Source of the DNA: Diprion similis
Lineage: Eukaryota > Arthropoda > Insecta > Hymenoptera > Diprionidae
Assembly (NCBI RefSeq): GCF_021155765.1
Contig: NC_060109.1
Coordinates: forward strand, 5,543,001-5,607,000
Length of the DNA: 64,000 nt
Direction: 5' to 3'
Shown here: positions 1 through 64,000 of the stretch, piece by piece
How positions within the stretch are numbered: position 1 is the first letter of the stretch
Layout: each line of letters begins with the position of its first letter
Notes under the pieces: model-generated
Told to the model about the DNA's origin: nothing
Seen by the model: only the letters and a program-made list of their open reading frames with translations
Databases searched by the model: none
Program-made: the position numbers and the translations under genes

Positions 1-868
1 GGTATCGAGCACGTGTTTCACTCAATCTCGCAACCGATTTTCTAATCCGCTGTAATCGCACAGTTATTTTCGCGAATCTTCTTTAGCTCCCCTTCTTAAA
101 TGTTCAGTGCTTAGTTTATTTCGTTATTATACTTTTATTTTTGAAACATTCAATTATTTTAATTGTTACCAACCAATAAACACTGACTATCTACCGCTGA
201 CCATCAACCACGCTCTGCTACCATGTTGGATTTTATATATAGGAGAGAGGTTGATAGATTGGTCCTTGATTATTTAAGTAAACTTTGTTTAATGGTTAAG
301 TATATTAGTTTATTATTATTTTTGTACAGGAAGTCTTATTATTTGTTATGGATTTTAACAAATAATTGTAACGCGTGCTGTTAGCATGCGTTCTATGGTA
401 ACGACGAATTAGGACTAGAGAGAAGGAGAGCGACACGCTTCAAAAGTCGTGACGTAAGGGGGGAAGAATACCTGTCCCTCTTTAAGAGACAATAGCAGAC
501 TTCTAGCTTAGCAGGTAACGAGCTAGATGTCTACACATACATGGTTACTGATACAAAATCAAACACCAAATTGATGTATTCAAGCGGCTATAACTCAACA
601 ATATAATATTATACCGGTTATGTGGTTAGTAATACGCTCCGCGTACTGCCCTGGCCGTCAGTTCATGAGAGAGTGATGTTTTCGATTTGTTTCATGAGTG
701 TGCACTGAGACTGCTCTGTACATCAATTCTATGTTTGATTGGCAGTGTCAATCGCTTGCTCTCAAGAGCAGCATGCCCGTTTAGCTTCGTAATTATCCGG
801 CAGGGCACACCGAGTGCACCGTTGGCTGCTCTGTACTTTGGGGTCAGTGCAGGACACGGCGTGCAAAT
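1..868. other. no gene recognised
   Basis: AT-rich intergenic sequence. I see no long reading frame, RNA gene or repeat structure that I can support. Short frames here have no recognisable motif. Confidence 0.5.
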
Positions 869-1268
869 ATGGCGCAGATAGATCCAAGAGATTCAAGACA
901 TACTTTGGGTATAGCAGCGTTTTTATCATTTTCGGAGAGTTCTGAAGATGAATTAATGCAGGTAGTAGTAGCTCAAGAAAAACAAGAAGTACTTCGCATA
1001 GAAAATGACATTTTTCACATTGTCGGCAACTATACGGCTGAACGGGTAGGTGGGCTTGACCACAAAATATTTATTTCTGTACGGTAATTTCTTTATTATT
1101 AATCTCTTCTTTCAGTACAAAGTCCGCTACCGAGAGTCACGCTTCACGTGCGACCAAATAGTCACTTTGTTCGAACAAAGTGAATTCTATGCAAATAATC
1201 GCCTGAATGGAAAGCCAATAAAGAGTACCATACCTCATATTTTTTCATTCCTATGGTACATAAAATAA
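869..1268 (+). CDS. two-exon Harbinger-like transposase N-terminal fragment
   Basis: Exon 1 runs 869-1045 from an ATG and ends at a GTAGGT donor. Exon 2 runs 1116-1268 after a pyrimidine-rich tract ending TTTCAG. The 70 bp intron joins in phase to give about 109 residues. The N-terminal half is acidic (SSEDEL). The second exon carries RESRFTCDQIV and NNRLNGKPI followed by IFSFLWYI, a layout like the region before the DDE domain in Harbinger/HARBI1-type proteins (helix-rich segment, then a G-K-P stretch, then a hydrophobic WY helix). The DDE domain itself is absent because the frame stops at 1268, so this is either a truncated copy or one exon group of a larger broken gene. The splice sites and frame are seen directly. 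The family is inferred from memory of the motif pattern and is uncertain. Confidence 0.4.
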
Positions 1269-3092
1269 AGGCTGTGGCACTTGCATGAACGGCCTGGGTA
1301 AAATATTGTATATTGTGTTCTGCTTGCCATAGAATGCTACTTATAATATTATTCACGCTGAATAGTGTGATTGAATGCTCGAGTTTGTCAGAATACCTAA
1401 ATCAACACTGTGCTCAAAGCACGTCTTCAATGATGCTGATTCACTGTAGCACATTTGTTTTGGTACGGGTGCTGGAAAAAAAGGTGTCTAGCACACCGTA
1501 GCTGAAAGATTTAACGTGAGTTTGTCGACCTTGCACGATAATAGTAATACAAGGGGCATTCTGGATTGATTTGTGTTAGTCCTGTGTATGTGTGAGTTCT
1601 GCTAGGTTAGTATATCTGTGTGTCAACCCCTGCAGTACCGACTGAAAGTCAAACATCAACCGCATGATATTTTTTTATGTGAGTTCAAAGTCCGGTGCCT
1701 TATCAACCACGTGACATTCCACAGTTAATAGTTCCGAGAATTGTTTTTTTTTTCGCCAAACCGGATGCTGGCGTGAAGCACGTGACATTCTGTTTCCACG
1801 ATATTAAAATACGTGACGTTCTTTTTCCCCACCAAATGCTTGTCAGGACTCTCATACAACGAATCCTTGTGTTTATGTTTGCAAACGAAAAAATGTGATA
1901 TCGTAGGGTGGTTTCAAGTTTAAACTTGTAGAGCGCGTGTGCGAAGTGAGGAAGATGGAATCCTCGAAGTGTTTGAAATTGATCATCAGTATGTAATCGG
2001 AGTACGAGATCTTAGACAAATCATCAACAGCAAAAATTCAAAAATGGATCAAGTTTGAAAGTCAAAACATCCGGCTCCTGAATAAAATTTTGCGAAAAAC
2101 ATCAAAGGTTGGAGAAAAAATCAGACTTACCATAATGATCGGACTTTTCAAATCGCTTTCGAAAAAGTTTAAACATCTTCAGAAAAAGTAAACGCTATTC
2201 TGGCTTGGAAATTCGATGTAAAGAAGGATGATCACGTAATAGAAGAGAACAAATTCTTTAATACGAGAAACGAAATCATCTTCCAGACAACGAATATTAA
2301 CAAATAGTTCATCGACAATGAGACAAACCGTTTGTTAGGGGGGGAGGGGGGGGGAGGGTCTTGAAATTTCAAATTCTTCATTTTTCTTTTATTTGCTTAT
2401 ATGAAAGTATAGAGTTGCCGTATGCTAAATTACTGTAACAGTGTTCCATTTGATTGATCCTTCATGAAATTCGTTTCATGCAGTTTACTTTTCGATGATC
2501 CTGTTGTATTACAGTTTTTGACATCCTAACAGCCTTAGTATAGTATAAACTGAACCGAAGATATACATAGAACTGGACAGGCACTCGGTATGATAGGTGT
2601 GAACCATGTATTTCGAAATTACGTCAATGAATTTTACGAAATATGTCATTTTATAATCACGTTTTTTTCTTTCGACTAAATGGTAACTTTTTTAATATTC
2701 GTAGTCAATTCCGTCCCGTTTTCTGACAACGGTGACAGCCGTGAGGCCTGAAATTTGTTAAATAATGATGTGCAATTATCACTAGATAGGTTTAGCTTAG
2801 TACTAATTTTATCGCCAAATCAGCATAATCAGCGTCAAATTTTTATCCCAACAGTTGTTATGGGCAGAAACTTGACGAATTATTTCGGAACCATCGATCA
2901 CAGAATAAGGTCTCGAACGAATTGTGAGAAATGGACATGTCTTCCTGCGAATTGAATGTGTTCTTTGTCAGAAATATGTACGACTACAAAGACATTTGGT
3001 TTAGTGTATTTATCCAAATTATTGTCGATGTACGACTATTCGGGACGCTTGTTGTAACATAATGTTGTATTATTGTGGTAACATTTATGTAC
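1269..3092. other. no gene recognised
   Basis: AT-rich sequence with a G-rich tract at about 2338-2360. The short ORFs have no recognisable domain and several open only from non-ATG codons. I see nothing to annotate. Confidence 0.5.
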
Positions 3093-4893
3093 TGTGACGA
3101 GGTTTTTCGCCGCTCTTGTTCACCCGGAGAAGTTCCCAAGAGTTAACCTGGTGCACAATGATTCGGCAACCCGCGATGCACTCTGCAGCTTACCAAAGCT
3201 ATCGCGAAATTTTGTTGGGCGCCTGGCGTGATAAACACGCCTCGAATCTTTACCTTCGCAATTCCTCGGCTATCCATCTCTATGCCAGGTAGCTCAGTAC
3301 CGCGGAGAGGGGGGTGGGTAGTTTTGCGGAGAGAAAGAACGGACACTCGACACGATACAGAATTTAACAAAATAAAATAAAATAATATATTAAAAAAAAA
3401 ATTCGAAGCGATACAAAACAAAAGGAAAAAGAAACAGATACTCAATTCGCCTCCCGCGATTCCACAAACAAAATAGAAAGAAAATCAAATCTTAACTAGA
3501 CCTTAAATCTACGTGCGCTAGTCGCGTTCCTCGTCTCAACGGGATCAACAAAACAAAAGTCAAAATACAGAAAATCGACAACGATACGAACACGCTACTC
3601 GTGATCGTCCTTATCGCGCTAATCGCAAAACATACCCTACAAGTACTCGACAGTAATTCTTACTTAACAACTTAAATCGAGGCGATTAATCGCGACGCAT
3701 CCGAAACTTCACTATCTTCCGAAACAAATCAAACAAGGAAACTAGAAATAATAACCCAGCCAAACAGAGCGCTCACACTTAGCGATACGTGACCTACACG
3801 AGAGGTGACACTTTCTGAACACGCGAACGCGACTTGACCCTGTGCGGCGGAATTTGGGCTGCTCGCAAATAACGAAACGAATGACTCTACTCAACATGTA
3901 CAATAGCCAAAATTGACTCGATACGTTATCGCAAAAGAACAAAATCAAGCTCCGGCCACCAACCGAGGAAATCGGCAAACGAATTTCGAGTATTGTTTGA
4001 CGCAATTCAACATGGCCAACCGTTACCCGGTGCGCCGACCTAAACCGTTCTCGAAATTTGTCCGCAAAGAAGCGATAGCGCTTACCGCAATGAATCCAGA
4101 CCAGAAAAATCTCCGTCACCATAATTGGACAATGGTCCCGTCTTCCGCGAATCCCAAAATTTTAACACCAATCGCTCAACTCTCTCGATAACCCAAAAAA
4201 CTATCTTTACAAAATTTTCGCAGCCTTCGCTAGATTCAGCACCAGGACGCAAGTGTCCTGCTCCGTCACACCGAGCCAAGAATTCAAACCGAGGCGTTGT
4301 CGTTTCCGAAATTTGACGAATCTTATTGGGTATCGAATTACGCGTCTCTTAAATTCTAGCTTATCGCTAACGTCGGTTTCCGCTGTCACGGCCCGCAGAT
4401 TGGTCGTTGGACTCTCCGGTGTTCAGTCCTCGTCAGTGGCGTAGAGGCAGCACGATCGTTGGCATGATGGTGTATCGCGAGGAAGGCAGGCTACGGTTCG
4501 CTAGCCAACAGCGGGAATCTCGTCCGCCTTGGTTTCCCTCGCGGCAGAGCTCGGCGTTGGCGCTCCCTCCGTAGCCTCGTGTGAGACCCTTCGCTCGCGG
4601 TGTATCCTCCGTTGAGGTCTCTCTTTACGGCCGGTTCCACACTCTCGAATTCGTCGTCTATCTCCCTGGTTGGTGTCGCAAATACTCAAAACAAAATTAA
4701 ACAACAAGACCCTGTAATACTCCATTCGCTAGCCTGTTAAGGGTCCCCTCTCAGTGTTTCGGATGCGTGACCCTTGTCCTGGCGCTCTTTACGAATTAGA
4801 TAATCATTCTTGTCGCGAAATCCCTTGTTAGAGTCCCTCCTAAGGTTCGGGGAGCCACTTGTAACGAGCATCAAAAAAAAATGCCACGTTACA
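3093..4893 (+). mobile_element. solo LTR of a Gypsy-like retrotransposon
   Basis: The segment begins TGTGACGAGG and ends CCACGTTACA, so it has TG...CA termini. It is flanked on both sides by GTAC (3089-3092 and 4894-4897), a 4 bp target-site duplication. Its length is 1801 bp and it has no protease, reverse transcriptase or integrase frame. The first seven bases (TGTGACG) and last seven (CGTTACA) equal those of the Gypsy-A LTRs at 11527 and 21223, which suggests a related family in the plus orientation. The interior differs, so it is not the same family. Recombination between two LTRs is the usual origin of such a remnant. A very short non-coding element cannot be excluded, because a GGAGCCACTTGTAACG stretch near 4849 could be an internal border. 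Confidence 0.7.
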
Positions 4894-5439
4894 GTACATA
4901 TATGATTCTGTAAAATCGAGCATGAGACCAATAAAGTGAAACATGTTATGTAGCAATTTCTGTTATGTAGAATGATCCAAACGGGCCAATTTCGAGTTTG
5001 AAATTATAATTCGGAGTCTGGTAAAATTGATTTGTTGAGATTCGTTACAAAATTTTTGTTGTCTTTTCTTTTCTGAAAGACTTACGAGAAAAGATGTATA
5101 CATTCATTATTCAGACGATTTCACTACTCATCGTTGCATTCAGCAGTTTCCGTGCTTGTTGGAACATCGTTTTCACGTAGTCAAAATTTCGGAGGGGCAT
5201 CACGAGTCACATTTACATTGATCGTATTATCCCCGGAACTGTATTATACCTTGAAACGAACCTTTTATATCTCGGATTAAAAATTCCCATAGTCATATTC
5301 AGCGATATTTGTAAACGCCACTGACCCTGAGTTGACTAAATAATTACGCTCCTGGGCGAGCTGCCACAGGCCCCAATGTTACGCAAGCGCCACTTTGTGC
5401 TGCGGTGACTACGCCAACCAAGTAATGCTCTGCGGTACC
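4894..5439. other. no gene recognised
   Basis: AT-rich spacer between the solo LTR and the inverted-repeat element that follows. No feature seen. Confidence 0.5.
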
Positions 5440-5699
5440 AGGGGGGTGACAATGGCATCTTTTCCTAAACGATAAATGCAAACGCTTTTTGTCTCGAAAT
5501 CTGAAGTTCTTGAAAGCGCCACCAGCAGCGCTGGCTGTTCTGTGAGAATATTCGATATAAATAAGCATATAAAGCGGGTCCGTCAGGTCCATCAGGTCAA
5601 CACAACCTCGGCCTCCCCCGTTCTTACAGAACAGCTAGCGCCACAGTGCGGCAAGCACATTTCGCGTGTCACTTTTATCTACCAGTGTCACCCCCCTGG
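5440..5699. mobile_element. probable 260 bp MITE
   Basis: The ends are inverted copies of CCAGGGGGGTGACA (5440-5453 and 5686-5699). The flanks read GCGGTA on the left and GCGGCA on the right, a possible 6 bp target duplication with one mismatch. There is no coding potential that I trust. The TIR is short, so the call rests on the combination of TIR and near-duplicated flank. Confidence 0.4.
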
Positions 5700-7639
5700 G
5701 CGGCACCGACCGTGTGCCCAGCTGATTGCGAAAGCATCTTTTATTTGCGAAATTATTGTAATTACTAGTTCTCATAGCCTGGTCACAATATTGCATGAAA
5801 ACAGTCTCACGATGGATCATTTTACTCCTTATTTTTCGTAGAATGGCGGAAGGTACCTCAGCTATGCGCTTTTTGGTCCCTGAAATGCAGGAGATGTGGA
5901 AACAGTAACACGTGTCAAAAAACCACCAATTTTTTGACGATTTTCGGGATACGAGTGACCTTGCTCGATTCCGCTACGAAAGAGCTATGCGCCGTCCAAA
6001 TTTCAACCCTATCCATTTGTTTGTTTATTCATTATAGAAAGAAAAAGAATAAGTTCGCTCGGTCGGTAAAGGTAGGACTGCTATATGCCGTTAAGGGCCA
6101 GATTTGAAGTATAATTAGCGTATTCATAAGCTAATTGATTTATCAATCACTACAGAGAACAATAGATACGTAATTCTAGTGAAGCAAGGTAATTAGAGAT
6201 ATTCTACTCAAGCATAAGCGAAGATTTTGTAAGGCCCTGCTATTCAACGGTATCAGAAAATTATTCAAACGAGATGAAATAAAAGAAATGAGCAATATTC
6301 AATACAATTTAAGTAAGTTAACCTGTCGCGAAATCACTTGCAGTATGAGATAATAAGAGAATACACATGAGAGCATGAGAGAGAATAGAGGAGAGCAAAC
6401 TGTGTGACAGTAAAGAAAAGATGAAAGATATAATGCAAGTAAATTCGTGGCTTCAGAAAATAGAAAAGAAAGCCTCACTTACGAAGATAGTAGAAAGTGT
6501 GGAAAACAGCTGGACGAGAAGTGGGTAGTAGAGAAGATAGCACAGACTTGAAATTAGAAGTGAAACTGAGAAGGATAGCGATACGAAGTAATAAGAGGAA
6601 AACACGTCTGCTGGCGGTATTAGCTGAAAGTAGAGATTGCCGGGTCGAGCGACGATCTTGACGATCGCGGCCGATTTTCAGCGTGCTTATATCACGTGAT
6701 CCCGGTAATTTTTTGTATCATTAATAATCAATGGTATAGTTAATAAGTACCAAGAACATCTAAGCAGAACGATTATTTAGTCCAGCTGATCGTTTATAAT
6801 TATGTAGTATCTCTCTTTTTAGATTAATGTTGAGACGCCCAAAAGGCATTATGTATTAGAATCCTCGGAAGCGATTCACTTCCCTCTAATCAATCATTCC
6901 TTAAATTAACTTCAGCCATTGCAAAGCGCGAACAAAACGTATAAAAGACTGAAACTAGCCATATAATATTCGAAGCAAGTAAAACCAAAGAGAATAGGAT
7001 AATATGTATATGTTAAGGAGTATACCTATATGAGGCACGCTAAATCGGCACAAAAAAGCAAAAAACCATATCTATAGAACATACGGCGTCCAAGCCTCGC
7101 GTGCCGACAGAGAGGGGGAAACAACCAAAATAGTATACAATAAGCCGGCGCCCTGGACACAGGAGGACACTCTCTTTTCCCAGCTCTCCTCTGGAGAAGC
7201 TAAATCCCAAACAAAGGATCAGCTGAGGTCGCTCAGTTGATCCAATTATATATATTGTGTTCTGATGGTATATTATCTATTTAAAGTGTTATATTCTTCC
7301 ACTCGAGATCTCAGATCATTTCGAGCAGCAAGCTTATATAAAATTCTATTAGCTTTATTTTATGCACATCATCCAATCACACGATCTATGAAGTCAGTCA
7401 TTAATTTTAATACAAACATATAATTAAATAAATCGGTAGCTGGCGCTGATATCAGGCCACACAACTTTCTGTATCACTTCGTGATCATTTATTATTTTTA
7501 TCATTTTATCACTCGATACCGTTTGGTTCTTTATTTTCTTATTTTTTTTTTTTTTGGCATAATGTTACATGCCTCATGGCCAAATAGACTGATAATTGTT
7601 ATTTTGATTAACAAACACGAGAGGAAAGATTCAGTTAAT
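5700..7639. other. no gene recognised; AT-rich
   Basis: AT-rich sequence with a purine-biased stretch at about 6340-6600. I recognise no ORF, RNA gene or element border. Confidence 0.45.
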
Positions 7640-7642
7640 CAC

Positions 7643-7815
7643 CCACACATCCATCCCACGTGCTGCGTCTTATCACTATTGTAGTGAGAGATCCATTGTC
7701 GCAACACATACGCATTCACACACGGCTGCGGTTGTGCGCTATTGCAGCGCACTCTGCATTACTAAATCACACATCCACTCATCTCACCGGCTGCGTCTCA
7801 CCACTATTGCAGTGA
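7643..7815. repeat. three tandem hairpin units
   Basis: Three imperfect units of about 55-65 bp share CACACA..., a CTGCG core and a small stem-loop. The stems are CACT/AGTG at 7674-7686, GTGCGCT/AGCGCAC at 7734-7752, and CACT/AGTG at 7802-7814, with loops ATTGT, ATTGC and ATTGC. In the middle unit an A-T stem pair has become G-C on both sides and the stem is longer. Function unknown. Confidence 0.5.
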
Positions 7816-8129
7816 GAGATTCTTTGCCACTCCACTTACACAAATCCTCACACTCTCGCGCACAACGTTGCACTTCCGCATCGAAGGACGATCAACACTC
7901 TAGGGCAAGGACTGTCCACACCAACACCGATCGACATAAGAGCCCCTAGCGAGGGGACAAAGTACGTCTTACGCATTTGTGATAAGCACAACAAAAAGGG
8001 ACGTTACAATGTAACTCAAATGTTAAGATTCAATACTACTGTATCAACTGGTCCGTGGAGAAACCTGCTATTTATTTTGTTATAACTGGTGTATTTTAAT
8101 TAAGGTTAAGTCGCAGAACCTCGCTCAAT

Positions 8130-8333
8130 AAGTGCAGGAGCACTTAGATTCTCACCTCGATCGCCGGTATACCTGCGTATATGCCTCCACGAGCAGTCAG
8201 TACAGGTGTATAGATGAATGAGCGTATCTCTGTAATGTTCGCAAGAAAGTCTATGTTAGCTACAATTCAGAAAATCATGCACTGGACGGAGCTGCAGTCT
8301 ACAGAATTACTCTTATTAAGTGCAGGAGCACTT
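8130..8333. repeat. repeated 16 nt hairpin
   Basis: AAGTGCAGGAGCACTT, a 6 bp perfect stem with a 4 nt AGGA loop, occurs at 8130-8145 and again at 8318-8333. Both copies are followed by AGA. The sequence between the copies is not obviously duplicated. Confidence 0.5.
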
Positions 8334-8467
8334 AGACTTTCAGTTAAAGCCCAATACTGATGAGTAAGCTGAATTGAAATCTTGGAAAACAACTACGTGT
8401 TGTCTATTGATAATATACATATTCAGGCAATTTGGTAAAATGACTGGTTTGAAAGATGTTGGAGAAT

Positions 8468-8830
8468 TGCAACGGATTACTCTCCTTACTGTTTTTAAAT
8501 ATTAATAAGAATAAAAAAAAAAATAACATAAAAATGAATAAATAAATACTAATGGCGTAAGTCTCTATTTATGACGTGTTTATAAAGGTGTGAAAATGGT
8601 GTAAAACTAAAAGATGTAAAATAAAATAAATATAGATGTATAAATTAAAAAACAAAAAGGTATATAATAAAATAAATGTAGATGTAAAAATAAAACTTAT
8701 CCTTAAAATGGCCAATAATTATGTCTCGTTGTTTTCCACTTATAACAATTTTAATCTTCGTCTTTGTACCTCGCTCCTCTTTTATTTAAAAACAGATGAC
8801 CTGTGTGGTTTCGTAGTCTTTTTATATATA
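8468..8830 (-). repeat. Gypsy-B 3' LTR, outer part
   Basis: This sequence matches 47826-48234 of the 5' LTR, apart from point changes and an indel of about 37-50 bp in the AT-rich AAATAAATA tract. It is interrupted after a TATATA run at 8830 by transposon X and then Gypsy-A, and continues at 23228. Confidence 0.9.
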
Positions 8831-11521
8831 CCGGGACCATCTCTAGAAACTAAACAGGAACTGCGCATGCGCGAATTTAAATCCGCCGTCCGTGCAGTCT
8901 GGCCACCCCGAGACCCTGCTGTCAAACTCTGTTTCTGTCGGCGATGTAGTTCACATGCATTTTTGAGGTTAGAATCTCAAGTCATTCAGATAGTCACTCG
9001 GAAAGGCTTGGGAAGCATTTGTTATTGAAAATTGATTGTTCAAAGAACGGTCGGAATTTAATGCTGATGCTCTTTGAAAATTCGTCCTATTCGATTGAAA
9101 CAAGAAATCTGTTCAAATGTTGGGTGCTTGGAAGAAACGAAGCAGGTAGGTGGGGACAATTTATTCAATCATTTTCATTACTTCATACATTAAGAATAAC
9201 AATGAAATTTTTTTCTTTCAACAGAAAATACAGCCAAAATAATAGCATCTCTGCTGTTAGCTGATGTCTTCTCTTCCCATTCAATTCATGACACATGCAG
9301 AGATCATCGGCCACTTTTGTTGGTTGAAAAAGGAAGTTGTAGATCTTACGGTTTCTTTCAATTTCAAATCTAATCTAAAGAAATCTAATCCCAAGAGTAA
9401 AACTCAGAAACATTCTGTGACACAAGTTAAAAATCAACATTTTCAAAATGTGCCTCAGTAATTAACTTTAAGGATAATCATGTTTTAGAGTAATGTTCAG
9501 AACATTCATATGAAAATATTGACTTATCGGGTTCAACATTGTACCCCTTGTTCCTTTGAAACAAATGAATATCTAATTTTCACTGAAGTTCATGAAAATA
9601 TCTACTCAAACCTAAATCCAATACAATATCTTGTTCATAGTGCTCCGAACATCATCCAGTAACATGAATGTCCGGAAGGAATCCCTCTGTCGCAGAAACC
9701 GTTATAAGGTTCTTTGTTTTTAACTTGTGCCACTAGATAACTTTTGCATTGCAGATTCCATTTCCAATCTTAGGATGAGATTTTTTGTTTCGAACAGTGT
9801 TAACATGGGATGCAGAATTAATTGTAATAAATGGAGATTCACAAACTCTCAGTTTCAATGAAGGACCATTGTAAGAGTATAAAATTGAATCTGGTTTCAA
9901 GCTTTCAATAAGTTACCGGATGACTCCCTGATAAAGATTCATCATAAAAAAGTTAGCCAGCAAGTAAGTCCTATTGTAGACAAAGTGATCATTTGTAACG
10001 TGTACTAGTAAGTGAATGCATTCCTTAGACCTTGCTGGGGTTGAACGAGGCTCAAGCACGGATGATAGCTGCAACTAGCTAGTCAGATGATACTGTCGAT
10101 TAATATTGACTTTAAAGACATTTTCAACTGAAGTTATCCAACATTTTTAGATTGAGATTGGTTCAGTTTACCCATCAAAATTCATCCTTGGAATCTGATT
10201 TAACACTTGAAACACTATTCATCTGAATTGAATACCAAGAGAGTGAAAAATAAAATATCAAAACTGCCGATAATAAAATTTGAAAAATAATGTGGACCAA
10301 TAATACTGCTTGGATTACAATGGTGCACGGAATGATTGCTCTGTAAAATTAGTTAGCAGCAATTGTTGAATAACAAACTTATTACTATTGGCTCGATAGA
10401 TCTAAAATAATGGAATATTCAAACACCATGATCTGTAGCGTGTCGTGCTCTTCAATTTTGCCACGACTGATGTTCAGAAGGTGGCGATGACCAGAAGAAA
10501 TTCCTTCGGATACCTGTTGTCTAATGGAACAACGGAACAACCAGGTTCGATGGTTGGAACGGTGGCACCAATCGAGAAACTAGGGTCCTAGCCACCAAAA
10601 CGTTTTGACCATCAGGTAAGGTATGATTTTCATCCTATTATCCAAACTTGAAACTTTAAGTCTGTCAGAACAAACGAATTTTATCATTGAATACATGTGA
10701 AAATATTGTAATATGCAAATATCATAGCATCAGAAATTTACTTACACGCTTCAACGCCTGACAACTTTAGTCTCGCTTCGATGATGGTTGTTTCCCACCT
10801 GAAAATATTAAAAGATATTATCATCAGACAAGAGCTTCTAATTGTTTTGGATACCACTAATTTTCAATAAATTGCGACAGAAAAACGAATTGCTACTTTT
10901 TGTACTCCTAAGCTTTGTGTTTCAAGATACACTATTTCTTTTATTCCTTGTTACTGATTTTATTTTAATATTTCATGTTCATCGGCACTGATTACTGGCT
11001 TCCGGAGCACTGCACTGTAACAAATCTACTCTGGAGCAACCTTCTACTGGGTTTCAACAATCCATTTATTTTTAATTTTATGTAAATAAAGAATCTGTTT
11101 GAAATAAACAATATTTTTACTTACCTGCCTCAGTTTGTCTAGACTCCCACTCGTTGATGACGTTCCACATTTAATTTCAGTTTTCTTCTTTCAATAAATA
11201 ACTGATCCAATTTCTGTAGCTTTTGATATTTGTTTCTCCATTGACGCCTTTATTGTGTCGATTAAATATCTGCTAATATCAACTACGGTATTGCTGAATG
11301 ACACTTTTCTTAGAAAATTCACGATAAGTAGGAATAAATATCAACATAACCTCAATACGCTACTTTACGCGCGAGATATTCAGAGCCTTGTCACATTTCG
11401 TGTACGTTGGTCGCCTTGGTTAGCTGACGAAAATTACTCCGCGGGGCAATTTCGCTGACCAATGAAATTGAATCATCTGGCGCATGCGCAGTTCCTGTTT
11501 AGTTTCTAGAGATGGTCCCGG
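8831..11521. mobile_element. DNA transposon X, non-autonomous, 2691 bp
   Basis: Perfect terminal inverted repeats of about 42 bp span 8831-8872 and 11480-11521, beginning CCGGGACCATCTC. The inner ends contain GCGCATGCGC. The element sits in a TATATA run of the Gypsy-B LTR. Because the target is a TA repeat, the duplication length (TA up to TATATA) cannot be set, and neither can the superfamily. No transposase frame is visible. Inside are intron-like signals: a GTAGGT donor near 9147 with a TTTCAACAG acceptor near 9223, and a CAG/GTAAGG donor near 10615. These may be remains of a captured or ancestral spliced gene. The short ORFs at 9019-9461 and 11255-11458 have no known motif. Confidence 0.8.
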
Positions 11522-11526
11522 TATAT

Positions 11527-13531
11527 TGTGACGTGGCGGGTCTACCAGCCCGTCACCGACCCGCACCTCCACTCCCAGGCGGCCGTGTCAAGCGCTCTTA
11601 AAGAGCAAGGGAGAGTCCTGCCGTGCCGCAAATGAACAACCAGAGTTAGCTTTAAGATTTATGTATTGTTGCTAATGCTTTGTGTTACTCCCCCAACCCA
11701 TTCTCTGAGGTAACCGCCACTGCCGCCGCCAATGCCGACGCCATCCAACGACCACCCTGCGCTGCCGTCGCGGGAAACGCGGAGGGACCACAGGACGACC
11801 GGCGCGGAGTTCGAAGCCCCGGACCCAGTAGTCGCGCTGTTGCTTGCTCGGACCTCGATGCCGTCAAGGACATGCTGCCGCTACCGCCCAGGGGTCGAGT
11901 TGCCTCCACCTGAGCCTCCGACAAGACCGGCCTTGCCACCCGGCACCCACAAATAACCGGACTCAGTCTCCCCCTGGGCTCGCCGATGCCGACCGGACAT
12001 TTCCGCCTTCGCCAGACCACCCTCGCAACACGCAGCACAGCGCGGCGAACAGACCGGCTGCCTAGGCTCCCGCCGGTCTCTCGCCAATCTACCTATCATC
12101 CCCTCCCGTAGCGCCACCGCGGGATCGCGATCGCCGAGGGCCGGCGGCCACCTCACTCTCCCTTGTGCTGCGCGATTGAAAACCTCGTAACGCATCGTAG
12201 TGTATAATCGTTCTACAAGTATATCGAAATATTGAAGTCGAGTCAGTTTTGTTGGCTGTTTTCTGCGTCTCTGCCGAGGAGGAACCGTTGCCGTTTTTGT
12301 TTCGTGAAGAACCGGACGTTGTTTGCCGTAAAAGGTAGGCTGTCGCTATCCCGAATCTCGCTGGCTGTAGATTCTCAACGGCCTCAGGCCATTTTTCCTT
12401 TTTGCAACAGGTTGCCGGCCGGCTTCGGTCGGCCATTTTGTGTGAAAGCCCGCGAGCCTCGTGGTAGCTAAGCTTCTCTAATTGATTAAATTACTGTTCT
12501 TGGTTGCTATTCTTATTTTATAATTAATATTATATGCTCTGGTTGTTCATTCGGTAATTTTTTGCCGCTTTATTGTAACGCATAATTTGTAATCGATCGT
12601 GTACCGTGCCGCTTCCCGGCCGCGTACCGAGTACGTGAGTGTGAGAGAGGGAGAGAATCTGTGAGTGAGTGTGTGCGCCCGTGCCGTCGTTGCCGAGCGT
12701 AACTACCACCGTCAAGCAGCGACAGGCGACCGTGCCGATAATATAGAAAAAGTGAAGGAGGATTACCTCGTGTTTGTGAAACCGTTAGATTATTAGCAAG
12801 CTTGTTTCTAGAATTGTTCCGCCTTGGTTTGAGATTTGAAATTGTTAACGAACTTGCTTCACCACGAATCCGTAGTCGCATGAGCTATTGAATTGCTACT
12901 GATTTTATGCCGCTTATTATTCGCTTATCTTGGTCGCTTGCCGCTCGTCACTTCTAGCTTATACTGCTTGATTTTGCCGTGTTCTATTGATTTGTTTAAT
13001 TTTGTTGCTGTGTTATATTGTATGCTATGGTGTTTTATTTTGATTTATTTGGAATTGTATCGAAGCGTACCGCCACCGATAAGACCGCTTGCCGTGTAAA
13101 TAACTATTTTGTTGCCTTCTGCCTTGCCGTAACGGCATTAGCTGTTAATAAACGCTGGTAATTACATCTATAATCATTCGATTATCACATATACTATTTC
13201 ACCTCCGCGCCCACGTTCCCCTCACCGCTAGCTAGTCGGCTGTTTTTGTGTGTGCTTGCCCCTGCTATAGTTTCGTTTGAGATTTGGTGGTGTGAGTTAG
13301 GTTCGCCGTTCGAGTCGGCGAACGAATGTTATTGGACGGTAAATTTTGAATCTGGTAAGAGTGTATTCTCTTACGGCTCTCTCGAGCCTGGCGCCCAACA
13401 CCTGTTCTGCAGTGCCGTCAATCTTTATTCTTTTTCCATCTTTCTATTGCCGTGTTGGTCAACGCCATTTTTGTAAACGAGCCTCTGTGCCGACCCCGCT
13501 TTCCCCCGGGTGAAGCAAAAAGCCCGTTACA
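11527..13531 (+). repeat. Gypsy-A 5' LTR
   Basis: 2005 bp, from TGTGACGTGG to CCCGTTACA. Comparison with 21223-23227 shows two substitutions: A/G at 11712 versus 21408, and G/A at 12677 versus 22373. The small ORFs inside are mirrored in the other LTR and look non-coding. Confidence 0.95.
13147..13152 (+). promoter_or_regulatory. AATAAA in Gypsy-A LTR
   Basis: AATAAA lies about 380 bp before the LTR end and recurs at 22843-22848 in the 3' LTR. It is the likely polyadenylation signal marking the R region. The transcript end is inferred, not shown. Confidence 0.5.
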
Positions 13532-13535
13532 AATT

Positions 13536-13553
13536 TGGCGCCCAACGTGGGGC
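13536..13553 (+). promoter_or_regulatory. Gypsy-A primer-binding site
   Basis: TGGCGCCCAACGTGGGGC begins 4 bp after the 5' LTR. TGG, complementary to the tRNA CCA end, followed by a GC-rich tRNA-like complement is the expected form. I do not assign the tRNA. Confidence 0.7.
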
Positions 13554-13684
13554 CCACGAGGTGAAATAGGTGAATTTTGGGGAAAACCAGCTTGCCGATT
13601 GAATTTATAAATAATTAAATTGTACATAGAATTTTTAGTCTGGCGAGAAGAATTTCCCGGATTCGAATCGGACGGTTACGCTAG

Positions 13685-13785
13685 ATTTTATTTTTCCGTT
13701 ATTTATTTCTCCGTTATTTATTTCACTGTTATTTATTTTTCTGCTATTTATTTCAACCGCTATTTATTTCTGTGTTATCTATTCT
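13685..13785 (+). repeat. AT-rich tandem repeat in Gypsy-A leader
   Basis: Six or so imperfect units of about 16 bp with the core TTATTTATTTC lie between the primer-binding site and gag. They leave a pyrimidine-rich, U-rich RNA leader. Function unknown. Confidence 0.6.
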
Positions 13786-14038
13786 GTACTTGTGCCTTTC
13801 TGTACCTGTGAATTGCGGTCTCGCTCCAGCGCGCGGAGCGAGCCGAGTTTGTTTACGCTCGGCGACTGCGGCCGGTACGCCCTTGCCGTACCGTGCCGTG
13901 CCGATCAGCCTGTTGCTTAGCCGAATATTAGTATCTGTGTGTTTGCTAAGCGTGTGTGCGACTTTCTTTTGTTCGAGCTCTACATACGCGGTCTGCCGAT
14001 AATTTCGAATTTGCTTGAGATACCGGGTGTTCTGTAAA

Positions 14039-15850
14039 ATGTCGGAAGAAAATTGTGACTTGCCGCCTGGCGTGCCAGCGCTAGAAACTGTCGCTCAGGT
14101 GCGAATCTGGGCTGAAACTTTGGTATCGGAAGAGGTGAACGCGTTTTTAAATTATTATGGTCTTTCGCGGGAGGGAACAATTTTAGTAAGACAAATACGG
14201 GCCGCATCTGCTTACGGGTTCATAAGAGGATGGTGGCGGACGTGGGCGCCATCGGAGGGACCACCACCGCGGGTGCCTCGCCGAAGGCTGCCGCCGCCCC
14301 CGTCCCTGTTCGACACGTGGCTTGCCGAAAGACAATCGGCGATGACCACCCAGTCTGGAACTGGTCCCGTGCCGGTTAGTAGCTCAACCAACTTGCCGAC
14401 ACGACCATCGACTACCCTGCCTGAGATGCCGCCTTCTAGATCATTGCCGACGCGAGTAAATTTTGGACCTTCTGTCGAAATCTTGCCATCTACCAGGGGG
14501 GAGGGACCCAGTGCCGAACCGACGAGTAGCTCGCCGTTGAGGCGCGGGGGAATCTCCGGGGTCATCCCGGAAGGAACCCGCCGACTCGCGGCGGACAACC
14601 CATTTTTGGCATACTGCTCCCACCCTGCTTCACCTGTCACAGCCTACGGGCCTGCCGCACCGATTACCGACCGCGTTCCGGATCCGTACGCATACGTACA
14701 CCACTTGCTTCCACCTCCAGCACCCCTGCCGGAGTATGGCTATCCGCACCATGCCGTTTTGCCGCCCGGGTCGCAACCGACTGGACTACCCCCGCGTTCG
14801 TATTCGCGTGCGCTCACGGAGCGTACCCGAAATTTACAAGACGTCGTGCGTAAATGGGGGGTGACCTATGCCGGGGAAAGAGATGCGAGTGCCGAAGAGT
14901 TTCTGGTTCGCGTTGCCGAGTGCCGGCGCGGAACTGGCTTAACCGACGAAGACCTTCTGGAGGCCATGCCGTTTTTACTAACCGACACCGCGCGTAAATG
15001 GTACCGCCTTTCAGAACACCGATGGCTATCGTGGGCCGAGTTCGTAGAAGACTTCCGTCGTCGTTTCGGGGGAGTAAATTTCCAGCACCGCCTACGAGAT
15101 GAGATTAGGCGTCGATTCCAGGGTCCCGATGAACCAGTCGCCGATTTCATCCTAAATTTCCGCCTAATGCTCGGTCATATACAGCCCCCGTACCCGTATG
15201 CCGAACAGCTCGAACTCACCTACACGAACTTGCATCCCGACTTCCAGGCAGCCATTCCCCGGGGTACCTTTAGAACCTTTGACGAACTTGAGCGTGCCGC
15301 CGAATCCGCCGAAGCCACCAGGGCCTTACGAAGATTTTATACTCTGCCGCCGCGACCGGAAGAATCCGTTTTGCCGGAGTTCGCTTACCGGGCTCCGGTT
15401 CGCAATAGCCGATCGCGAATGGCCGCGGCCGCGGAAGTGGAGACCACCGTTAATTCGACCGCGACGGGGACAGGCGCTCCTGCGTCTGCCGCCCGGAAGA
15501 AAGGTAGGACCTCGGGGGTGGCACCGTCTGTGCAACTGGCCGCCGCGAGCGTACCTGCCGTGCCGACCCAGGACACCGTCGTCAGGGCTGGCAGCTCGAC
15601 CGGCGAGAGATCGGCCGGGAGCATGGTTCCTCAGGTTCCCTCGGCCCCGGGGGCCGCTCCCTCCAGAACGACTCCGCGAACGGGGTACCGGGGGACCTGC
15701 TGGAATTGTGGTGCGACCGGCCACTTTCAAAGGGAGTGCACCGTCAGGCCACGGCGACGGTATTGCCATGCTTGCGGGTACTCGGGGGTTAGTACTGAGA
15801 ATTGCCCGTTTTGCCGGCAATCGAACTCGGGAAACGCCGCGGGGAATTAG
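14039..15850 (+). CDS. gag: Gypsy-A Gag
   Basis: Structural polyprotein of a Ty3/Gypsy element, about 603 residues from the ATG at 14039. The frame also opens upstream from a TTG, which I do not use. The N-terminal 260 residues are Pro/Ser/Thr rich. The middle part (about residues 270-450) has the helical retrotransposon-gag look, with a WY(R/K)L...WAEFVEDFRRRFGG core. The C-terminus holds a CCHC zinc knuckle starting CWNCGATGH and a second Cys-rich half (CHACG ... ENCPFC). The frame overlaps pol by 49 nt, with pol in the -1 frame, consistent with programmed frameshifting. It is intact, and expected to form the particle and bind the element RNA. Confidence 0.9.
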   Translation: MSEENCDLPPGVPALETVAQVRIWAETLVSEEVNAFLNYYGLSREGTILVRQIRAASAYGFIRGWWRTWAPSEGPPPRVPRRRLPPPPSLFDTWLAERQSAMTTQSGTGPVPVSSSTNLPTRPSTTLPEMPPSRSLPTRVNFGPSVEILPSTRGEGPSAEPTSSSPLRRGGISGVIPEGTRRLAADNPFLAYCSHPASPVTAYGPAAPITDRVPDPYAYVHHLLPPPAPLPEYGYPHHAVLPPGSQPTGLPPRSYSRALTERTRNLQDVVRKWGVTYAGERDASAEEFLVRVAECRRGTGLTDEDLLEAMPFLLTDTARKWYRLSEHRWLSWAEFVEDFRRRFGGVNFQHRLRDEIRRRFQGPDEPVADFILNFRLMLGHIQPPYPYAEQLELTYTNLHPDFQAAIPRGTFRTFDELERAAESAEATRALRRFYTLPPRPEESVLPEFAYRAPVRNSRSRMAAAAEVETTVNSTATGTGAPASAARKKGRTSGVAPSVQLAAASVPAVPTQDTVVRAGSSTGERSAGSMVPQVPSAPGAAPSRTTPRTGYRGTCWNCGATGHFQRECTVRPRRRYCHACGYSGVSTENCPFCRQSNSGNAAGN

Positions 15851-18800
15851 GGGGGCGAGCTGCCGCTAATTCCCGATTTATAACGAACCAGCTCCCTGAA
15901 TCTGAACCTGTTGCCGACCCTGCGCCTGTCTCTGGACCTGAAACTGCCTACGAAACTGAACCTGCCGCTGAATCTGAAACCGAACCTGAACCTGCCGCTG
16001 AATCTGAAACCGAACCTGAACCTGCCGCTGAATCTGAAACCGAACCTGAACCTGAACCTGCCTCTGAAACCGAAACTGCACCCGAACCTGCCCCTGAAAC
16101 TGAACCTGAACCTGCACCCGCATCTGAACCTGAATTAGTCAACGAACCTGTACCTGTTCCTGTCCCTGTCCCCGTATTAGTCCCTGAAGCTGTCCCCAGT
16201 GCCGCCGAACCGCGTGTTATTGTGCCGGAATTTTGTAGTCCAGTCACTGCCGGCCATAATGACACCCGTTATTATTTAACCGTGAACATCGACGGGAAGT
16301 CCGTCCACGCTCTCTTCGACCCGGGGAGTTGCCGCACGTATGTAGGGAGGTTAGCTTATTGCCGCTTCGCGGATGCGTTAGCCTTAACCTCTGGGTGTGG
16401 CCGACCCCAAGTCCTGTTGCCGAATGGCACGATCGAGGAGACGGAGGGAGAACTCGTGCTCAGCGTCCGCTTTGGCGCACTGTGCCGCGACCTAACGGTC
16501 AGATTTGCCTCGTCGTTCGAGTACGAATGTATCGTAGGAATCGATTTTGCAAAAGCCTTCGGCTTTACAGTGGATTTTGTTAGAGGAACGTGGCGTCTGG
16601 AGAATGGCTCGAGGGGTACCTTTCTACCCCGGCCGGACCTCCCGCCGCCCGAACCTCTAGAAGAAGTTTCTCCAGGCCCACGAGGGCGAAGAACCAGACG
16701 ACGACGTGCCGGAGTGAGGCCTCCCGTCTCCTCAGCCATGCCGAGTCGCTCTGAGGTGCCAGGGGGTGCAACATTTACCGAGGGATATCCCGTACCGTTG
16801 CCGATTCGCGTCGATGCCGTGTCGGATCTCGCGTTGCCTTCTCCAAGCGCGGGACTATCCGAACTAACCGTCAGCGAATCAGAACAACTCGCGTTATTCC
16901 TTGCCGAAAATGTGCCGCCTCCGATCTCACAACCAGGAGTCACTGATCTTGCCGTCCATCGTATTGATGTCCAGGGCCACGAGCCCATAAAGCAGCGCTA
17001 TTACCCGGTGTCACCTAAGGTCAAAGCCGCGATGTACGAAGAAGTCGACGCGATGCTAGCTGCGGGAGTAATCGAGCCATCGCATAGCGATTGGTCCAGT
17101 CCGATCGTCATGATTAAGAAACCAAATGGAAAGTATCGATTTTGTTTAGACTTCCGCAAGGTGAATCAGGTCGCCAAGAAGGACGCGTACCCGCTGCCGT
17201 ACATGACGGACATTTTAGATAAATTAAATGAGGCGCGTTATATCACGAAAATCGATCTCAGCCAAGCGTATTTCCAGATCCCGTTGGAGGAGGCAAGCCG
17301 CGAGATCACGGCATTTACCGTGCCGGGTCGGGGTTTGTTTCAATTTAGGCGAATGCCATATGGATTGTCAGGGGCGCCTGCCACCTTCCAACGATTAATG
17401 GATAAGTTAATCGGAGCGGAGATGGAACCGCATGTGTTTGTCTACCTTGATGACGTGATAATTGTTAACCGCACCTTTGCCGACCACCTAAATTGGGTAA
17501 AACGCGTGCTACATAAAATCAAAAGTGCCGGCCTGACAATCAATAGGGACAAGTGCGAGTTTTGTTGTTCTCAAGTCCAGTATTTAGGTTTTTTGGTCGA
17601 TAAGGACGGCCTCCGTGCCGATCCAGATAAGATTTCCGCGATCGTAGAATACCCCGCACCCCGCACGGTCAAACAGGTGCGTCGCTTTTTGGGAATGGCT
17701 TCGTGGTACAGGCGGTTTATCAACAACTTTGCCGAAAGAGCCGAACCACTCACGCGTCTCCTTAAAAAGAGTCGTTCGTGGAAGTGGGGAGGCGAACAAG
17801 AAGCCGCGTTCGAAGATTTAAAATCGGCCCTCACCACGGCGCCTACCTTAGCGTGCCCTGATTTTGCCGTGCCGTTCGTATTACAAACCGATGCGAGTAA
17901 TACCGGAATCGGTGCGGTCCTCACCCAAACCATTGACGATGCCGAACATGTAATAGCTTATGCGAGCCGCGTGTTATCAGACGCGGAACGAAACTATTCG
18001 GTCACCGAGCGTGAATGCCTTGCGATCATTTGGGCGATACGGAAGTTCCGTCCGTACCTGGAAGGCGACCATTTCACCGTCATCACGGATCACAGTAGCC
18101 TTCAATGGCTACGGAGCTTACAGAATCCGACGGGTCGACTAGCCCGCTGGGCCCTGGAGCTCCTGGAGTATGATTTCAAACCGATCCATCGAAAGGGTGC
18201 CTTACACCACGTGCCGGACGCGTTATCACGCATGTTTGAGGACGACACAGACCCAGTTGCCGCGATTCAGGAAACTGCCGACCCCTGGTACCGAAGACGA
18301 ATAGAATTAGTTGCGACTCGCCCGACTCAATTTGCCGACTGGAAGGTGGAAGAGGGTCGCTTATACTTCCACAAAGTTGACCCGCATACAGATCCGTTAT
18401 TGCCTGATTTAGACGCCTGGAAATTGGTATTGCCGTCCGAACTTCGCGCTGCCGTACTTGCCGAGGCTCATGCCGTGCCGACCGCGGGCCACTTGGGGGT
18501 CGCGAAGACGCACGCTCGCCTCGCCCAGTTGTATCATTGGCCGGGGATGTATAAAGATGTTGCCGAATATGTCCGGGCCTGTCAGGTCTGCCAGGAGTGT
18601 AAAGTCGAACAGACCGGTCCTCGCGGACTCATGGGTAGGAGAATAGTGGAACAGCCCTGGCTGGTGGTTGCCGCAGATATCATGGGACCGTTTCCCAAAA
18701 GCCACCAGGGTTATACCTACATTCTCGTGTTGCAAGATCTCTTTTCGAAATGGGTCGAGTGTTGTCCGCTCCGGCGGGCAACAGCGAGCGCGGTCGTCAA

Positions 18801-20202
18801 GGCCCTCGAGGAGCTCGTCATATTCCGATGGGGGACCCCAGAGGTCCTGCTGACCGACAACGGGACGGAGTTCTCAAACAAACTTGTCACTGCCGCCTGC
18901 AAAGAGCTCGGAATATTCCAAACTACCATCCCGCCGTATCATGCACAGGCGAACCCTGTAGAGCGCGCGAATAGGACCATCAAAACCATGATCGTCTCCT
19001 TCGTAGAAAAAGACCACCAAAATTGGGATTTACACCTTGCCGAGTTTCGCTTTGCCGTGAATACCTCCGTGCATAGCAGCACTCGCGTTACGCCAGCCTT
19101 CCTAAATTTTGGCAGAGAGCTCCGACCCGCAAAATCGGAACGCAGGGCCGTCGAAGGTCCTCCGGAGATTTTGCCGTTGCCGACTGCCGATTGGCACACG
19201 CGAATACAGCGTCTGCCGGAGCTACGAGACTGGGTAGCCAGAAATCTAGAAGAGGCGTCCGACAGACGCGCAAGGTACTATGACCGGGGCCGACGAAATG
19301 AGGCCTTCAGAGAAGGCGACGAAGTAATGCGGCGACAGCGGGTGCTGTCCTCGGCCGCGAACTTCATTGCCGCCAAACTGAGCCCGAAGTATAGCGGCCC
19401 GTATACCATAGTGCGCGTACGTTCACCTCTTGTCTACGATTTAGCTGATGCCCACGGGCGAATCTTAGGGAAAGTCCACTTGGATGATCTGAAACCGTAC
19501 CATGCCGCGTTGATTAAAGAAACTGCCGCCGACGTAGTCGAGGATGTAGAGCCGAACCTGCCGAGAGTGAATGTCGAGAATGGAGTAAGTGTCGTACCGA
19601 CCGAGCCCGAAACTGACCCTGCCTTGGTTACCCTGCCTCCTTCCCCTCAGGATGTCGCACTCCTACCGCCGGGGGCGAAGGGGCCGACAACCATGCCGTG
19701 CCGTCCCGTCCGACCATCCCCCGGGCTTTCCTCGGGAGGACCCACGGGAAGAAGAAGAGGCGACCCCCGGAACCGGGGACTGGGGCTTCGAGCCGCTCTA
19801 CGGCCCGGACCCGGAGGAGGTGGTGACCCCCGAACCCCGGCAGCCGCCACCGACGATGGTTCCACCCGCGACCCGGACCGACGCGGAGGAGGTGGCCGAG
19901 GCTATGGCTTGGATCCAGGCGATCCCCCCGGATCCGCGCCTCCTGCGCCTCCCTACGCCTTGCGGTCCCTCGCGGCCTACCGCCCTGCCGGTGCCGTTGC
20001 CGGACCTGCGGGCGCCCCCGGGCTCACTGATACGGTCCCCCGCCGTATACTTGGGGCTGCCGTCAAGGCAGGCGCCGGCTCCCGTGGCCGCCCTGGGCCC
20101 GCCTCGCGCCGCGGTCGCCCCCGCACGCGCGCACCACCCGCCTGGAGCCCGCCCGGCCCCGCGGCTGGAGCGCCTCCGCCCGCCGGTGGGCAGGTGCTAT
20201 AA
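15802..20202 (+). CDS. pol: Gypsy-A Pol polyprotein
   Basis: A 1466-codon frame, -1 relative to gag and overlapping it. An acidic repeat region (about residues 50-140) comes first. The aspartic protease follows, with FDPGS at D173 where DSG or DTG is usual. Reverse transcriptase has a CLDFRKVN motif and catalytic YLDD at 548-551. RNase H begins near D697 (TDAS). Integrase has an HHCC zinc module at about 888-935 and catalytic D959, D1019 and E1054, with 34 residues between the last two, then a GPY-type module (YSGPYTI). All key residues are present and there is no stop, so it looks active. The last 160 or so residues, from about 19690, are low-complexity Gly/Pro/Arg. There the alternative frame of the next entry looks more protein-like, so the true C-terminus may leave this frame. 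Confidence 0.93.
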   Translation: MPVLPAIELGKRRGELGGRAAANSRFITNQLPESEPVADPAPVSGPETAYETEPAAESETEPEPAAESETEPEPAAESETEPEPEPASETETAPEPAPETEPEPAPASEPELVNEPVPVPVPVPVLVPEAVPSAAEPRVIVPEFCSPVTAGHNDTRYYLTVNIDGKSVHALFDPGSCRTYVGRLAYCRFADALALTSGCGRPQVLLPNGTIEETEGELVLSVRFGALCRDLTVRFASSFEYECIVGIDFAKAFGFTVDFVRGTWRLENGSRGTFLPRPDLPPPEPLEEVSPGPRGRRTRRRRAGVRPPVSSAMPSRSEVPGGATFTEGYPVPLPIRVDAVSDLALPSPSAGLSELTVSESEQLALFLAENVPPPISQPGVTDLAVHRIDVQGHEPIKQRYYPVSPKVKAAMYEEVDAMLAAGVIEPSHSDWSSPIVMIKKPNGKYRFCLDFRKVNQVAKKDAYPLPYMTDILDKLNEARYITKIDLSQAYFQIPLEEASREITAFTVPGRGLFQFRRMPYGLSGAPATFQRLMDKLIGAEMEPHVFVYLDDVIIVNRTFADHLNWVKRVLHKIKSAGLTINRDKCEFCCSQVQYLGFLVDKDGLRADPDKISAIVEYPAPRTVKQVRRFLGMASWYRRFINNFAERAEPLTRLLKKSRSWKWGGEQEAAFEDLKSALTTAPTLACPDFAVPFVLQTDASNTGIGAVLTQTIDDAEHVIAYASRVLSDAERNYSVTERECLAIIWAIRKFRPYLEGDHFTVITDHSSLQWLRSLQNPTGRLARWALELLEYDFKPIHRKGALHHVPDALSRMFEDDTDPVAAIQETADPWYRRRIELVATRPTQFADWKVEEGRLYFHKVDPHTDPLLPDLDAWKLVLPSELRAAVLAEAHAVPTAGHLGVAKTHARLAQLYHWPGMYKDVAEYVRACQVCQECKVEQTGPRGLMGRRIVEQPWLVVAADIMGPFPKSHQGYTYILVLQDLFSKWVECCPLRRATASAVVKALEELVIFRWGTPEVLLTDNGTEFSNKLVTAACKELGIFQTTIPPYHAQANPVERANRTIKTMIVSFVEKDHQNWDLHLAEFRFAVNTSVHSSTRVTPAFLNFGRELRPAKSERRAVEGPPEILPLPTADWHTRIQRLPELRDWVARNLEEASDRRARYYDRGRRNEAFREGDEVMRRQRVLSSAANFIAAKLSPKYSGPYTIVRVRSPLVYDLADAHGRILGKVHLDDLKPYHAALIKETAADVVEDVEPNLPRVNVENGVSVVPTEPETDPALVTLPPSPQDVALLPPGAKGPTTMPCRPVRPSPGLSSGGPTGRRRGDPRNRGLGLRAALRPGPGGGGDPRTPAAATDDGSTRDPDRRGGGGRGYGLDPGDPPGSAPPAPPYALRSLAAYRPAGAVAGPAGAPGLTDTVPRRILGAAVKAGAGSRGRPGPASRRGRPRTRAPPAWSPPGPAAGAPPPAGGQVL
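15950..16110 (+). repeat. 30 bp tandem repeat coding for an acidic tract
   Basis: Three near-perfect 30 bp units with derived shorter units encode ESETEPEPAA repeats in pol, before the protease. The same DNA is open in other frames because the repeat lacks stops, which explains the overlapping spurious ORFs. Confidence 0.8.
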
Positions 20203-20500
20203 TTGTGAGCGGGCGGGACATGACTTCGGTCAATGCCCCCGCCCGCTCACCCGGAAGTTCTGTTTCCGATGCGGGCTGCGGGAACACACCCTGAGGGAGT
20301 GCCCGTTTTGTCAAAACGCTTGGCGTCGTGGGGAGACGGGCCCCCACCTTCCGTGGGGGGAGGAACACCGCCGCCCCCGACTACACCCTCAGGGTGCCTC
20401 TCCCGCAGCCCCTCTGGCTCTCAGTGAGGACGCCATCGCACGGATTGTGCGCCGCGTCCTCACTGAGGCCACGGAGCGCCGGGGGGGCCACGCGGGCTAA
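19589..20500 (+). CDS. third frame of Gypsy-A with zinc knuckles
   Basis: A 303-codon frame, +1 relative to pol, overlapping the pol 3' end and running past it. From about 19720 it reads like a real protein: an acidic stretch (EDPREEEEATP), GFEPLYGPDPEE, then AEAMAWIQAI. It carries a CCHC knuckle (C203, C206, H211, C216) and a second Cys-rich half ending ECPFC near residue 240. The two-part cysteine layout and ENCPFC/ECPFC ending parallel those at the Gag C-terminus, so it may be a duplicated nucleocapsid module. Whether it is reached by frameshift from pol near 19680-19720, by splicing or by internal initiation cannot be told. It is not an envelope gene: I see no signal peptide or membrane segment. 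Confidence 0.65.
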   Translation: MSYRPSPKLTLPWLPCLLPLRMSHSYRRGRRGRQPCRAVPSDHPPGFPREDPREEEEATPGTGDWGFEPLYGPDPEEVVTPEPRQPPPTMVPPATRTDAEEVAEAMAWIQAIPPDPRLLRLPTPCGPSRPTALPVPLPDLRAPPGSLIRSPAVYLGLPSRQAPAPVAALGPPRAAVAPARAHHPPGARPAPRLERLRPPVGRCYNCERAGHDFGQCPRPLTRKFCFRCGLREHTLRECPFCQNAWRRGETGPHLPWGEEHRRPRLHPQGASPAAPLALSEDAIARIVRRVLTEATERRGGHAG

Positions 20501-21222
20501 GCGCCGCCCTGCCGTCATTTTTTTTTCCTCTTCGTGTTTTGTTTTTTTTTTTGATGTGTGTAGCTATTCGCTCACCTTGCCGCTGCCGTTTCACTTCTTT
20601 ACTTTTCTTTTCTCATCTCTTTTCTGTTTTCTCTCTCTCTTGTTTTCTTTTCTTGTGATTGCCGTTTTCGCTTAGGCCTTTGCATTGTGCCGCTAGACGA
20701 GCCCCGTCTTGTCCGGGGTTGTTCCCCGTTTGACTGTAGGATTGTGCCGATAGGCATCCTCCTTCTGAGTGACGCGAGTTTCTGCCGTGCCGTTTGGGTT
20801 GCGGAACACTTTCTAGTCATGACGCGAGTCGCCTAGTCGCTCCCTCTGAGACCCAGTTCGCGATCGGAGTAAGCACCGTCACGCCAGCCCCAGGTATGGA
20901 GCGGAGACCCATTCTCTAGTCGTTTGTATATTGTTTTGCGTGAGGAGCTACGCCCCTCACTGCCTGTATTGCCGTTATCTGTATGTAACTGCCGACCTAT
21001 GTTGGGCCTGTGCCGAAACTGAGTATGGATGTATGAATGTGAACCGAATGAACTCAACGTACCGCATACTGCCGAGCCCGAGTGGGCCTCTCCCTCGTTA
21101 CCTTTCTCGTTCTTAACCGCCACCAGACTCGCGGGCTCTTTATCCAAGCCAGTGGAGGTTCGGGTTGCGGAAGCCTACGAGGCTCCTTCTGAGCCCCGTA
21201 CGTTCCGTCTGGGGGGGGGTGT
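20501..21222 (+). other. Gypsy-A 3' untranslated region and polypurine tract
   Basis: There is no credible frame. The region holds pyrimidine-rich runs (20517-20660) and ends in a run of nine G at 21211-21219 followed by TGT just before the 3' LTR. The G run is the likely polypurine tract. Confidence 0.55.
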
Positions 21223-23227
21223 TGTGACGTGGCGGGTCTACCAGCCCGTCACCGACCCGCACCTCCACTCCCAGGCGGCCGTGTCAAGCGCTCTTAAAGA
21301 GCAAGGGAGAGTCCTGCCGTGCCGCAAATGAACAACCAGAGTTAGCTTTAAGATTTATGTATTGTTGCTAATGCTTTGTGTTACTCCCCCAACCCATTCT
21401 CTGAGGTGACCGCCACTGCCGCCGCCAATGCCGACGCCATCCAACGACCACCCTGCGCTGCCGTCGCGGGAAACGCGGAGGGACCACAGGACGACCGGCG
21501 CGGAGTTCGAAGCCCCGGACCCAGTAGTCGCGCTGTTGCTTGCTCGGACCTCGATGCCGTCAAGGACATGCTGCCGCTACCGCCCAGGGGTCGAGTTGCC
21601 TCCACCTGAGCCTCCGACAAGACCGGCCTTGCCACCCGGCACCCACAAATAACCGGACTCAGTCTCCCCCTGGGCTCGCCGATGCCGACCGGACATTTCC
21701 GCCTTCGCCAGACCACCCTCGCAACACGCAGCACAGCGCGGCGAACAGACCGGCTGCCTAGGCTCCCGCCGGTCTCTCGCCAATCTACCTATCATCCCCT
21801 CCCGTAGCGCCACCGCGGGATCGCGATCGCCGAGGGCCGGCGGCCACCTCACTCTCCCTTGTGCTGCGCGATTGAAAACCTCGTAACGCATCGTAGTGTA
21901 TAATCGTTCTACAAGTATATCGAAATATTGAAGTCGAGTCAGTTTTGTTGGCTGTTTTCTGCGTCTCTGCCGAGGAGGAACCGTTGCCGTTTTTGTTTCG
22001 TGAAGAACCGGACGTTGTTTGCCGTAAAAGGTAGGCTGTCGCTATCCCGAATCTCGCTGGCTGTAGATTCTCAACGGCCTCAGGCCATTTTTCCTTTTTG
22101 CAACAGGTTGCCGGCCGGCTTCGGTCGGCCATTTTGTGTGAAAGCCCGCGAGCCTCGTGGTAGCTAAGCTTCTCTAATTGATTAAATTACTGTTCTTGGT
22201 TGCTATTCTTATTTTATAATTAATATTATATGCTCTGGTTGTTCATTCGGTAATTTTTTGCCGCTTTATTGTAACGCATAATTTGTAATCGATCGTGTAC
22301 CGTGCCGCTTCCCGGCCGCGTACCGAGTACGTGAGTGTGAGAGAGGGAGAGAATCTGTGAGTGAGTGTGTGCACCCGTGCCGTCGTTGCCGAGCGTAACT
22401 ACCACCGTCAAGCAGCGACAGGCGACCGTGCCGATAATATAGAAAAAGTGAAGGAGGATTACCTCGTGTTTGTGAAACCGTTAGATTATTAGCAAGCTTG
22501 TTTCTAGAATTGTTCCGCCTTGGTTTGAGATTTGAAATTGTTAACGAACTTGCTTCACCACGAATCCGTAGTCGCATGAGCTATTGAATTGCTACTGATT
22601 TTATGCCGCTTATTATTCGCTTATCTTGGTCGCTTGCCGCTCGTCACTTCTAGCTTATACTGCTTGATTTTGCCGTGTTCTATTGATTTGTTTAATTTTG
22701 TTGCTGTGTTATATTGTATGCTATGGTGTTTTATTTTGATTTATTTGGAATTGTATCGAAGCGTACCGCCACCGATAAGACCGCTTGCCGTGTAAATAAC
22801 TATTTTGTTGCCTTCTGCCTTGCCGTAACGGCATTAGCTGTTAATAAACGCTGGTAATTACATCTATAATCATTCGATTATCACATATACTATTTCACCT
22901 CCGCGCCCACGTTCCCCTCACCGCTAGCTAGTCGGCTGTTTTTGTGTGTGCTTGCCCCTGCTATAGTTTCGTTTGAGATTTGGTGGTGTGAGTTAGGTTC
23001 GCCGTTCGAGTCGGCGAACGAATGTTATTGGACGGTAAATTTTGAATCTGGTAAGAGTGTATTCTCTTACGGCTCTCTCGAGCCTGGCGCCCAACACCTG
23101 TTCTGCAGTGCCGTCAATCTTTATTCTTTTTCCATCTTTCTATTGCCGTGTTGGTCAACGCCATTTTTGTAAACGAGCCTCTGTGCCGACCCCGCTTTCC
23201 CCCGGGTGAAGCAAAAAGCCCGTTACA
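21223..23227 (+). repeat. Gypsy-A 3' LTR
   Basis: 2005 bp, the partner of 11527-13531, and equal in length. It is followed by ATAT at 23228-23231, the target duplication, and then by the remainder of the Gypsy-B LTR. Confidence 0.95.
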
Positions 23228-23477
23228 ATATATATATATATATATATGTCGTGACGAAAGGGTCTTCGCCGATTCTGAACACTTTCCAAATTATAATGAA
23301 AAAACGAATCTCTCACACCCTTTTCGCAAAAATACGTGTTTTTACTTATCTAGTCGACGGAGGAGTGAGCGAGGTTTGGTCACGGCGGAAATTATCGACG
23401 TACAGATCTGAGGTCGAATTTGTTTGGTCAATAACCCGGTCGAATAACTTTTGAGGCGGGCTTATTTGAATGGTACA
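23228..23477 (-). repeat. Gypsy-B 3' LTR, inner part
   Basis: Continues the LTR interrupted at 8830. It matches 48235-48475 with few changes (for example GAATGGTACA versus GAATAGTACA). On the minus strand it begins TGTACC. Confidence 0.9.
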
Positions 23478-23488
23478 TCCCCCCCCTT
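23478..23488 (-). promoter_or_regulatory. Gypsy-B polypurine tract
   Basis: On the minus strand AAGGGGGGGGA directly precedes the TGTACC start of the 3' LTR, the position expected for priming plus-strand synthesis. Confidence 0.75.
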
Positions 23489-23938
23489 GATTAGGATATG
23501 GCCCTTTGCTAAAAAAAAAAACCCTAATATGCCATTCCTAATCATTAACGTTCCATCATTTAAACATACATACTATTTGGCTGATTCATTAATTAATTAT
23601 CTTAAAAAATAAACAGGTTTTCTTATATAAATTAGAATACATATTTTTGGGACTTGAAAGCCACCGTAGATTACATAAATCATCACAATCGTCAATAATT
23701 TTCTTATTTTACTTTTAAGTCATCAATGTAAATTTCCAACTTTTCGTCACATTTTGGTTATTATCTATACATATAAAACTTTTTTTTTTTTTTCCTAAAC
23801 CTACTCTGAATATTATCGATTTATTTATTTTGTCTTTTTTACATTTAAACCCTAATATCGCAGAATACCAGTATGCCAATAGCAATGTCACATTGTTGTC
23901 GGGTTTGCCGAAGAAACTACGAGTTCGTTTATTCTTTT
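23489..23938 (-). other. Gypsy-B 3' untranslated region
   Basis: AT-rich sequence between the integrase stop and the polypurine tract. I recognise no gene in it. Confidence 0.55.
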
Positions 23939-25941
23939 TTATGTTTCGTTATAATAACGTTTTAAACTACATTGATTATATGTGCCGATGATCTTATTTT
24001 TATCATGTTTGTCACACAACCGATACACATTTTTTGCAACAATTTTTGATATTTGATACGGCCCTTGGTATAAATGAAAAAATTTTTTAGTCACCTTATC
24101 TATGGCATTCGAAATTTGCGGTACTCTTAGTAAGACTAGATCGTTTTCCTGAAAGGTTATTTTAGATATGGATTTTTGGTATTTTGCTCGTTTTTTGCTG
24201 TTTGATTTTAGATTTTTTCGCGCGTTATGGATTCTAAAGTTATCACTTATTGGAACTGCGTTTGGAAAATCTATTAACTCTTTTATTTTAAACTTTGGAT
24301 TTTTATTGAAATGAACTTCATAAGGGGTATATCCGGTACTATGATGTGTTGTTAAATTTAAAATTTCTTCGATTTGTTTTACATATTTTGCCCATTTTGT
24401 GTGTTGTTCCGAACAATACGTTCTGAAAAATCTGCCTAGTTCTCGCATATATCGTTCCGTTGGATTGGATTGTGGATGTCGTATGGATGAATAAATAGTT
24501 TTTATACCTTCTTTTTCTAGTGTTTCTTTCCAGGCTTTTGCAGTAAATTGTGAACCGTTATTGATAAAATTGCCTTTGGTTTACCAAGCTTCGGGAAGTA
24601 ATCTTTAATTAATTTTACTAAACTTATTCTAGTCGTTGTTTTTTGAATTGGATAGAGAGAGACATATTTCGAAAATGCATCCATTACAACTAATAAATAC
24701 TGTACACCTGCCGCAGAAGTTGGAAGAGGTCCATAAAAATCTAGAGTTACGAGTTCTGATGGTTTGGAGGGAATAATCGATTGATATTCACCTTCCATAC
24801 AAATATTGTTATATTTTACACGCTGACATGTGTCGCAATTACGAATTACACTTCTTATGTCCTTGCACATTCCTTTCCAGAAATACAGCTGTTCGAAATA
24901 TTTGCTTGTTTTATATATACCAACATGCGCTAATTGTTCATGGATAATTTTAATTAGCTCTTTGCCTAAATTGATTGGAATAACTAGACGCCAAAAATTA
25001 TGATTGTCCATTTTTTGAATTAGAATATCATTATGTATTTTATAATTAGTATAACTTTCTCCCTTTCCTAAATTTACGCGAATTTTTTCTATTTCAGAAT
25101 CTGCTTTTTGTAAATTTTTTATTTTTTGGAAATGCAATTTTAAAGGTTGTTCCGCAAAAATGTTAAAAACTTTGTTTAATTTTCTATTTTCAGCATTGGC
25201 TTCAGTTAATGTATTACTAGTAATTGCTAAGATAATCAGTTCATTGGAGTTATTGTTTTGAGGCGAGTTGGGAAAATTTCGACTGAAAAAATCTGCGACC
25301 ACATTATCTTTTCCTGGACAATGTTTAGTAGTAAACGAATATTGTTGTAATAAAAGGTTCCATCTTAATAAACGAGAGTTATAATATGAGCTTGACATAA
25401 GAAAAGTTAAAGGTTCGTGATCAGTGTATACGAAGAAATGGGTTGCATAAATGGAGGTCTTGAATTTAATTATGGCATATACTAACGCTAATAATTCAAT
25501 TTCTGTTGTTGTATAGTTACTTTCACATTTGCTTAATCCTCGGCTAACTATGGATATTATCCGTTGGTCATTATCTTTATCATACTGATACAATATACCG
25601 CTGATTCCCAAGTTACTGGCATCAGTTTGAATATAAAAAGGTTGGTCAGCCATATAATGATTTAAAAATACAGATTTTATAAAATTTTGTTTAACGTCAT
25701 TTAAAGCTTTTTGGTGAATGGATGTCCATCTCCAAGGATATTTTTCACTGAGCAATTCTCTAAACGGATTTATTAATTGAGCATGATTCAAGCTAAATTT
25801 TCTGTAATAGTTACAAATTCCTAAAAACTTTTGTAAATTTTTCCGATCTGTTGGTTGTTTGAAGTTAAATATGGCATTCATCTTTTCAGGATCTGGACGG
25901 ATTCCTTCTTTATTAATTATGATTCCCAGAAATTTTACCTG
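23939..25941 (-). pseudogene. Gypsy-B pol, 3' part: RT end, RNase H, integrase
   Basis: The frame resumes after the LINE insertion with the RT connection (KFLGI), then QKFLGICNYYRKF. RNase H follows (TDASNLG, then ATHFFVYTDHEPLTFL). Integrase has a zinc module (H...H...C..C around ICMEGE; CDTCQRV) and the first catalytic region LDFYGPLP. The frame breaks near 24530-24590, where the second DDE aspartate region is out of frame. It continues as a separate frame (24448-23939) carrying the third catalytic region and a C-terminal GPYQI module. Breaks noted and not repaired here. Together with the insertions they make the polyprotein non-functional. Confidence 0.85.
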
Positions 25942-26449
25942 TTCACGGCAAAATACTGGCTGCCAGAAAGAAAAAGACTCTGCAGACTATGCGAAGCAGA
26001 AAAAGAAACATTGGAGCATCTCGCAGGAAGATGCAGAGACATGGAAGGACAACCAGGAAAGATTGAAGATATAATCAGCGAAGATGGTAAAGGATTAAAA
26101 TGGGGAAGACTTTTAAAGAAAAAAAGGGAAGAAAAAGCTAAGAGAGACAGACAGCAATGGGAAAAAGAAGGTAACACCACAGAGGAAGAATAGAATCAAG
26201 GGAAAAGAAAGGCTGAGAAGGAAAGAAAAAAAGAGTAAACACAAAGTACAAATAAACATAGGTGCAATATATAAACAATTAAGAGAATAATCAATAGAGA
26301 TGTGACAAATAAAATAAGATTAGAATAAGTTAGAGATAAGAGGAGGGATGAGGAATTGTGAAGAACAAACAGAGATGGGGAAGATAAAATAGATATATGT
26401 ATATAATGTAACACCATATTGGTATGCAATAAAACACTACTACTACTAG
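25942..26449 (+). mobile_element. 5'-truncated LINE inserted in Gypsy-B RT
   Basis: A plus-strand fragment interrupts the RT region of Gypsy-B. Its first 250 bp encode the end of a LINE ORF2: CRLCEAEKETLEHLAGRC, a CxxC...H...C zinc motif typical of the C-terminus, then a charged tail ending in a stop at 26193. An AT-rich 3' UTR, AATAAA near 26429 and a short CTACTACTA tail follow. The tail resembles that of the larger LINE ending near 57850. No clear target duplication is visible. Confidence 0.75.
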
Positions 26450-27212
26450 ATTTTTCAAACTTTAAGCGAAAATTATAATAAATTAATCTTCCGAATATCA
26501 ACGATAAATGATTTAAATGGTCATCAAACGTCTCTGATGTAATCATTGAATCATCCACGTATGAAGTCAAAAAAGAATTCATATAATCACCTAACGCCAT
26601 GTTCATAGCACGAATGAAACCGCTACCTGCTGTTTTTAATCCAAAAGGTATGCGACAAAAGTGATAAAGCGATGTTCCGTGTAAGAAGGCAGTATATGGT
26701 CTAGATTCTTTATCCATGGGAATTTGCCAGTAACCACTTGACAGATTAGTAGTGCTCATGTACTTTATACCATCATATTTTTGCAAAATCTCATCAATTC
26801 GTGGAGGTGATTCGTTATCAGATTCAATAAATTTATTTAACTGTCGTGCATCTAAACAAACGCGAATTTTCCCGTTTGCCTTTATAATTATTCTCAACGG
26901 ATTTACATATGGACTTTGAAATCTTTCTATGATGCCTTCTTTTAACATGCTTTGGATTTCCTGATCTACTTCGCTTCGATATTTTAACGGTATTGGATAT
27001 GATTTACGTATATACGGCTTGTCCGTGTTCAATTTAATTTTATAACTGTATAAATTCGTACATCCTGGTGATTTTGAGAAAACTTGACGATGTTCAAATA
27101 GTACATTTAGTAAAGCAGATTTTTGATTTCCATCTATGGTCGTGAGCTCCCGCACGGATGATTGAGCTTCCATATAAAATTTTTGATCTTCTGTATTTAG
27201 ATCTTTTATCAA
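26450..27212 (-). pseudogene. Gypsy-B reverse transcriptase, 5' part
   Basis: RT fingers and palm of a Ty3/Gypsy element: IKANGKIRVCLDARQLN, then the STTNLSSGYWQIP block, the FGLKTAGSGF block and a YVDD catalytic box. It stops being Gypsy sequence after LKFEKS, where the LINE begins; the remaining downstream frame is antisense LINE. It is out of frame with the protease segment, the break being close to 27212. Confidence 0.85.
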
Positions 27213-28027
27213 GCTAACGTTAGCAACTTTTGAATAATCTCCGATCTTATTACGTTTTTATCCCCAGTAATAGTTTCACATTCAGTATTATCATTTGTAA
27301 GAAAATTTTCAGTATTCATATTAAAATCATCATTATCATTTGTTACAATATAATCAATTTCATTGTTATTTTCGATAGTTTCCGTATTTTCTTCAAACAA
27401 GTTATTCAGACTATCCTCTTCCTCAATCAATGCTACTTCAATCTTTTGTAAACTATTTATTGTTTTCAGCTCTTGATTTACACAAGATCCAAACTTATCC
27501 ATGAAAACTCCATCAAACGACACATATGCTGAATCCAGCCATCTGTCTTTGATACCAATCTTTTGTTCTCTATAACTAATATCCACATCGTTTTTCATAA
27601 GCCAATCCGCACCTAAAATAATACCGACATTCATGTTCGGTAGAACTAGAAAAATCGTTTCTATATCTAAATCCTGTATACGAAGGTTGAGAAATATTTG
27701 TTTCATTATATTAGTTTGTTTCTTTCCGATAGCCCCTAAAATTTTTATATTCGATATCGGTAATTCACATACATCGAATTTATTTTTGAGTTGCCAATAT
27801 AAATGCTGCGAAATACATGTCACCTGACTACCTGTATCTACACATCCGGAAACCATTTTTTCATATATTTTACACATAATTAACGGACTGTAAGCTTGTT
27901 TGTTGCATTTCGTTTCGATATCACGTTTCTCTCCATCCAAAATATTTATATCTAGATCCGGTACAAAATCCATAAAATCCGAACCCGATGACGGATCGTT
28001 TACCATCGAGTCGGTTACAAGTTTCAA
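27209..28027 (-). pseudogene. Gypsy-B protease region
   Basis: An aspartic protease with active-site DTGSQ and a downstream ILGADWL motif, followed by an acidic Asn/Glu-rich linker. The frame opens -1 relative to gag, just at the gag stop (28024-28026), as expected for a gag-pol frameshift. The first ATG lies 21 nt inside the open frame. This segment is itself open, but it is broken from RT by a frameshift. Confidence 0.8.
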
Positions 28028-28953
28028 TTCCGGATTTGACCCGATGTATGTTGATTATGATTACTGCTAACTCTTTGCTGAGTTGGAAAACCAGGTGGCG
28101 GAACGTAAATATTAGGCATTGTAAGTAGATAGGATATGAGAGTTCTGGATTCTAGTTCCAATTTCCGCCACCAGCCCCCCTATTCCTATAGGCCGGGGCG
28201 ACTGCAGCGCCGCTAGGGAGCAGGGGGGGGAGCGAGGGGGGAGCGAGGGGGGAGCGTGGGTGGCAGGGGGGGGGGGGGGTTCCTGTCGGGTCTTGTTCGG
28301 CAGCGAGAGGCTCTAGGTTAGATAACGCTAGACCACTTGAAAAAATTCCTGGAAATGCTGCCTCTCAGCTCATGCCGATCATAAACGCAGTGGGATAGGG
28401 ACACAAGAAGGAAATTAAAACCAGGCCAGAATATTTGGAAATGTGTTTATGCACAATTATGAACCATCGCAATAACCTTATGCAGAAATTTACCAAGCGG
28501 TTCAGTCTTGGCTAATCGTCGCAGAGTCGGATTCTCACCATCTGGGTGCAATAATTACTGACTGCTGCTACGTTTTCTCAAAAGCCTTTTCCCAAACAAC
28601 CCTTTTCGTCAGGTCCCATAAACACAAATCACCCGGTCAAGAGTCTAGGGATCAGAATTCATCGATATGCCGCTCGAAGCCGCTTTTCGCCAGCCGATTC
28701 TCCCACTGGGTATCTTCAACGTTTTTTTCACCGATAGGGGAGGGGTAGGCGTGTGCAGGCTCAGACGTGATTGACCACAATTTTTATCTTGGAAGCTGCT
28801 GCTGCTGCAGAACGCGAAGACCCCTCCCCCCCCCCCCCCCCCCCCCCCAGGATCCTTCGGCATAAGGGCAACACATCCATTGCAGACTCATCAGTCTTAC
28901 ACAACACGTGAAAGTGAAAAGTTCAGAATATCATCGTCACCAACGTCAAAGTT

Positions 28954-31900
28954 ATGGCCGCCGAAGCATACATGGGACTCGTCGAACAGATGGGGGAGGC
29001 GTACAATTTGTTGCGCGAGCAAACTCCCGGAGAAGGAAGTCACGATGTCTTTAATCAATGGATTGGTATTGGAGTGGCAAATATACAAGTTTTGCGAGAT
29101 ATTCTTCAACAGCCGAGAATGAGTGTGGGGGCGAAACAGCAAATCCAACATAAGATCTCCCTCATACAATCCTGGGTGGCAAAGATCCAGCAGCAACAGC
29201 GGCAGCATGGCCTGGTGACTGGCGGCAATATTGACAGTTCTGCGGGTGTACAGTGGGATGATGTCGATAGCGCTTTTGCTAACCGGATTCGCACCGGCAT
29301 TGTCACCAATCTTGGCCATAAGGATTTGGAGGTCTTTTTGAGCGATGCGCGGCAGATCATCGTCGGAAAATTGAAGCTGGCACAGCGTAATGAGGGGAAT
29401 GTGAAGGTCAACATGATATTGACATGCGAATTTGAACACGTCAAGCATGACGAGGTCGCTGTGGAAGTTAAAAGCTTCAATACATCCAACGTGACGATCC
29501 TCCCATCGAGTGATATAGACGGCTGGTTCGCGGACGCAAAGAACAAACTGCTCGTAAAGGTCGAAGATTTCGAACAATGCGATTCCGGCTGGAGTATGAT
29601 CGAGATTTTAAATATTGCCGTAAATATCAACCGATACCAGCCTCTCGCTGCAGGAGCTTCAACATTCGTTACGCTACCCATGGACATTCAACGCAAGAAG
29701 GCAGTGGTCAACGTCAAAAACGAGGATGAAAGATGTCTTCTGTGGGCCGTTACCGCAGCTCTCCACCCGGTCGACATCAATGTTAGCCAGATGCATAGCT
29801 ATCGCCGATATATTCGAGAGTTGGACTGCACAGGCATCAAATTCCCCGCTACTCTGCATGACGTGGAAAAGTTTGAGAAATTAAATAATTTGCGAATCAA
29901 TGTATATGCAATAGAATCCAAAACTTTTTCGCATCATGCAAAATCCGCAAAAAGCGTCATCGTACCAATTTATTTGAGTAAAAATTTGCATAGCGCAAAC
30001 GTTGACACGATTCATCTTCTAATGCTTGAAAGTAGTAATTGTGCCGAGCATGATATGAATCGCGAATTCACACCAAGATTCCACTTTGCTTGGATCAAAG
30101 ATCTCTCACGATTGGTTAGCAAACAATTGTCTCAACATAATGGCCAACTGTTTTTATGCGACAGATGCCTATGCCACTTCGCTGTGAAACACGCCTACGA
30201 CCACCATCGGCAGGATTGTATTATGTTGAATAAAGTGCGCATGGAATTTCCAAGATCTGAAGATTTAAATTTAAAGTTTAAAAATTTCAAAAACAAAGGC
30301 ACTGTCCCGTTTGTTGTTTACGCCGATCTCGAATGTATATTAAAATCCGAACCTGTAGACGAATTTCAAAACCATAAAACATATGAAATTCAAAAGCATA
30401 TCCCGCACAGTGTAGCATACAACGTACATTGCGCGTACGATGAGACCTTATCTGAGTTTCATGGTAAACGCGGCACCGATTGCATAGATTGGCTCATGCA
30501 GCAGCTTAAAGATTTATCGGTTAAAGTAGAGTCACGAATCAAAAATATAATTCCGATGGAGTCTCTGACCCAAGTGCAACGCGATCGTCACATGCGCGCG
30601 AAAAATTGTCATATCTGCGAAAAGCCGTTTACTCCGGAGGAGAAAAAGTGCCACGATCATTGCCACTTCACGGGTAAATATCGCGGTCCTGCGCATAATC
30701 GGTGTAATTTGAATTTCAGCGAGTCGCATACAATTCCAATAGTTTTCCACAATTTGTCCGGTTACGATTCACATTTTTTGATTAAATCCCTGGCCTTAAA
30801 TTTTCCCGGAGCGGTTACACTGCTACCCATAAATAAGGAAAAATATATATCCTTCACGAAGCAGGTTGATGGGACGATGATGCATTTGAGATTCATCGAT
30901 TCGTTTCGATTTATGGCTAGCAGTATTGATAAACTTTCTTCGTATTTAGGCGATGTCGATAAACGTATAACACGTCAATTTTACAATAATCCCGCGCAGT
31001 TCAGCTTGATGACCCGCAAAGGCGTATTTCCTTACGAATACGTCGATTGTTGGAAGAAACTCGACGAAACTCGATTACCTGCTAAGAATCATTTCTACTC
31101 GCACCTCTGCAATTCGAATATCACAGACGCCGATTATGAGCACGCTAAAAATGTTTGGGAAGAATTCCGTGTAGAGTCTTTGGGGGCCTATTCCGATTTA
31201 TATTTAAAGACTGATGTTTTGTTACTTGCTGATATTTTCGAAAATTTCCGGGTTAGCTGTTTTAAAACATACGATTTGGATCCGTTGCACTACTACACGG
31301 CGCCGGGGCTTGCTTTTGACGCGATGCTTAAACACACAAAGGTGAATTTACAACTTTTCGATGACCCCGAAATGGTTTTATTTATTGAAAGAGGCATTCG
31401 AGGTGGCGTAGCGCAATGTTCTAATCGACACGCTCGCGCCAATAACAGATTTATGGGCAAAGATTTTGATCCGAACAAGGTGGAATCGTATCTTATGTAT
31501 TTCGATGTGAACAATCTTTACGGTGCGGCTATGAGTGCACATTTACCAATCGACTCGTTCGAGTGGGAGCATGATCCTATCGATATAACAACCCATCCGG
31601 ACGATTCGCCGATCGGTTACATCCTGGAGGTCGACTTGGACTATCCTACAGAGCTCCACGAGGAACACAAAGACCTACCTCTCTGTCCGGAGCATTTCAC
31701 GCCGCCAGGTAGTAAAATCCCTAAACTCGCCACCACCCTTCTCCCCAAAACGAAGTATATACTACACTATAGAAATTTAAAGCAATGTCTGAGTTTAGGT
31801 TTGAAATTAGTCAAAGTGTATAGAGTTTTAAAGTTCGCACAATCTCCATGGCTCGAGCCTTACATCACGCTCAACACCAACATGCGCAAACAGTCCAGAA

Positions 31901-32730
31901 ACGAATTTGAGAAAAACTTTTACAAATTGATGAATAACGCTGTGTTTGGTAAGACTATGGAGAATGTGCGAAATCACACGGATGTCAAATTAGTTACAAA
32001 ATGGGAGGAAAGAGGTGGTGCGAGAGCGCTTATCGCTAGAGCAAACTTTCATAGTTGCACCGTATTCGAGACTGATATGGTTATTATAGAAATGAATCGC
32101 GTCAAAGTTTATTTTAATAAACCAATTTATATCGGTGCGGCGATTTTAGACCTATCAAAAATTATTCTGTACGATTTTCATTACAATTATATAAAGCCGA
32201 ATTTTCCCGACAAAAAAGCTAAACTGTTGTACACCGACACGGACAGCCTTATTTACCAATTTAATGTGCCCAACATCTACGATATCGTCAAACGTGATGT
32301 TGACTCAATGTTTGACACCTCGGACTACCCTCCCGACAATGTGTACGGTATTCCGCTTAAGAACAAGAAACGTTTGGGCATAATGAAGGACGAGAACAAC
32401 GGGAAAATTATGACAGAGTTCATTGGGTTGCGCGCGAAGCTGTACACCTTTACAACGATGGGCGAGGATGACGCCGATGGTACGAAAGTAAGCAAACGCG
32501 CAAAGGGTGTCAAGAATTCAACGCTGAACACCATCACGTTTGACGATTATAAGCGCTGCCTGTTGGCTTACAAGGAATTGGCTCGATCGCAATGTCTAAT
32601 TCGTAGCAAAAAACATCAAGTAAGCACTATCGTACAGAAGAAATTGGCTCTGAGTTGGCAAGATGACAAGCGGCAATTGATACCTGGGCAGACCGACAGC
32701 TTACCTTGGGGGTTTGCCGCTGCCCCATAA
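28954..32730 (+). CDS. polB: protein-primed type B DNA polymerase, left copy
   Basis: 1258 residues from an ATG. The 3'-5' exonuclease motifs are present: Exo I D458-x-E460, Exo II N600 and D605 (HNLSGYD) and Exo III Y750-xxx-D754. The polymerase motifs are A DVNNLYG (851-857), B K991-x-x-N994...G999 and C DTDS (1095-1098). The insert expected in protein-primed enzymes lies between A and B. A C402-x2-C405 zinc motif and an HNH/endonuclease VII-like cluster (C552-x2-C555, CHDHCH 566-571, N582-x-C584) precede Exo II. This is the Polinton/Maverick polymerase family, replicating linear DNA from a terminal protein. The frame is intact with every catalytic residue, so it may be active. The first 390 residues are not recognised. 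Confidence 0.93.
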
Positions 32731-32814
32731 GAGTGATCATAGGATTAGCTGTATGTATAAAACTGCCACGAATACTTACGTTCGACACCTTGGACGATCC
32801 TATGTCAAATCATT

Positions 32815-33245
32815 TATTCAAAAATGAAAAAAAGTTTTCAGGTAATGAAAAAAAGTTTTCCGGAAACAAAGATAAGTTTTCAGAAAACAAAATCCCCATT
32901 TGATTAACATGTAAAAAAAGTTTTCCGAATATAACAAAAAGTTTTCCAGAAACGAAAAAAAGTTTTCAGATAACGAAAAAAAGTTATCAGAGAATGAAAA
33001 AAAGTTTTCCGGAAACGAAGAAAAGTTTTCAGAAAACAAAATCCCCATTTGATTAACACGTAAAAAAAGTTTTATAGAAACGAAAAAAAGTTTTCAGAAA
33101 ATGAAAAAAAGTTTTCCGGAAAAGAAGGAAAGTTTTCGGAAAACAATATCCTCATTTGATTAACACGTAAAAAAAGTTTTCCTACTATGAAAAAAGGTTT
33201 TCCAGAGATGAAAAAAAAAGTTTCCAAAAATACACATGTGTATTA
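32815..33245 (-). repeat. AAAGTTTTC minisatellite, left arm
   Basis: Imperfect units of about 21-24 bp with the core AAAAAAGTTTTC(C/A) and GAAA alternate with a longer higher-order unit marked by CCCCATTTGATTAACACG. The same array recurs at 33950-34190 and, mirrored, in the right arm. It yields long phenylalanine-rich ORFs on one strand (FSENFF repeats), which I regard as a by-product. Confidence 0.8.
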
Positions 33246-33388
33246 GCCGGATGGAAAAAAATTCCTTGCATCATTATTATTACTGTTATCACGGATATGA
33301 TCTATATGTATACATGAAAAAGAATTGACGAAATATTTTGTATAACTGTATGTTTTATTGTTATTCTGGAGAATAAATACAAATTATG

Positions 33389-33639
33389 CTACACGTCTGT
33401 TTTATTTATCCAACTGTTGTGTGAACTGTCAAATCCCAACCACGTCTCATGGAGCTGAACCCCACGCTTGCGTAATACTTTTCCCACTAAGTAGCCATTG
33501 GGGTATTTAACGTTACTGAGTTCCTCCTTCTAGAAGCCTCCTCCGATGGGATGATCTTGATAATCGGTAAGTTTGTACGTCGATTGGTATTTTTCAAGTC
33601 GTTCACGGTGAATATTTCCGTTATCCACGTGGGCATAAA
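33389..33639 (-). pseudogene. integrase C-terminus with chromodomain, left arm, outer copy
   Basis: Mirror of 36865-37115. On the minus strand the piece begins WITEIFTVNDL and runs through the linker typical of Polinton integrases. It ends in a chromodomain-like segment (KVLRKRG ... ETWLGFDSSHNSWIN) and a stop. A small deletion shifts the frame before YKLTDYQDHPI, and a TAG interrupts GGFY. Only the C-terminal 80 or so residues survive; the DDE core is absent. It supports the Polinton identity of the element. Confidence 0.75.
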
Positions 33640-33949
33640 CATTAATTGCATAACATCGAATCATTTCACTTAATGCGATGCTACTTACACCGATCATCTG
33701 CTCATGAAAAGTACAAACCCACGCCAACGCTTATCATGTCCAACAGCCTCCCCCCCCCCCCCCCCCTCCCCCGAGACGTGCGGCCGAAATGCAGCGCGGG
33801 AATATGCAGATAAAAATTTATCAAGACACTTTACCAGAAAGGTCTCTACTCGGGAGGTTTTCCCGCCAAACACCGTAAAACTTCGTAACGTGGTTCTGCG
33901 CTGCCCGCCTTTCATCAAGTGATTTCTCCCTCCTAGCCACATTTGATTA

Positions 33950-34190
33950 ACACGTAAAAAAAGTTTTCCGAATATGAAAAAAAGTTTTCCAGAAACGAAA
34001 AAAAGTTTTCAGAGAATGAAAAAAAGTTTTCCGGAAACAAAGAAAAGTTTTCAGAAAACAAAATCTCCATTTGATTAACACGTAAAAAAAAAATTTCCGA
34101 GTATGAAAAAAAGTTTTCCTACTATGAAAAGTGGTTTTCCAGAAATGAAAAAAAAATTTCCAAAAATAAACATGTGTATTAACCGGATGG
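33950..34190 (-). repeat. second AAAGTTTTC minisatellite block, left arm
   Basis: Same unit as 32815-33245, with the CATTTGATTAACACG spacer. It follows a C-rich tract and a unique GC-richer stretch (33740-33940), suggesting that the block and the adjoining integrase piece duplicated together. Confidence 0.75.
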
Positions 34191-34214
34191 AAAAAAATTC
34201 CTCGCATCATTATA

Positions 34215-34369
34215 CGGTATTTTACGTCACTGAGTTCCTCCTTGTAGAAGCCTCCTTCGATGGGATGATCTTGATAATCGGTAAGTTTGTACGTCGGTGG
34301 ATTGGTATTTTTCAAGTCGTTCACGGTGAATATTTCCGTTATCCAATTGGGTGTATACATTAATTGCAT
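34215..34369 (-). pseudogene. integrase C-terminus, left arm, inner copy
   Basis: Mirror of 36136-36290. In one open frame it reads NWITEIFTVNDLKNTNPPTY, then KLTDYQDHPIEGGFYKEEL, the linker that precedes the chromodomain in Polinton integrases, then runs out into minisatellite. It is a diverged partial duplicate of the outer copy, lacking the chromodomain and the catalytic core. Confidence 0.75.
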
Positions 34370-34654
34370 AACATCTAATCATTTCACTTAATGCGATGCT
34401 ACTTACGCCGATCATCTGCTCATGAAAACTACTCTTTATCATCTCAATCCGCCAGCCTGTGGTGAAATTTTGAGTACGTGAAAAAATATAAATATCTAAA
34501 TAAATAAGCAAGAACATTGAAAAGTGCTCGAAAAAATCATTCTGCATGCTAGTTAAATAGGAAAATGCTGGAAAATGCTGGAAAATGCTGGAAAATGGGG
34601 AAAAAAATCGAAATGCAGAACAACCAACACAATCAGCTAAGCCGTTTATTTTAA

Positions 34655-35357
34655 CCCACAATATTAGGGGGTTCGGTAGGCTGAAAGAGCTAACTCCGAG
34701 TCAGGGGGCCTTTTAGCTACTGAACAGCAATGATCAGAAGTAATTCATACCTGGAGCAAGTCGGCACCTTACCTGCTATAAAATGTGTAGATATACCCGT
34801 TTGGCGCCTCGGGAAGTCCTTCTTCAGATCCAGACGCCACCCCTCCAAGGTCGTATTGAATGGATCGAAGTTTCAAATATACGATTTCACATTTTATGTA
34901 TTGAGCAATTAATACATATTCAAACAATGGGAGCGGGAACATCCAAACCAGCATCCATGACGTCATATGCTCAAGCGATTGATAGGGGAGTTCAGACTCA
35001 AGCACGTTTTCCGAGCAGCATAGCCAACGTGATAACCAAAAATCATAGTTATAATGATTATATATATACGATTTGAAACGGCTACAGAAAAATTTCCATG
35101 AGATGAAAAAAAAAAAAATTTCAATGGTTGCAATTGTTGCAAATACCTACTCACAATCCTCGATAAATTTTCCAAGTATGCATCGGCGGGATTGATAGAT
35201 ATGAGCCAAGAGCGTGAAAGATGTAGCTGTAGACATAAAATTAATTCAACCCACAATATTGGAGGGTTCGGCAGGCTGAAAGATCTTACTCCAAGTCAGG
35301 GGGGGGGGGGGGGTCATTCCTGGACCAGATCGACACCTTACCTGCTGTGAACTGTGA
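34655..35357 (+). repeat. direct repeat of about 110-140 bp near palindrome centre
   Basis: ACCCACAATATT, then GGGTTCGG(T/C)AGGCTGAAAG, an ACTCC(G/A)AGTCAGGGGG block and CGGCACCTTACCTGCT/CGACACCTTACCTGCT, occur at 34655-34797 and again at 35247-35357, about 590 bp apart. In the right arm the two copies are brought close by the 390 bp deletion. Confidence 0.65.
34927..35076 (+). CDS. 49-residue ORF with N-myristoylation-like start
   Basis: Begins MGAGTSKPASM, matching the MGxxxS/T pattern of N-myristoylated proteins, and stops after 49 codons. It lies in the stretch present only in the left arm; the matching part of the right arm is deleted. It might be the beginning of another viral-type gene cut off by formation of the palindrome, or chance. 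No homology is claimed. Confidence 0.25.
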   Translation: MGAGTSKPASMTSYAQAIDRGVQTQARFPSSIANVITKNHSYNDYIYTI

Positions 35358-35415
35358 TAAATCCCGGTAAAACAAGGACGCAAAACTGAGTTTTTTACCT
35401 CAAGTATTTATAATA

Positions 35416-35478
35416 CTCGTCTTCGTCTCACATATGCATACTTGCCTCCGGCTCGTATGCGTGCTCACCTACGACTCA
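35416..35478. other. 63 nt loop at the palindrome centre
   Basis: Unpaired spacer between the arms. The adjoining stem (35341-35415 with 35479-35553) is nearly perfect. The loop contains a small 6 bp inner stem, GCATAC (35436-35441) with GTATGC (35455-35460). Confidence 0.8.
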
Positions 35479-36135
35479 TATTATAAATACTTGAGGTAAA
35501 AAACTTAGTTTTGCGTCCTTGTTTTACCGGGATTTATCACAGTTCACAGCAGGTAAGGTGTCGATCTGGTCCAGGAATGACCCCCCCCCCCCTGACTTGG
35601 AGTAAGATCTTATAGTAAAATCGTATATTTGAAACTTCGATCCATTCAATACGACCTTGGAGGGGTGGCGTCTGGATCTGAAGAAGGACTTCCCGAGGCG
35701 CCAAACGGGTATATCTACACATTTTATAGCAGGTAAGGTGCCGACTTGCTCCAGGTATGAATTACTTCTGATCATTGCTGTTCAGTAGCTAAAAGGCCCC
35801 CTGACTCGGAGTTAGCTCTTTCAGCCTACCGAACCCCCTAATATTGTGGGTTAAAATAAACGGCTTAGCTGATTGTGTTGGTTGTTCTGCATTTCGATTT
35901 TTTTCCCCATTTTCCAGCATTTTCCAGCATTTTCCAGCATTTTCCTATTTAACTAGCATGCAGAATGATTTTTTCGAGCACTTTTCAATGTTCTTGCTTA
36001 TTTATTTAGATATTTATATTTTTTCACGTACTCAAAATTTCACCACAGGCTGGCGGATTGAGATGATAAAGAGTAGTTTTCATGAGCAGATGATCGGCGT
36101 AAGTAGCATCGCATTAAGTGAAATGATTAGATGTT

Positions 36136-36290
36136 ATGCAATTAATGTATACACCCAATTGGATAACGGAAATATTCACCGTGAACGACTTGAAAAATAC
36201 CAATCCACCGACGTACAAACTTACCGATTATCAAGATCATCCCATCGAAGGAGGCTTCTACAAGGAGGAACTCAGTGACGTAAAATACCG
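36136..36290 (+). pseudogene. integrase C-terminus, right arm, inner copy
   Basis: The plus-strand partner of 34215-34369, with the same linker motif (TDYQDHPIEGGFY) and the same run-out into minisatellite. No catalytic core. Confidence 0.75.
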
Positions 36291-36329
36291 TATAATGATG
36301 CGAGGAATTTTTTTCCATCCGGTTAATAC

Positions 36330-36575
36330 ACATGTTTATTTTTGGAAATTTTTTTTTCATTTCTGGAAAACCACTTTTCATAGTAGGAAAACTTTTTTTC
36401 ATACTCGGAAATTTTTTTTTTACGTGTTAATCAAATGGAGATTTTGTTTTCTGAAAACTTTTCTTTGTTTCCGGAAAACTTTTTTTCATTCTCTGAAAAC
36501 TTTTTTTCGTTTCTGGAAAACTTTTTTTCATATTCGGAAAACTTTTTTTACGTGTTAATCAAATGTGGCTAGGAG
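36330..36575 (+). repeat. AAAGTTTTC minisatellite block, right arm (inner)
   Basis: Mirror of 33950-34190, read here as GAAAACTTTTTTTC units with CGTGTTAATCAAATG spacers. Confidence 0.75.
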
Positions 36576-36864
36576 GGAGAAATCACTTGATGAAAGGCGG
36601 GCAGCGCAGAACCACGTTACGAAGTTTTACGGTGTTTGGCGGGAAAACCTCCCGAGTAGAGACCTTTCTGGTAAAGTGTCTTGATAAATTTTTATCTGCA
36701 TATTCCCGCGCTGCATTTCGGCCGCACGTCTCGGGGGAGGGGGGGGGGGGGGGGAGGCTGTTGGACATGATAAGCGTTGGCGTGGGTTTGTACTTTTCAT
36801 GAGCAGATGATCGGTGTAAGTAGCATCGCATTAAGTGAAATGATTCGATGTTATGCAATTAATG

Positions 36865-37115
36865 TTTATGCCCACGTGGATAACGGAAATATTCACCGTG
36901 AACGACTTGAAAAATACCAATCGACGTACAAACTTACCGATTATCAAGATCATCCCATCGGAGGAGGCTTCTAGAAGGAGGAACTCAGTAACGTTAAATA
37001 CCCCAATGGCTACTTAGTGGGAAAAGTATTACGCAAGCGTGGGGTTCAGCTCCATGAGACGTGGTTGGGATTTGACAGTTCACACAACAGTTGGATAAAT
37101 AAAACAGACGTGTAG
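36865..37115 (+). pseudogene. integrase C-terminus with chromodomain, right arm, outer copy
   Basis: The plus-strand partner of 33389-33639, with the same frameshift and the same internal TAG, so these lesions predate the palindrome or were copied between arms. It ends in the WLGFDSSHNSWIN chromodomain box and TAG at 37113-37115. Confidence 0.75.
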
Positions 37116-37257
37116 CATAATTTGTATTTATTCTCCAGAATAACAATAAAACATACAGTTATACAAAATATTTCGTCAATTCTTTTTCATGTATACATAT
37201 AGATCATATCCGTGATAACAGTAATAATAATGATGCAAGGAATTTTTTTCCATCCGG

Positions 37258-37690
37258 CTAATACACATGTGTATTTTTGGAAACTTTTTTTTTCATCTCT
37301 GGAAAACCTTTTTTCATAGTAGGAAAACTTTTTTTACGTGTTAATCAAATGAGGATATTGTTTTCCGAAAACTTTCCTTCTTTTCCGGAAAACTTTTTTT
37401 CATTTTCTGAAAACTTTTTTTCGTTTCTATAAAACTTTTTTTACGTGTTAATCAAATGGGGATTTTGTTTTCTGAAAACTTTTCTTCGTTTCCGGAAAAC
37501 TTTTTTTCATTCTCTGATAACTTTTTTTCGTTATCTGAAAACTTTTTTTCGTTTCTGGAAAACTTTTTGTTATATTCGGAAAACTTTTTTTACATGTTAA
37601 TCAAATGGGGATTTTGTTTTCTGAAAACTTATCTTTGTTTCCGGAAAACTTTTTTTCATTACCTGAAAACTTTTTTTCATTTTTGAATAA
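37258..37690 (+). repeat. AAAGTTTTC minisatellite block, right arm (outer)
   Basis: Mirror of 32815-33245, adjoining the 3' end of the right-arm polB gene. Confidence 0.8.
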
Positions 37691-37773
37691 ATGATTTGAC
37701 ATAGGATCGTCCAAGGTGTCGAACGTAAGTATTCGTGGCAGTTTTATACATACAGCTAATCCTATGATCACTC

Positions 37774-40700
37774 TTATGGGGCAGCGGCAAACCCCCAAGG
37801 TAAGCTGTCGGTCTGCCCAGGTATCAATTGCCGCTTGTCATCTTGCCAACTCAGAGCCAATTTCTTCTGTACGATAGTGCTTACTTGATGTTTTTTGCTA
37901 CGAATTAGACATTGCGATCGAGCCAATTCCTTGTAAGCCAACAGGCAGCGCTTATAATCGTCAAACGTGATGGTGTTCAGCGTTGAATTCTTGACACCCT
38001 TTGCGCGTTTGCTTACTTTCGTACCATCGGCGTCATCCTCGCCCATCGTTGTAAAGGTGTACAGCTTCGCGCGCAACCCAATGAACTCTGTCATAATTTT
38101 CCCGTTGTTCTCGTCCTTCATTATGCCCAAACGTTTCTTGTTCTTAAGCGGAATACCGTACACATTGTCGGGAGGGTAGTCCGAGGTGTCAAACATTGAG
38201 TCAACATCACGTTTGACGATATCGTAGATGTTGGGCACATTAAATTGGTAAATAAGGCTGTCCGTGTCGGTGTACAACAGTTTAGCTTTTTTGTCGGGAA
38301 AATTCGGCTTTATATAATTGTAATGAAAATCGTACAGAATAATTTTTGATAGGTCTAAAATCGCCGCACCGATATAAATTGGTTTATTAAAATAAACTTT
38401 GACGCGATTCATTTCTATAATAACCATATCAGTCTCGAATACGGTGCAACTATGAAAGTTTGCTCTAGCGATAAGCGCTCTCGCACCACCTCTTTCCTCC
38501 CATTTTGTAACTAATTTGACATCCGTGTGATTTCGCACATTCTCCATAGTCTTACCAAACACAGCGTTATTCATCAATTTGTAAAAGTTTTTCTCAAATT
38601 CGTTTCTGGACTGTTTGCGCATGTTGGTGTTGAGCGTGATGTAAGGCTCGAGCCATGGAGATTGTGCGAACTTTAAAACTCTATACACTTTGACTAATTT
38701 CAAACCTAAACTCAGACATTGCTTTAAATTTCTATAGTGTAGTATATACTTCGTTTTGGGGAGAAGGGTGGTGGCGAGTTTAGGGATTTTACTACCTGGC
38801 GGCGTGAAATGCTCCGGACAGAGAGGTAGGTCTTTGTGTTCCTCGTGGAGCTCTGTAGGATAGTCCAAGTCGACCTCCAGGATGTAACCGATCGGCGAAT
38901 CGTCCGGATGGGTTGTTATATCGATAGGATCATGCTCCCACTCGAACGAGTCGATTGGTAAATGTGCACTCATAGCCGCACCGTAAAGATTGTTCACATC
39001 GAAATACATAAGATACGATTCCACCTTGTTCGGATCAAAATCTTCGCCCATAAATCTGTTATTGGCGCGAGCGTGTCGATTAGAACATTGCGCTACGCCA
39101 CCTCGAATGCCTCTTTCAATAAATAAAACCATTTCGGGGTCATCGAAAAGTTGTAAATTCACCTTTGTGTGTTTAAGCATCGCGTCAAAAGCAAGCCCCG
39201 GCGCCGTGTAGTAGTGCAACGGATCCAAATCGTATGTTTTAAAACAGCTAACCCGGAAATTTTCGAAAATATCAGCAAGTAACAAAACATCAGTCTTTAA
39301 ATATAAATCGGAATAGGCCCCCAAAGACTCTACACGGAATTCTTCCCAAACATTTTTAGCGTGCTCATAATCGGCGTCTGTGATATTCGAATTGCAGAGG
39401 TGCGAGTAGAAATGATTCTTAGCAGGTAATCGAGTTTCGTCGAGTTTCTTCCAACAATCGACGTATTCGTAAGGAAATACGCCTTTGCGGGTCATCAAGC
39501 TGAACTGCGCGGGATTATTGTAAAATTGACGTGTTATACGTTTATCGACATCGCCTAAATACGAAGAAAGTTTATCAATACTGCTAGCCATAAATCGAAA
39601 CGAATCGATGAATCTCAAATGCATCATCGTCCCATCAACCTGCTTCGTGAAGGATATATATTTTTCCTTATTTATGGGTAGCAGTGTAACCGCTCCGGGA
39701 AAATTTAAGGCCAGGGATTTAATCAAAAAATGTGAATCGTAACCGGACAAATTGTGGAAAACTATTGGAATTGTATGCGACTCGCTGAAATTCAAATTAC
39801 ACCGATTATGCGCAGGACCGCGATATTTACCCGTGAAGTGGCAATGATCGTGGCACTTTTTCTCCTCCGGAGTAAACGGCTTTTCGCAGATATGACAATT
39901 TTTCGCGCGCATGTGACGATCGCGTTGCACTTGGGTCAGAGACTCCATCGGAATTATATTTTTGATTCGTGACTCTACTTTAACCGATAAATCTTTAAGC
40001 TGCTGCATGAGCCAATCTATGCAATCGGTGCCGCGTTTACCATGAAACTCAGATAAGGTCTCATCGTACGCGCAATGTACGTTGTATGCTACACTGTGCG
40101 GGATATGCTTTTGAATTTCATATGTTTTATGGTTTTGAAATTCGTCTACAGGTTCGGATTTTAATATACATTCGAGATCGGCGTAAACAACAAACGGGAC
40201 AGTGCCTTTGTTTTTGAAATTTTTAAACTTTAAATTTAAATCTTCAGATCTTGGAAATTCCATGCGCACTTTATTCAACATAATACAATCCTGCCGATGG
40301 TGGTCGTAGGCGTGTTTCACAGCGAAGTGGCATAGGCATCTGTCGCATAAAAACAGTTGGCCATTATGTTGAGACAATTGTTTGCTAACCAATCGTGAGA
40401 GATCTTTGATCCAAGCAAAGTGGAATCTTGGTGTGAATTCGCGATTCATATCATGCTCGGCACAATTACTACTTTCAAGCATTAGAAGATGAATCGTGTC
40501 AACGTTTGCGCTATGCAAATTTTTACTCAAATAAATTGGTACGATGACGCTTTTTGCGGATTTTGCATGATGCGAAAAAGTTTTGGATTCTATTGCATAT
40601 ACATTGATTCGCAAATTATTTAATTTCTCAAACTTTTCCACGTCATGCAGAGTAGCGGGGAATTTGATGCCTGTGCAGTCCAACTCTCGAATATATCGGC

Positions 40701-41550
40701 GATAGCTATGCATCTGGCTAACATTGATGTCGACCGGGTGGAGAGCTGCGGTAACGGCCCACAGAAGACATCTTTCATCCTCGTTTTTGACGTTGACCAC
40801 TGCCTTCTTGCGTTGAATGTCCATGGGTAGCGTAACGAATGTTGAAGCTCCTGCAGCGAGAGGCTGGTATCGGTTGATATTTACGGCAATATTTAAAATC
40901 TCGATCATACTCCAGCCGGAATCGCATTGTTCGAAATCTTCGACCTTTACGAGCAGTTTGTTCTTTGCGTCCGCGAACCAGCCGTCTATATCACTCGATG
41001 GGAGGATCGTCACGTTGGATGTATTGAAGCTTTTAACTTCCACAGCGACCTCGTCATGCTTGACGTGTTCAAATTCGCATGTCAATATCATGTTGACCTT
41101 CACATTCCCCTCATTACGCTGTGCCAGCTTCAATTTTCCGACGATGATCTGCCGCGCATCGCTCAAAAAGACCTCCAAATCCTTATGGCCAAGATTGGTG
41201 ACAATGCCGGTGCGAATCCGGTTAGCAAAAGCGCTATCGACATCATCCCACTGTACACCCGCAGAACTGTCAATATTGCCGCCAGTCACCAGGCCATGCT
41301 GCCGCTGTTGCTGCTGGATCTTTGCCACCCAGGATTGTATGAGGGAGATCTTATGTTGGATTTGCTGTTTCGCCCCCACACTCATTCTCGGCTGTTGAAG
41401 AATATCTCGCAAAACTTGTATATTTGCCACTCCAATACCAATCCATTGATTAAAGACATCGTGACTTCCTTCTCCGGGAGTTTGCTCGCGCAACAAATTG
41501 TACGCCTCCCCCATCTGTTCGACGAGTCCCATGTATGCTTCGGCGGCCAT
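37774..41550 (-). CDS. polB: protein-primed type B DNA polymerase, right copy
   Basis: Same 1258-residue protein as the left copy, with one visible residue difference, K836 in the left copy being E in this one. All exonuclease and polymerase motifs are intact (Exo I-III, DVNNLYG, DTDS). The two genes converge towards the centre of the palindrome, each starting about 830 bp from its tip. Two open, near-identical copies imply recent formation of the palindrome, or gene conversion between arms. Confidence 0.93.
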
Positions 41551-42383
41551 AACTTTGACGTTGGTGACGATGATATTCTGAACTTTTCACTTTCACGTGT
41601 TGTGTAAGACTGATGAGTCTGCAATGGATGTGTTGCCCTTATGCCGAAGGATCCTGGGGGGGGGGGGGGGGGGGGGGGGAGGGGTCTTCGCGTTCTGCAG
41701 CAGCAGCAGCTTCCAAGATAAAAATTGTGGTCAATCACGTCTGAGCCTGCACACGCCTACCCCTCCCCTATCGGTGAAAAAAACGTTGAAGATACCCAGT
41801 GGGAGAATCGGCTGGCGAAAAGCGGCTTCGAGCGGCATATCGATGAATTCTGATCCCTAGACTCTTGACCGGGTGATTTGTGTTTATGGGACCTGACGAA
41901 AAGGGTTGTTTGGGAAAAGGCTTTTGAGAAAACGTAGCAGCAGTCAGTAATTATTGCACCCAGATGGTGAGAATCCGACTCTGCGACGATTAGCCAAGAC
42001 TGAACCGCTTGGTAAATTTCTGCATAAGGTTATTGCGATGGTTCATAATTGTGCATAAACACATTTCCAAATATTCTGGCCTGGTTTTAATTTCCTTCTT
42101 GTGTCCCTATCCCACTGCGTTTATGATCGGCATGAGCTGAGAGGCAGCATTTCCAGGAATTTTTTCAAGTGGTCTAGCGTTATCTAACCTAGAGCCTCTC
42201 GCTGCCGAACAAGACCCGACAGGAACCCCCCCCCCCCCTGCCACCCACGCTTCCCCCTCGCTCCCCCCTCGCTCCCCCCCCTCCTCCCTAGCGGCGCTGC
42301 AGTCGCCCCGGCCTATAGGAATAGGGGGGCTGGTGGCGGAAATTGGAACTAGAATCCAGAACTCTCATATCCTATCTACTATT

Positions 42384-43134
42384 GGAAAGCTAAACCCATT
42401 GTTTCGATTATTTCTATTATAATACTGGTGACTATTCTTATCTTGTTTTCGATTATATCTAACGTCCATCTGTTGAACATTGTAAGATTGTTGAGAATTT
42501 ACGTGGTTATCCTTTTTCTCTAATTCTTTTTCTTCATCAATTAAGTCTAAATCAGATAAAGTTTGCAATATAGAATCGGACTCTTTGATTCCTGCTAATT
42601 TTGTTCTAACTCCTATTGGCATTTGACTGATAATAAGTGAATTTTTTCCCATTCTCCAGCATGTTTCATAATAATTTTGGCTTCGGTAGATTTTTTCAGA
42701 AAATATGTTCGCAAAGAACCGTCTTGATAGCTGTATCTACTATTATTCCAATTTCTTCTAAGCTTTATTTGTTGATCGACAGAGTAAAATTGTTGTTTAA
42801 ATTGTTCTTCAAACGACTCAAAATTTTGAAATGTACTTCGTGAATTTTCGAACCATGCTTTTGCGCGTCCTTTAACTGCTGTCCCAACAACTGATAATTT
42901 TAAATCATCTGGTACAAATTTAAGTCTAAAATAATCTTTCAAGTCACGCAAAAAATCAAATGGATTATTGTCCTTTTCCTCTTGAAAAATCGGGATACTA
43001 ACATCTATCGAAAAATTGTTATTTGAAACTTGTATCGGTCTGGTGTTACTTGTCACATTATTTGCGTGTTGTCCGGTTAAATGACTTTCCACGTGATGCG
43101 TCAATTCTCGTATTTTCTTTTGCATCTCCTCCAA
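42384..43134 (-). pseudogene. Gypsy-B Gag (C-terminal end at 28123-28024)
   Basis: A retrotransposon gag domain: a PFDFLRDLKDYFRLKF segment, AVKGRAKAWFENSR, then FEEQFKQQFYS. The first ATG is at 43125, but the open frame extends upstream to 43134 and beyond towards the Mutator-like element, which may have removed the true start. A frameshift near 42650 separates two frames (43134-42613 and 42652-42365). The Polinton derivative interrupts the C-terminus after NNGFSFP. The frame resumes at 28123 with PNIYVPPPGFP and stops at 28024, in phase once the insertion and one target copy are discounted. No CCHC knuckle is seen. Confidence 0.85.
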
Positions 43135-43809
43135 TTGTTGTTTATGGTAGTTCTATCGTTTTTCCAAAATCTTACGAATCACTTGAAATTTTAATATGAC
43201 GTAGAAGATACAGTCATAAAGAAATGGTCAAATTTTTAAAGTGATTCACCATCTAGTTTGTTAGATAAACGCTATCAAAAATCATGTTTCTGGGGCACGT
43301 TTCCTATACTTAACACGTGAGAGACTCCAACTACAGTTACGTAAGTAATTATAACAAGAGAACGGATCTTACCAATTTTTTGAAAAAATAACATATTATT
43401 CTTGACTATATATAGATGCTTTAAAAAAAAAATGAAAATTTTTGACCATCTAGTTTCCGATTTATAGTCTTTCGAAAGTAAGAATTTGCGCTCGACACTG
43501 AACGTGCAGGGGAGTGATTGTGTTGACGCGGCAACGATGCGAGGCGACAGCTGGCCAAGATGCGCGCGAAATTTGAATCGATAGAGCCCAAATTTTCTGT
43601 TTCTAGCAAGGTGAAGGAAGGAATGTTTTTTTTTGTCTGAATGATTGGAAAATATTTATTCATATTTAATTATTTTAATTTACATTATAATGTAATAATG
43701 AAATATAAACTTTTATTATAGAAAAACAAAGTATTAATGAAGATAATACATAAAAACAACATGAAATAACGAAAACTCAATATATTTCGATATGCTTGAG
43801 AGTTTGAAG

Positions 43810-44724
43810 TTAAGACCTACTTTGCAGGTGCGATATTATATTGTCGATAATTTTCTTCATTTTGGTAACGCGTGGTTTTTTTTCCGTCGTTTCTTTGGTC
43901 AATAATTCCCTAATTGCAGCTTCTCCTCCTGTCGCGTAAACTGTTGTCAGAATTTCGAAATCGAACCCAGCGCTTGCTATTCTTTTGATAATTGCGTCCG
44001 AAACTACGCCTTTCAAATTTTTCAAAGACGGTGTACAAATTTTCATTAACACCGAGTTTTTATATGGTTTACAGTGCAAACAAAAATCTTCTTTCTCGAC
44101 AAGCAGATGGCACAATTTCTCTAATATATCAACATCAAATAATGCTTCGTGAAATTCGTCAGTCATTGTCAATTTTAAAAAATCACGTGCCAGCGTCTCC
44201 AGTTTAAACATTCCATTTTCTTTTTTTCTTTCGGGTAAAACTTTTCGCAAAATCGCCAAGCTGTCTGAAAATCCTGCGATCTTTTGGAAATTTAGAATCA
44301 TTCCATTTTGAATGATATACCGAAGCAAGTGAGCAGAATCAAACGAAACATTATGAGCTACAAGAATGCAAGGTTTAGACGAGAAGTCGATAAATTCTTG
44401 AAATGATTCTAGGGCGTCCCGTGGTGACATCGACGGGACTTTTTTGCCGTTGAAATACAGATTTCCTTTAACGAACTTTAATCCTGTAATTCTGGACGCA
44501 GTAGAATCGATAGCTTTCGATGGATTGACGTATACACTGAATTTTCGATCTTCAAATTTTGCTGCAATTTGTAAGATTTCTGATGTTTTCGACAATCCAG
44601 ACGTTTCGAGATCGAAATAAATGATGTTGCAGTCGTCCGAAGATAAAAAAACATCGGGTAAATCTTCAGCAGTATTTCTCAGTGGTACATTAATACTTGT
44701 AGAATTTTGCACGTCGATATCCAT
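43810..44724 (-). CDS. DEDDh 3'-5' exonuclease
   Basis: 304 residues from an ATG, intact. Exo I is YFDLETSG (D38, E40), Exo II HNVSFD (H124, N125, D129) and Exo III HEALFDVD (H192, D197). This is the DEDDh arrangement of the TREX / DNA polymerase III epsilon group. A Cys-rich HCKPY segment and a basic tail (KKPRVTKMKK) follow the fold. It starts 36 bp after the transposase stop on the same strand, so the two could be one transcription unit or adjacent genes of the transposon. The likely role is trimming DNA 3' ends; the role in transposition is inferred only. No signal peptide or membrane segment is seen. Confidence 0.85.
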   Translation of the reverse strand: MDIDVQNSTSINVPLRNTAEDLPDVFLSSDDCNIIYFDLETSGLSKTSEILQIAAKFEDRKFSVYVNPSKAIDSTASRITGLKFVKGNLYFNGKKVPSMSPRDALESFQEFIDFSSKPCILVAHNVSFDSAHLLRYIIQNGMILNFQKIAGFSDSLAILRKVLPERKKENGMFKLETLARDFLKLTMTDEFHEALFDVDILEKLCHLLVEKEDFCLHCKPYKNSVLMKICTPSLKNLKGVVSDAIIKRIASAGFDFEILTTVYATGGEAAIRELLTKETTEKKPRVTKMKKIIDNIISHLQSRS

Positions 44725-44760
44725 ACCACAATTTCTCTCGTATTGTGTTCCTTCAGACTT

Positions 44761-47277
44761 CTACATTGATTTTCTACAAGTTTCTTTCGTTTGAGTGAGT
44801 AAATTTCGACGTGCTTTACTTGAAGGCAATTTCGCCTTTATCGCTCTCTTTTTTCTCTTTTGGTCCAACTTCTTAGTAAAAGATTCGGTATATTTTCCAG
44901 GAGAAAGATTCAAATATTTTGAATTGACGTTCAAAACAAACATTTCTCCTTCGTTTTTCGTGCACACGGTGCTGGCTAATCTATAATCCGCTGCTTCGCT
45001 TTGACTATAACAACCATTTTTCGGTGTTTTGTGAGCCATCATGTTGTTAAAACTTTCGTTAGGCTGACTGGATGCGACAATCGAAAATTTAGCAGCGTTG
45101 CCCGCATATTTCTCGAATATTTCCGACAATTTTGCGTGCAGTTGTACGTTTTGTAGCACTATTTTGTGCGGCTGTTTGCACCACGTTCCACAGTTTTCAT
45201 GGCGACCGAAGAAATGCTCCGGAATATTGCGAAGACTTTTGGCTAGGTTGGCGCTGTCCCCTTTATTTTGAGCCAAAGCGTAAGAGAAACATTTCTTCAA
45301 ATGGGGAATAACTTTCTTATCCCTCATTTCTTTGAAATTTTTCCTCAAATCGTATAATGCGCTCATAAAGTTTTTTCTCAGATGATTTGCATCTGTCAAT
45401 TTGTGAACCGACTCAGGATTGCCTTGTCGTACTGCAGCGATTGTTGAACTATCCTCGTCACCGATGAGCACTTTGACGTTTAATCCAATTTCTTTGAGAA
45501 TCGTACTGTCATTGACTAGAGTTGCTCCTACATCAGGCTCCATCGCCTTAGCACTACCAGAAAAGTTTTGTCGGCAATCATGGTCGGATTTATCATGACC
45601 AGTGCTGCAACGTTTGCATTTCCTATTACGCGCTGCAAAATCTAAAACTTTCCCACTTAGGAATCCGATTATGGTACCATAACCATTTAAGCTATTATAG
45701 CTCCGTCCGTTGCCTCGTTTGCTCCAACCCATATCATATGATACGATGATGTTGACGATATTTCCAACGGCTGCATCGAATATTTTTCTTTGGTCCAAGG
45801 CATCCTCTGTACCTTCAGGGTGCTGAACGTCGACATTCGTTGAAACTCTCAGAGACTCCATGAAAGGGAAGATGTCTTGGACTACATCTTTTGGCCTAAT
45901 TACGGTAGAGAAAATAGAGAAAGAGAAAATCTGTAGGATGCATGAAAGACTATAAAACACAAAATTTGCCGAATGTTCCAGTTTATTTCTTGACATCAAC
46001 TGTAATTGATAAAAATACAAGTAATAAAACTTGAAAAATTAGAATTCATAAAAATACGAGTACTAGGTGAAAAACGTCTTAAAATAAATCGTATGTTACA
46101 ATTATTTATATACAAAATTCCTATAAAAATAGCTGTAAAATGCTATGAAAATCTAATTATTAATTTACACGATTAATCTTATTGTTCCAGCTTTTGCTTT
46201 CCAATAATTGGTGTCAAGGCACTGTATCGTTCAACAATCTGAAAGAAAACAAAAACAAGAGCAACGACAATGAAATTGTGCACTGCGAGGGAAATTAAAA
46301 AACTATCTACAGCATCAAGGGAAATAATTAACTTTGATCCACCGTTGAGTTTTTTTTAAAGTACATAAAATTGTCTATTTCAGACATTTTTTAAAAAAAA
46401 CTATTGTAAATACAGAGTAAACTGTACCACAGTGGATCATGTTCTCAACCGCAGCAGGAAATTTTGTAATTTCTCTTCTCCGCAGTACCTAGTTTCATGA
46501 TCATCACTCATTCTGCGAAGAATGTCTTCTCAATATTTTGTACTCACCGTAGCAAATGCTTTTGTTACAAAGCTTTACTACGCTAAGGAGAAAATATGAA
46601 ACTTACATCTCCTGACATAACTTGTCGACATTAGCTATGACTAATTGTTTTTCTTCCTTCGCAGCTTCTCGACATGAGTCTTTTGCAGCAGCTTCTATAG
46701 CTGGCCCGATTTCCCGTTCATATCTCTTGTACAGGTTTGCTGATATCGGAGGAACATTCAAACAGGCCAATAGCTTGTTCAAAGCTGTTTCCCCAATGCC
46801 GGAGTGGACAGCACCTGAAAAAATATTAAAGATATTTAGGCTCTAGTTAACTCATTTTTAATTATCAAAAACCATTCTATAATTTATAAGAATAATTTAC
46901 TTACCCAACACAGCTTTCGTATTGACGTCGGCTCGATTTTTATTTTCTCCTGTGCCATGCATTTTTCCGGTGTGCACTCGTGTCAACGTTGAACACTCTT
47001 CGCAGGAAATATTTAGAATACAGTTCAAACCCATTCGCGATTCCTCTACCGTATTCCTCAAAAAAATATCTTTTTTGCATTTCATGCATTTCAAATGTTC
47101 CGAAAGGTATTGCATGTCGACAATACGTCTACCGTCGAACGAAAATTTGAGGTTAGGCGGGGATCTTGGCACGTTTTTCGAAAGATGCGCTTCACGCATA
47201 GCCGCCACGGCTTTCACTTGTTTATCACGCACTTTTTTCTTGATAAAACGACCCTTTAGTCGTACTCTATCTGACAT
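44761..47277 (-). CDS. Mutator-like transposase, three exons
   Basis: Exons 47277-46905, 46814-46607 and 45895-44761 join in phase to 571 residues. Both donors are GTAAGT, the acceptors are CAG and TAG, and the introns are 90 and 711 bp. Exon 1 has a zinc-type cluster (CMKCKKD ... CEEC) and the NTKAVLG motif. Exon 3 holds the core VSYDMGWSKRGNGRSYNSLN, then KCKRCSTGH, GSAKAMEPD and LIGDEDSSTIAA, as in the Mutator-like transposase domain family of animal genomes. The acidic residues of YDMGW and GDEDS are candidate catalytic positions. The gene is intact, with no stops or frameshifts. It may still be active if its termini are functional. The splice pattern is my reading and needs transcript data. 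Confidence 0.8.
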
Positions 47278-47512
47278 TTTTTATCAATTTTATGGAACTG
47301 TTTAAATGTTGACAAAAGTTGGGAATCGCGCTGTTGCCACGTTCAGTGCCGCTATGTGTTTACGTGTGAGAGCTCGTTCATATATAACAGTTCCGTGTAG
47401 AGGCGTACAGTCTCTGTTAAAAGTTTTTGCCCTACCGCGAAATCTAGAAATAGGATGTAACTACACGGAGCGGGCTAAACTTTTGGCTCATACGTGTACC
47501 GATAGAACTACC

Positions 47513-47810
47513 TTAAGAACTTGTGTCTCATCCTGTATCTCTGAATCCGGAATTTTTGATTTTTTCTGAACGATTTTTCGTGCACCGACTTTTCCTACAG
47601 GCGTACTGGTTTTCTTTGTCGATTGAAATTTAGATCTGGTGAACATCAAACTGCATTAATATATAACTTAACTTACATGGGCATACTTTACTACTATTTC
47701 GATAGAGTATATCTGTCAATTTCTAAGAACATATGATTGTTATTTATTTATTATTATTTATATGAATATCGAGACATGTGAGTAGTAATTGACTAGATGG
47801 ATTCTATTTT
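47513..47810 (-). other. Gypsy-B leader segment
   Basis: Between the Mutator-like element and the Gypsy-B primer-binding site. No coding potential recognised. Confidence 0.5.
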
Positions 47811-47822
47811 GTTCGGGCGCCA
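47811..47822 (-). promoter_or_regulatory. Gypsy-B primer-binding site, tRNA-Lys-like
   Basis: On the minus strand TGGCGCCCGAAC begins 3 bp after the 5' LTR end. These 12 bases equal the start of the site used by tRNA-Lys-primed retroelements. The match stops after the following A. Confidence 0.75.
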
Positions 47823-47825
47823 AAT

Positions 47826-48475
47826 TGTAACGGATTACTCTCCTTACTGTTTTTAAATATTAATAAGAATAAAAAAAAAAAAATAACATAAAAATGAATA
47901 AATAAATACTAATGGCTGAAGTCTCTATTTATGACGTGTTTATAAAGGTGTGAAAATGGTGTAAAAGTAAAAGATGTAAAATAAAATAAATAGAGATGTA
48001 TAAATTGAAAAACAAAAAGGTATATAATAAAATAAATGTAGATGTAAAAATAAAACAAATAAATAAATAAACATTAAATAAATATAGACGTAAAAATAAA
48101 ACTTATCCTTAAAATGGCCAATAATTATGTCTCGTTGTTTTCCACTTATAACAATTTGAATCTTCGTCTTTGTACCTCGCTCCTCTCTTATTTAAAAACA
48201 GATGACCTGTGTGGTTTCGTAGTCTTTTTTTATATATATATATATATCGTGACGAAAGGATCTTCGCCGATTCTGAACACTTTCCAAATTATAATGAAAA
48301 AACGTATCTCTCACACCCTTTTCGCAAAAATACGTGTTCTTACTTATCTAGTCGACGGAGGAGTGAGCGAGGTTTGGTCACGGCGGAAATTATCGACGTA
48401 CAGATCTGAGGTCGAATTTGTTTGGTCAATAACCTGGTCGAATAACTTTTGAGGCGGGCTTATTTGAATAGTACA
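47826..48475 (-). repeat. Gypsy-B 5' LTR
   Basis: 650 bp, from TGTACTATTC to CCGTTACA on the minus strand, flanked by GAAT at 48476-48479. It is complete, unlike the split 3' LTR. The two differ by indels and scattered substitutions, so the insertion is clearly older than Gypsy-A. Confidence 0.9.
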
Positions 48476-48479
48476 GAAT

Positions 48480-49384
48480 AACCTGCTCGAATTGACTTAT
48501 CTTTAGATCCGAAGATCGACGAGATTGATTGCCGTCAGGTCGTGTCAGTCAGCGTCAATGTTATACTGGAGCAGAGCCTCACCGCAGATCGGTACGAGTA
48601 GTTCAATGGAATTTGTTGAAAGTCAGCCACTTAGTCTTTGCGAATTTTGAATTTGTATTGTTTTGCCAAAAGTTATTGTGCAGGATGTTCGATATTTCAG
48701 TTGTGGTTGTTTAGAACAATATGATTAATTATTATTTGATAAAATTGGATGTTAATTAAAATTTATAATGAAGTTTAGTTATTATTACGTTCACTTAAAA
48801 GTACCTGATCTTGCGAATCAGGGCCTAACTTGATTTGTTTGAAGGAAATGAAATATCATGAAAATGTCTATTCGCGAAATAATTCGAACAAGTAAAGAAC
48901 AGGAAAGAGTTGAAATTGGGCGATAGTAAGTCTTTTCAATTCACAATCCTAATTGAAAGCTCGAATGAGCTGAAGACTAGGACGGTTACAATGAAGATAA
49001 TCCGATCACTACTATTGCTTCTAACGGCTAATACGGGTTGACGTCAACGCACCTCGTGACTTAACAGATGAAAGACACGGCCGAGGACACGGCTATTTGG
49101 GCCTGACGGTCCAAAGGCCCTCGGTTGCAGCAAGTTACAACAATTATCCATACTGTATATTAATTAGTTTATTTTAATTTGTTGCTTCTATTGTAAGTGG
49201 TTTAGTCTAATTATTGATAAACAGTTTCAATTTAAAAAAAAAAGAGATTTCTGAGTTGAGCTAAAATTCAATTTCAAAAGAAGAATTTGAAAAAGGTTCT
49301 CCGAGGCGATACGTCGGGGTGTAACACTGTCATTCCGATTCCGTGGGGCTAGGCAAATTCTTATTGACTTGTCAATTTTTTCCA
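48480..49384. other. no gene recognised
   Basis: AT-rich host sequence to the right of the Gypsy-B target site, up to the decayed Gypsy-C fragment. I see nothing that I can annotate. Confidence 0.45.
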
Positions 49385-50853
49385 TAATTACTATGTTATT
49401 CCCTCAGTCTGTTGGATAATCTACTTTTTCAGTTACATTTTCAGCTTCAAGTTTCTCAATTGTTAGTTCAAGCATTTATTCAATAATATCTAGTACTTTC
49501 CCACAACAATTGACTCTTGGTTGTGCATCTTCTCTAAGCAATATCTTATATTTGTCTGGTTATGTTCCCACTCCCGTGAAAATGTCCTTATTTTTGGATA
49601 TGAACTCATTCCTTGCTATGTTATTGTCTATAATTGGGGATTGAGTTTTTATCCCTGCGACACTTTCACTTAACCTTTTGACCAGTCCCAATTTTACACA
49701 GGTCCTTAGACCTGGTATTGGCATACCACTGACGTCTAGGATTATGAATTAAATTTTTTCTTTGACCCCTTCTACCATACCGTCTAATACCACTTAATCT
49801 ATTACCTTTGTCTTGTCATTGATAAAGCTTATCACTGTGAGGTCTGTTTATCGAATCATTATTGATTGCAGTAGCTGTATTTTGTTGAATATCGTCAACG
49901 GTAGGACGTTGCAATCTGCCCCTCTGTCTATCTTGAAAACAATACCATTACTTTTTATTTTTATTTCTGTAGTCCAGATTTCATCTGTTTTCAAGCTGTC
50001 TAGAGAATCCATAAAGAGTTCATTATCCAAGTCCTCTTCGTTAACTGAGTTTACGTTTTGACCTCACCACTCTGTTTGGTAATATTTTGTCTCTGACCTA
50101 CTGCGAAATGATCAACATTACAACACAGATTACACTGTTTGCCATAAGCACATTTGTCTCTTTTATGACGCAGCCCACACTTTCTGCAGTCGTATGGTTG
50201 ATATTCTCTTCCAATGAATCCCTTGTAGACTGGTTTCCTTGTGTTTTCTCTGCTTCTATCTGTAGTTTTGAGTGCGTCGACGGCGCTGGTGTCTCCCGTG
50301 TCACCTATTTTCAGCGTTTGTTGCTGAATTTTGCTCATCTCATCCAGTCTGCACTTTTCGATGGTTGACTGTAAGCTCAGGCTAGGGTCTCTTAGCAAGC
50401 GCTGTTGCAAGGCGTCATCTCTAATCACTATTATTACACAATCTCTTATCAGCAACTCTACTTGCTCACCGAATTAGCAACTCTTCGTCAGTTTTCTAAG
50501 TCATTCAGGAATAAATCAAAGAACTCACCAGATTGTTGTGTACTAGTGAAAAATTAGTTTCTGTCAATTACGATATTAGATCGCGGTTTGACGCACTTTT
50601 CAAAAGCTTTGAAGACCTTCACCAATGTCTTTCCTTCTTTCGGAAGCGCGAACGTATTTTGAATATCCAATGCTTCGTTACTAATACAATTTAGGCACAT
50701 GGCTATTTTCTTCTGTTCACACGCTCTCTTCTTGTTTGTGGTGGTTGGAAAAATTCTGAACCTGTGCTCAAAACTTATTAAATTGTTCACTGCATTTTCG
50801 TCTAGCTTAAGCTCACCGGATAGTTCAAATCCATCCATTTTCATTTTTCTCAT
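49385..50853 (-). pseudogene. Gypsy-C: decayed gag-protease-RT fragment
   Basis: Read on the minus strand. 50853-50554 is a Gag-like piece (FPTTTNKKRACEQKKIA, then FEKCVKPRSNIVIDRN). 50455-50051 continues Gag with a zinc knuckle region (CRKCGLRHKRDKC, CNLCCNVDHF). 50030-49848 is the protease, with DRGADCNVLP where DTGADCNVLP is usual. Below 49640 a frame with several stops resembles the RT N-terminus (KDIFTGVGT, then a EKLEAENVTEKVDYPTD stretch). Frameshifts and stops separate every piece and the element is truncated before the RT catalytic box. The family is different from Gypsy-A and Gypsy-B. Confidence 0.75.
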
Positions 50854-50989
50854 TAATTTTCCTTAACGACTGGGTGTCTTTTCTTATTGTTTTGAGGTTA
50901 GAATTAGTGTTGTCCCGTTAATACAGTGACGTTATAGTCTACGTGACGTTATAGTCTACGGACTAAAATATTATTTTCGATCCATTTTT

Positions 50990-51636
50990 TGATACCATGT
51001 TATGTTTCATATTTTATTATAATTATATTGTATATCAAAGGTTACTTGACTCTGGCGGGGGCAGTGTAACGCAAAGGTGCGTATTGAGGCGGCAACCACG
51101 TCCGCGAGCCCCCAAAAATTGACGTGGCGGGGCAGTGGGGGGTGAAGGGGGGGATGGCCGTCGAGCCTCCGGCGACGGTCTAGTCAATATGATACAAAAG
51201 TTCTTTAAATCACACGATTGTCGAGTGCCTTTGAAAGTGTGAGAGTGTTTGCGCGTGCTAGCAAGAAGATATCACTTACTTGATCGCAGCCTACTGGGGA
51301 CTGTTACAGAATCCCCCTGAGGTAATAAACCCACATTAACGTCAATAAGCCCACATTAGCATCTTCGCGTCAAGGATTTATTCCCTCCTCTGCTTCTTAC
51401 ACCTCCTTGAGGTTATCTCGAAAGCCTCGCTCAGTAGCCGTGCTCCAGTCACAGACGCATGGCCCTTGGGCCACCGACTGCTGTTAGTTAGAGGCAACTA
51501 TCCTAGTTTGGCTCGGAGCTAGGTAATAAAATTCAAGTCCGACCTGGCGCTGTACGAAATAAGGTAATTTATTGAAGATGTGTCTATTATAGTGATAAAT
51601 TATACACAGGCCCACGAGAAAAAAAAGATCAATTAA
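50990..51636. other. no gene recognised
   Basis: Starts AT-rich, then has a G-rich stretch (51050-51180). It may include the leader or LTR remnant of Gypsy-C, but no paired LTR is visible. Confidence 0.4.
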
Positions 51637-51822
51637 ATGTTCATCAACAAAACCATAGTATTCCTATGTATTTTTTCGCTGAATCTGAATCTGGTGTTGG
51701 TTGAACCGTATCACGTCAGGTTCAAGGACATTTCAAGGTTAAATAGCGAAAAAAAATATGTGAGCCGGAGAAGAAAGTATACCTCCACGTATTTGGGTTC
51801 ACTGAATCCGAATTCGGTTTGA
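51637..51822 (+). CDS. hypothetical 61-residue secreted peptide
   Basis: Opens with MFINKT and a hydrophobic core (IVFLCIFSLNLNLVLV), a good eukaryotic signal peptide, with likely cleavage before EPYHV. The mature part is about 38 residues, basic, with a potential convertase site SRRRK, and has no cysteines. It has no recognised family. It could be a small secreted peptide, the first exon of a longer gene, or a chance frame. Confidence 0.3.
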   Translation: MFINKTIVFLCIFSLNLNLVLVEPYHVRFKDISRLNSEKKYVSRRRKYTSTYLGSLNPNSV

Positions 51823-51963
51823 GTTTAATCATATCTTTCTGGAGAACTTGAATGCTGCTGATATGCTGGAATTGGCCTGTCCATGTTTTGAAAGACTTTC
51901 GAGGGAAAAATTGTGAATTGTGGATTCCATGATAAGATTTGCGCGCTCGAGAATATACAACTT

Positions 51964-52080
51964 AGGGGGCATCCATAAACGACGTCGGCGATTTTTCTCG
52001 AATTTTCGCTCCCCCCCCCCCCCCCCCCCCCGTGTCACAGTTAGTCGCAATATTTGAACCCCACCCCCCTACGAAACGTC
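51964..52080. repeat. terminal sequence of a MITE-like element
   Basis: AGGGGGCATCCATAAACGAC at 51964, followed by a run of more than 20 C at about 52012-52032 and then GTGTCAC. A GGGGGCATCCATAAA-type terminus ending near a GTCAC box is common to a group of insect TIR elements, from general knowledge. The partner end was not found. Confidence 0.3.
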
Positions 52081-52273
52081 CGATGGTCACTATTACGAGA
52101 CAATCGCAGACCTTAATTCTCTAAAGTCGCAAGTGACGTGAAAAATACTTTAAAAATTATGTATTAAAATTCTTTACAGTGTCAACTATAGTATTGGAAT
52201 TATTGAAGAATGAGCATGTGAATTAAGCTTTTTGGTCATTTCTAATTACCTCATGCGTCGGTCGATTTTAAGC

Positions 52274-53934
52274 TTAATATTTCGTCCACGGATTGCTTAA
52301 CCACTCATTCATGGAATTAATAACTGGCATTGTGGTTTCAGTTCTTGCGTCCACAACCAATGGAATATCACATTCGGTACCCTCCTGCTGAACCCACTCG
52401 ACGTCCTCTGCTTCCGTTCTAGGGTCTTTCACGACACACAAGAGCTCGTCTTTCCTGTTTGCGATAACTTTCGAAGGTTTCAATTTGCGAGACCTCGTCT
52501 CTTTCTTATGTTTGTCCTTAAAGTGTGCTCCAGCGAACTGAATAGAAGCATGATATGCATCGCACTCCTTGCATGTCCTGTCAGCAAGGTGAGATTGTAC
52601 AGATGGGCAATACATGTCGTGTGGGATTTGTTTGAAACCCTTTAATTCTGGGTACAAATCAGTGGCCAAGCGAAGTAATAAAGGTGCCAAAGTTACAATC
52701 TTTTCTTCTGAAGATGGCATTCGAAGTCCCGAGGGCGTTTGCTGTATGGGTGCAGGGGGTGGTAAAACCCGAATTTTAGAATTTTCCACAGGCTGCTACG
52801 CCGGACACCGCAACAATTCTGGTCCTCACATTTCGTTATTTGAAGACAGTATTGAGACTTACGCAAATGCTTCAAACTCCATGCAGCATCAGCGAAATTT
52901 GTCGATTTATTGTCTTGTAGATCTACGTACTCTGCAAGCAATGGATGACTGTCAATGACAAGAGAGCTCCATATCGCTGCGAGTATATCACCGGCATGTG
53001 CGAAATTCTTGCGTTACAAGTTTTGGTCGATAGTCTTGTTTGTCGAGTCAAGGCATGTTCCGAAACGATCGTACGGTAAGATCACTCTACTCAGCGGGTT
53101 GCTCAGTGGAGCCATTCGCCTCTTCACTCTGTTATATGCGCTCCGGCCAGGTGCGTTTTTAGCACCGTATATAGCATCCAAATTAAAACTTTTGAGATGC
53201 TGAATCCCACAACAAATTACACGAGCATATCGCGGGTTTTCATCTGGTCCTCCATCTACCGTGATAATCATCACAGATTTTATCATGCCTTCCGCAGTTT
53301 TTGTCAGCAATTGGAATGGTGGTGATTCCAAAAGATATTCTAAATTATTCGCATGTGTTTCTGCTGTGGACGAACAAGGCTTGCCACTGCGGATGGCTAT
53401 GTACGTTGGTCCGGAGTATGAAACGCACTCTGGGCAACCTTCAGCAATCGGCTGTATGACAATTCCCGCATGAACCGGAAGGATCAGCTAGTGACGCTCA
53501 GCTACCACCCAATCGTAATCAGGGAAAATAACTCTGTATTCCAGATGCATGAGTATCGGCGATTGTCTCTTCGCCACAGTGAAACCAGGCGGGATTCGCG
53601 ATTTGTTATCTTGCGATAAAAAAATCATCTCGTCAGGTCCAAATCTGAGAGCGAGTGTCTATAAGGCTCGAATCGTAGCATGACAGAAATGTCCATCATG
53701 ATGTTTTGCATGTAAACCTGCCTCTGGTCGGCTGTACAGTACAGGGTACAGTTTCGACATGACGTTTTTCTTCACCGTTGTTCCATTACCTTGGTATAAG
53801 TCGAAGGTATACTGCACGTTTTTTGATTCTGAAATCCGCCTCTTCGAGTGCCACAGTGAGTTTCGCCAAAGTCTTACAGTTCCTGATAACTGATAAAACA
53901 AAAACCGAATATAGATACTGTTATTTATTTTCAA
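52274..53934 (-). pseudogene. broken transposon-like gene with VDGGPDENPRY motif
   Basis: Four minus-strand frames in order: 53934-53659, 53331-53014, 52941-52693 and 52789-52274. Together they look like one protein interrupted by frameshifts and stops. Recognisable blocks are IITVDGGPDENPRYARV, then APGRSAYNRVKRRMAPLS and LPYDRFGTCLD, then SQYCLQITKCEDQNCCGVRR and a Cys-rich tail (CPSVQSHL, CKEC). This pattern of an acidic core after a hydrophobic strand suggests an RNase H-like DDE protein of a repetitive family. I cannot name the superfamily. The longest open piece (52789-52274) is 171 residues. Confidence 0.5.
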
Positions 53935-54054
53935 AGTCCCGATTAACAGATTTCACTATTTCAAAATATGTAGTATCAATATCGCCTAGAAAATGCATGT
54001 GTGCTCGGGAAATTCAAAGAATTTATCATTATTATTATTATTATCATTACCAGA

Positions 54055-57000
54055 TTTTTGTTTTCGGTTTGGATGTGAGTGGCAGGTGTGTAGAAGAGTG
54101 CGAATAGTGAGGTGGAAGTAAGTAGGGTAGCAAGGGCGAGGAGGGAGAGAAATAGGGTTGGGAGGGTGCGAGAAAGAGCAGGAAGGGCTGGGTGGTGAAG
54201 GAAATAGGGGGGCCAAAAAAAGGAGCGAAGGACAGGTGAAGAAAGGGTTGGAAGTTTGAGGTTAGGTAGCGGAAACTAGCGGCTGGCAGGGGAGTAAGGC
54301 AACGGAGAAGAGAAGGTGACGACATCTAGGGAGTAGGAAAGGGGGTAGAGTAGAGACAGGAAAGTGATGGGTGGATAAGGTAGGGAGCAGCCGAGCGAAA
54401 GTAAATAAGTGAGGCGGGTGGTCAGGAAGGAGGGGCAAAGAGAGTAGAAGAAGAGAAAAGGAAAGGTAGGCCGAGTGCAGTAACATTAATAGGAAGGAAA
54501 AGGAACCATAGTTTAGGATCAGTGATGACGGTGACAGGATCTGCTAAGAGTAATTAGGGAGGAGTAAAAGATAGGGTTAGAAGAAGTTAAAGGGCAGGGA
54601 ATGGGGTTCTGGGGAAAAATGGTCAAGATCAAACGGGAAATGAGGAGAAGGGAAGGACAATGAGAAGTAGAAAGGAGGAAGATGAAGGGAGAAATGAGGG
54701 ACCTGGGTAAGAGGCTAGAGGCAGTAGAAAAGCGGGGCGGAGGGGAAATGGAAAAGGTAAAGGAAAGGCTGGCAAAATTAGAAAAGGAACGTGTAGAATG
54801 CGGGGCGAAAAGACGGGGAAAGGGGGACACAGGAATGGTGCAGATAGCAATAGAGAGGCTAAAAAAGGTGGAATGGACGTTAGAGAGGAAAGAAAGGGAA
54901 GAAGGAAGGGAAAATATAGTAGTGAGAGAAGCAAGAATGGAGAAGGGAAAGAAAAAGAAAAGGTTGCAAAGGATTATGTAGGTAATAGGGTTAGAGATTA
55001 AGGTAAAATATATGTGGTAGGTAGCTGCGAATGGGGGAGGCGGGGGAGGGAGAAAAAGGGATATGGATAGCAAGGTTGGGGAACAGGGAACAAAAGAGGC
55101 AGGTAATGGAAAGGAAAAGCCGCCTTAGAGAAAGGTGAGAGAGAATAGAGGAGGATCTCACCTGGGCAGAGAGGAAACTGAAAAGAGGGAAAAGGGAGTT
55201 AATAAAAAGGGTCTGGACAGAGGAGGGCAGGCAGAGGTTCAGAAGAGACGTAAAATGGGAGGTCGTAGAGGAAGCGGATGTAGAAAAAGAGATAGAGGAA
55301 AGAATAAGGGAGTTTAGGAGAGCGATGGAGGCAGGAGGGACAGGGGGGTAAGGGGAAAAAGGGTTGGTGGGATGAGAAATGTAGGAGAAAGAAAGTAGAA
55401 GTTACGGAAAGTCTAAGAGAGTGGAGAAAGCGGGATGGGGAAGGGAAAAGATATAGAAGGGAAAGAAAAGAATATAATAGGCTATGCGAGGAGAAAAAAA
55501 GGAAAGAGAATGATGGCTTCATAAAAGAACCCGCTGAAGCAAAAACGGAAAGCAAGGTATGGGAAATAGCAAATAGGGAAAGAAAGAAGTAGAAGTGGGT
55601 AAATAAGGCAATAAGTGATAAGGAGTGGAGGGGGTATTTCATAGGACTATTAGGTGGAGTGGAGAGCAGGGTAACAGGGGGCGGGGGGAAGGCAAGCAGG
55701 GAGGGGGACGGGGATGGGGAGCTACAGAGAGAAGAGATCAGAAAGGCGGTAGGAAGGCTGAGGGATGGAAAGGCACCACGAGGGGATGGAATAGTTAGTG
55801 AGGTATGAAGATATGGGGGGGAACAAATGGAGCAATGGGTATAGAAAGTATGTAATAGAATATGGATGGGAGAGGGTTGGCCGGATGAGTGGAGAGAGGG
55901 ATGAATAGCACCAACAGTGAAGAAGAGGGAGTGAAGAAGGGTGAAAGAGTACAGGGGGGTAACGCTGATGCCAACTTTGTATAAGATCTACGCGATGGTG
56001 TTAGTGGATGGCTTAGAGAGGGAAGTAGAGGAGAAGCGAATAATACCTCATAATCAGACGGGTCTTAGGAAAGAGATCGACAATGTATACGTGCTCAATT
56101 ATCTAATTATTAGGCAGGTGGGAAGGGACAAGGGCAAGATGGCGGCGTTCTTTGTTGACCTAAAGGCGGCGTTCGATTCGGTGGACAGAAAGGTGCTGTG
56201 GGAGGCTATGGAAAGGAGAGGGGTAAGGGTAGGGTTAAGGGCAAGAGTAAAGAAGATCTACAAGGAAACGAAGAGTAAGGTGAGGAGCGGGGAAAGGTAG
56301 AAGAAGTGTTCTGGACGGCGAGGGGGTGATGCAAGGTTGCCTGCTCAGTCGGCACCCATTTAATCTGCTGCTGGCGGATGTGGCAGAGGATATGGGCAGA
56401 GGGAGAATGGTAGAGGGACTGGTGTTGACTGGACGCAGGGTCTGGACATGAGCATATGCCGACGACATGGTGTTACTAGCAGAGCGGGAAGAGGATGTGG
56501 AAATAATGATTAGAAAGTTAGAAAAGTATATGGATAGGAAAAGGTTGATAGTAAATGTAGGGAAATCGAAGATCATGAGATTCAGGAAAGGGGGTGGCAG
56601 GAAGAAAAAAGTGGATTGGAGATGGAAAGGTAAAGAGATAGAGGAGGTGAAAGAGTTTTGTTACCTGAGGTATACGGTAAAGTGTACGGGGGGACAGGAA
56701 GTGCACGTGAAAGAGAGAGTGCGGAAAGCAGGGGTAGTAATGAGGCAGGTATGGGGAATAGGAAAAAGAAGGTTTGGGAGGGATTGGGAGAAAAGTATTT
56801 GGCTATTTGACAGGCTAGTGTGGACGGTTATTGAATATGCAGCGGAGGTATGGTGGTGGAGGGAGTGGGGAATGGTTGAGGCGGTACAGGATAGATTTTT
56901 AAGATGGATATGAGGAGTGGATTGGCAAACACCGGGGTATTTAGTCAGGGAAGAACTTTGAAAGGAAGCTGGAGAGAGGGGACGGTAGCGAGTGAGCTAG

Positions 57001-57850
57001 GAGATGCTGGGAAGAGGTAAGGAAAATGGTCGAAGCGGCGAAACAAGGATCGAGATGGGAAGGAGAAAAGAAGGTTTCTTTGCGAAAAAGGGAGAGGAGG
57101 GGAGAGAGGCAGTCGGGAGGAGGGAGAGAGGGAAACTGGAATTTAGGGAGTTAGAGGACAGAGAAAGGGAGGAGCAGAGGAAAGAGAGATGGGCGAAAAT
57201 AGGGGAATCTAGGTACAGCAGATGGTTTAGGATAGTAAAAGGAGAAGGGATACCAGGGTATCTAGGAAAGGGCTGGGGAAAAGTAAGTGGAAAAGGGTTG
57301 CGAGATTCAGGTTAGGAAGCAAAGTATTGGAAGATAGAGGAAAAGAAAAGGTGTAGGGTGTGTGAGGGGGGGGGGGGGGCGTGGGAGCGCGTTTGGAAAG
57401 GTACGTAGGTTGGGATAGAAGGGAGGAGAGCTGGCAGAAGGTAGCGAGGGAGATGTTAGGGGTGAAGGCGGAGGGGGAAGTTTGGATAAGAGAACTGGAA
57501 AGGATCAGAGATGTGAGAGAAAAGGGAAGAATGAGAGATGAATTGAAAACGGAAGCCGAGTAGGACAAGAAAGGATAGCAATAGCATAAGGTAAAATAAG
57601 TTAAGGTTATGTGAATTAAGGGCAAAGATGTAACGGAAGAATAAGAAGTGAAGTGAGAGGATTGGCAAGGCAATGCACAGGGCGCGGGCAGGTAGAGAAT
57701 AAGTAATGATAAGGTGGGATGTAAAGATAGGATAAGAAGAGGATAAGAAATAGGGTAAGACAATATGTAAAATTGTATGTGAAAGGAGAGGGAAATGGGA
57801 GCCTTTGTAAACCCAAGGGGAACAATAAATATGACTACTACTACTACTAC
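54055..57850 (+). mobile_element. decayed LINE retrotransposon of nearly full length
   Basis: Purine-rich plus-strand sequence with broken reading frames and a trinucleotide tail (AATAAATATG, then repeated ACT) ending near 57850. Left of it (54026-54050) and right of it (57850-57880) are similar ATT-rich microsatellites that could be the target. A coiled, Lys/Glu-rich region (54680-55000) precedes the RT remnants. The tail resembles that of the short LINE at 25942-26449, suggesting the same family. Confidence 0.7.
55941..56913 (+). pseudogene. LINE reverse transcriptase remnants
   Basis: The frame 55941-56300 carries YRGVTLMPTLYKIYA, QTGLRKE and FFVDLKAAFDSVDR, standard RT blocks of non-LTR elements. 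A frameshift follows, then YADD at 56455-56466, continuing as MVLLAEREEDVE and KYMDRKRLIVNVGKSKIM to 56913. Stops flank and separate the pieces. A Cys-containing C-terminal region is recognisable near 57340-57560. Non-functional. Confidence 0.8.
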
Positions 57851-57879
57851 TATTATCATTATTATTATTTTACTTTTGT

Positions 57880-58384
57880 CATTCTTTTATTTAGAGTACG
57901 TCAAAAAGCGAATTTTTCCATTGAATTCAATAATCTTTCCCCAGAGCAATTCATCAGTTACCTTCCTATTAATCAGAATCACTACTCTTCACGCCTTTAT
58001 GAATGATTTATCTGGTATAGCAAAGTACCCAAATTCTGAAGGAATTAAAATTTTACTGAAGAATTTATTTCATGCGGCACTACCAAACGTTGCGATATCG
58101 ATTATTGCTTTCGGGATATCCGGTTGATCTTCTTTGATCCTCGGCCATCCGTAATCTTCTACTCTCTCTCTTTTTCTCTTTTTTTTCTTTTCTCTGCTCT
58201 CTCTATCGCTCCGTGCACCAAGTGCTGGATGTCAGGTGTAGGCCCCTCTACGTAATTTAGTTTTTAGTTTCAAGTACTGCTAACTTTGTTCTATATCTAT
58301 CTCTTTCGGTCACAAAGTAATTTTTTTATTTTATTTTCTTTTTGTAATACTCTGTGACTATCATCATTGTCTAACATTGCTATA
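57880..58384. other. no gene recognised
   Basis: AT-rich sequence between the LINE tail and the TIR element. No feature seen. Confidence 0.45.
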
Positions 58385-59997
58385 CCCACACAGCACAATG
58401 GCGTCCCTGTAAGATCCTGTGGATATCTTAACGGGATATGATGGATATCCGTTGCAGGTCCAGAATAGTCCTTGAGACGGATATTGGATATACTACGGAT
58501 CCCCAGATGTCCGCTTATGCGACCGTCCTGAGAACGTTTAAATGATATATTCTCAGTACTTCTGCAGATATCTTTGGACATTTCAGAACGCCTTCTAGGA
58601 TTTAATGAGGCTATAATTAGTACTTAGGAATATTTCACAACAACATCTGCAGATTTTCAAGGAAAAGGGTGAATAAAGTAGGTCGATTAGCAAACATCAA
58701 AAACTGGTATTAACGTTCGTGAACTAGTAATTTATTTTTCACATATACATATTATGTATTAATAAACGCAATCTGGACTAATCAAGTATGACAATTACAG
58801 GTACGTAGTCTGTACACTTGTGTGCAGTGATCCTGAGACGACAGGCTATAATCAGAGTACACAGAAGCTCAAAAACAAACTATAATATAGCGCCCGTTGC
58901 AGGATCACTGCACACAAGTGTATATTTGCGATGTTAAATTCTATGAAATATATAAAGCAAGTTATATAATTATTGTATGCAAACCACTTTAAGAGGATAT
59001 CGAACAAAAAACAACAGATTTCTATGCAAAAAACACGTGGCGTCTAAAATGCAGAGTAACCTTAACCTCCAATTGCAACCAAGTAATAATATCCGTTCAG
59101 AATTTACATACATATATTGGCCCTAAAACACAAAAAATATAACAGAATGATAAGAAGTTTGAGTTGATCAGTACTGACCACTTTCTTGTCGAAGTTTTCG
59201 TGATGAGATATATCACAATCACAATCTTACGGGCCGGCCCGCAGAATCCACGCGTGGTCCGCGCGGCAGCTGACGCAGGAAAGGGCCCGGAAACGGCGAA
59301 TTGCGATCGATATCGATTCCACCCGAATCGCAGAATCTACATCGCCTGAGTTCTCGTACAATTTGCGCTCTATTTGAATCGCAAATAATTCGCGTACGGC
59401 ACGAAATATTATGCCTGATATTGTTTTTAATGTTTTTAAGTTTTGATTGCAGCTGAACGAAGAGTACAACGTACGTAAAATTGAACATTAATTACGATAC
59501 ACTTTATATGGTTTTGTTCACAACAGGTGGGATGCTTCTTAGAGTTGAAACATTAATATATATGAAAACTCGCAAACCCAATTCAATCGAGATGAGGATT
59601 AGACCTTAGTTGAATTGACCTGAAGAGCCCCATATATATTTAATGCACATTATGACAAATTCCGAAAAATTTCATCGATGTATCCGCTATGTGATATCCT
59701 CAGCATGTCCATGATAAATCGAATCACGTGCCGGATAAATTATAGATATCCATGTGCGACATATACGTATCTTCGATTTTATAAATATCTCCGAAATATT
59801 CTATACATCCTGGACATATATTCCCATTTACAGTACATTCAAGGTACATTCTGGGACGCACTTCAGATGTATAATGGATATCCCCGCGATGGGTTATTCA
59901 TTTTGGATATCCTGAACATCATACAGATATCTTACATATCCTGGAGATATTTTAAACCTGTACAGGATCATCCTCGGGATGTTTTGTGTTGTGTGGG
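58385..59997. mobile_element. 1.6 kb TIR element with TA target
   Basis: The ends read CCCACACAGCACAA (left) and, inverted, CCCACACAACACAA (right), each flanked by TA. Both halves contain many scattered GGATATC-type words. No transposase frame is present, so it is non-autonomous. The superfamily is not assigned; a TA target fits Tc1/mariner-like elements. Confidence 0.6.
58813..58922. mobile_element. 0.1 kb hairpin MITE nested in the TIR element
   Basis: Perfect inverted arms of 23 nt at 58813-58835 and 58900-58922 (inner core CACTTGTGTGCAGTGATCC), separated by 64 nt. TA at both tips is consistent with a TA target duplication. A miRNA-like foldback is the alternative, but the loop is long. 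Confidence 0.6.
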
Positions 59998-60252
59998 TAG
60001 ACATAAAATACATTATCCATCTATCTATCTATCTATCCAGTGACACCGTCTCTGAATTTAAGATTTTTCTTCAAGTCGGGATACTTCTCACACAGGTGTT
60101 TCATTTTCATTTTTTGCGTTTCACGACTTTCTTTTCCTTTCTGCATCCTTCTGTTTCTTCTTCAAAGTAATTTCTTCCATTGACAGTTCTTTCTTGAATT
60201 TTTTTTATCTGATGTTCCGTATTATCATTAGCAAAGCCAATATCGCACACGC
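59998..60252. other. no gene; ATCT microsatellite
   Basis: Contains a short (ATCT)n run near 60017-60037. Nothing else seen. Confidence 0.5.
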
Positions 60253-60609
60253 TCACGAGGTTTGTAATTTTTGTCTGTATGGATATGATGCGTTTCTTGG
60301 AGGCATCTTGAGGGGTGTTGTTCGTGAGGTTGTATCCGGGACAACGTCTGTCTCAGTATCTTGCCTTTCGTATGTGACAGTTTCGATGCGTGGTCGATAA
60401 ATTGTAGTCGGGGGATTTAATAAAGAGGCGGGAAGATCATAGTTCGGTGACGTTGTTGCAGGGTATTTGCGATCAGATATGACACTGGCACTTTTTTTTA
60501 AGAAATGCTCAATACTGTTTTTAATTTCAGTTGTTTTTGTTTGCAAGGTTTGTATCCTCTTGTGCTCAGCCGAATAAGGAGCACTATCGTCGATAGCATC
60601 TGCGTTCAT
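60253..60609 (-). CDS. hypothetical protein, 118 residues
   Basis: ATG to stop, hydrophilic, with a helix-prone N-terminal half (EHKRIQTLQTKTTEIKNSIE) and a Pro/Thr-rich half. No family recognised, no signal peptide or membrane segment. It could be an exon of a host or transposon gene. No splice partner found. Confidence 0.3.
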   Translation of the reverse strand: MNADAIDDSAPYSAEHKRIQTLQTKTTEIKNSIEHFLKKSASVISDRKYPATTSPNYDLPASLLNPPTTIYRPRIETVTYERQDTETDVVPDTTSRTTPLKMPPRNASYPYRQKLQTS

Positions 60610-62930
60610 CTAATCCCATTCTTTGTTCAGATCTACTTGGAGCTCGTCTTCAAGACAAGTAGGGTAGGCTCGCTTGAAGCATACCCACAAATTTCGATAT
60701 AAGTGAGCCCGTGAAACCACTTTTTTAAATTTGTTTTCGTGTGAATGTGAATATGTGACGTTATTAATTGCTTAACTGTTGCAGCGATAATGCTAGACAC
60801 GTGACTGCTTCCACCGCCGTTTAAATAGAATATATAATATGAACAATGCGGGATGGTCCGGCGAAAACCGCTACCAGCAAGAGCTTGCAGGAACGAACAG
60901 GCACTGAATGTGTGTTGCTTTGTAACTATTTTGTATATTGGTAACACACGTTCATTTTCTCACTCCGTCTTGATCGCAGATGCGCTATCGCTTTCGCACT
61001 CGTTGAACGCAAAGTAGTAACAAGTCGACGTGGAGACTGCCGGAGAGGCAATGTAAAGATTAACAATTATTTTATAAAAAGAAAGAACAAAGTTCTTCAT
61101 ATGATTTAAGGTGACGAAATACTTTGAGGTCTTTCTGACCACCCAGCAGTCTCTTGAAGAAATCTATCAAAGAGTATTCAAAGAACTTGCCTTCCTTACT
61201 AGTGCAGTTAAATAAAAAATAATGTTTATATTTATCTACCCATTTCCAATAAAATATGCTGAAAAACAATTGTGACAAAGTATCATATAAAATTAAAGCA
61301 TCGTTTCATGTTCAAATATGGAAATCTGGTTTTTTGAGTGGACGTCACACCCGGTATTCCCCCTCGCTCCCCGACTCGCTCCAGTCACAAATAGTCACAT
61401 TTCGTGAACCGCGTAAATAACTTACTAATAACGAATTTGCGATAATATTAAAAAGGTGGAAACCGCAATAACAATGGGCAGCTGAATGTAAATCAACGAC
61501 TTCTTAAGAAACTGTTTTGAAACTACAGTGAGGTGATACTACCAAGACAATGAGACCTCGTCCTACGGGCTGATGCATAACCGGTTGAGCATTTCTTTGC
61601 GGTGCTAATTAACGATGCTGTTACAATGTGTTTCGGTATGATGGAGTGCAATGACCCCGATGTAGTTGACAGACTTGCGATGATCTCACCATTTGATACG
61701 ATGCATCGTAAGGATAACGTATGAATATACTTCGACTTCACCGGGGTAACATATGCGAGGGTTAGTTTACGGAGAAAAATATTGAGCTGTGTAAACTGGG
61801 ATGTATGCAGAAATAGCAAAATGTAGATTATACACTAAAAGTACTGTGTAGGTTTTACATATAATGCTGATTAAATAAATTCTATGAGGAGTAAACAAAA
61901 CAAAGCATCAAACCTAATAAGATGGATATTGACGTATAATTTTAATCAGATTAATAATGGTGACATATTGAATAACATATAGATTGAGTTCGAATGGAGA
62001 AAAGAGAAATGACGACAACATATTCATTGCATTTAGTTATAATAGTGTTATGGGGCGAGTTGAGCTTGACTATTAATTACGTGTGAAAACCTCAACTCAT
62101 CACACAGATTTATTGGAAAAAGATTGCTATACTATATGATTACCTGAGGTAAACACTATATTAGAATGGAAAGTCATTTACCTTTCGATGGTTTGGGTGA
62201 TTCGGGCTGTGTGCGGCTTTGCGTGCTCAGTGGGAGTCTGAAGAGTGTCTTTTGTCTATTAATTTATAAAGGTTTTAAGGGTTGAATGAATGAATTTTAG
62301 TAAAATTAGGTTTAAGCTAGCACCCAATGAAAGATAATATTCATTCAATGGAGGTGATTAGATTATATGAACAATAACTAAAGGTAAATTTAAAGGATTT
62401 AATTGAATGTAAGTTTTTAAAATGTATACAAAACGACCAAAGGTATATGAATGAATTTGGTTGAACCTCAGAATTGTAGAATGTATAAACGAGGGTTTAA
62501 ACAAGAACGAGAGATTTCATGAAAGTGAATCCGTCGAGTAAAACTGAATAAGTGTCGTTTCGTTTAATGAAAGAACTGGAGTGGATGTCTTGTCAAATGT
62601 AAGAACTAAAGTCGTTGTTTTGGCGAATGTAAGAACTGAGGTGAAGTCCGCGAAAGCAAAAACTGTAGTAAACTCTGCAAGCACAGAAACTGAATTGAAG
62701 TGAAAACTGTTGAACGGAGTTCTCCCTTAGGATCTTAAAACGAACCGGAAGAAATCCCTAATGGGTTCCTTACTATTTCAGGAGGATAGAACCAATTAGA
62801 AAAATGAAACATACTTTGTAAGTTCTGATTGAAGCAAATATGAAGCGGAAACACACTCTGATTGGTTTTCCACGATTTCCGGCAGGTGAGACCAATCATG
62901 GAAAAGAAAAGATATTTAGCTAATTCTAAT
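60610..62930. other. no gene recognised
   Basis: AT-rich. The short frames have no motif. At about 62740-62910 two segments with ACCAAT(T/C)A in similar context look like a weak local duplication. Confidence 0.45.
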
Positions 62931-62934
62931 TTGC

Positions 62935-63005
62935 TGATATTTTGCGTGCCTCGGACCCAGGGTAGTGGGACAGTTACGCGCACTACCGCTCTACCCACGG
63001 GTGCA
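62935..63005 (-). repeat. tRNA-like sequence, possibly a SINE head
   Basis: On the minus strand GTGGGTAGAGCGGTAG resembles an A box and GGGTCCGAGGC a B box at the expected spacing. I cannot fold a full cloverleaf, so it is not called a tRNA gene. A tRNA-derived SINE head or a pseudo-tRNA is possible. Confidence 0.25.
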
Positions 63006-64000
63006 GATAAGAACCTCTCGTCCCTTATTTATACTTACTAAATAATCTACTCTATTGTGGCTGTATCTTATGTACTACCTTTATGGGTGATTTTATCGCC
63101 CCGAATATGTGCACTAGACTGTCTAATCCTCAAAATATCTTCCAGTATTTTAGAGCATTTATTTTAGTATTTAGAAAATAATCAAACGAATTCCTGTGGC
63201 GTTCACATGTGGTGGCTTATTTAGGTTTGAAAAAGAGAAGAAATCGAGAAAAACTAACGAGCCCTGCAAGCGGTTAGTGAGAAATAGAATAAAATGGTAT
63301 GGTTATTGATATTTAACGAGAATGCTTTGTATTTAGGGGCAGAGGGCACCGAGGATGTGCCAATAGAAACAGAGTAACGGTCTCAAAGACATATTGAATA
63401 CTGATAATGCACTACGCAGATTTATTTGAAAAATAAAGTTGAAACTCTCAACCATTCACACAAGAGCCTTCACCCGCTTACACAGCCGTCAAGTTTTTGT
63501 AGAGTGTACGGAGTGGCGGAGGCTTTTTTCGTACCTCCGACATTTGAATGCGCCGTAGATGTGAAAGACATAGATGGCACCCAGATGGCCATAATTCTCG
63601 CGATCGAAACTGAAAGGAATAATTGTGTGTATAAACGGGTGTGGTGCTGTAGTTTTCATTTTGGAGGTTTTATCGTGATTGACTATTGCGTCACGAAAGA
63701 ATTGACGCAGAGGAAGCTAGTCCCTCCCAGCTTCACGATCCCGGTACGGCTGCCATATAGAACGTGTCCCTATTGCTCTTCAAAATCTGCTACCCGAGCC
63801 GAGGGAGGCATGTGATGTACCATTTAATTTTGTGGTGAGCACGCAGACAATAGTGAGGATGTTGTCGGAATCCGACATAATGACTGTTGGTTTGAAACTG
63901 AATTTTCTTTGGCCCTGGTAGATTTTATACTGCAACGGGCTGTATCGAAGGGGGTAAAAAATATCGGGGCACGTTTGTCCAATTGGAGGGGGCGATATCC
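63006..64000. other. no gene supported
   Basis: An open stretch at 63426-63815 begins at a TTG codon and has no in-frame ATG until two-fifths of the way in, and no motif. No other feature is seen to the window end. Confidence 0.45.

Follow-up and report, generated by a model that had tools for sequence, protein, structure and literature searches.

We verified, in the window (the whole 64-kb stretch of Diprion similis DNA analysed here), an inverted repeat at 28124-42380 composed of two arms and a short centre:

28124..35415, plus strand: left arm, 7,292 nt
35416..35478, no strand: central loop, non-palindromic, 63 nt
35479..42380, minus strand: right arm, 6,902 nt, missing 386 nt that the left arm has from about 34890

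An earlier note had described this element as perfectly mirrored. The single inverted repeat and the 63-nt loop were confirmed, but the symmetry is near-perfect rather than literally perfect: the aligned arms differ by 7 mismatches, four indels of 1-3 nt and a single 386-nt stretch deleted from the right arm. A 7-kb inverted repeat is not a chance product. The tips of the element (AGTAGATAGG...CCTATCTACT) are of the AG...CT type, and the arms carry the following features, the parents being full, unmirrored Polintons of the same genome:

28954..32730, plus strand: polB frame, left arm, intact, 1,258 aa, with YADLE, DVNNLY and YTDTDS and an Endonuclease VII-like stretch
32817..33217, plus strand: 21-nt tandem repeats behind polB, left arm (second block 33956-34167)
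33314..33580, minus strand: integrase C-terminal remnant, outer copy, left arm
33812..33936, plus strand: 125-nt segment, 83-84% identical to a stretch just upstream of polB in the three parents read there
34202..34369, minus strand: integrase C-terminal tail, inner copy, left arm
34432..35415, plus strand: centre-proximal sequence
36136..36303, plus strand: integrase tail, inner copy, right arm
37287..37682, minus strand: 21-nt tandem repeats behind polB, right arm (second block 36344-36549)
37774..41550, minus strand: polB frame, right arm, intact, 1,258 aa, one base off the left-arm copy

We take the YADLE, DVNNLY and YTDTDS stretches to be the exonuclease and polymerase motifs of polB. A six-frame search placed PF03175 (family B DNA polymerase, Polinton type) on both arms at 107 bits; the window polB protein searched alone gave no PF03175 row. 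Close homologues of this polB occur in insect genomes. Five further frames in the arms matched no family above its cut-off, and no protease or packaging ATPase match was found among them. The element is a mirrored Polinton derivative with polB in each arm, an integrase tail and AG tips, as the earlier note had read it, and the near-perfect 6-bp target duplication that it had reported is also present, matching at 5/6 positions.

The insertion site lies inside another transposable element:

28118..28123: target site duplication, left copy, ATTGTA, identical to the empty site
42381..42386: target site duplication, right copy, ATTGGA, one substitution
23233..23477: gypsy LTR, left, 245 nt
48231..48475: gypsy LTR, right, 245 nt, 97.6% identical to the left LTR
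26196..28027, minus strand: gypsy protease and reverse transcriptase frames, left flank
42613..43134, minus strand: gypsy gag-like frame, right flank (Arc_capsid_dom, below its cut-off)

The joined flanks match an empty site, C12:1592341-1592518, at 97% across all 178 nt. That site reads ATTGTA, which identifies the right-hand ATTGGA as the copy that changed. Both flanks of the palindrome are two parts of one gypsy retrotransposon, an arrangement that speaks against two separate elements having been joined. The possibility raised in the earlier note, of a unique copy created by an assembly join, is disfavoured by this single surrounding gypsy, by the empty site and by recurrence of the structure at other sites.

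The genome holds a family of such elements, for which the evidence comes from Diprion similis as the one genome covered. All elements with both arms read were mirrored (11/11, the window element and ten others), and the loop was present in 8/11; aligned in nine copies including the window element, it was 89-100% identical to the window loop. It was not seen in E3, E8 or E9, the comparison not having included the arms of E3. The centre of E9 differs from the common loop, about 2.2 kb of flank is mirrored too in E8, and in E2 the loop is doubled around a 34-nt inverted stub. Six-bp duplications bounded 11 of the 14 mirrored-type elements with edges read (6/6 match in six, 5/6 in five), and the remaining three had no recognisable duplication. 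The mirrored copies end in AGTAG... on both sides, as the parents do; among 40 main tip matches, 12 had no partner. The capsid family PF21738 had no match in any of 15 mirrored-type spans. The guess in the earlier note of a recurrent, mobile form is upheld, and the further copies with the same centre that it had proposed seeking were found. Its proposal that this copy arose by a snap-back event of its own and was then integrated fared less well; with homologous loops in copies throughout the genome, the mirror most likely had a single origin and was inherited.

A parent with the same tip, which the earlier note had also proposed seeking, was found in nine tip-paired full Polintons (tips AGTAGATAGGATAT), spanning 13.8-14.5 kb, about 14.2 kb (for example C2:2407826-2422146). 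These elements, which we take to be adintovirus-like, have a capsid match inside the span in 9/9 cases. The one parent whose genes were read is unmirrored. It encodes a single polB, a full integrase, a phospholipase-A2-domain protein and an ATPase, and no protease could be recognised in it. Its polB matched PF03175 at 104 bits, and the polB stretch is about 93% identical in DNA between parents and mirrored copies. Six of the seven parents examined have duplications, five matching at 6/6 positions and one at 5/6. This genome has many Polintons, and they are clustered. The integrase of mirrored copies is reduced to C-terminal remnants of about 51 aa, against frames of up to 357 aa with the same tail in parents, and a mirrored copy is therefore a non-autonomous derivative and not a full Polinton.

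In the polB tree the left and right arms were sisters in 11/11 elements. Arm-to-arm difference over the polB stretch was 0-0.43% in ten of the eleven and 5.8% in E6, compared to 1.05-9.3% between elements. A rooted protein tree of six mirrored-type and four parent rows, excluding a 235-bp recombinant block common to the parents, E10 and L003, recovered the mirrored rows as one clade with 90% support. With the block retained, parents nested among mirrored copies at weak support (34-68%); the same nesting in our first polB trees was traced to this block and rejected. Changes in at least two of ten mirrored copies comprised 69 silent, 21 replacement and no stop, and those private to one of the ten comprised 104 silent, 203 replacement and 9 stop, the neutral expectation for polB being 3.0 replacements per silent change. 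Shared changes within the clade of E1-E5, E9 and L001 numbered 17 silent, 8 replacement and no stop. These counts show purifying selection on polB along the branches common to mirrored copies. Private changes also fell below full neutrality (N/S 1.95, p 0.0004), which implies selection along part of the private branches.

That the arms are so alike does not mark the mirror as recent; several lines of evidence point to upkeep after insertion. Of the private codon changes, 172 were present in both arms and 8 in a single arm (E6 left out), and those in both arms include stops. Lesions increased with the private branch (rho 0.86, 9 copies). The target duplications of 8 copies hold 4 mismatches compared to 0.03 predicted from arm divergence; the age that the duplications indicate exceeds the one suggested by the arms. 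In E9, about 45 nt of the old left tip is followed by the inverted right host flank (154/154 nt) and then by the arm: one arm, together with 154 bp of its own flank, was copied over the other. The arms thus overwrite each other after insertion and stay nearly identical while both decay; one copy shows this directly, and the set as a whole shows it statistically. Over-correction of the arms by the assembler may account for part of the identity, which was read from the assembled sequence. We rejected arm identity as proof of recent snap-back on the strength of the both-arm private mutations, the older duplications and the copied flank of E9; arm (or long terminal inverted repeat) identity is unsafe as an age of a mirrored element. 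Two of the stop positions are found in at least two copies, and the other stops are private to one copy.

We consider it probable that one snap-back founder gave rise to a mobile, palindromic, polB-only Polinton satellite whose arms have since been homogenised within the chromosome. For the founder, our best guess is snap-back of a protein-primed genome, and the type of polB suggests that mirrored elements replicate by protein priming. A polymerase copying a protein-primed linear Polinton genome would have turned back onto its own strand, and a switch point in or near the integrase gene would have produced a dimer of one genome end. Such a genome would keep both tips and its own polymerase and could replicate, integrase (perhaps also capsids) presumably being supplied in trans by full Polintons. 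The palindrome with its 63-nt loop and the integrase truncation fit a strand switch on one genome end. The parents yielded no copy of the centre: with the inner centre (from 34900, including the loop) as query, none of the 104 matches listed fell in the nine parent spans. A complete mirrored element is about as long as a full Polinton. A further reading, which we put forward tentatively and with somewhat more doubt than belief, is that the palindrome is the stable genome form of a protein-primed lineage. This polB-only satellite would be held at helper-like length by packaging, would replicate via 7-kb hairpin half-genomes and would keep polB in cis since the polymerase/terminal protein serves its bound DNA, with integrase and capsids coming from helpers.

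A mirror formed by ectopic recombination or deletion between two inverted chromosomal Polintons, with no replication of a linear genome and later spread of the product, is unlikely but the best of the rivals to the snap-back founder. The number and clustering of Polintons and the internal duplications within the arms would suit it, whereas the 63-nt central spacer and the doubled loop of E2 look more like strand switching, though not decisively. Poorer still are the prospects of arm identity made before insertion, by a fresh snap-back or hairpin round per copy, with broken-polB copies mobilised in trans, an extension of the mechanism proposed in the earlier note. Strand switching would give perfect arms directly, the E2 centre resembles an extra turn-around, and the two recurrent stop positions point the same way; yet copies as young as their arms look should not show the excess of duplication mismatches, the host flank copied in E9 can arise only in the chromosome, and spreading broken copies would share stops that are instead mostly private. 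Pre-insertion identity is disfavoured as the sole cause.

Long palindromes are difficult for assembly, and fold-back reads or polishing might have made or perfected these ones. We regard this as very improbable, given that the same loop recurs at unrelated sites, that duplications flank the outer tips, that an empty site exists and that one gypsy lies on both sides; a fold-back error would also mirror the flanks, and arm differences survive both in the window element and in E6. A foldback-type transposon of a mechanism unrelated to Polintons, suggested by the long arms, 21-nt tandem repeats and short loop, is scarcely credible for elements that have the tips, 6-bp duplications and polB type of a Polinton together with an integrase remnant, and whose parents share their tips.

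To our knowledge, the only palindromic genomes known among protein-primed replicons are defective products. The existence of an inserted, diversified family that keeps polB under selection would mean that a palindromic genome can be a heritable lifestyle, and would lend evolutionary support to a strand-switching step in Polinton biology. Together with the full Polintons, the mirrored copies would give an animal genome a naturally occurring pair of helper and satellite. A search of IMG/VR viral contigs gave 22 pattern matches and no relatives, and one of solved structures gave nothing useful. A limited title and abstract search of the literature returned no title on a mirrored Polinton, which does not imply absence from print.

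Foldback (FB/Galileo) transposons have very long inverted arms, tandem repeats and a small middle but differ in enzymes, tips and duplications; foldback-type ends and enzyme are absent from the mirrored family, whose ends and genes are those of a Polinton. In the long palindromes of the human Y, arm-to-arm gene conversion keeps the arms nearly identical, whereas in the sawfly conversion acts on transposon copies that can be dated by duplications and private stops, making them palindromes for measuring gene conversion after insertion. Protein-primed linear plasmids of yeast yield palindromic derivatives that are mirror dimers around a former internal site; these are cytoplasmic and non-integrating, unlike the sawfly family, and we know of no diversified family of them. 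Adenoviruses form symmetric palindromic defective genomes, in which one end of the protein-primed linear genome is duplicated around a short centre. Those are products of infection, whereas the sawfly palindrome was inserted, inherited and spread as a family, and eleven mirrored copies at separate sites, eight sharing the loop, are not the dead end that a snap-back defective genome represents. The Polinton/Maverick parents share tips, 6-bp duplications, polB and similar total length with the mirrored copies and differ in their capsid and, in the one read, in the single polB, full integrase, additional genes and lack of a mirror. For that group, PMC8097293 gives 6-bp target site duplications as a feature and (AG)3 and (AGT)2 as end motifs of the terminal inverted repeats. 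The mirrored copies lack a full retroviral-like integrase and a capsid gene, and they have the 6-bp duplications, AG-type ends and Polinton-type family B DNA polymerase of the group.

The inverted repeat that the earlier note had reported in the window (C5:5543001-5607000 of the 269-Mb, 60-contig assembly) was borne out, with a 63-nt loop between its arms. The arms of this mirrored element (E1) differ by 7 mismatches, one 386-nt deletion and four small indels, and each carries an intact polB frame of 1,258 aa; five other arm frames matched no Pfam family above cut-off. The insertion lies within one gypsy retrotransposon, recovered on both sides of the element:

Outermost on both sides: gypsy LTRs, 97.6% identical
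Left of E1: gypsy protease and reverse transcriptase
28124-35415: first arm of E1
35479-42380: second arm of E1
Right of E1: gypsy gag-like frame

A 178-nt query of the joined E1 flanks found an empty site, aligning end to end at 97% identity with C12:1592341-1592518. The empty site and the left edge of E1 read ATTGTA and the right edge ATTGGA, a 6-bp duplication with one substitution afterwards. Elsewhere in the window, about 4 kb (54001-58000) showed extreme GC skew (+0.57 to +0.68) with positive AT skew.

The earlier note took E1 for a snap-back Polinton genome that was then integrated, and proposed a search for further mirrored copies and for parent Polintons with the same tip; both were found. 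Only the best candidates were scored with the 777-nt tip query, hence all counts are lower bounds: at least 43 matches, 40 of them main, of which 28 formed 14 facing pairs and 12 were unpaired. Both arms were read for 11 of the 14 pairs (E1 and ten fetched elements, E2-E11), and all 11 were mirrored. By tip pairs, E1, E7, E8, E9 and E15, which have no obvious later insertion, span 13.4-15.0 kb, and E3, E4, E10, E12 and E13 span 9.1-12.5 kb. Greater lengths (18-29 kb) were seen for E2, E5, E6 and E11, each interrupted at least in part by other sequence in one arm, which we take as later insertions; E14, at 36 kb the widest pair, is possibly more than one element. E12, E15 and a pair at C14:2441620 were assigned to the mirrored type from tip pairs, integrase tails and centre matches, without arm comparison. 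More copies, some apparently one-armed, were visible from integrase tails and centre sequence. Polintons and their mirrored relatives are concentrated in a small number of regions of C2, C3, C4, C5, C12, C13 and C14 (for example C14 0-5 Mb, C12 0-2 Mb and C2 0-4 Mb), possibly heterochromatin. A pair of mirrored-type half elements at C13:10893386-10946651, separated by about 50 kb, point in opposite directions and score identically; they may mark a large inverted duplication with an element centre at either end.

Nine tip pairs (13,762-14,540 nt) proved to be parents, that is, full unmirrored Polintons; the same search returned two mirrored-type pairs (E15 and C14:2441620-2451791). One parent, C2:2407826-2422146, is 14,321 nt long going by its paired tips; the two separate stretches of it that were read encode:

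polB (DNA_pol_B_2, 104 bits)
integrase (rve, with a chromo match just below cut-off)
ATPase (Pox_A32-type)
protein with a phospholipase A2-like domain
double jelly-roll capsid protein (402 bits)

Searched genome-wide, the capsid family had 127 matches, with one inside each of the nine parent spans, none in the 15 mirrored-type spans (E1-E13, E15 and C14:2441620) and one in the wide E14 span, supporting the reading of mirrored derivatives and their parents. Integrase frames reach 357 aa in parents; all that mirrored copies retain is a tail of some 51 aa. The mirrored arm does not simply reproduce a parent end: it holds the integrase tail twice, and between both tails lies a 125-nt segment found upstream of polB in parents.

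The loop aligned in nine copies (E1, C14:959k, E2, E15, E5, E6, E10, E11 and E4) at 89-100% identity to that of E1. In E2 two copies of it flank a 34-nt inverted stub, and in E7 it is split over two fetched pieces, so that 8 of the 11 elements with both arms read share it. It was not seen in E8, E9 or E3, the last of which was outside one of the two loop comparisons; E9 has another sequence at its centre, mirror-symmetric over about 0.6 kb, with a spacer of about 2 kb in the middle. None of the 104 centre matches listed fell inside the nine parent spans. Among 14 mirrored-type elements with edges read, the target duplication was 6/6 in E2, E4, E9, E10, E15 and C14:2441620 and 5/6 in E1, E5, E11, E12 and, provided that its right tip is assumed to end in a substituted base, E7; E3, E6 and E8 had no recognizable duplication at the edges read. 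Seven parents gave five 6/6, one 5/6 and one without duplication. The common loop and the duplications show that the family spread as a palindromic unit.

In polB trees, both arms of an element were sisters in 11 of 11 cases. The first trees nested parents among mirrored copies with weak support, because of 40 sites confined to a 235-bp polB block (about window 29619-29853) common to parents, E10 and L003, a copy counted as mirrored-type from its integrase tail only. We read this block in E10 and L003 as recombination of mirrored with parent genomes. Once it was removed, mirrored rows formed one clade against parents at 90% support (protein tree of 6 mirrored-type rows, 4 parent rows and 3 outgroups).

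One copy shows directly that arms were homogenized after insertion, by gene conversion or break-induced copying. E9 (C14:721551-736226; pieces L039 and L040) retains about 45 nt of its original left tip adjoining a perfect GAATTG duplication, followed by the right host flank inverted (154/154 nt) and then a full arm, an arrangement explained by overwriting of the left side from the right in the chromosome. In E8 (C12:1632735-1652145; L055, L037, L038, L056), perhaps a larger event of this kind, the mirror continues for about 2.2 kb beyond both tips and then ends; this flank is 99.6% identical over 1,887 nt aligned and related to window 4899-6095 and 8826-9782. The set gives statistical support. 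Private changes, including stops and frame breaks, are nearly always the same in the two arms of an element, and copies with longer private branches have more lesions (rho 0.86, p 0.003; 9 copies, excluding E3 and E6; each cluster of frame breaks scored once). Eight copies have a duplication and were read in both arms; their duplications hold 4 mismatches, against 0.03 predicted by arm divergence (P about 4e-8) and 1.6 by private branch length (P 0.09). The arms of E6, one of them interrupted, have drifted to 5.8%. These data are assembled sequence from one assembly, not raw reads, and assembler over-correction may contribute to arm identity.

We compared polB codon changes in ten mirrored copies (E6 left out; codons with both arms in agreement). 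Changes common to at least two copies were 69 silent, 21 replacement and 0 stop, and those private to one were 104, 203 and 9, so polB mattered during the spread of the family and decayed after each copy landed. Within the clade of E1-E5, E9 and L001, shared changes were 17 silent, 8 replacement and 0 stop. A stricter count in the same copies, additionally requiring agreement of E6, parents, L001 and L003, gave 39 silent, 126 replacement and 7 stop for private changes in both arms, and 8 changes in one arm only. The private ratio of 1.95 is below the neutral ratio for polB of 3.0 (p 0.0004), which counts against a purely neutral reading, so selection acted along part of the private branches. 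Stops recur at two positions, one in E5 and a parent, the other in E9 and one E6 arm.

The founder would have arisen when a protein-primed genome underwent strand switching. Selection on polB suggests that its descendants replicated with their own polymerase, and a helper integrase probably integrated them, since their own is lost and their tips are identical to those of the parents. Mirrored elements are similar in size to parents, as would be expected under a packaging limit, although this is no proof of one. According to the passages of PMC8097293 on element ends and size, vertebrate Mavericks have 6-bp duplications and AG-type end motifs, and vary by about 10% in size, suggesting a constrained size.
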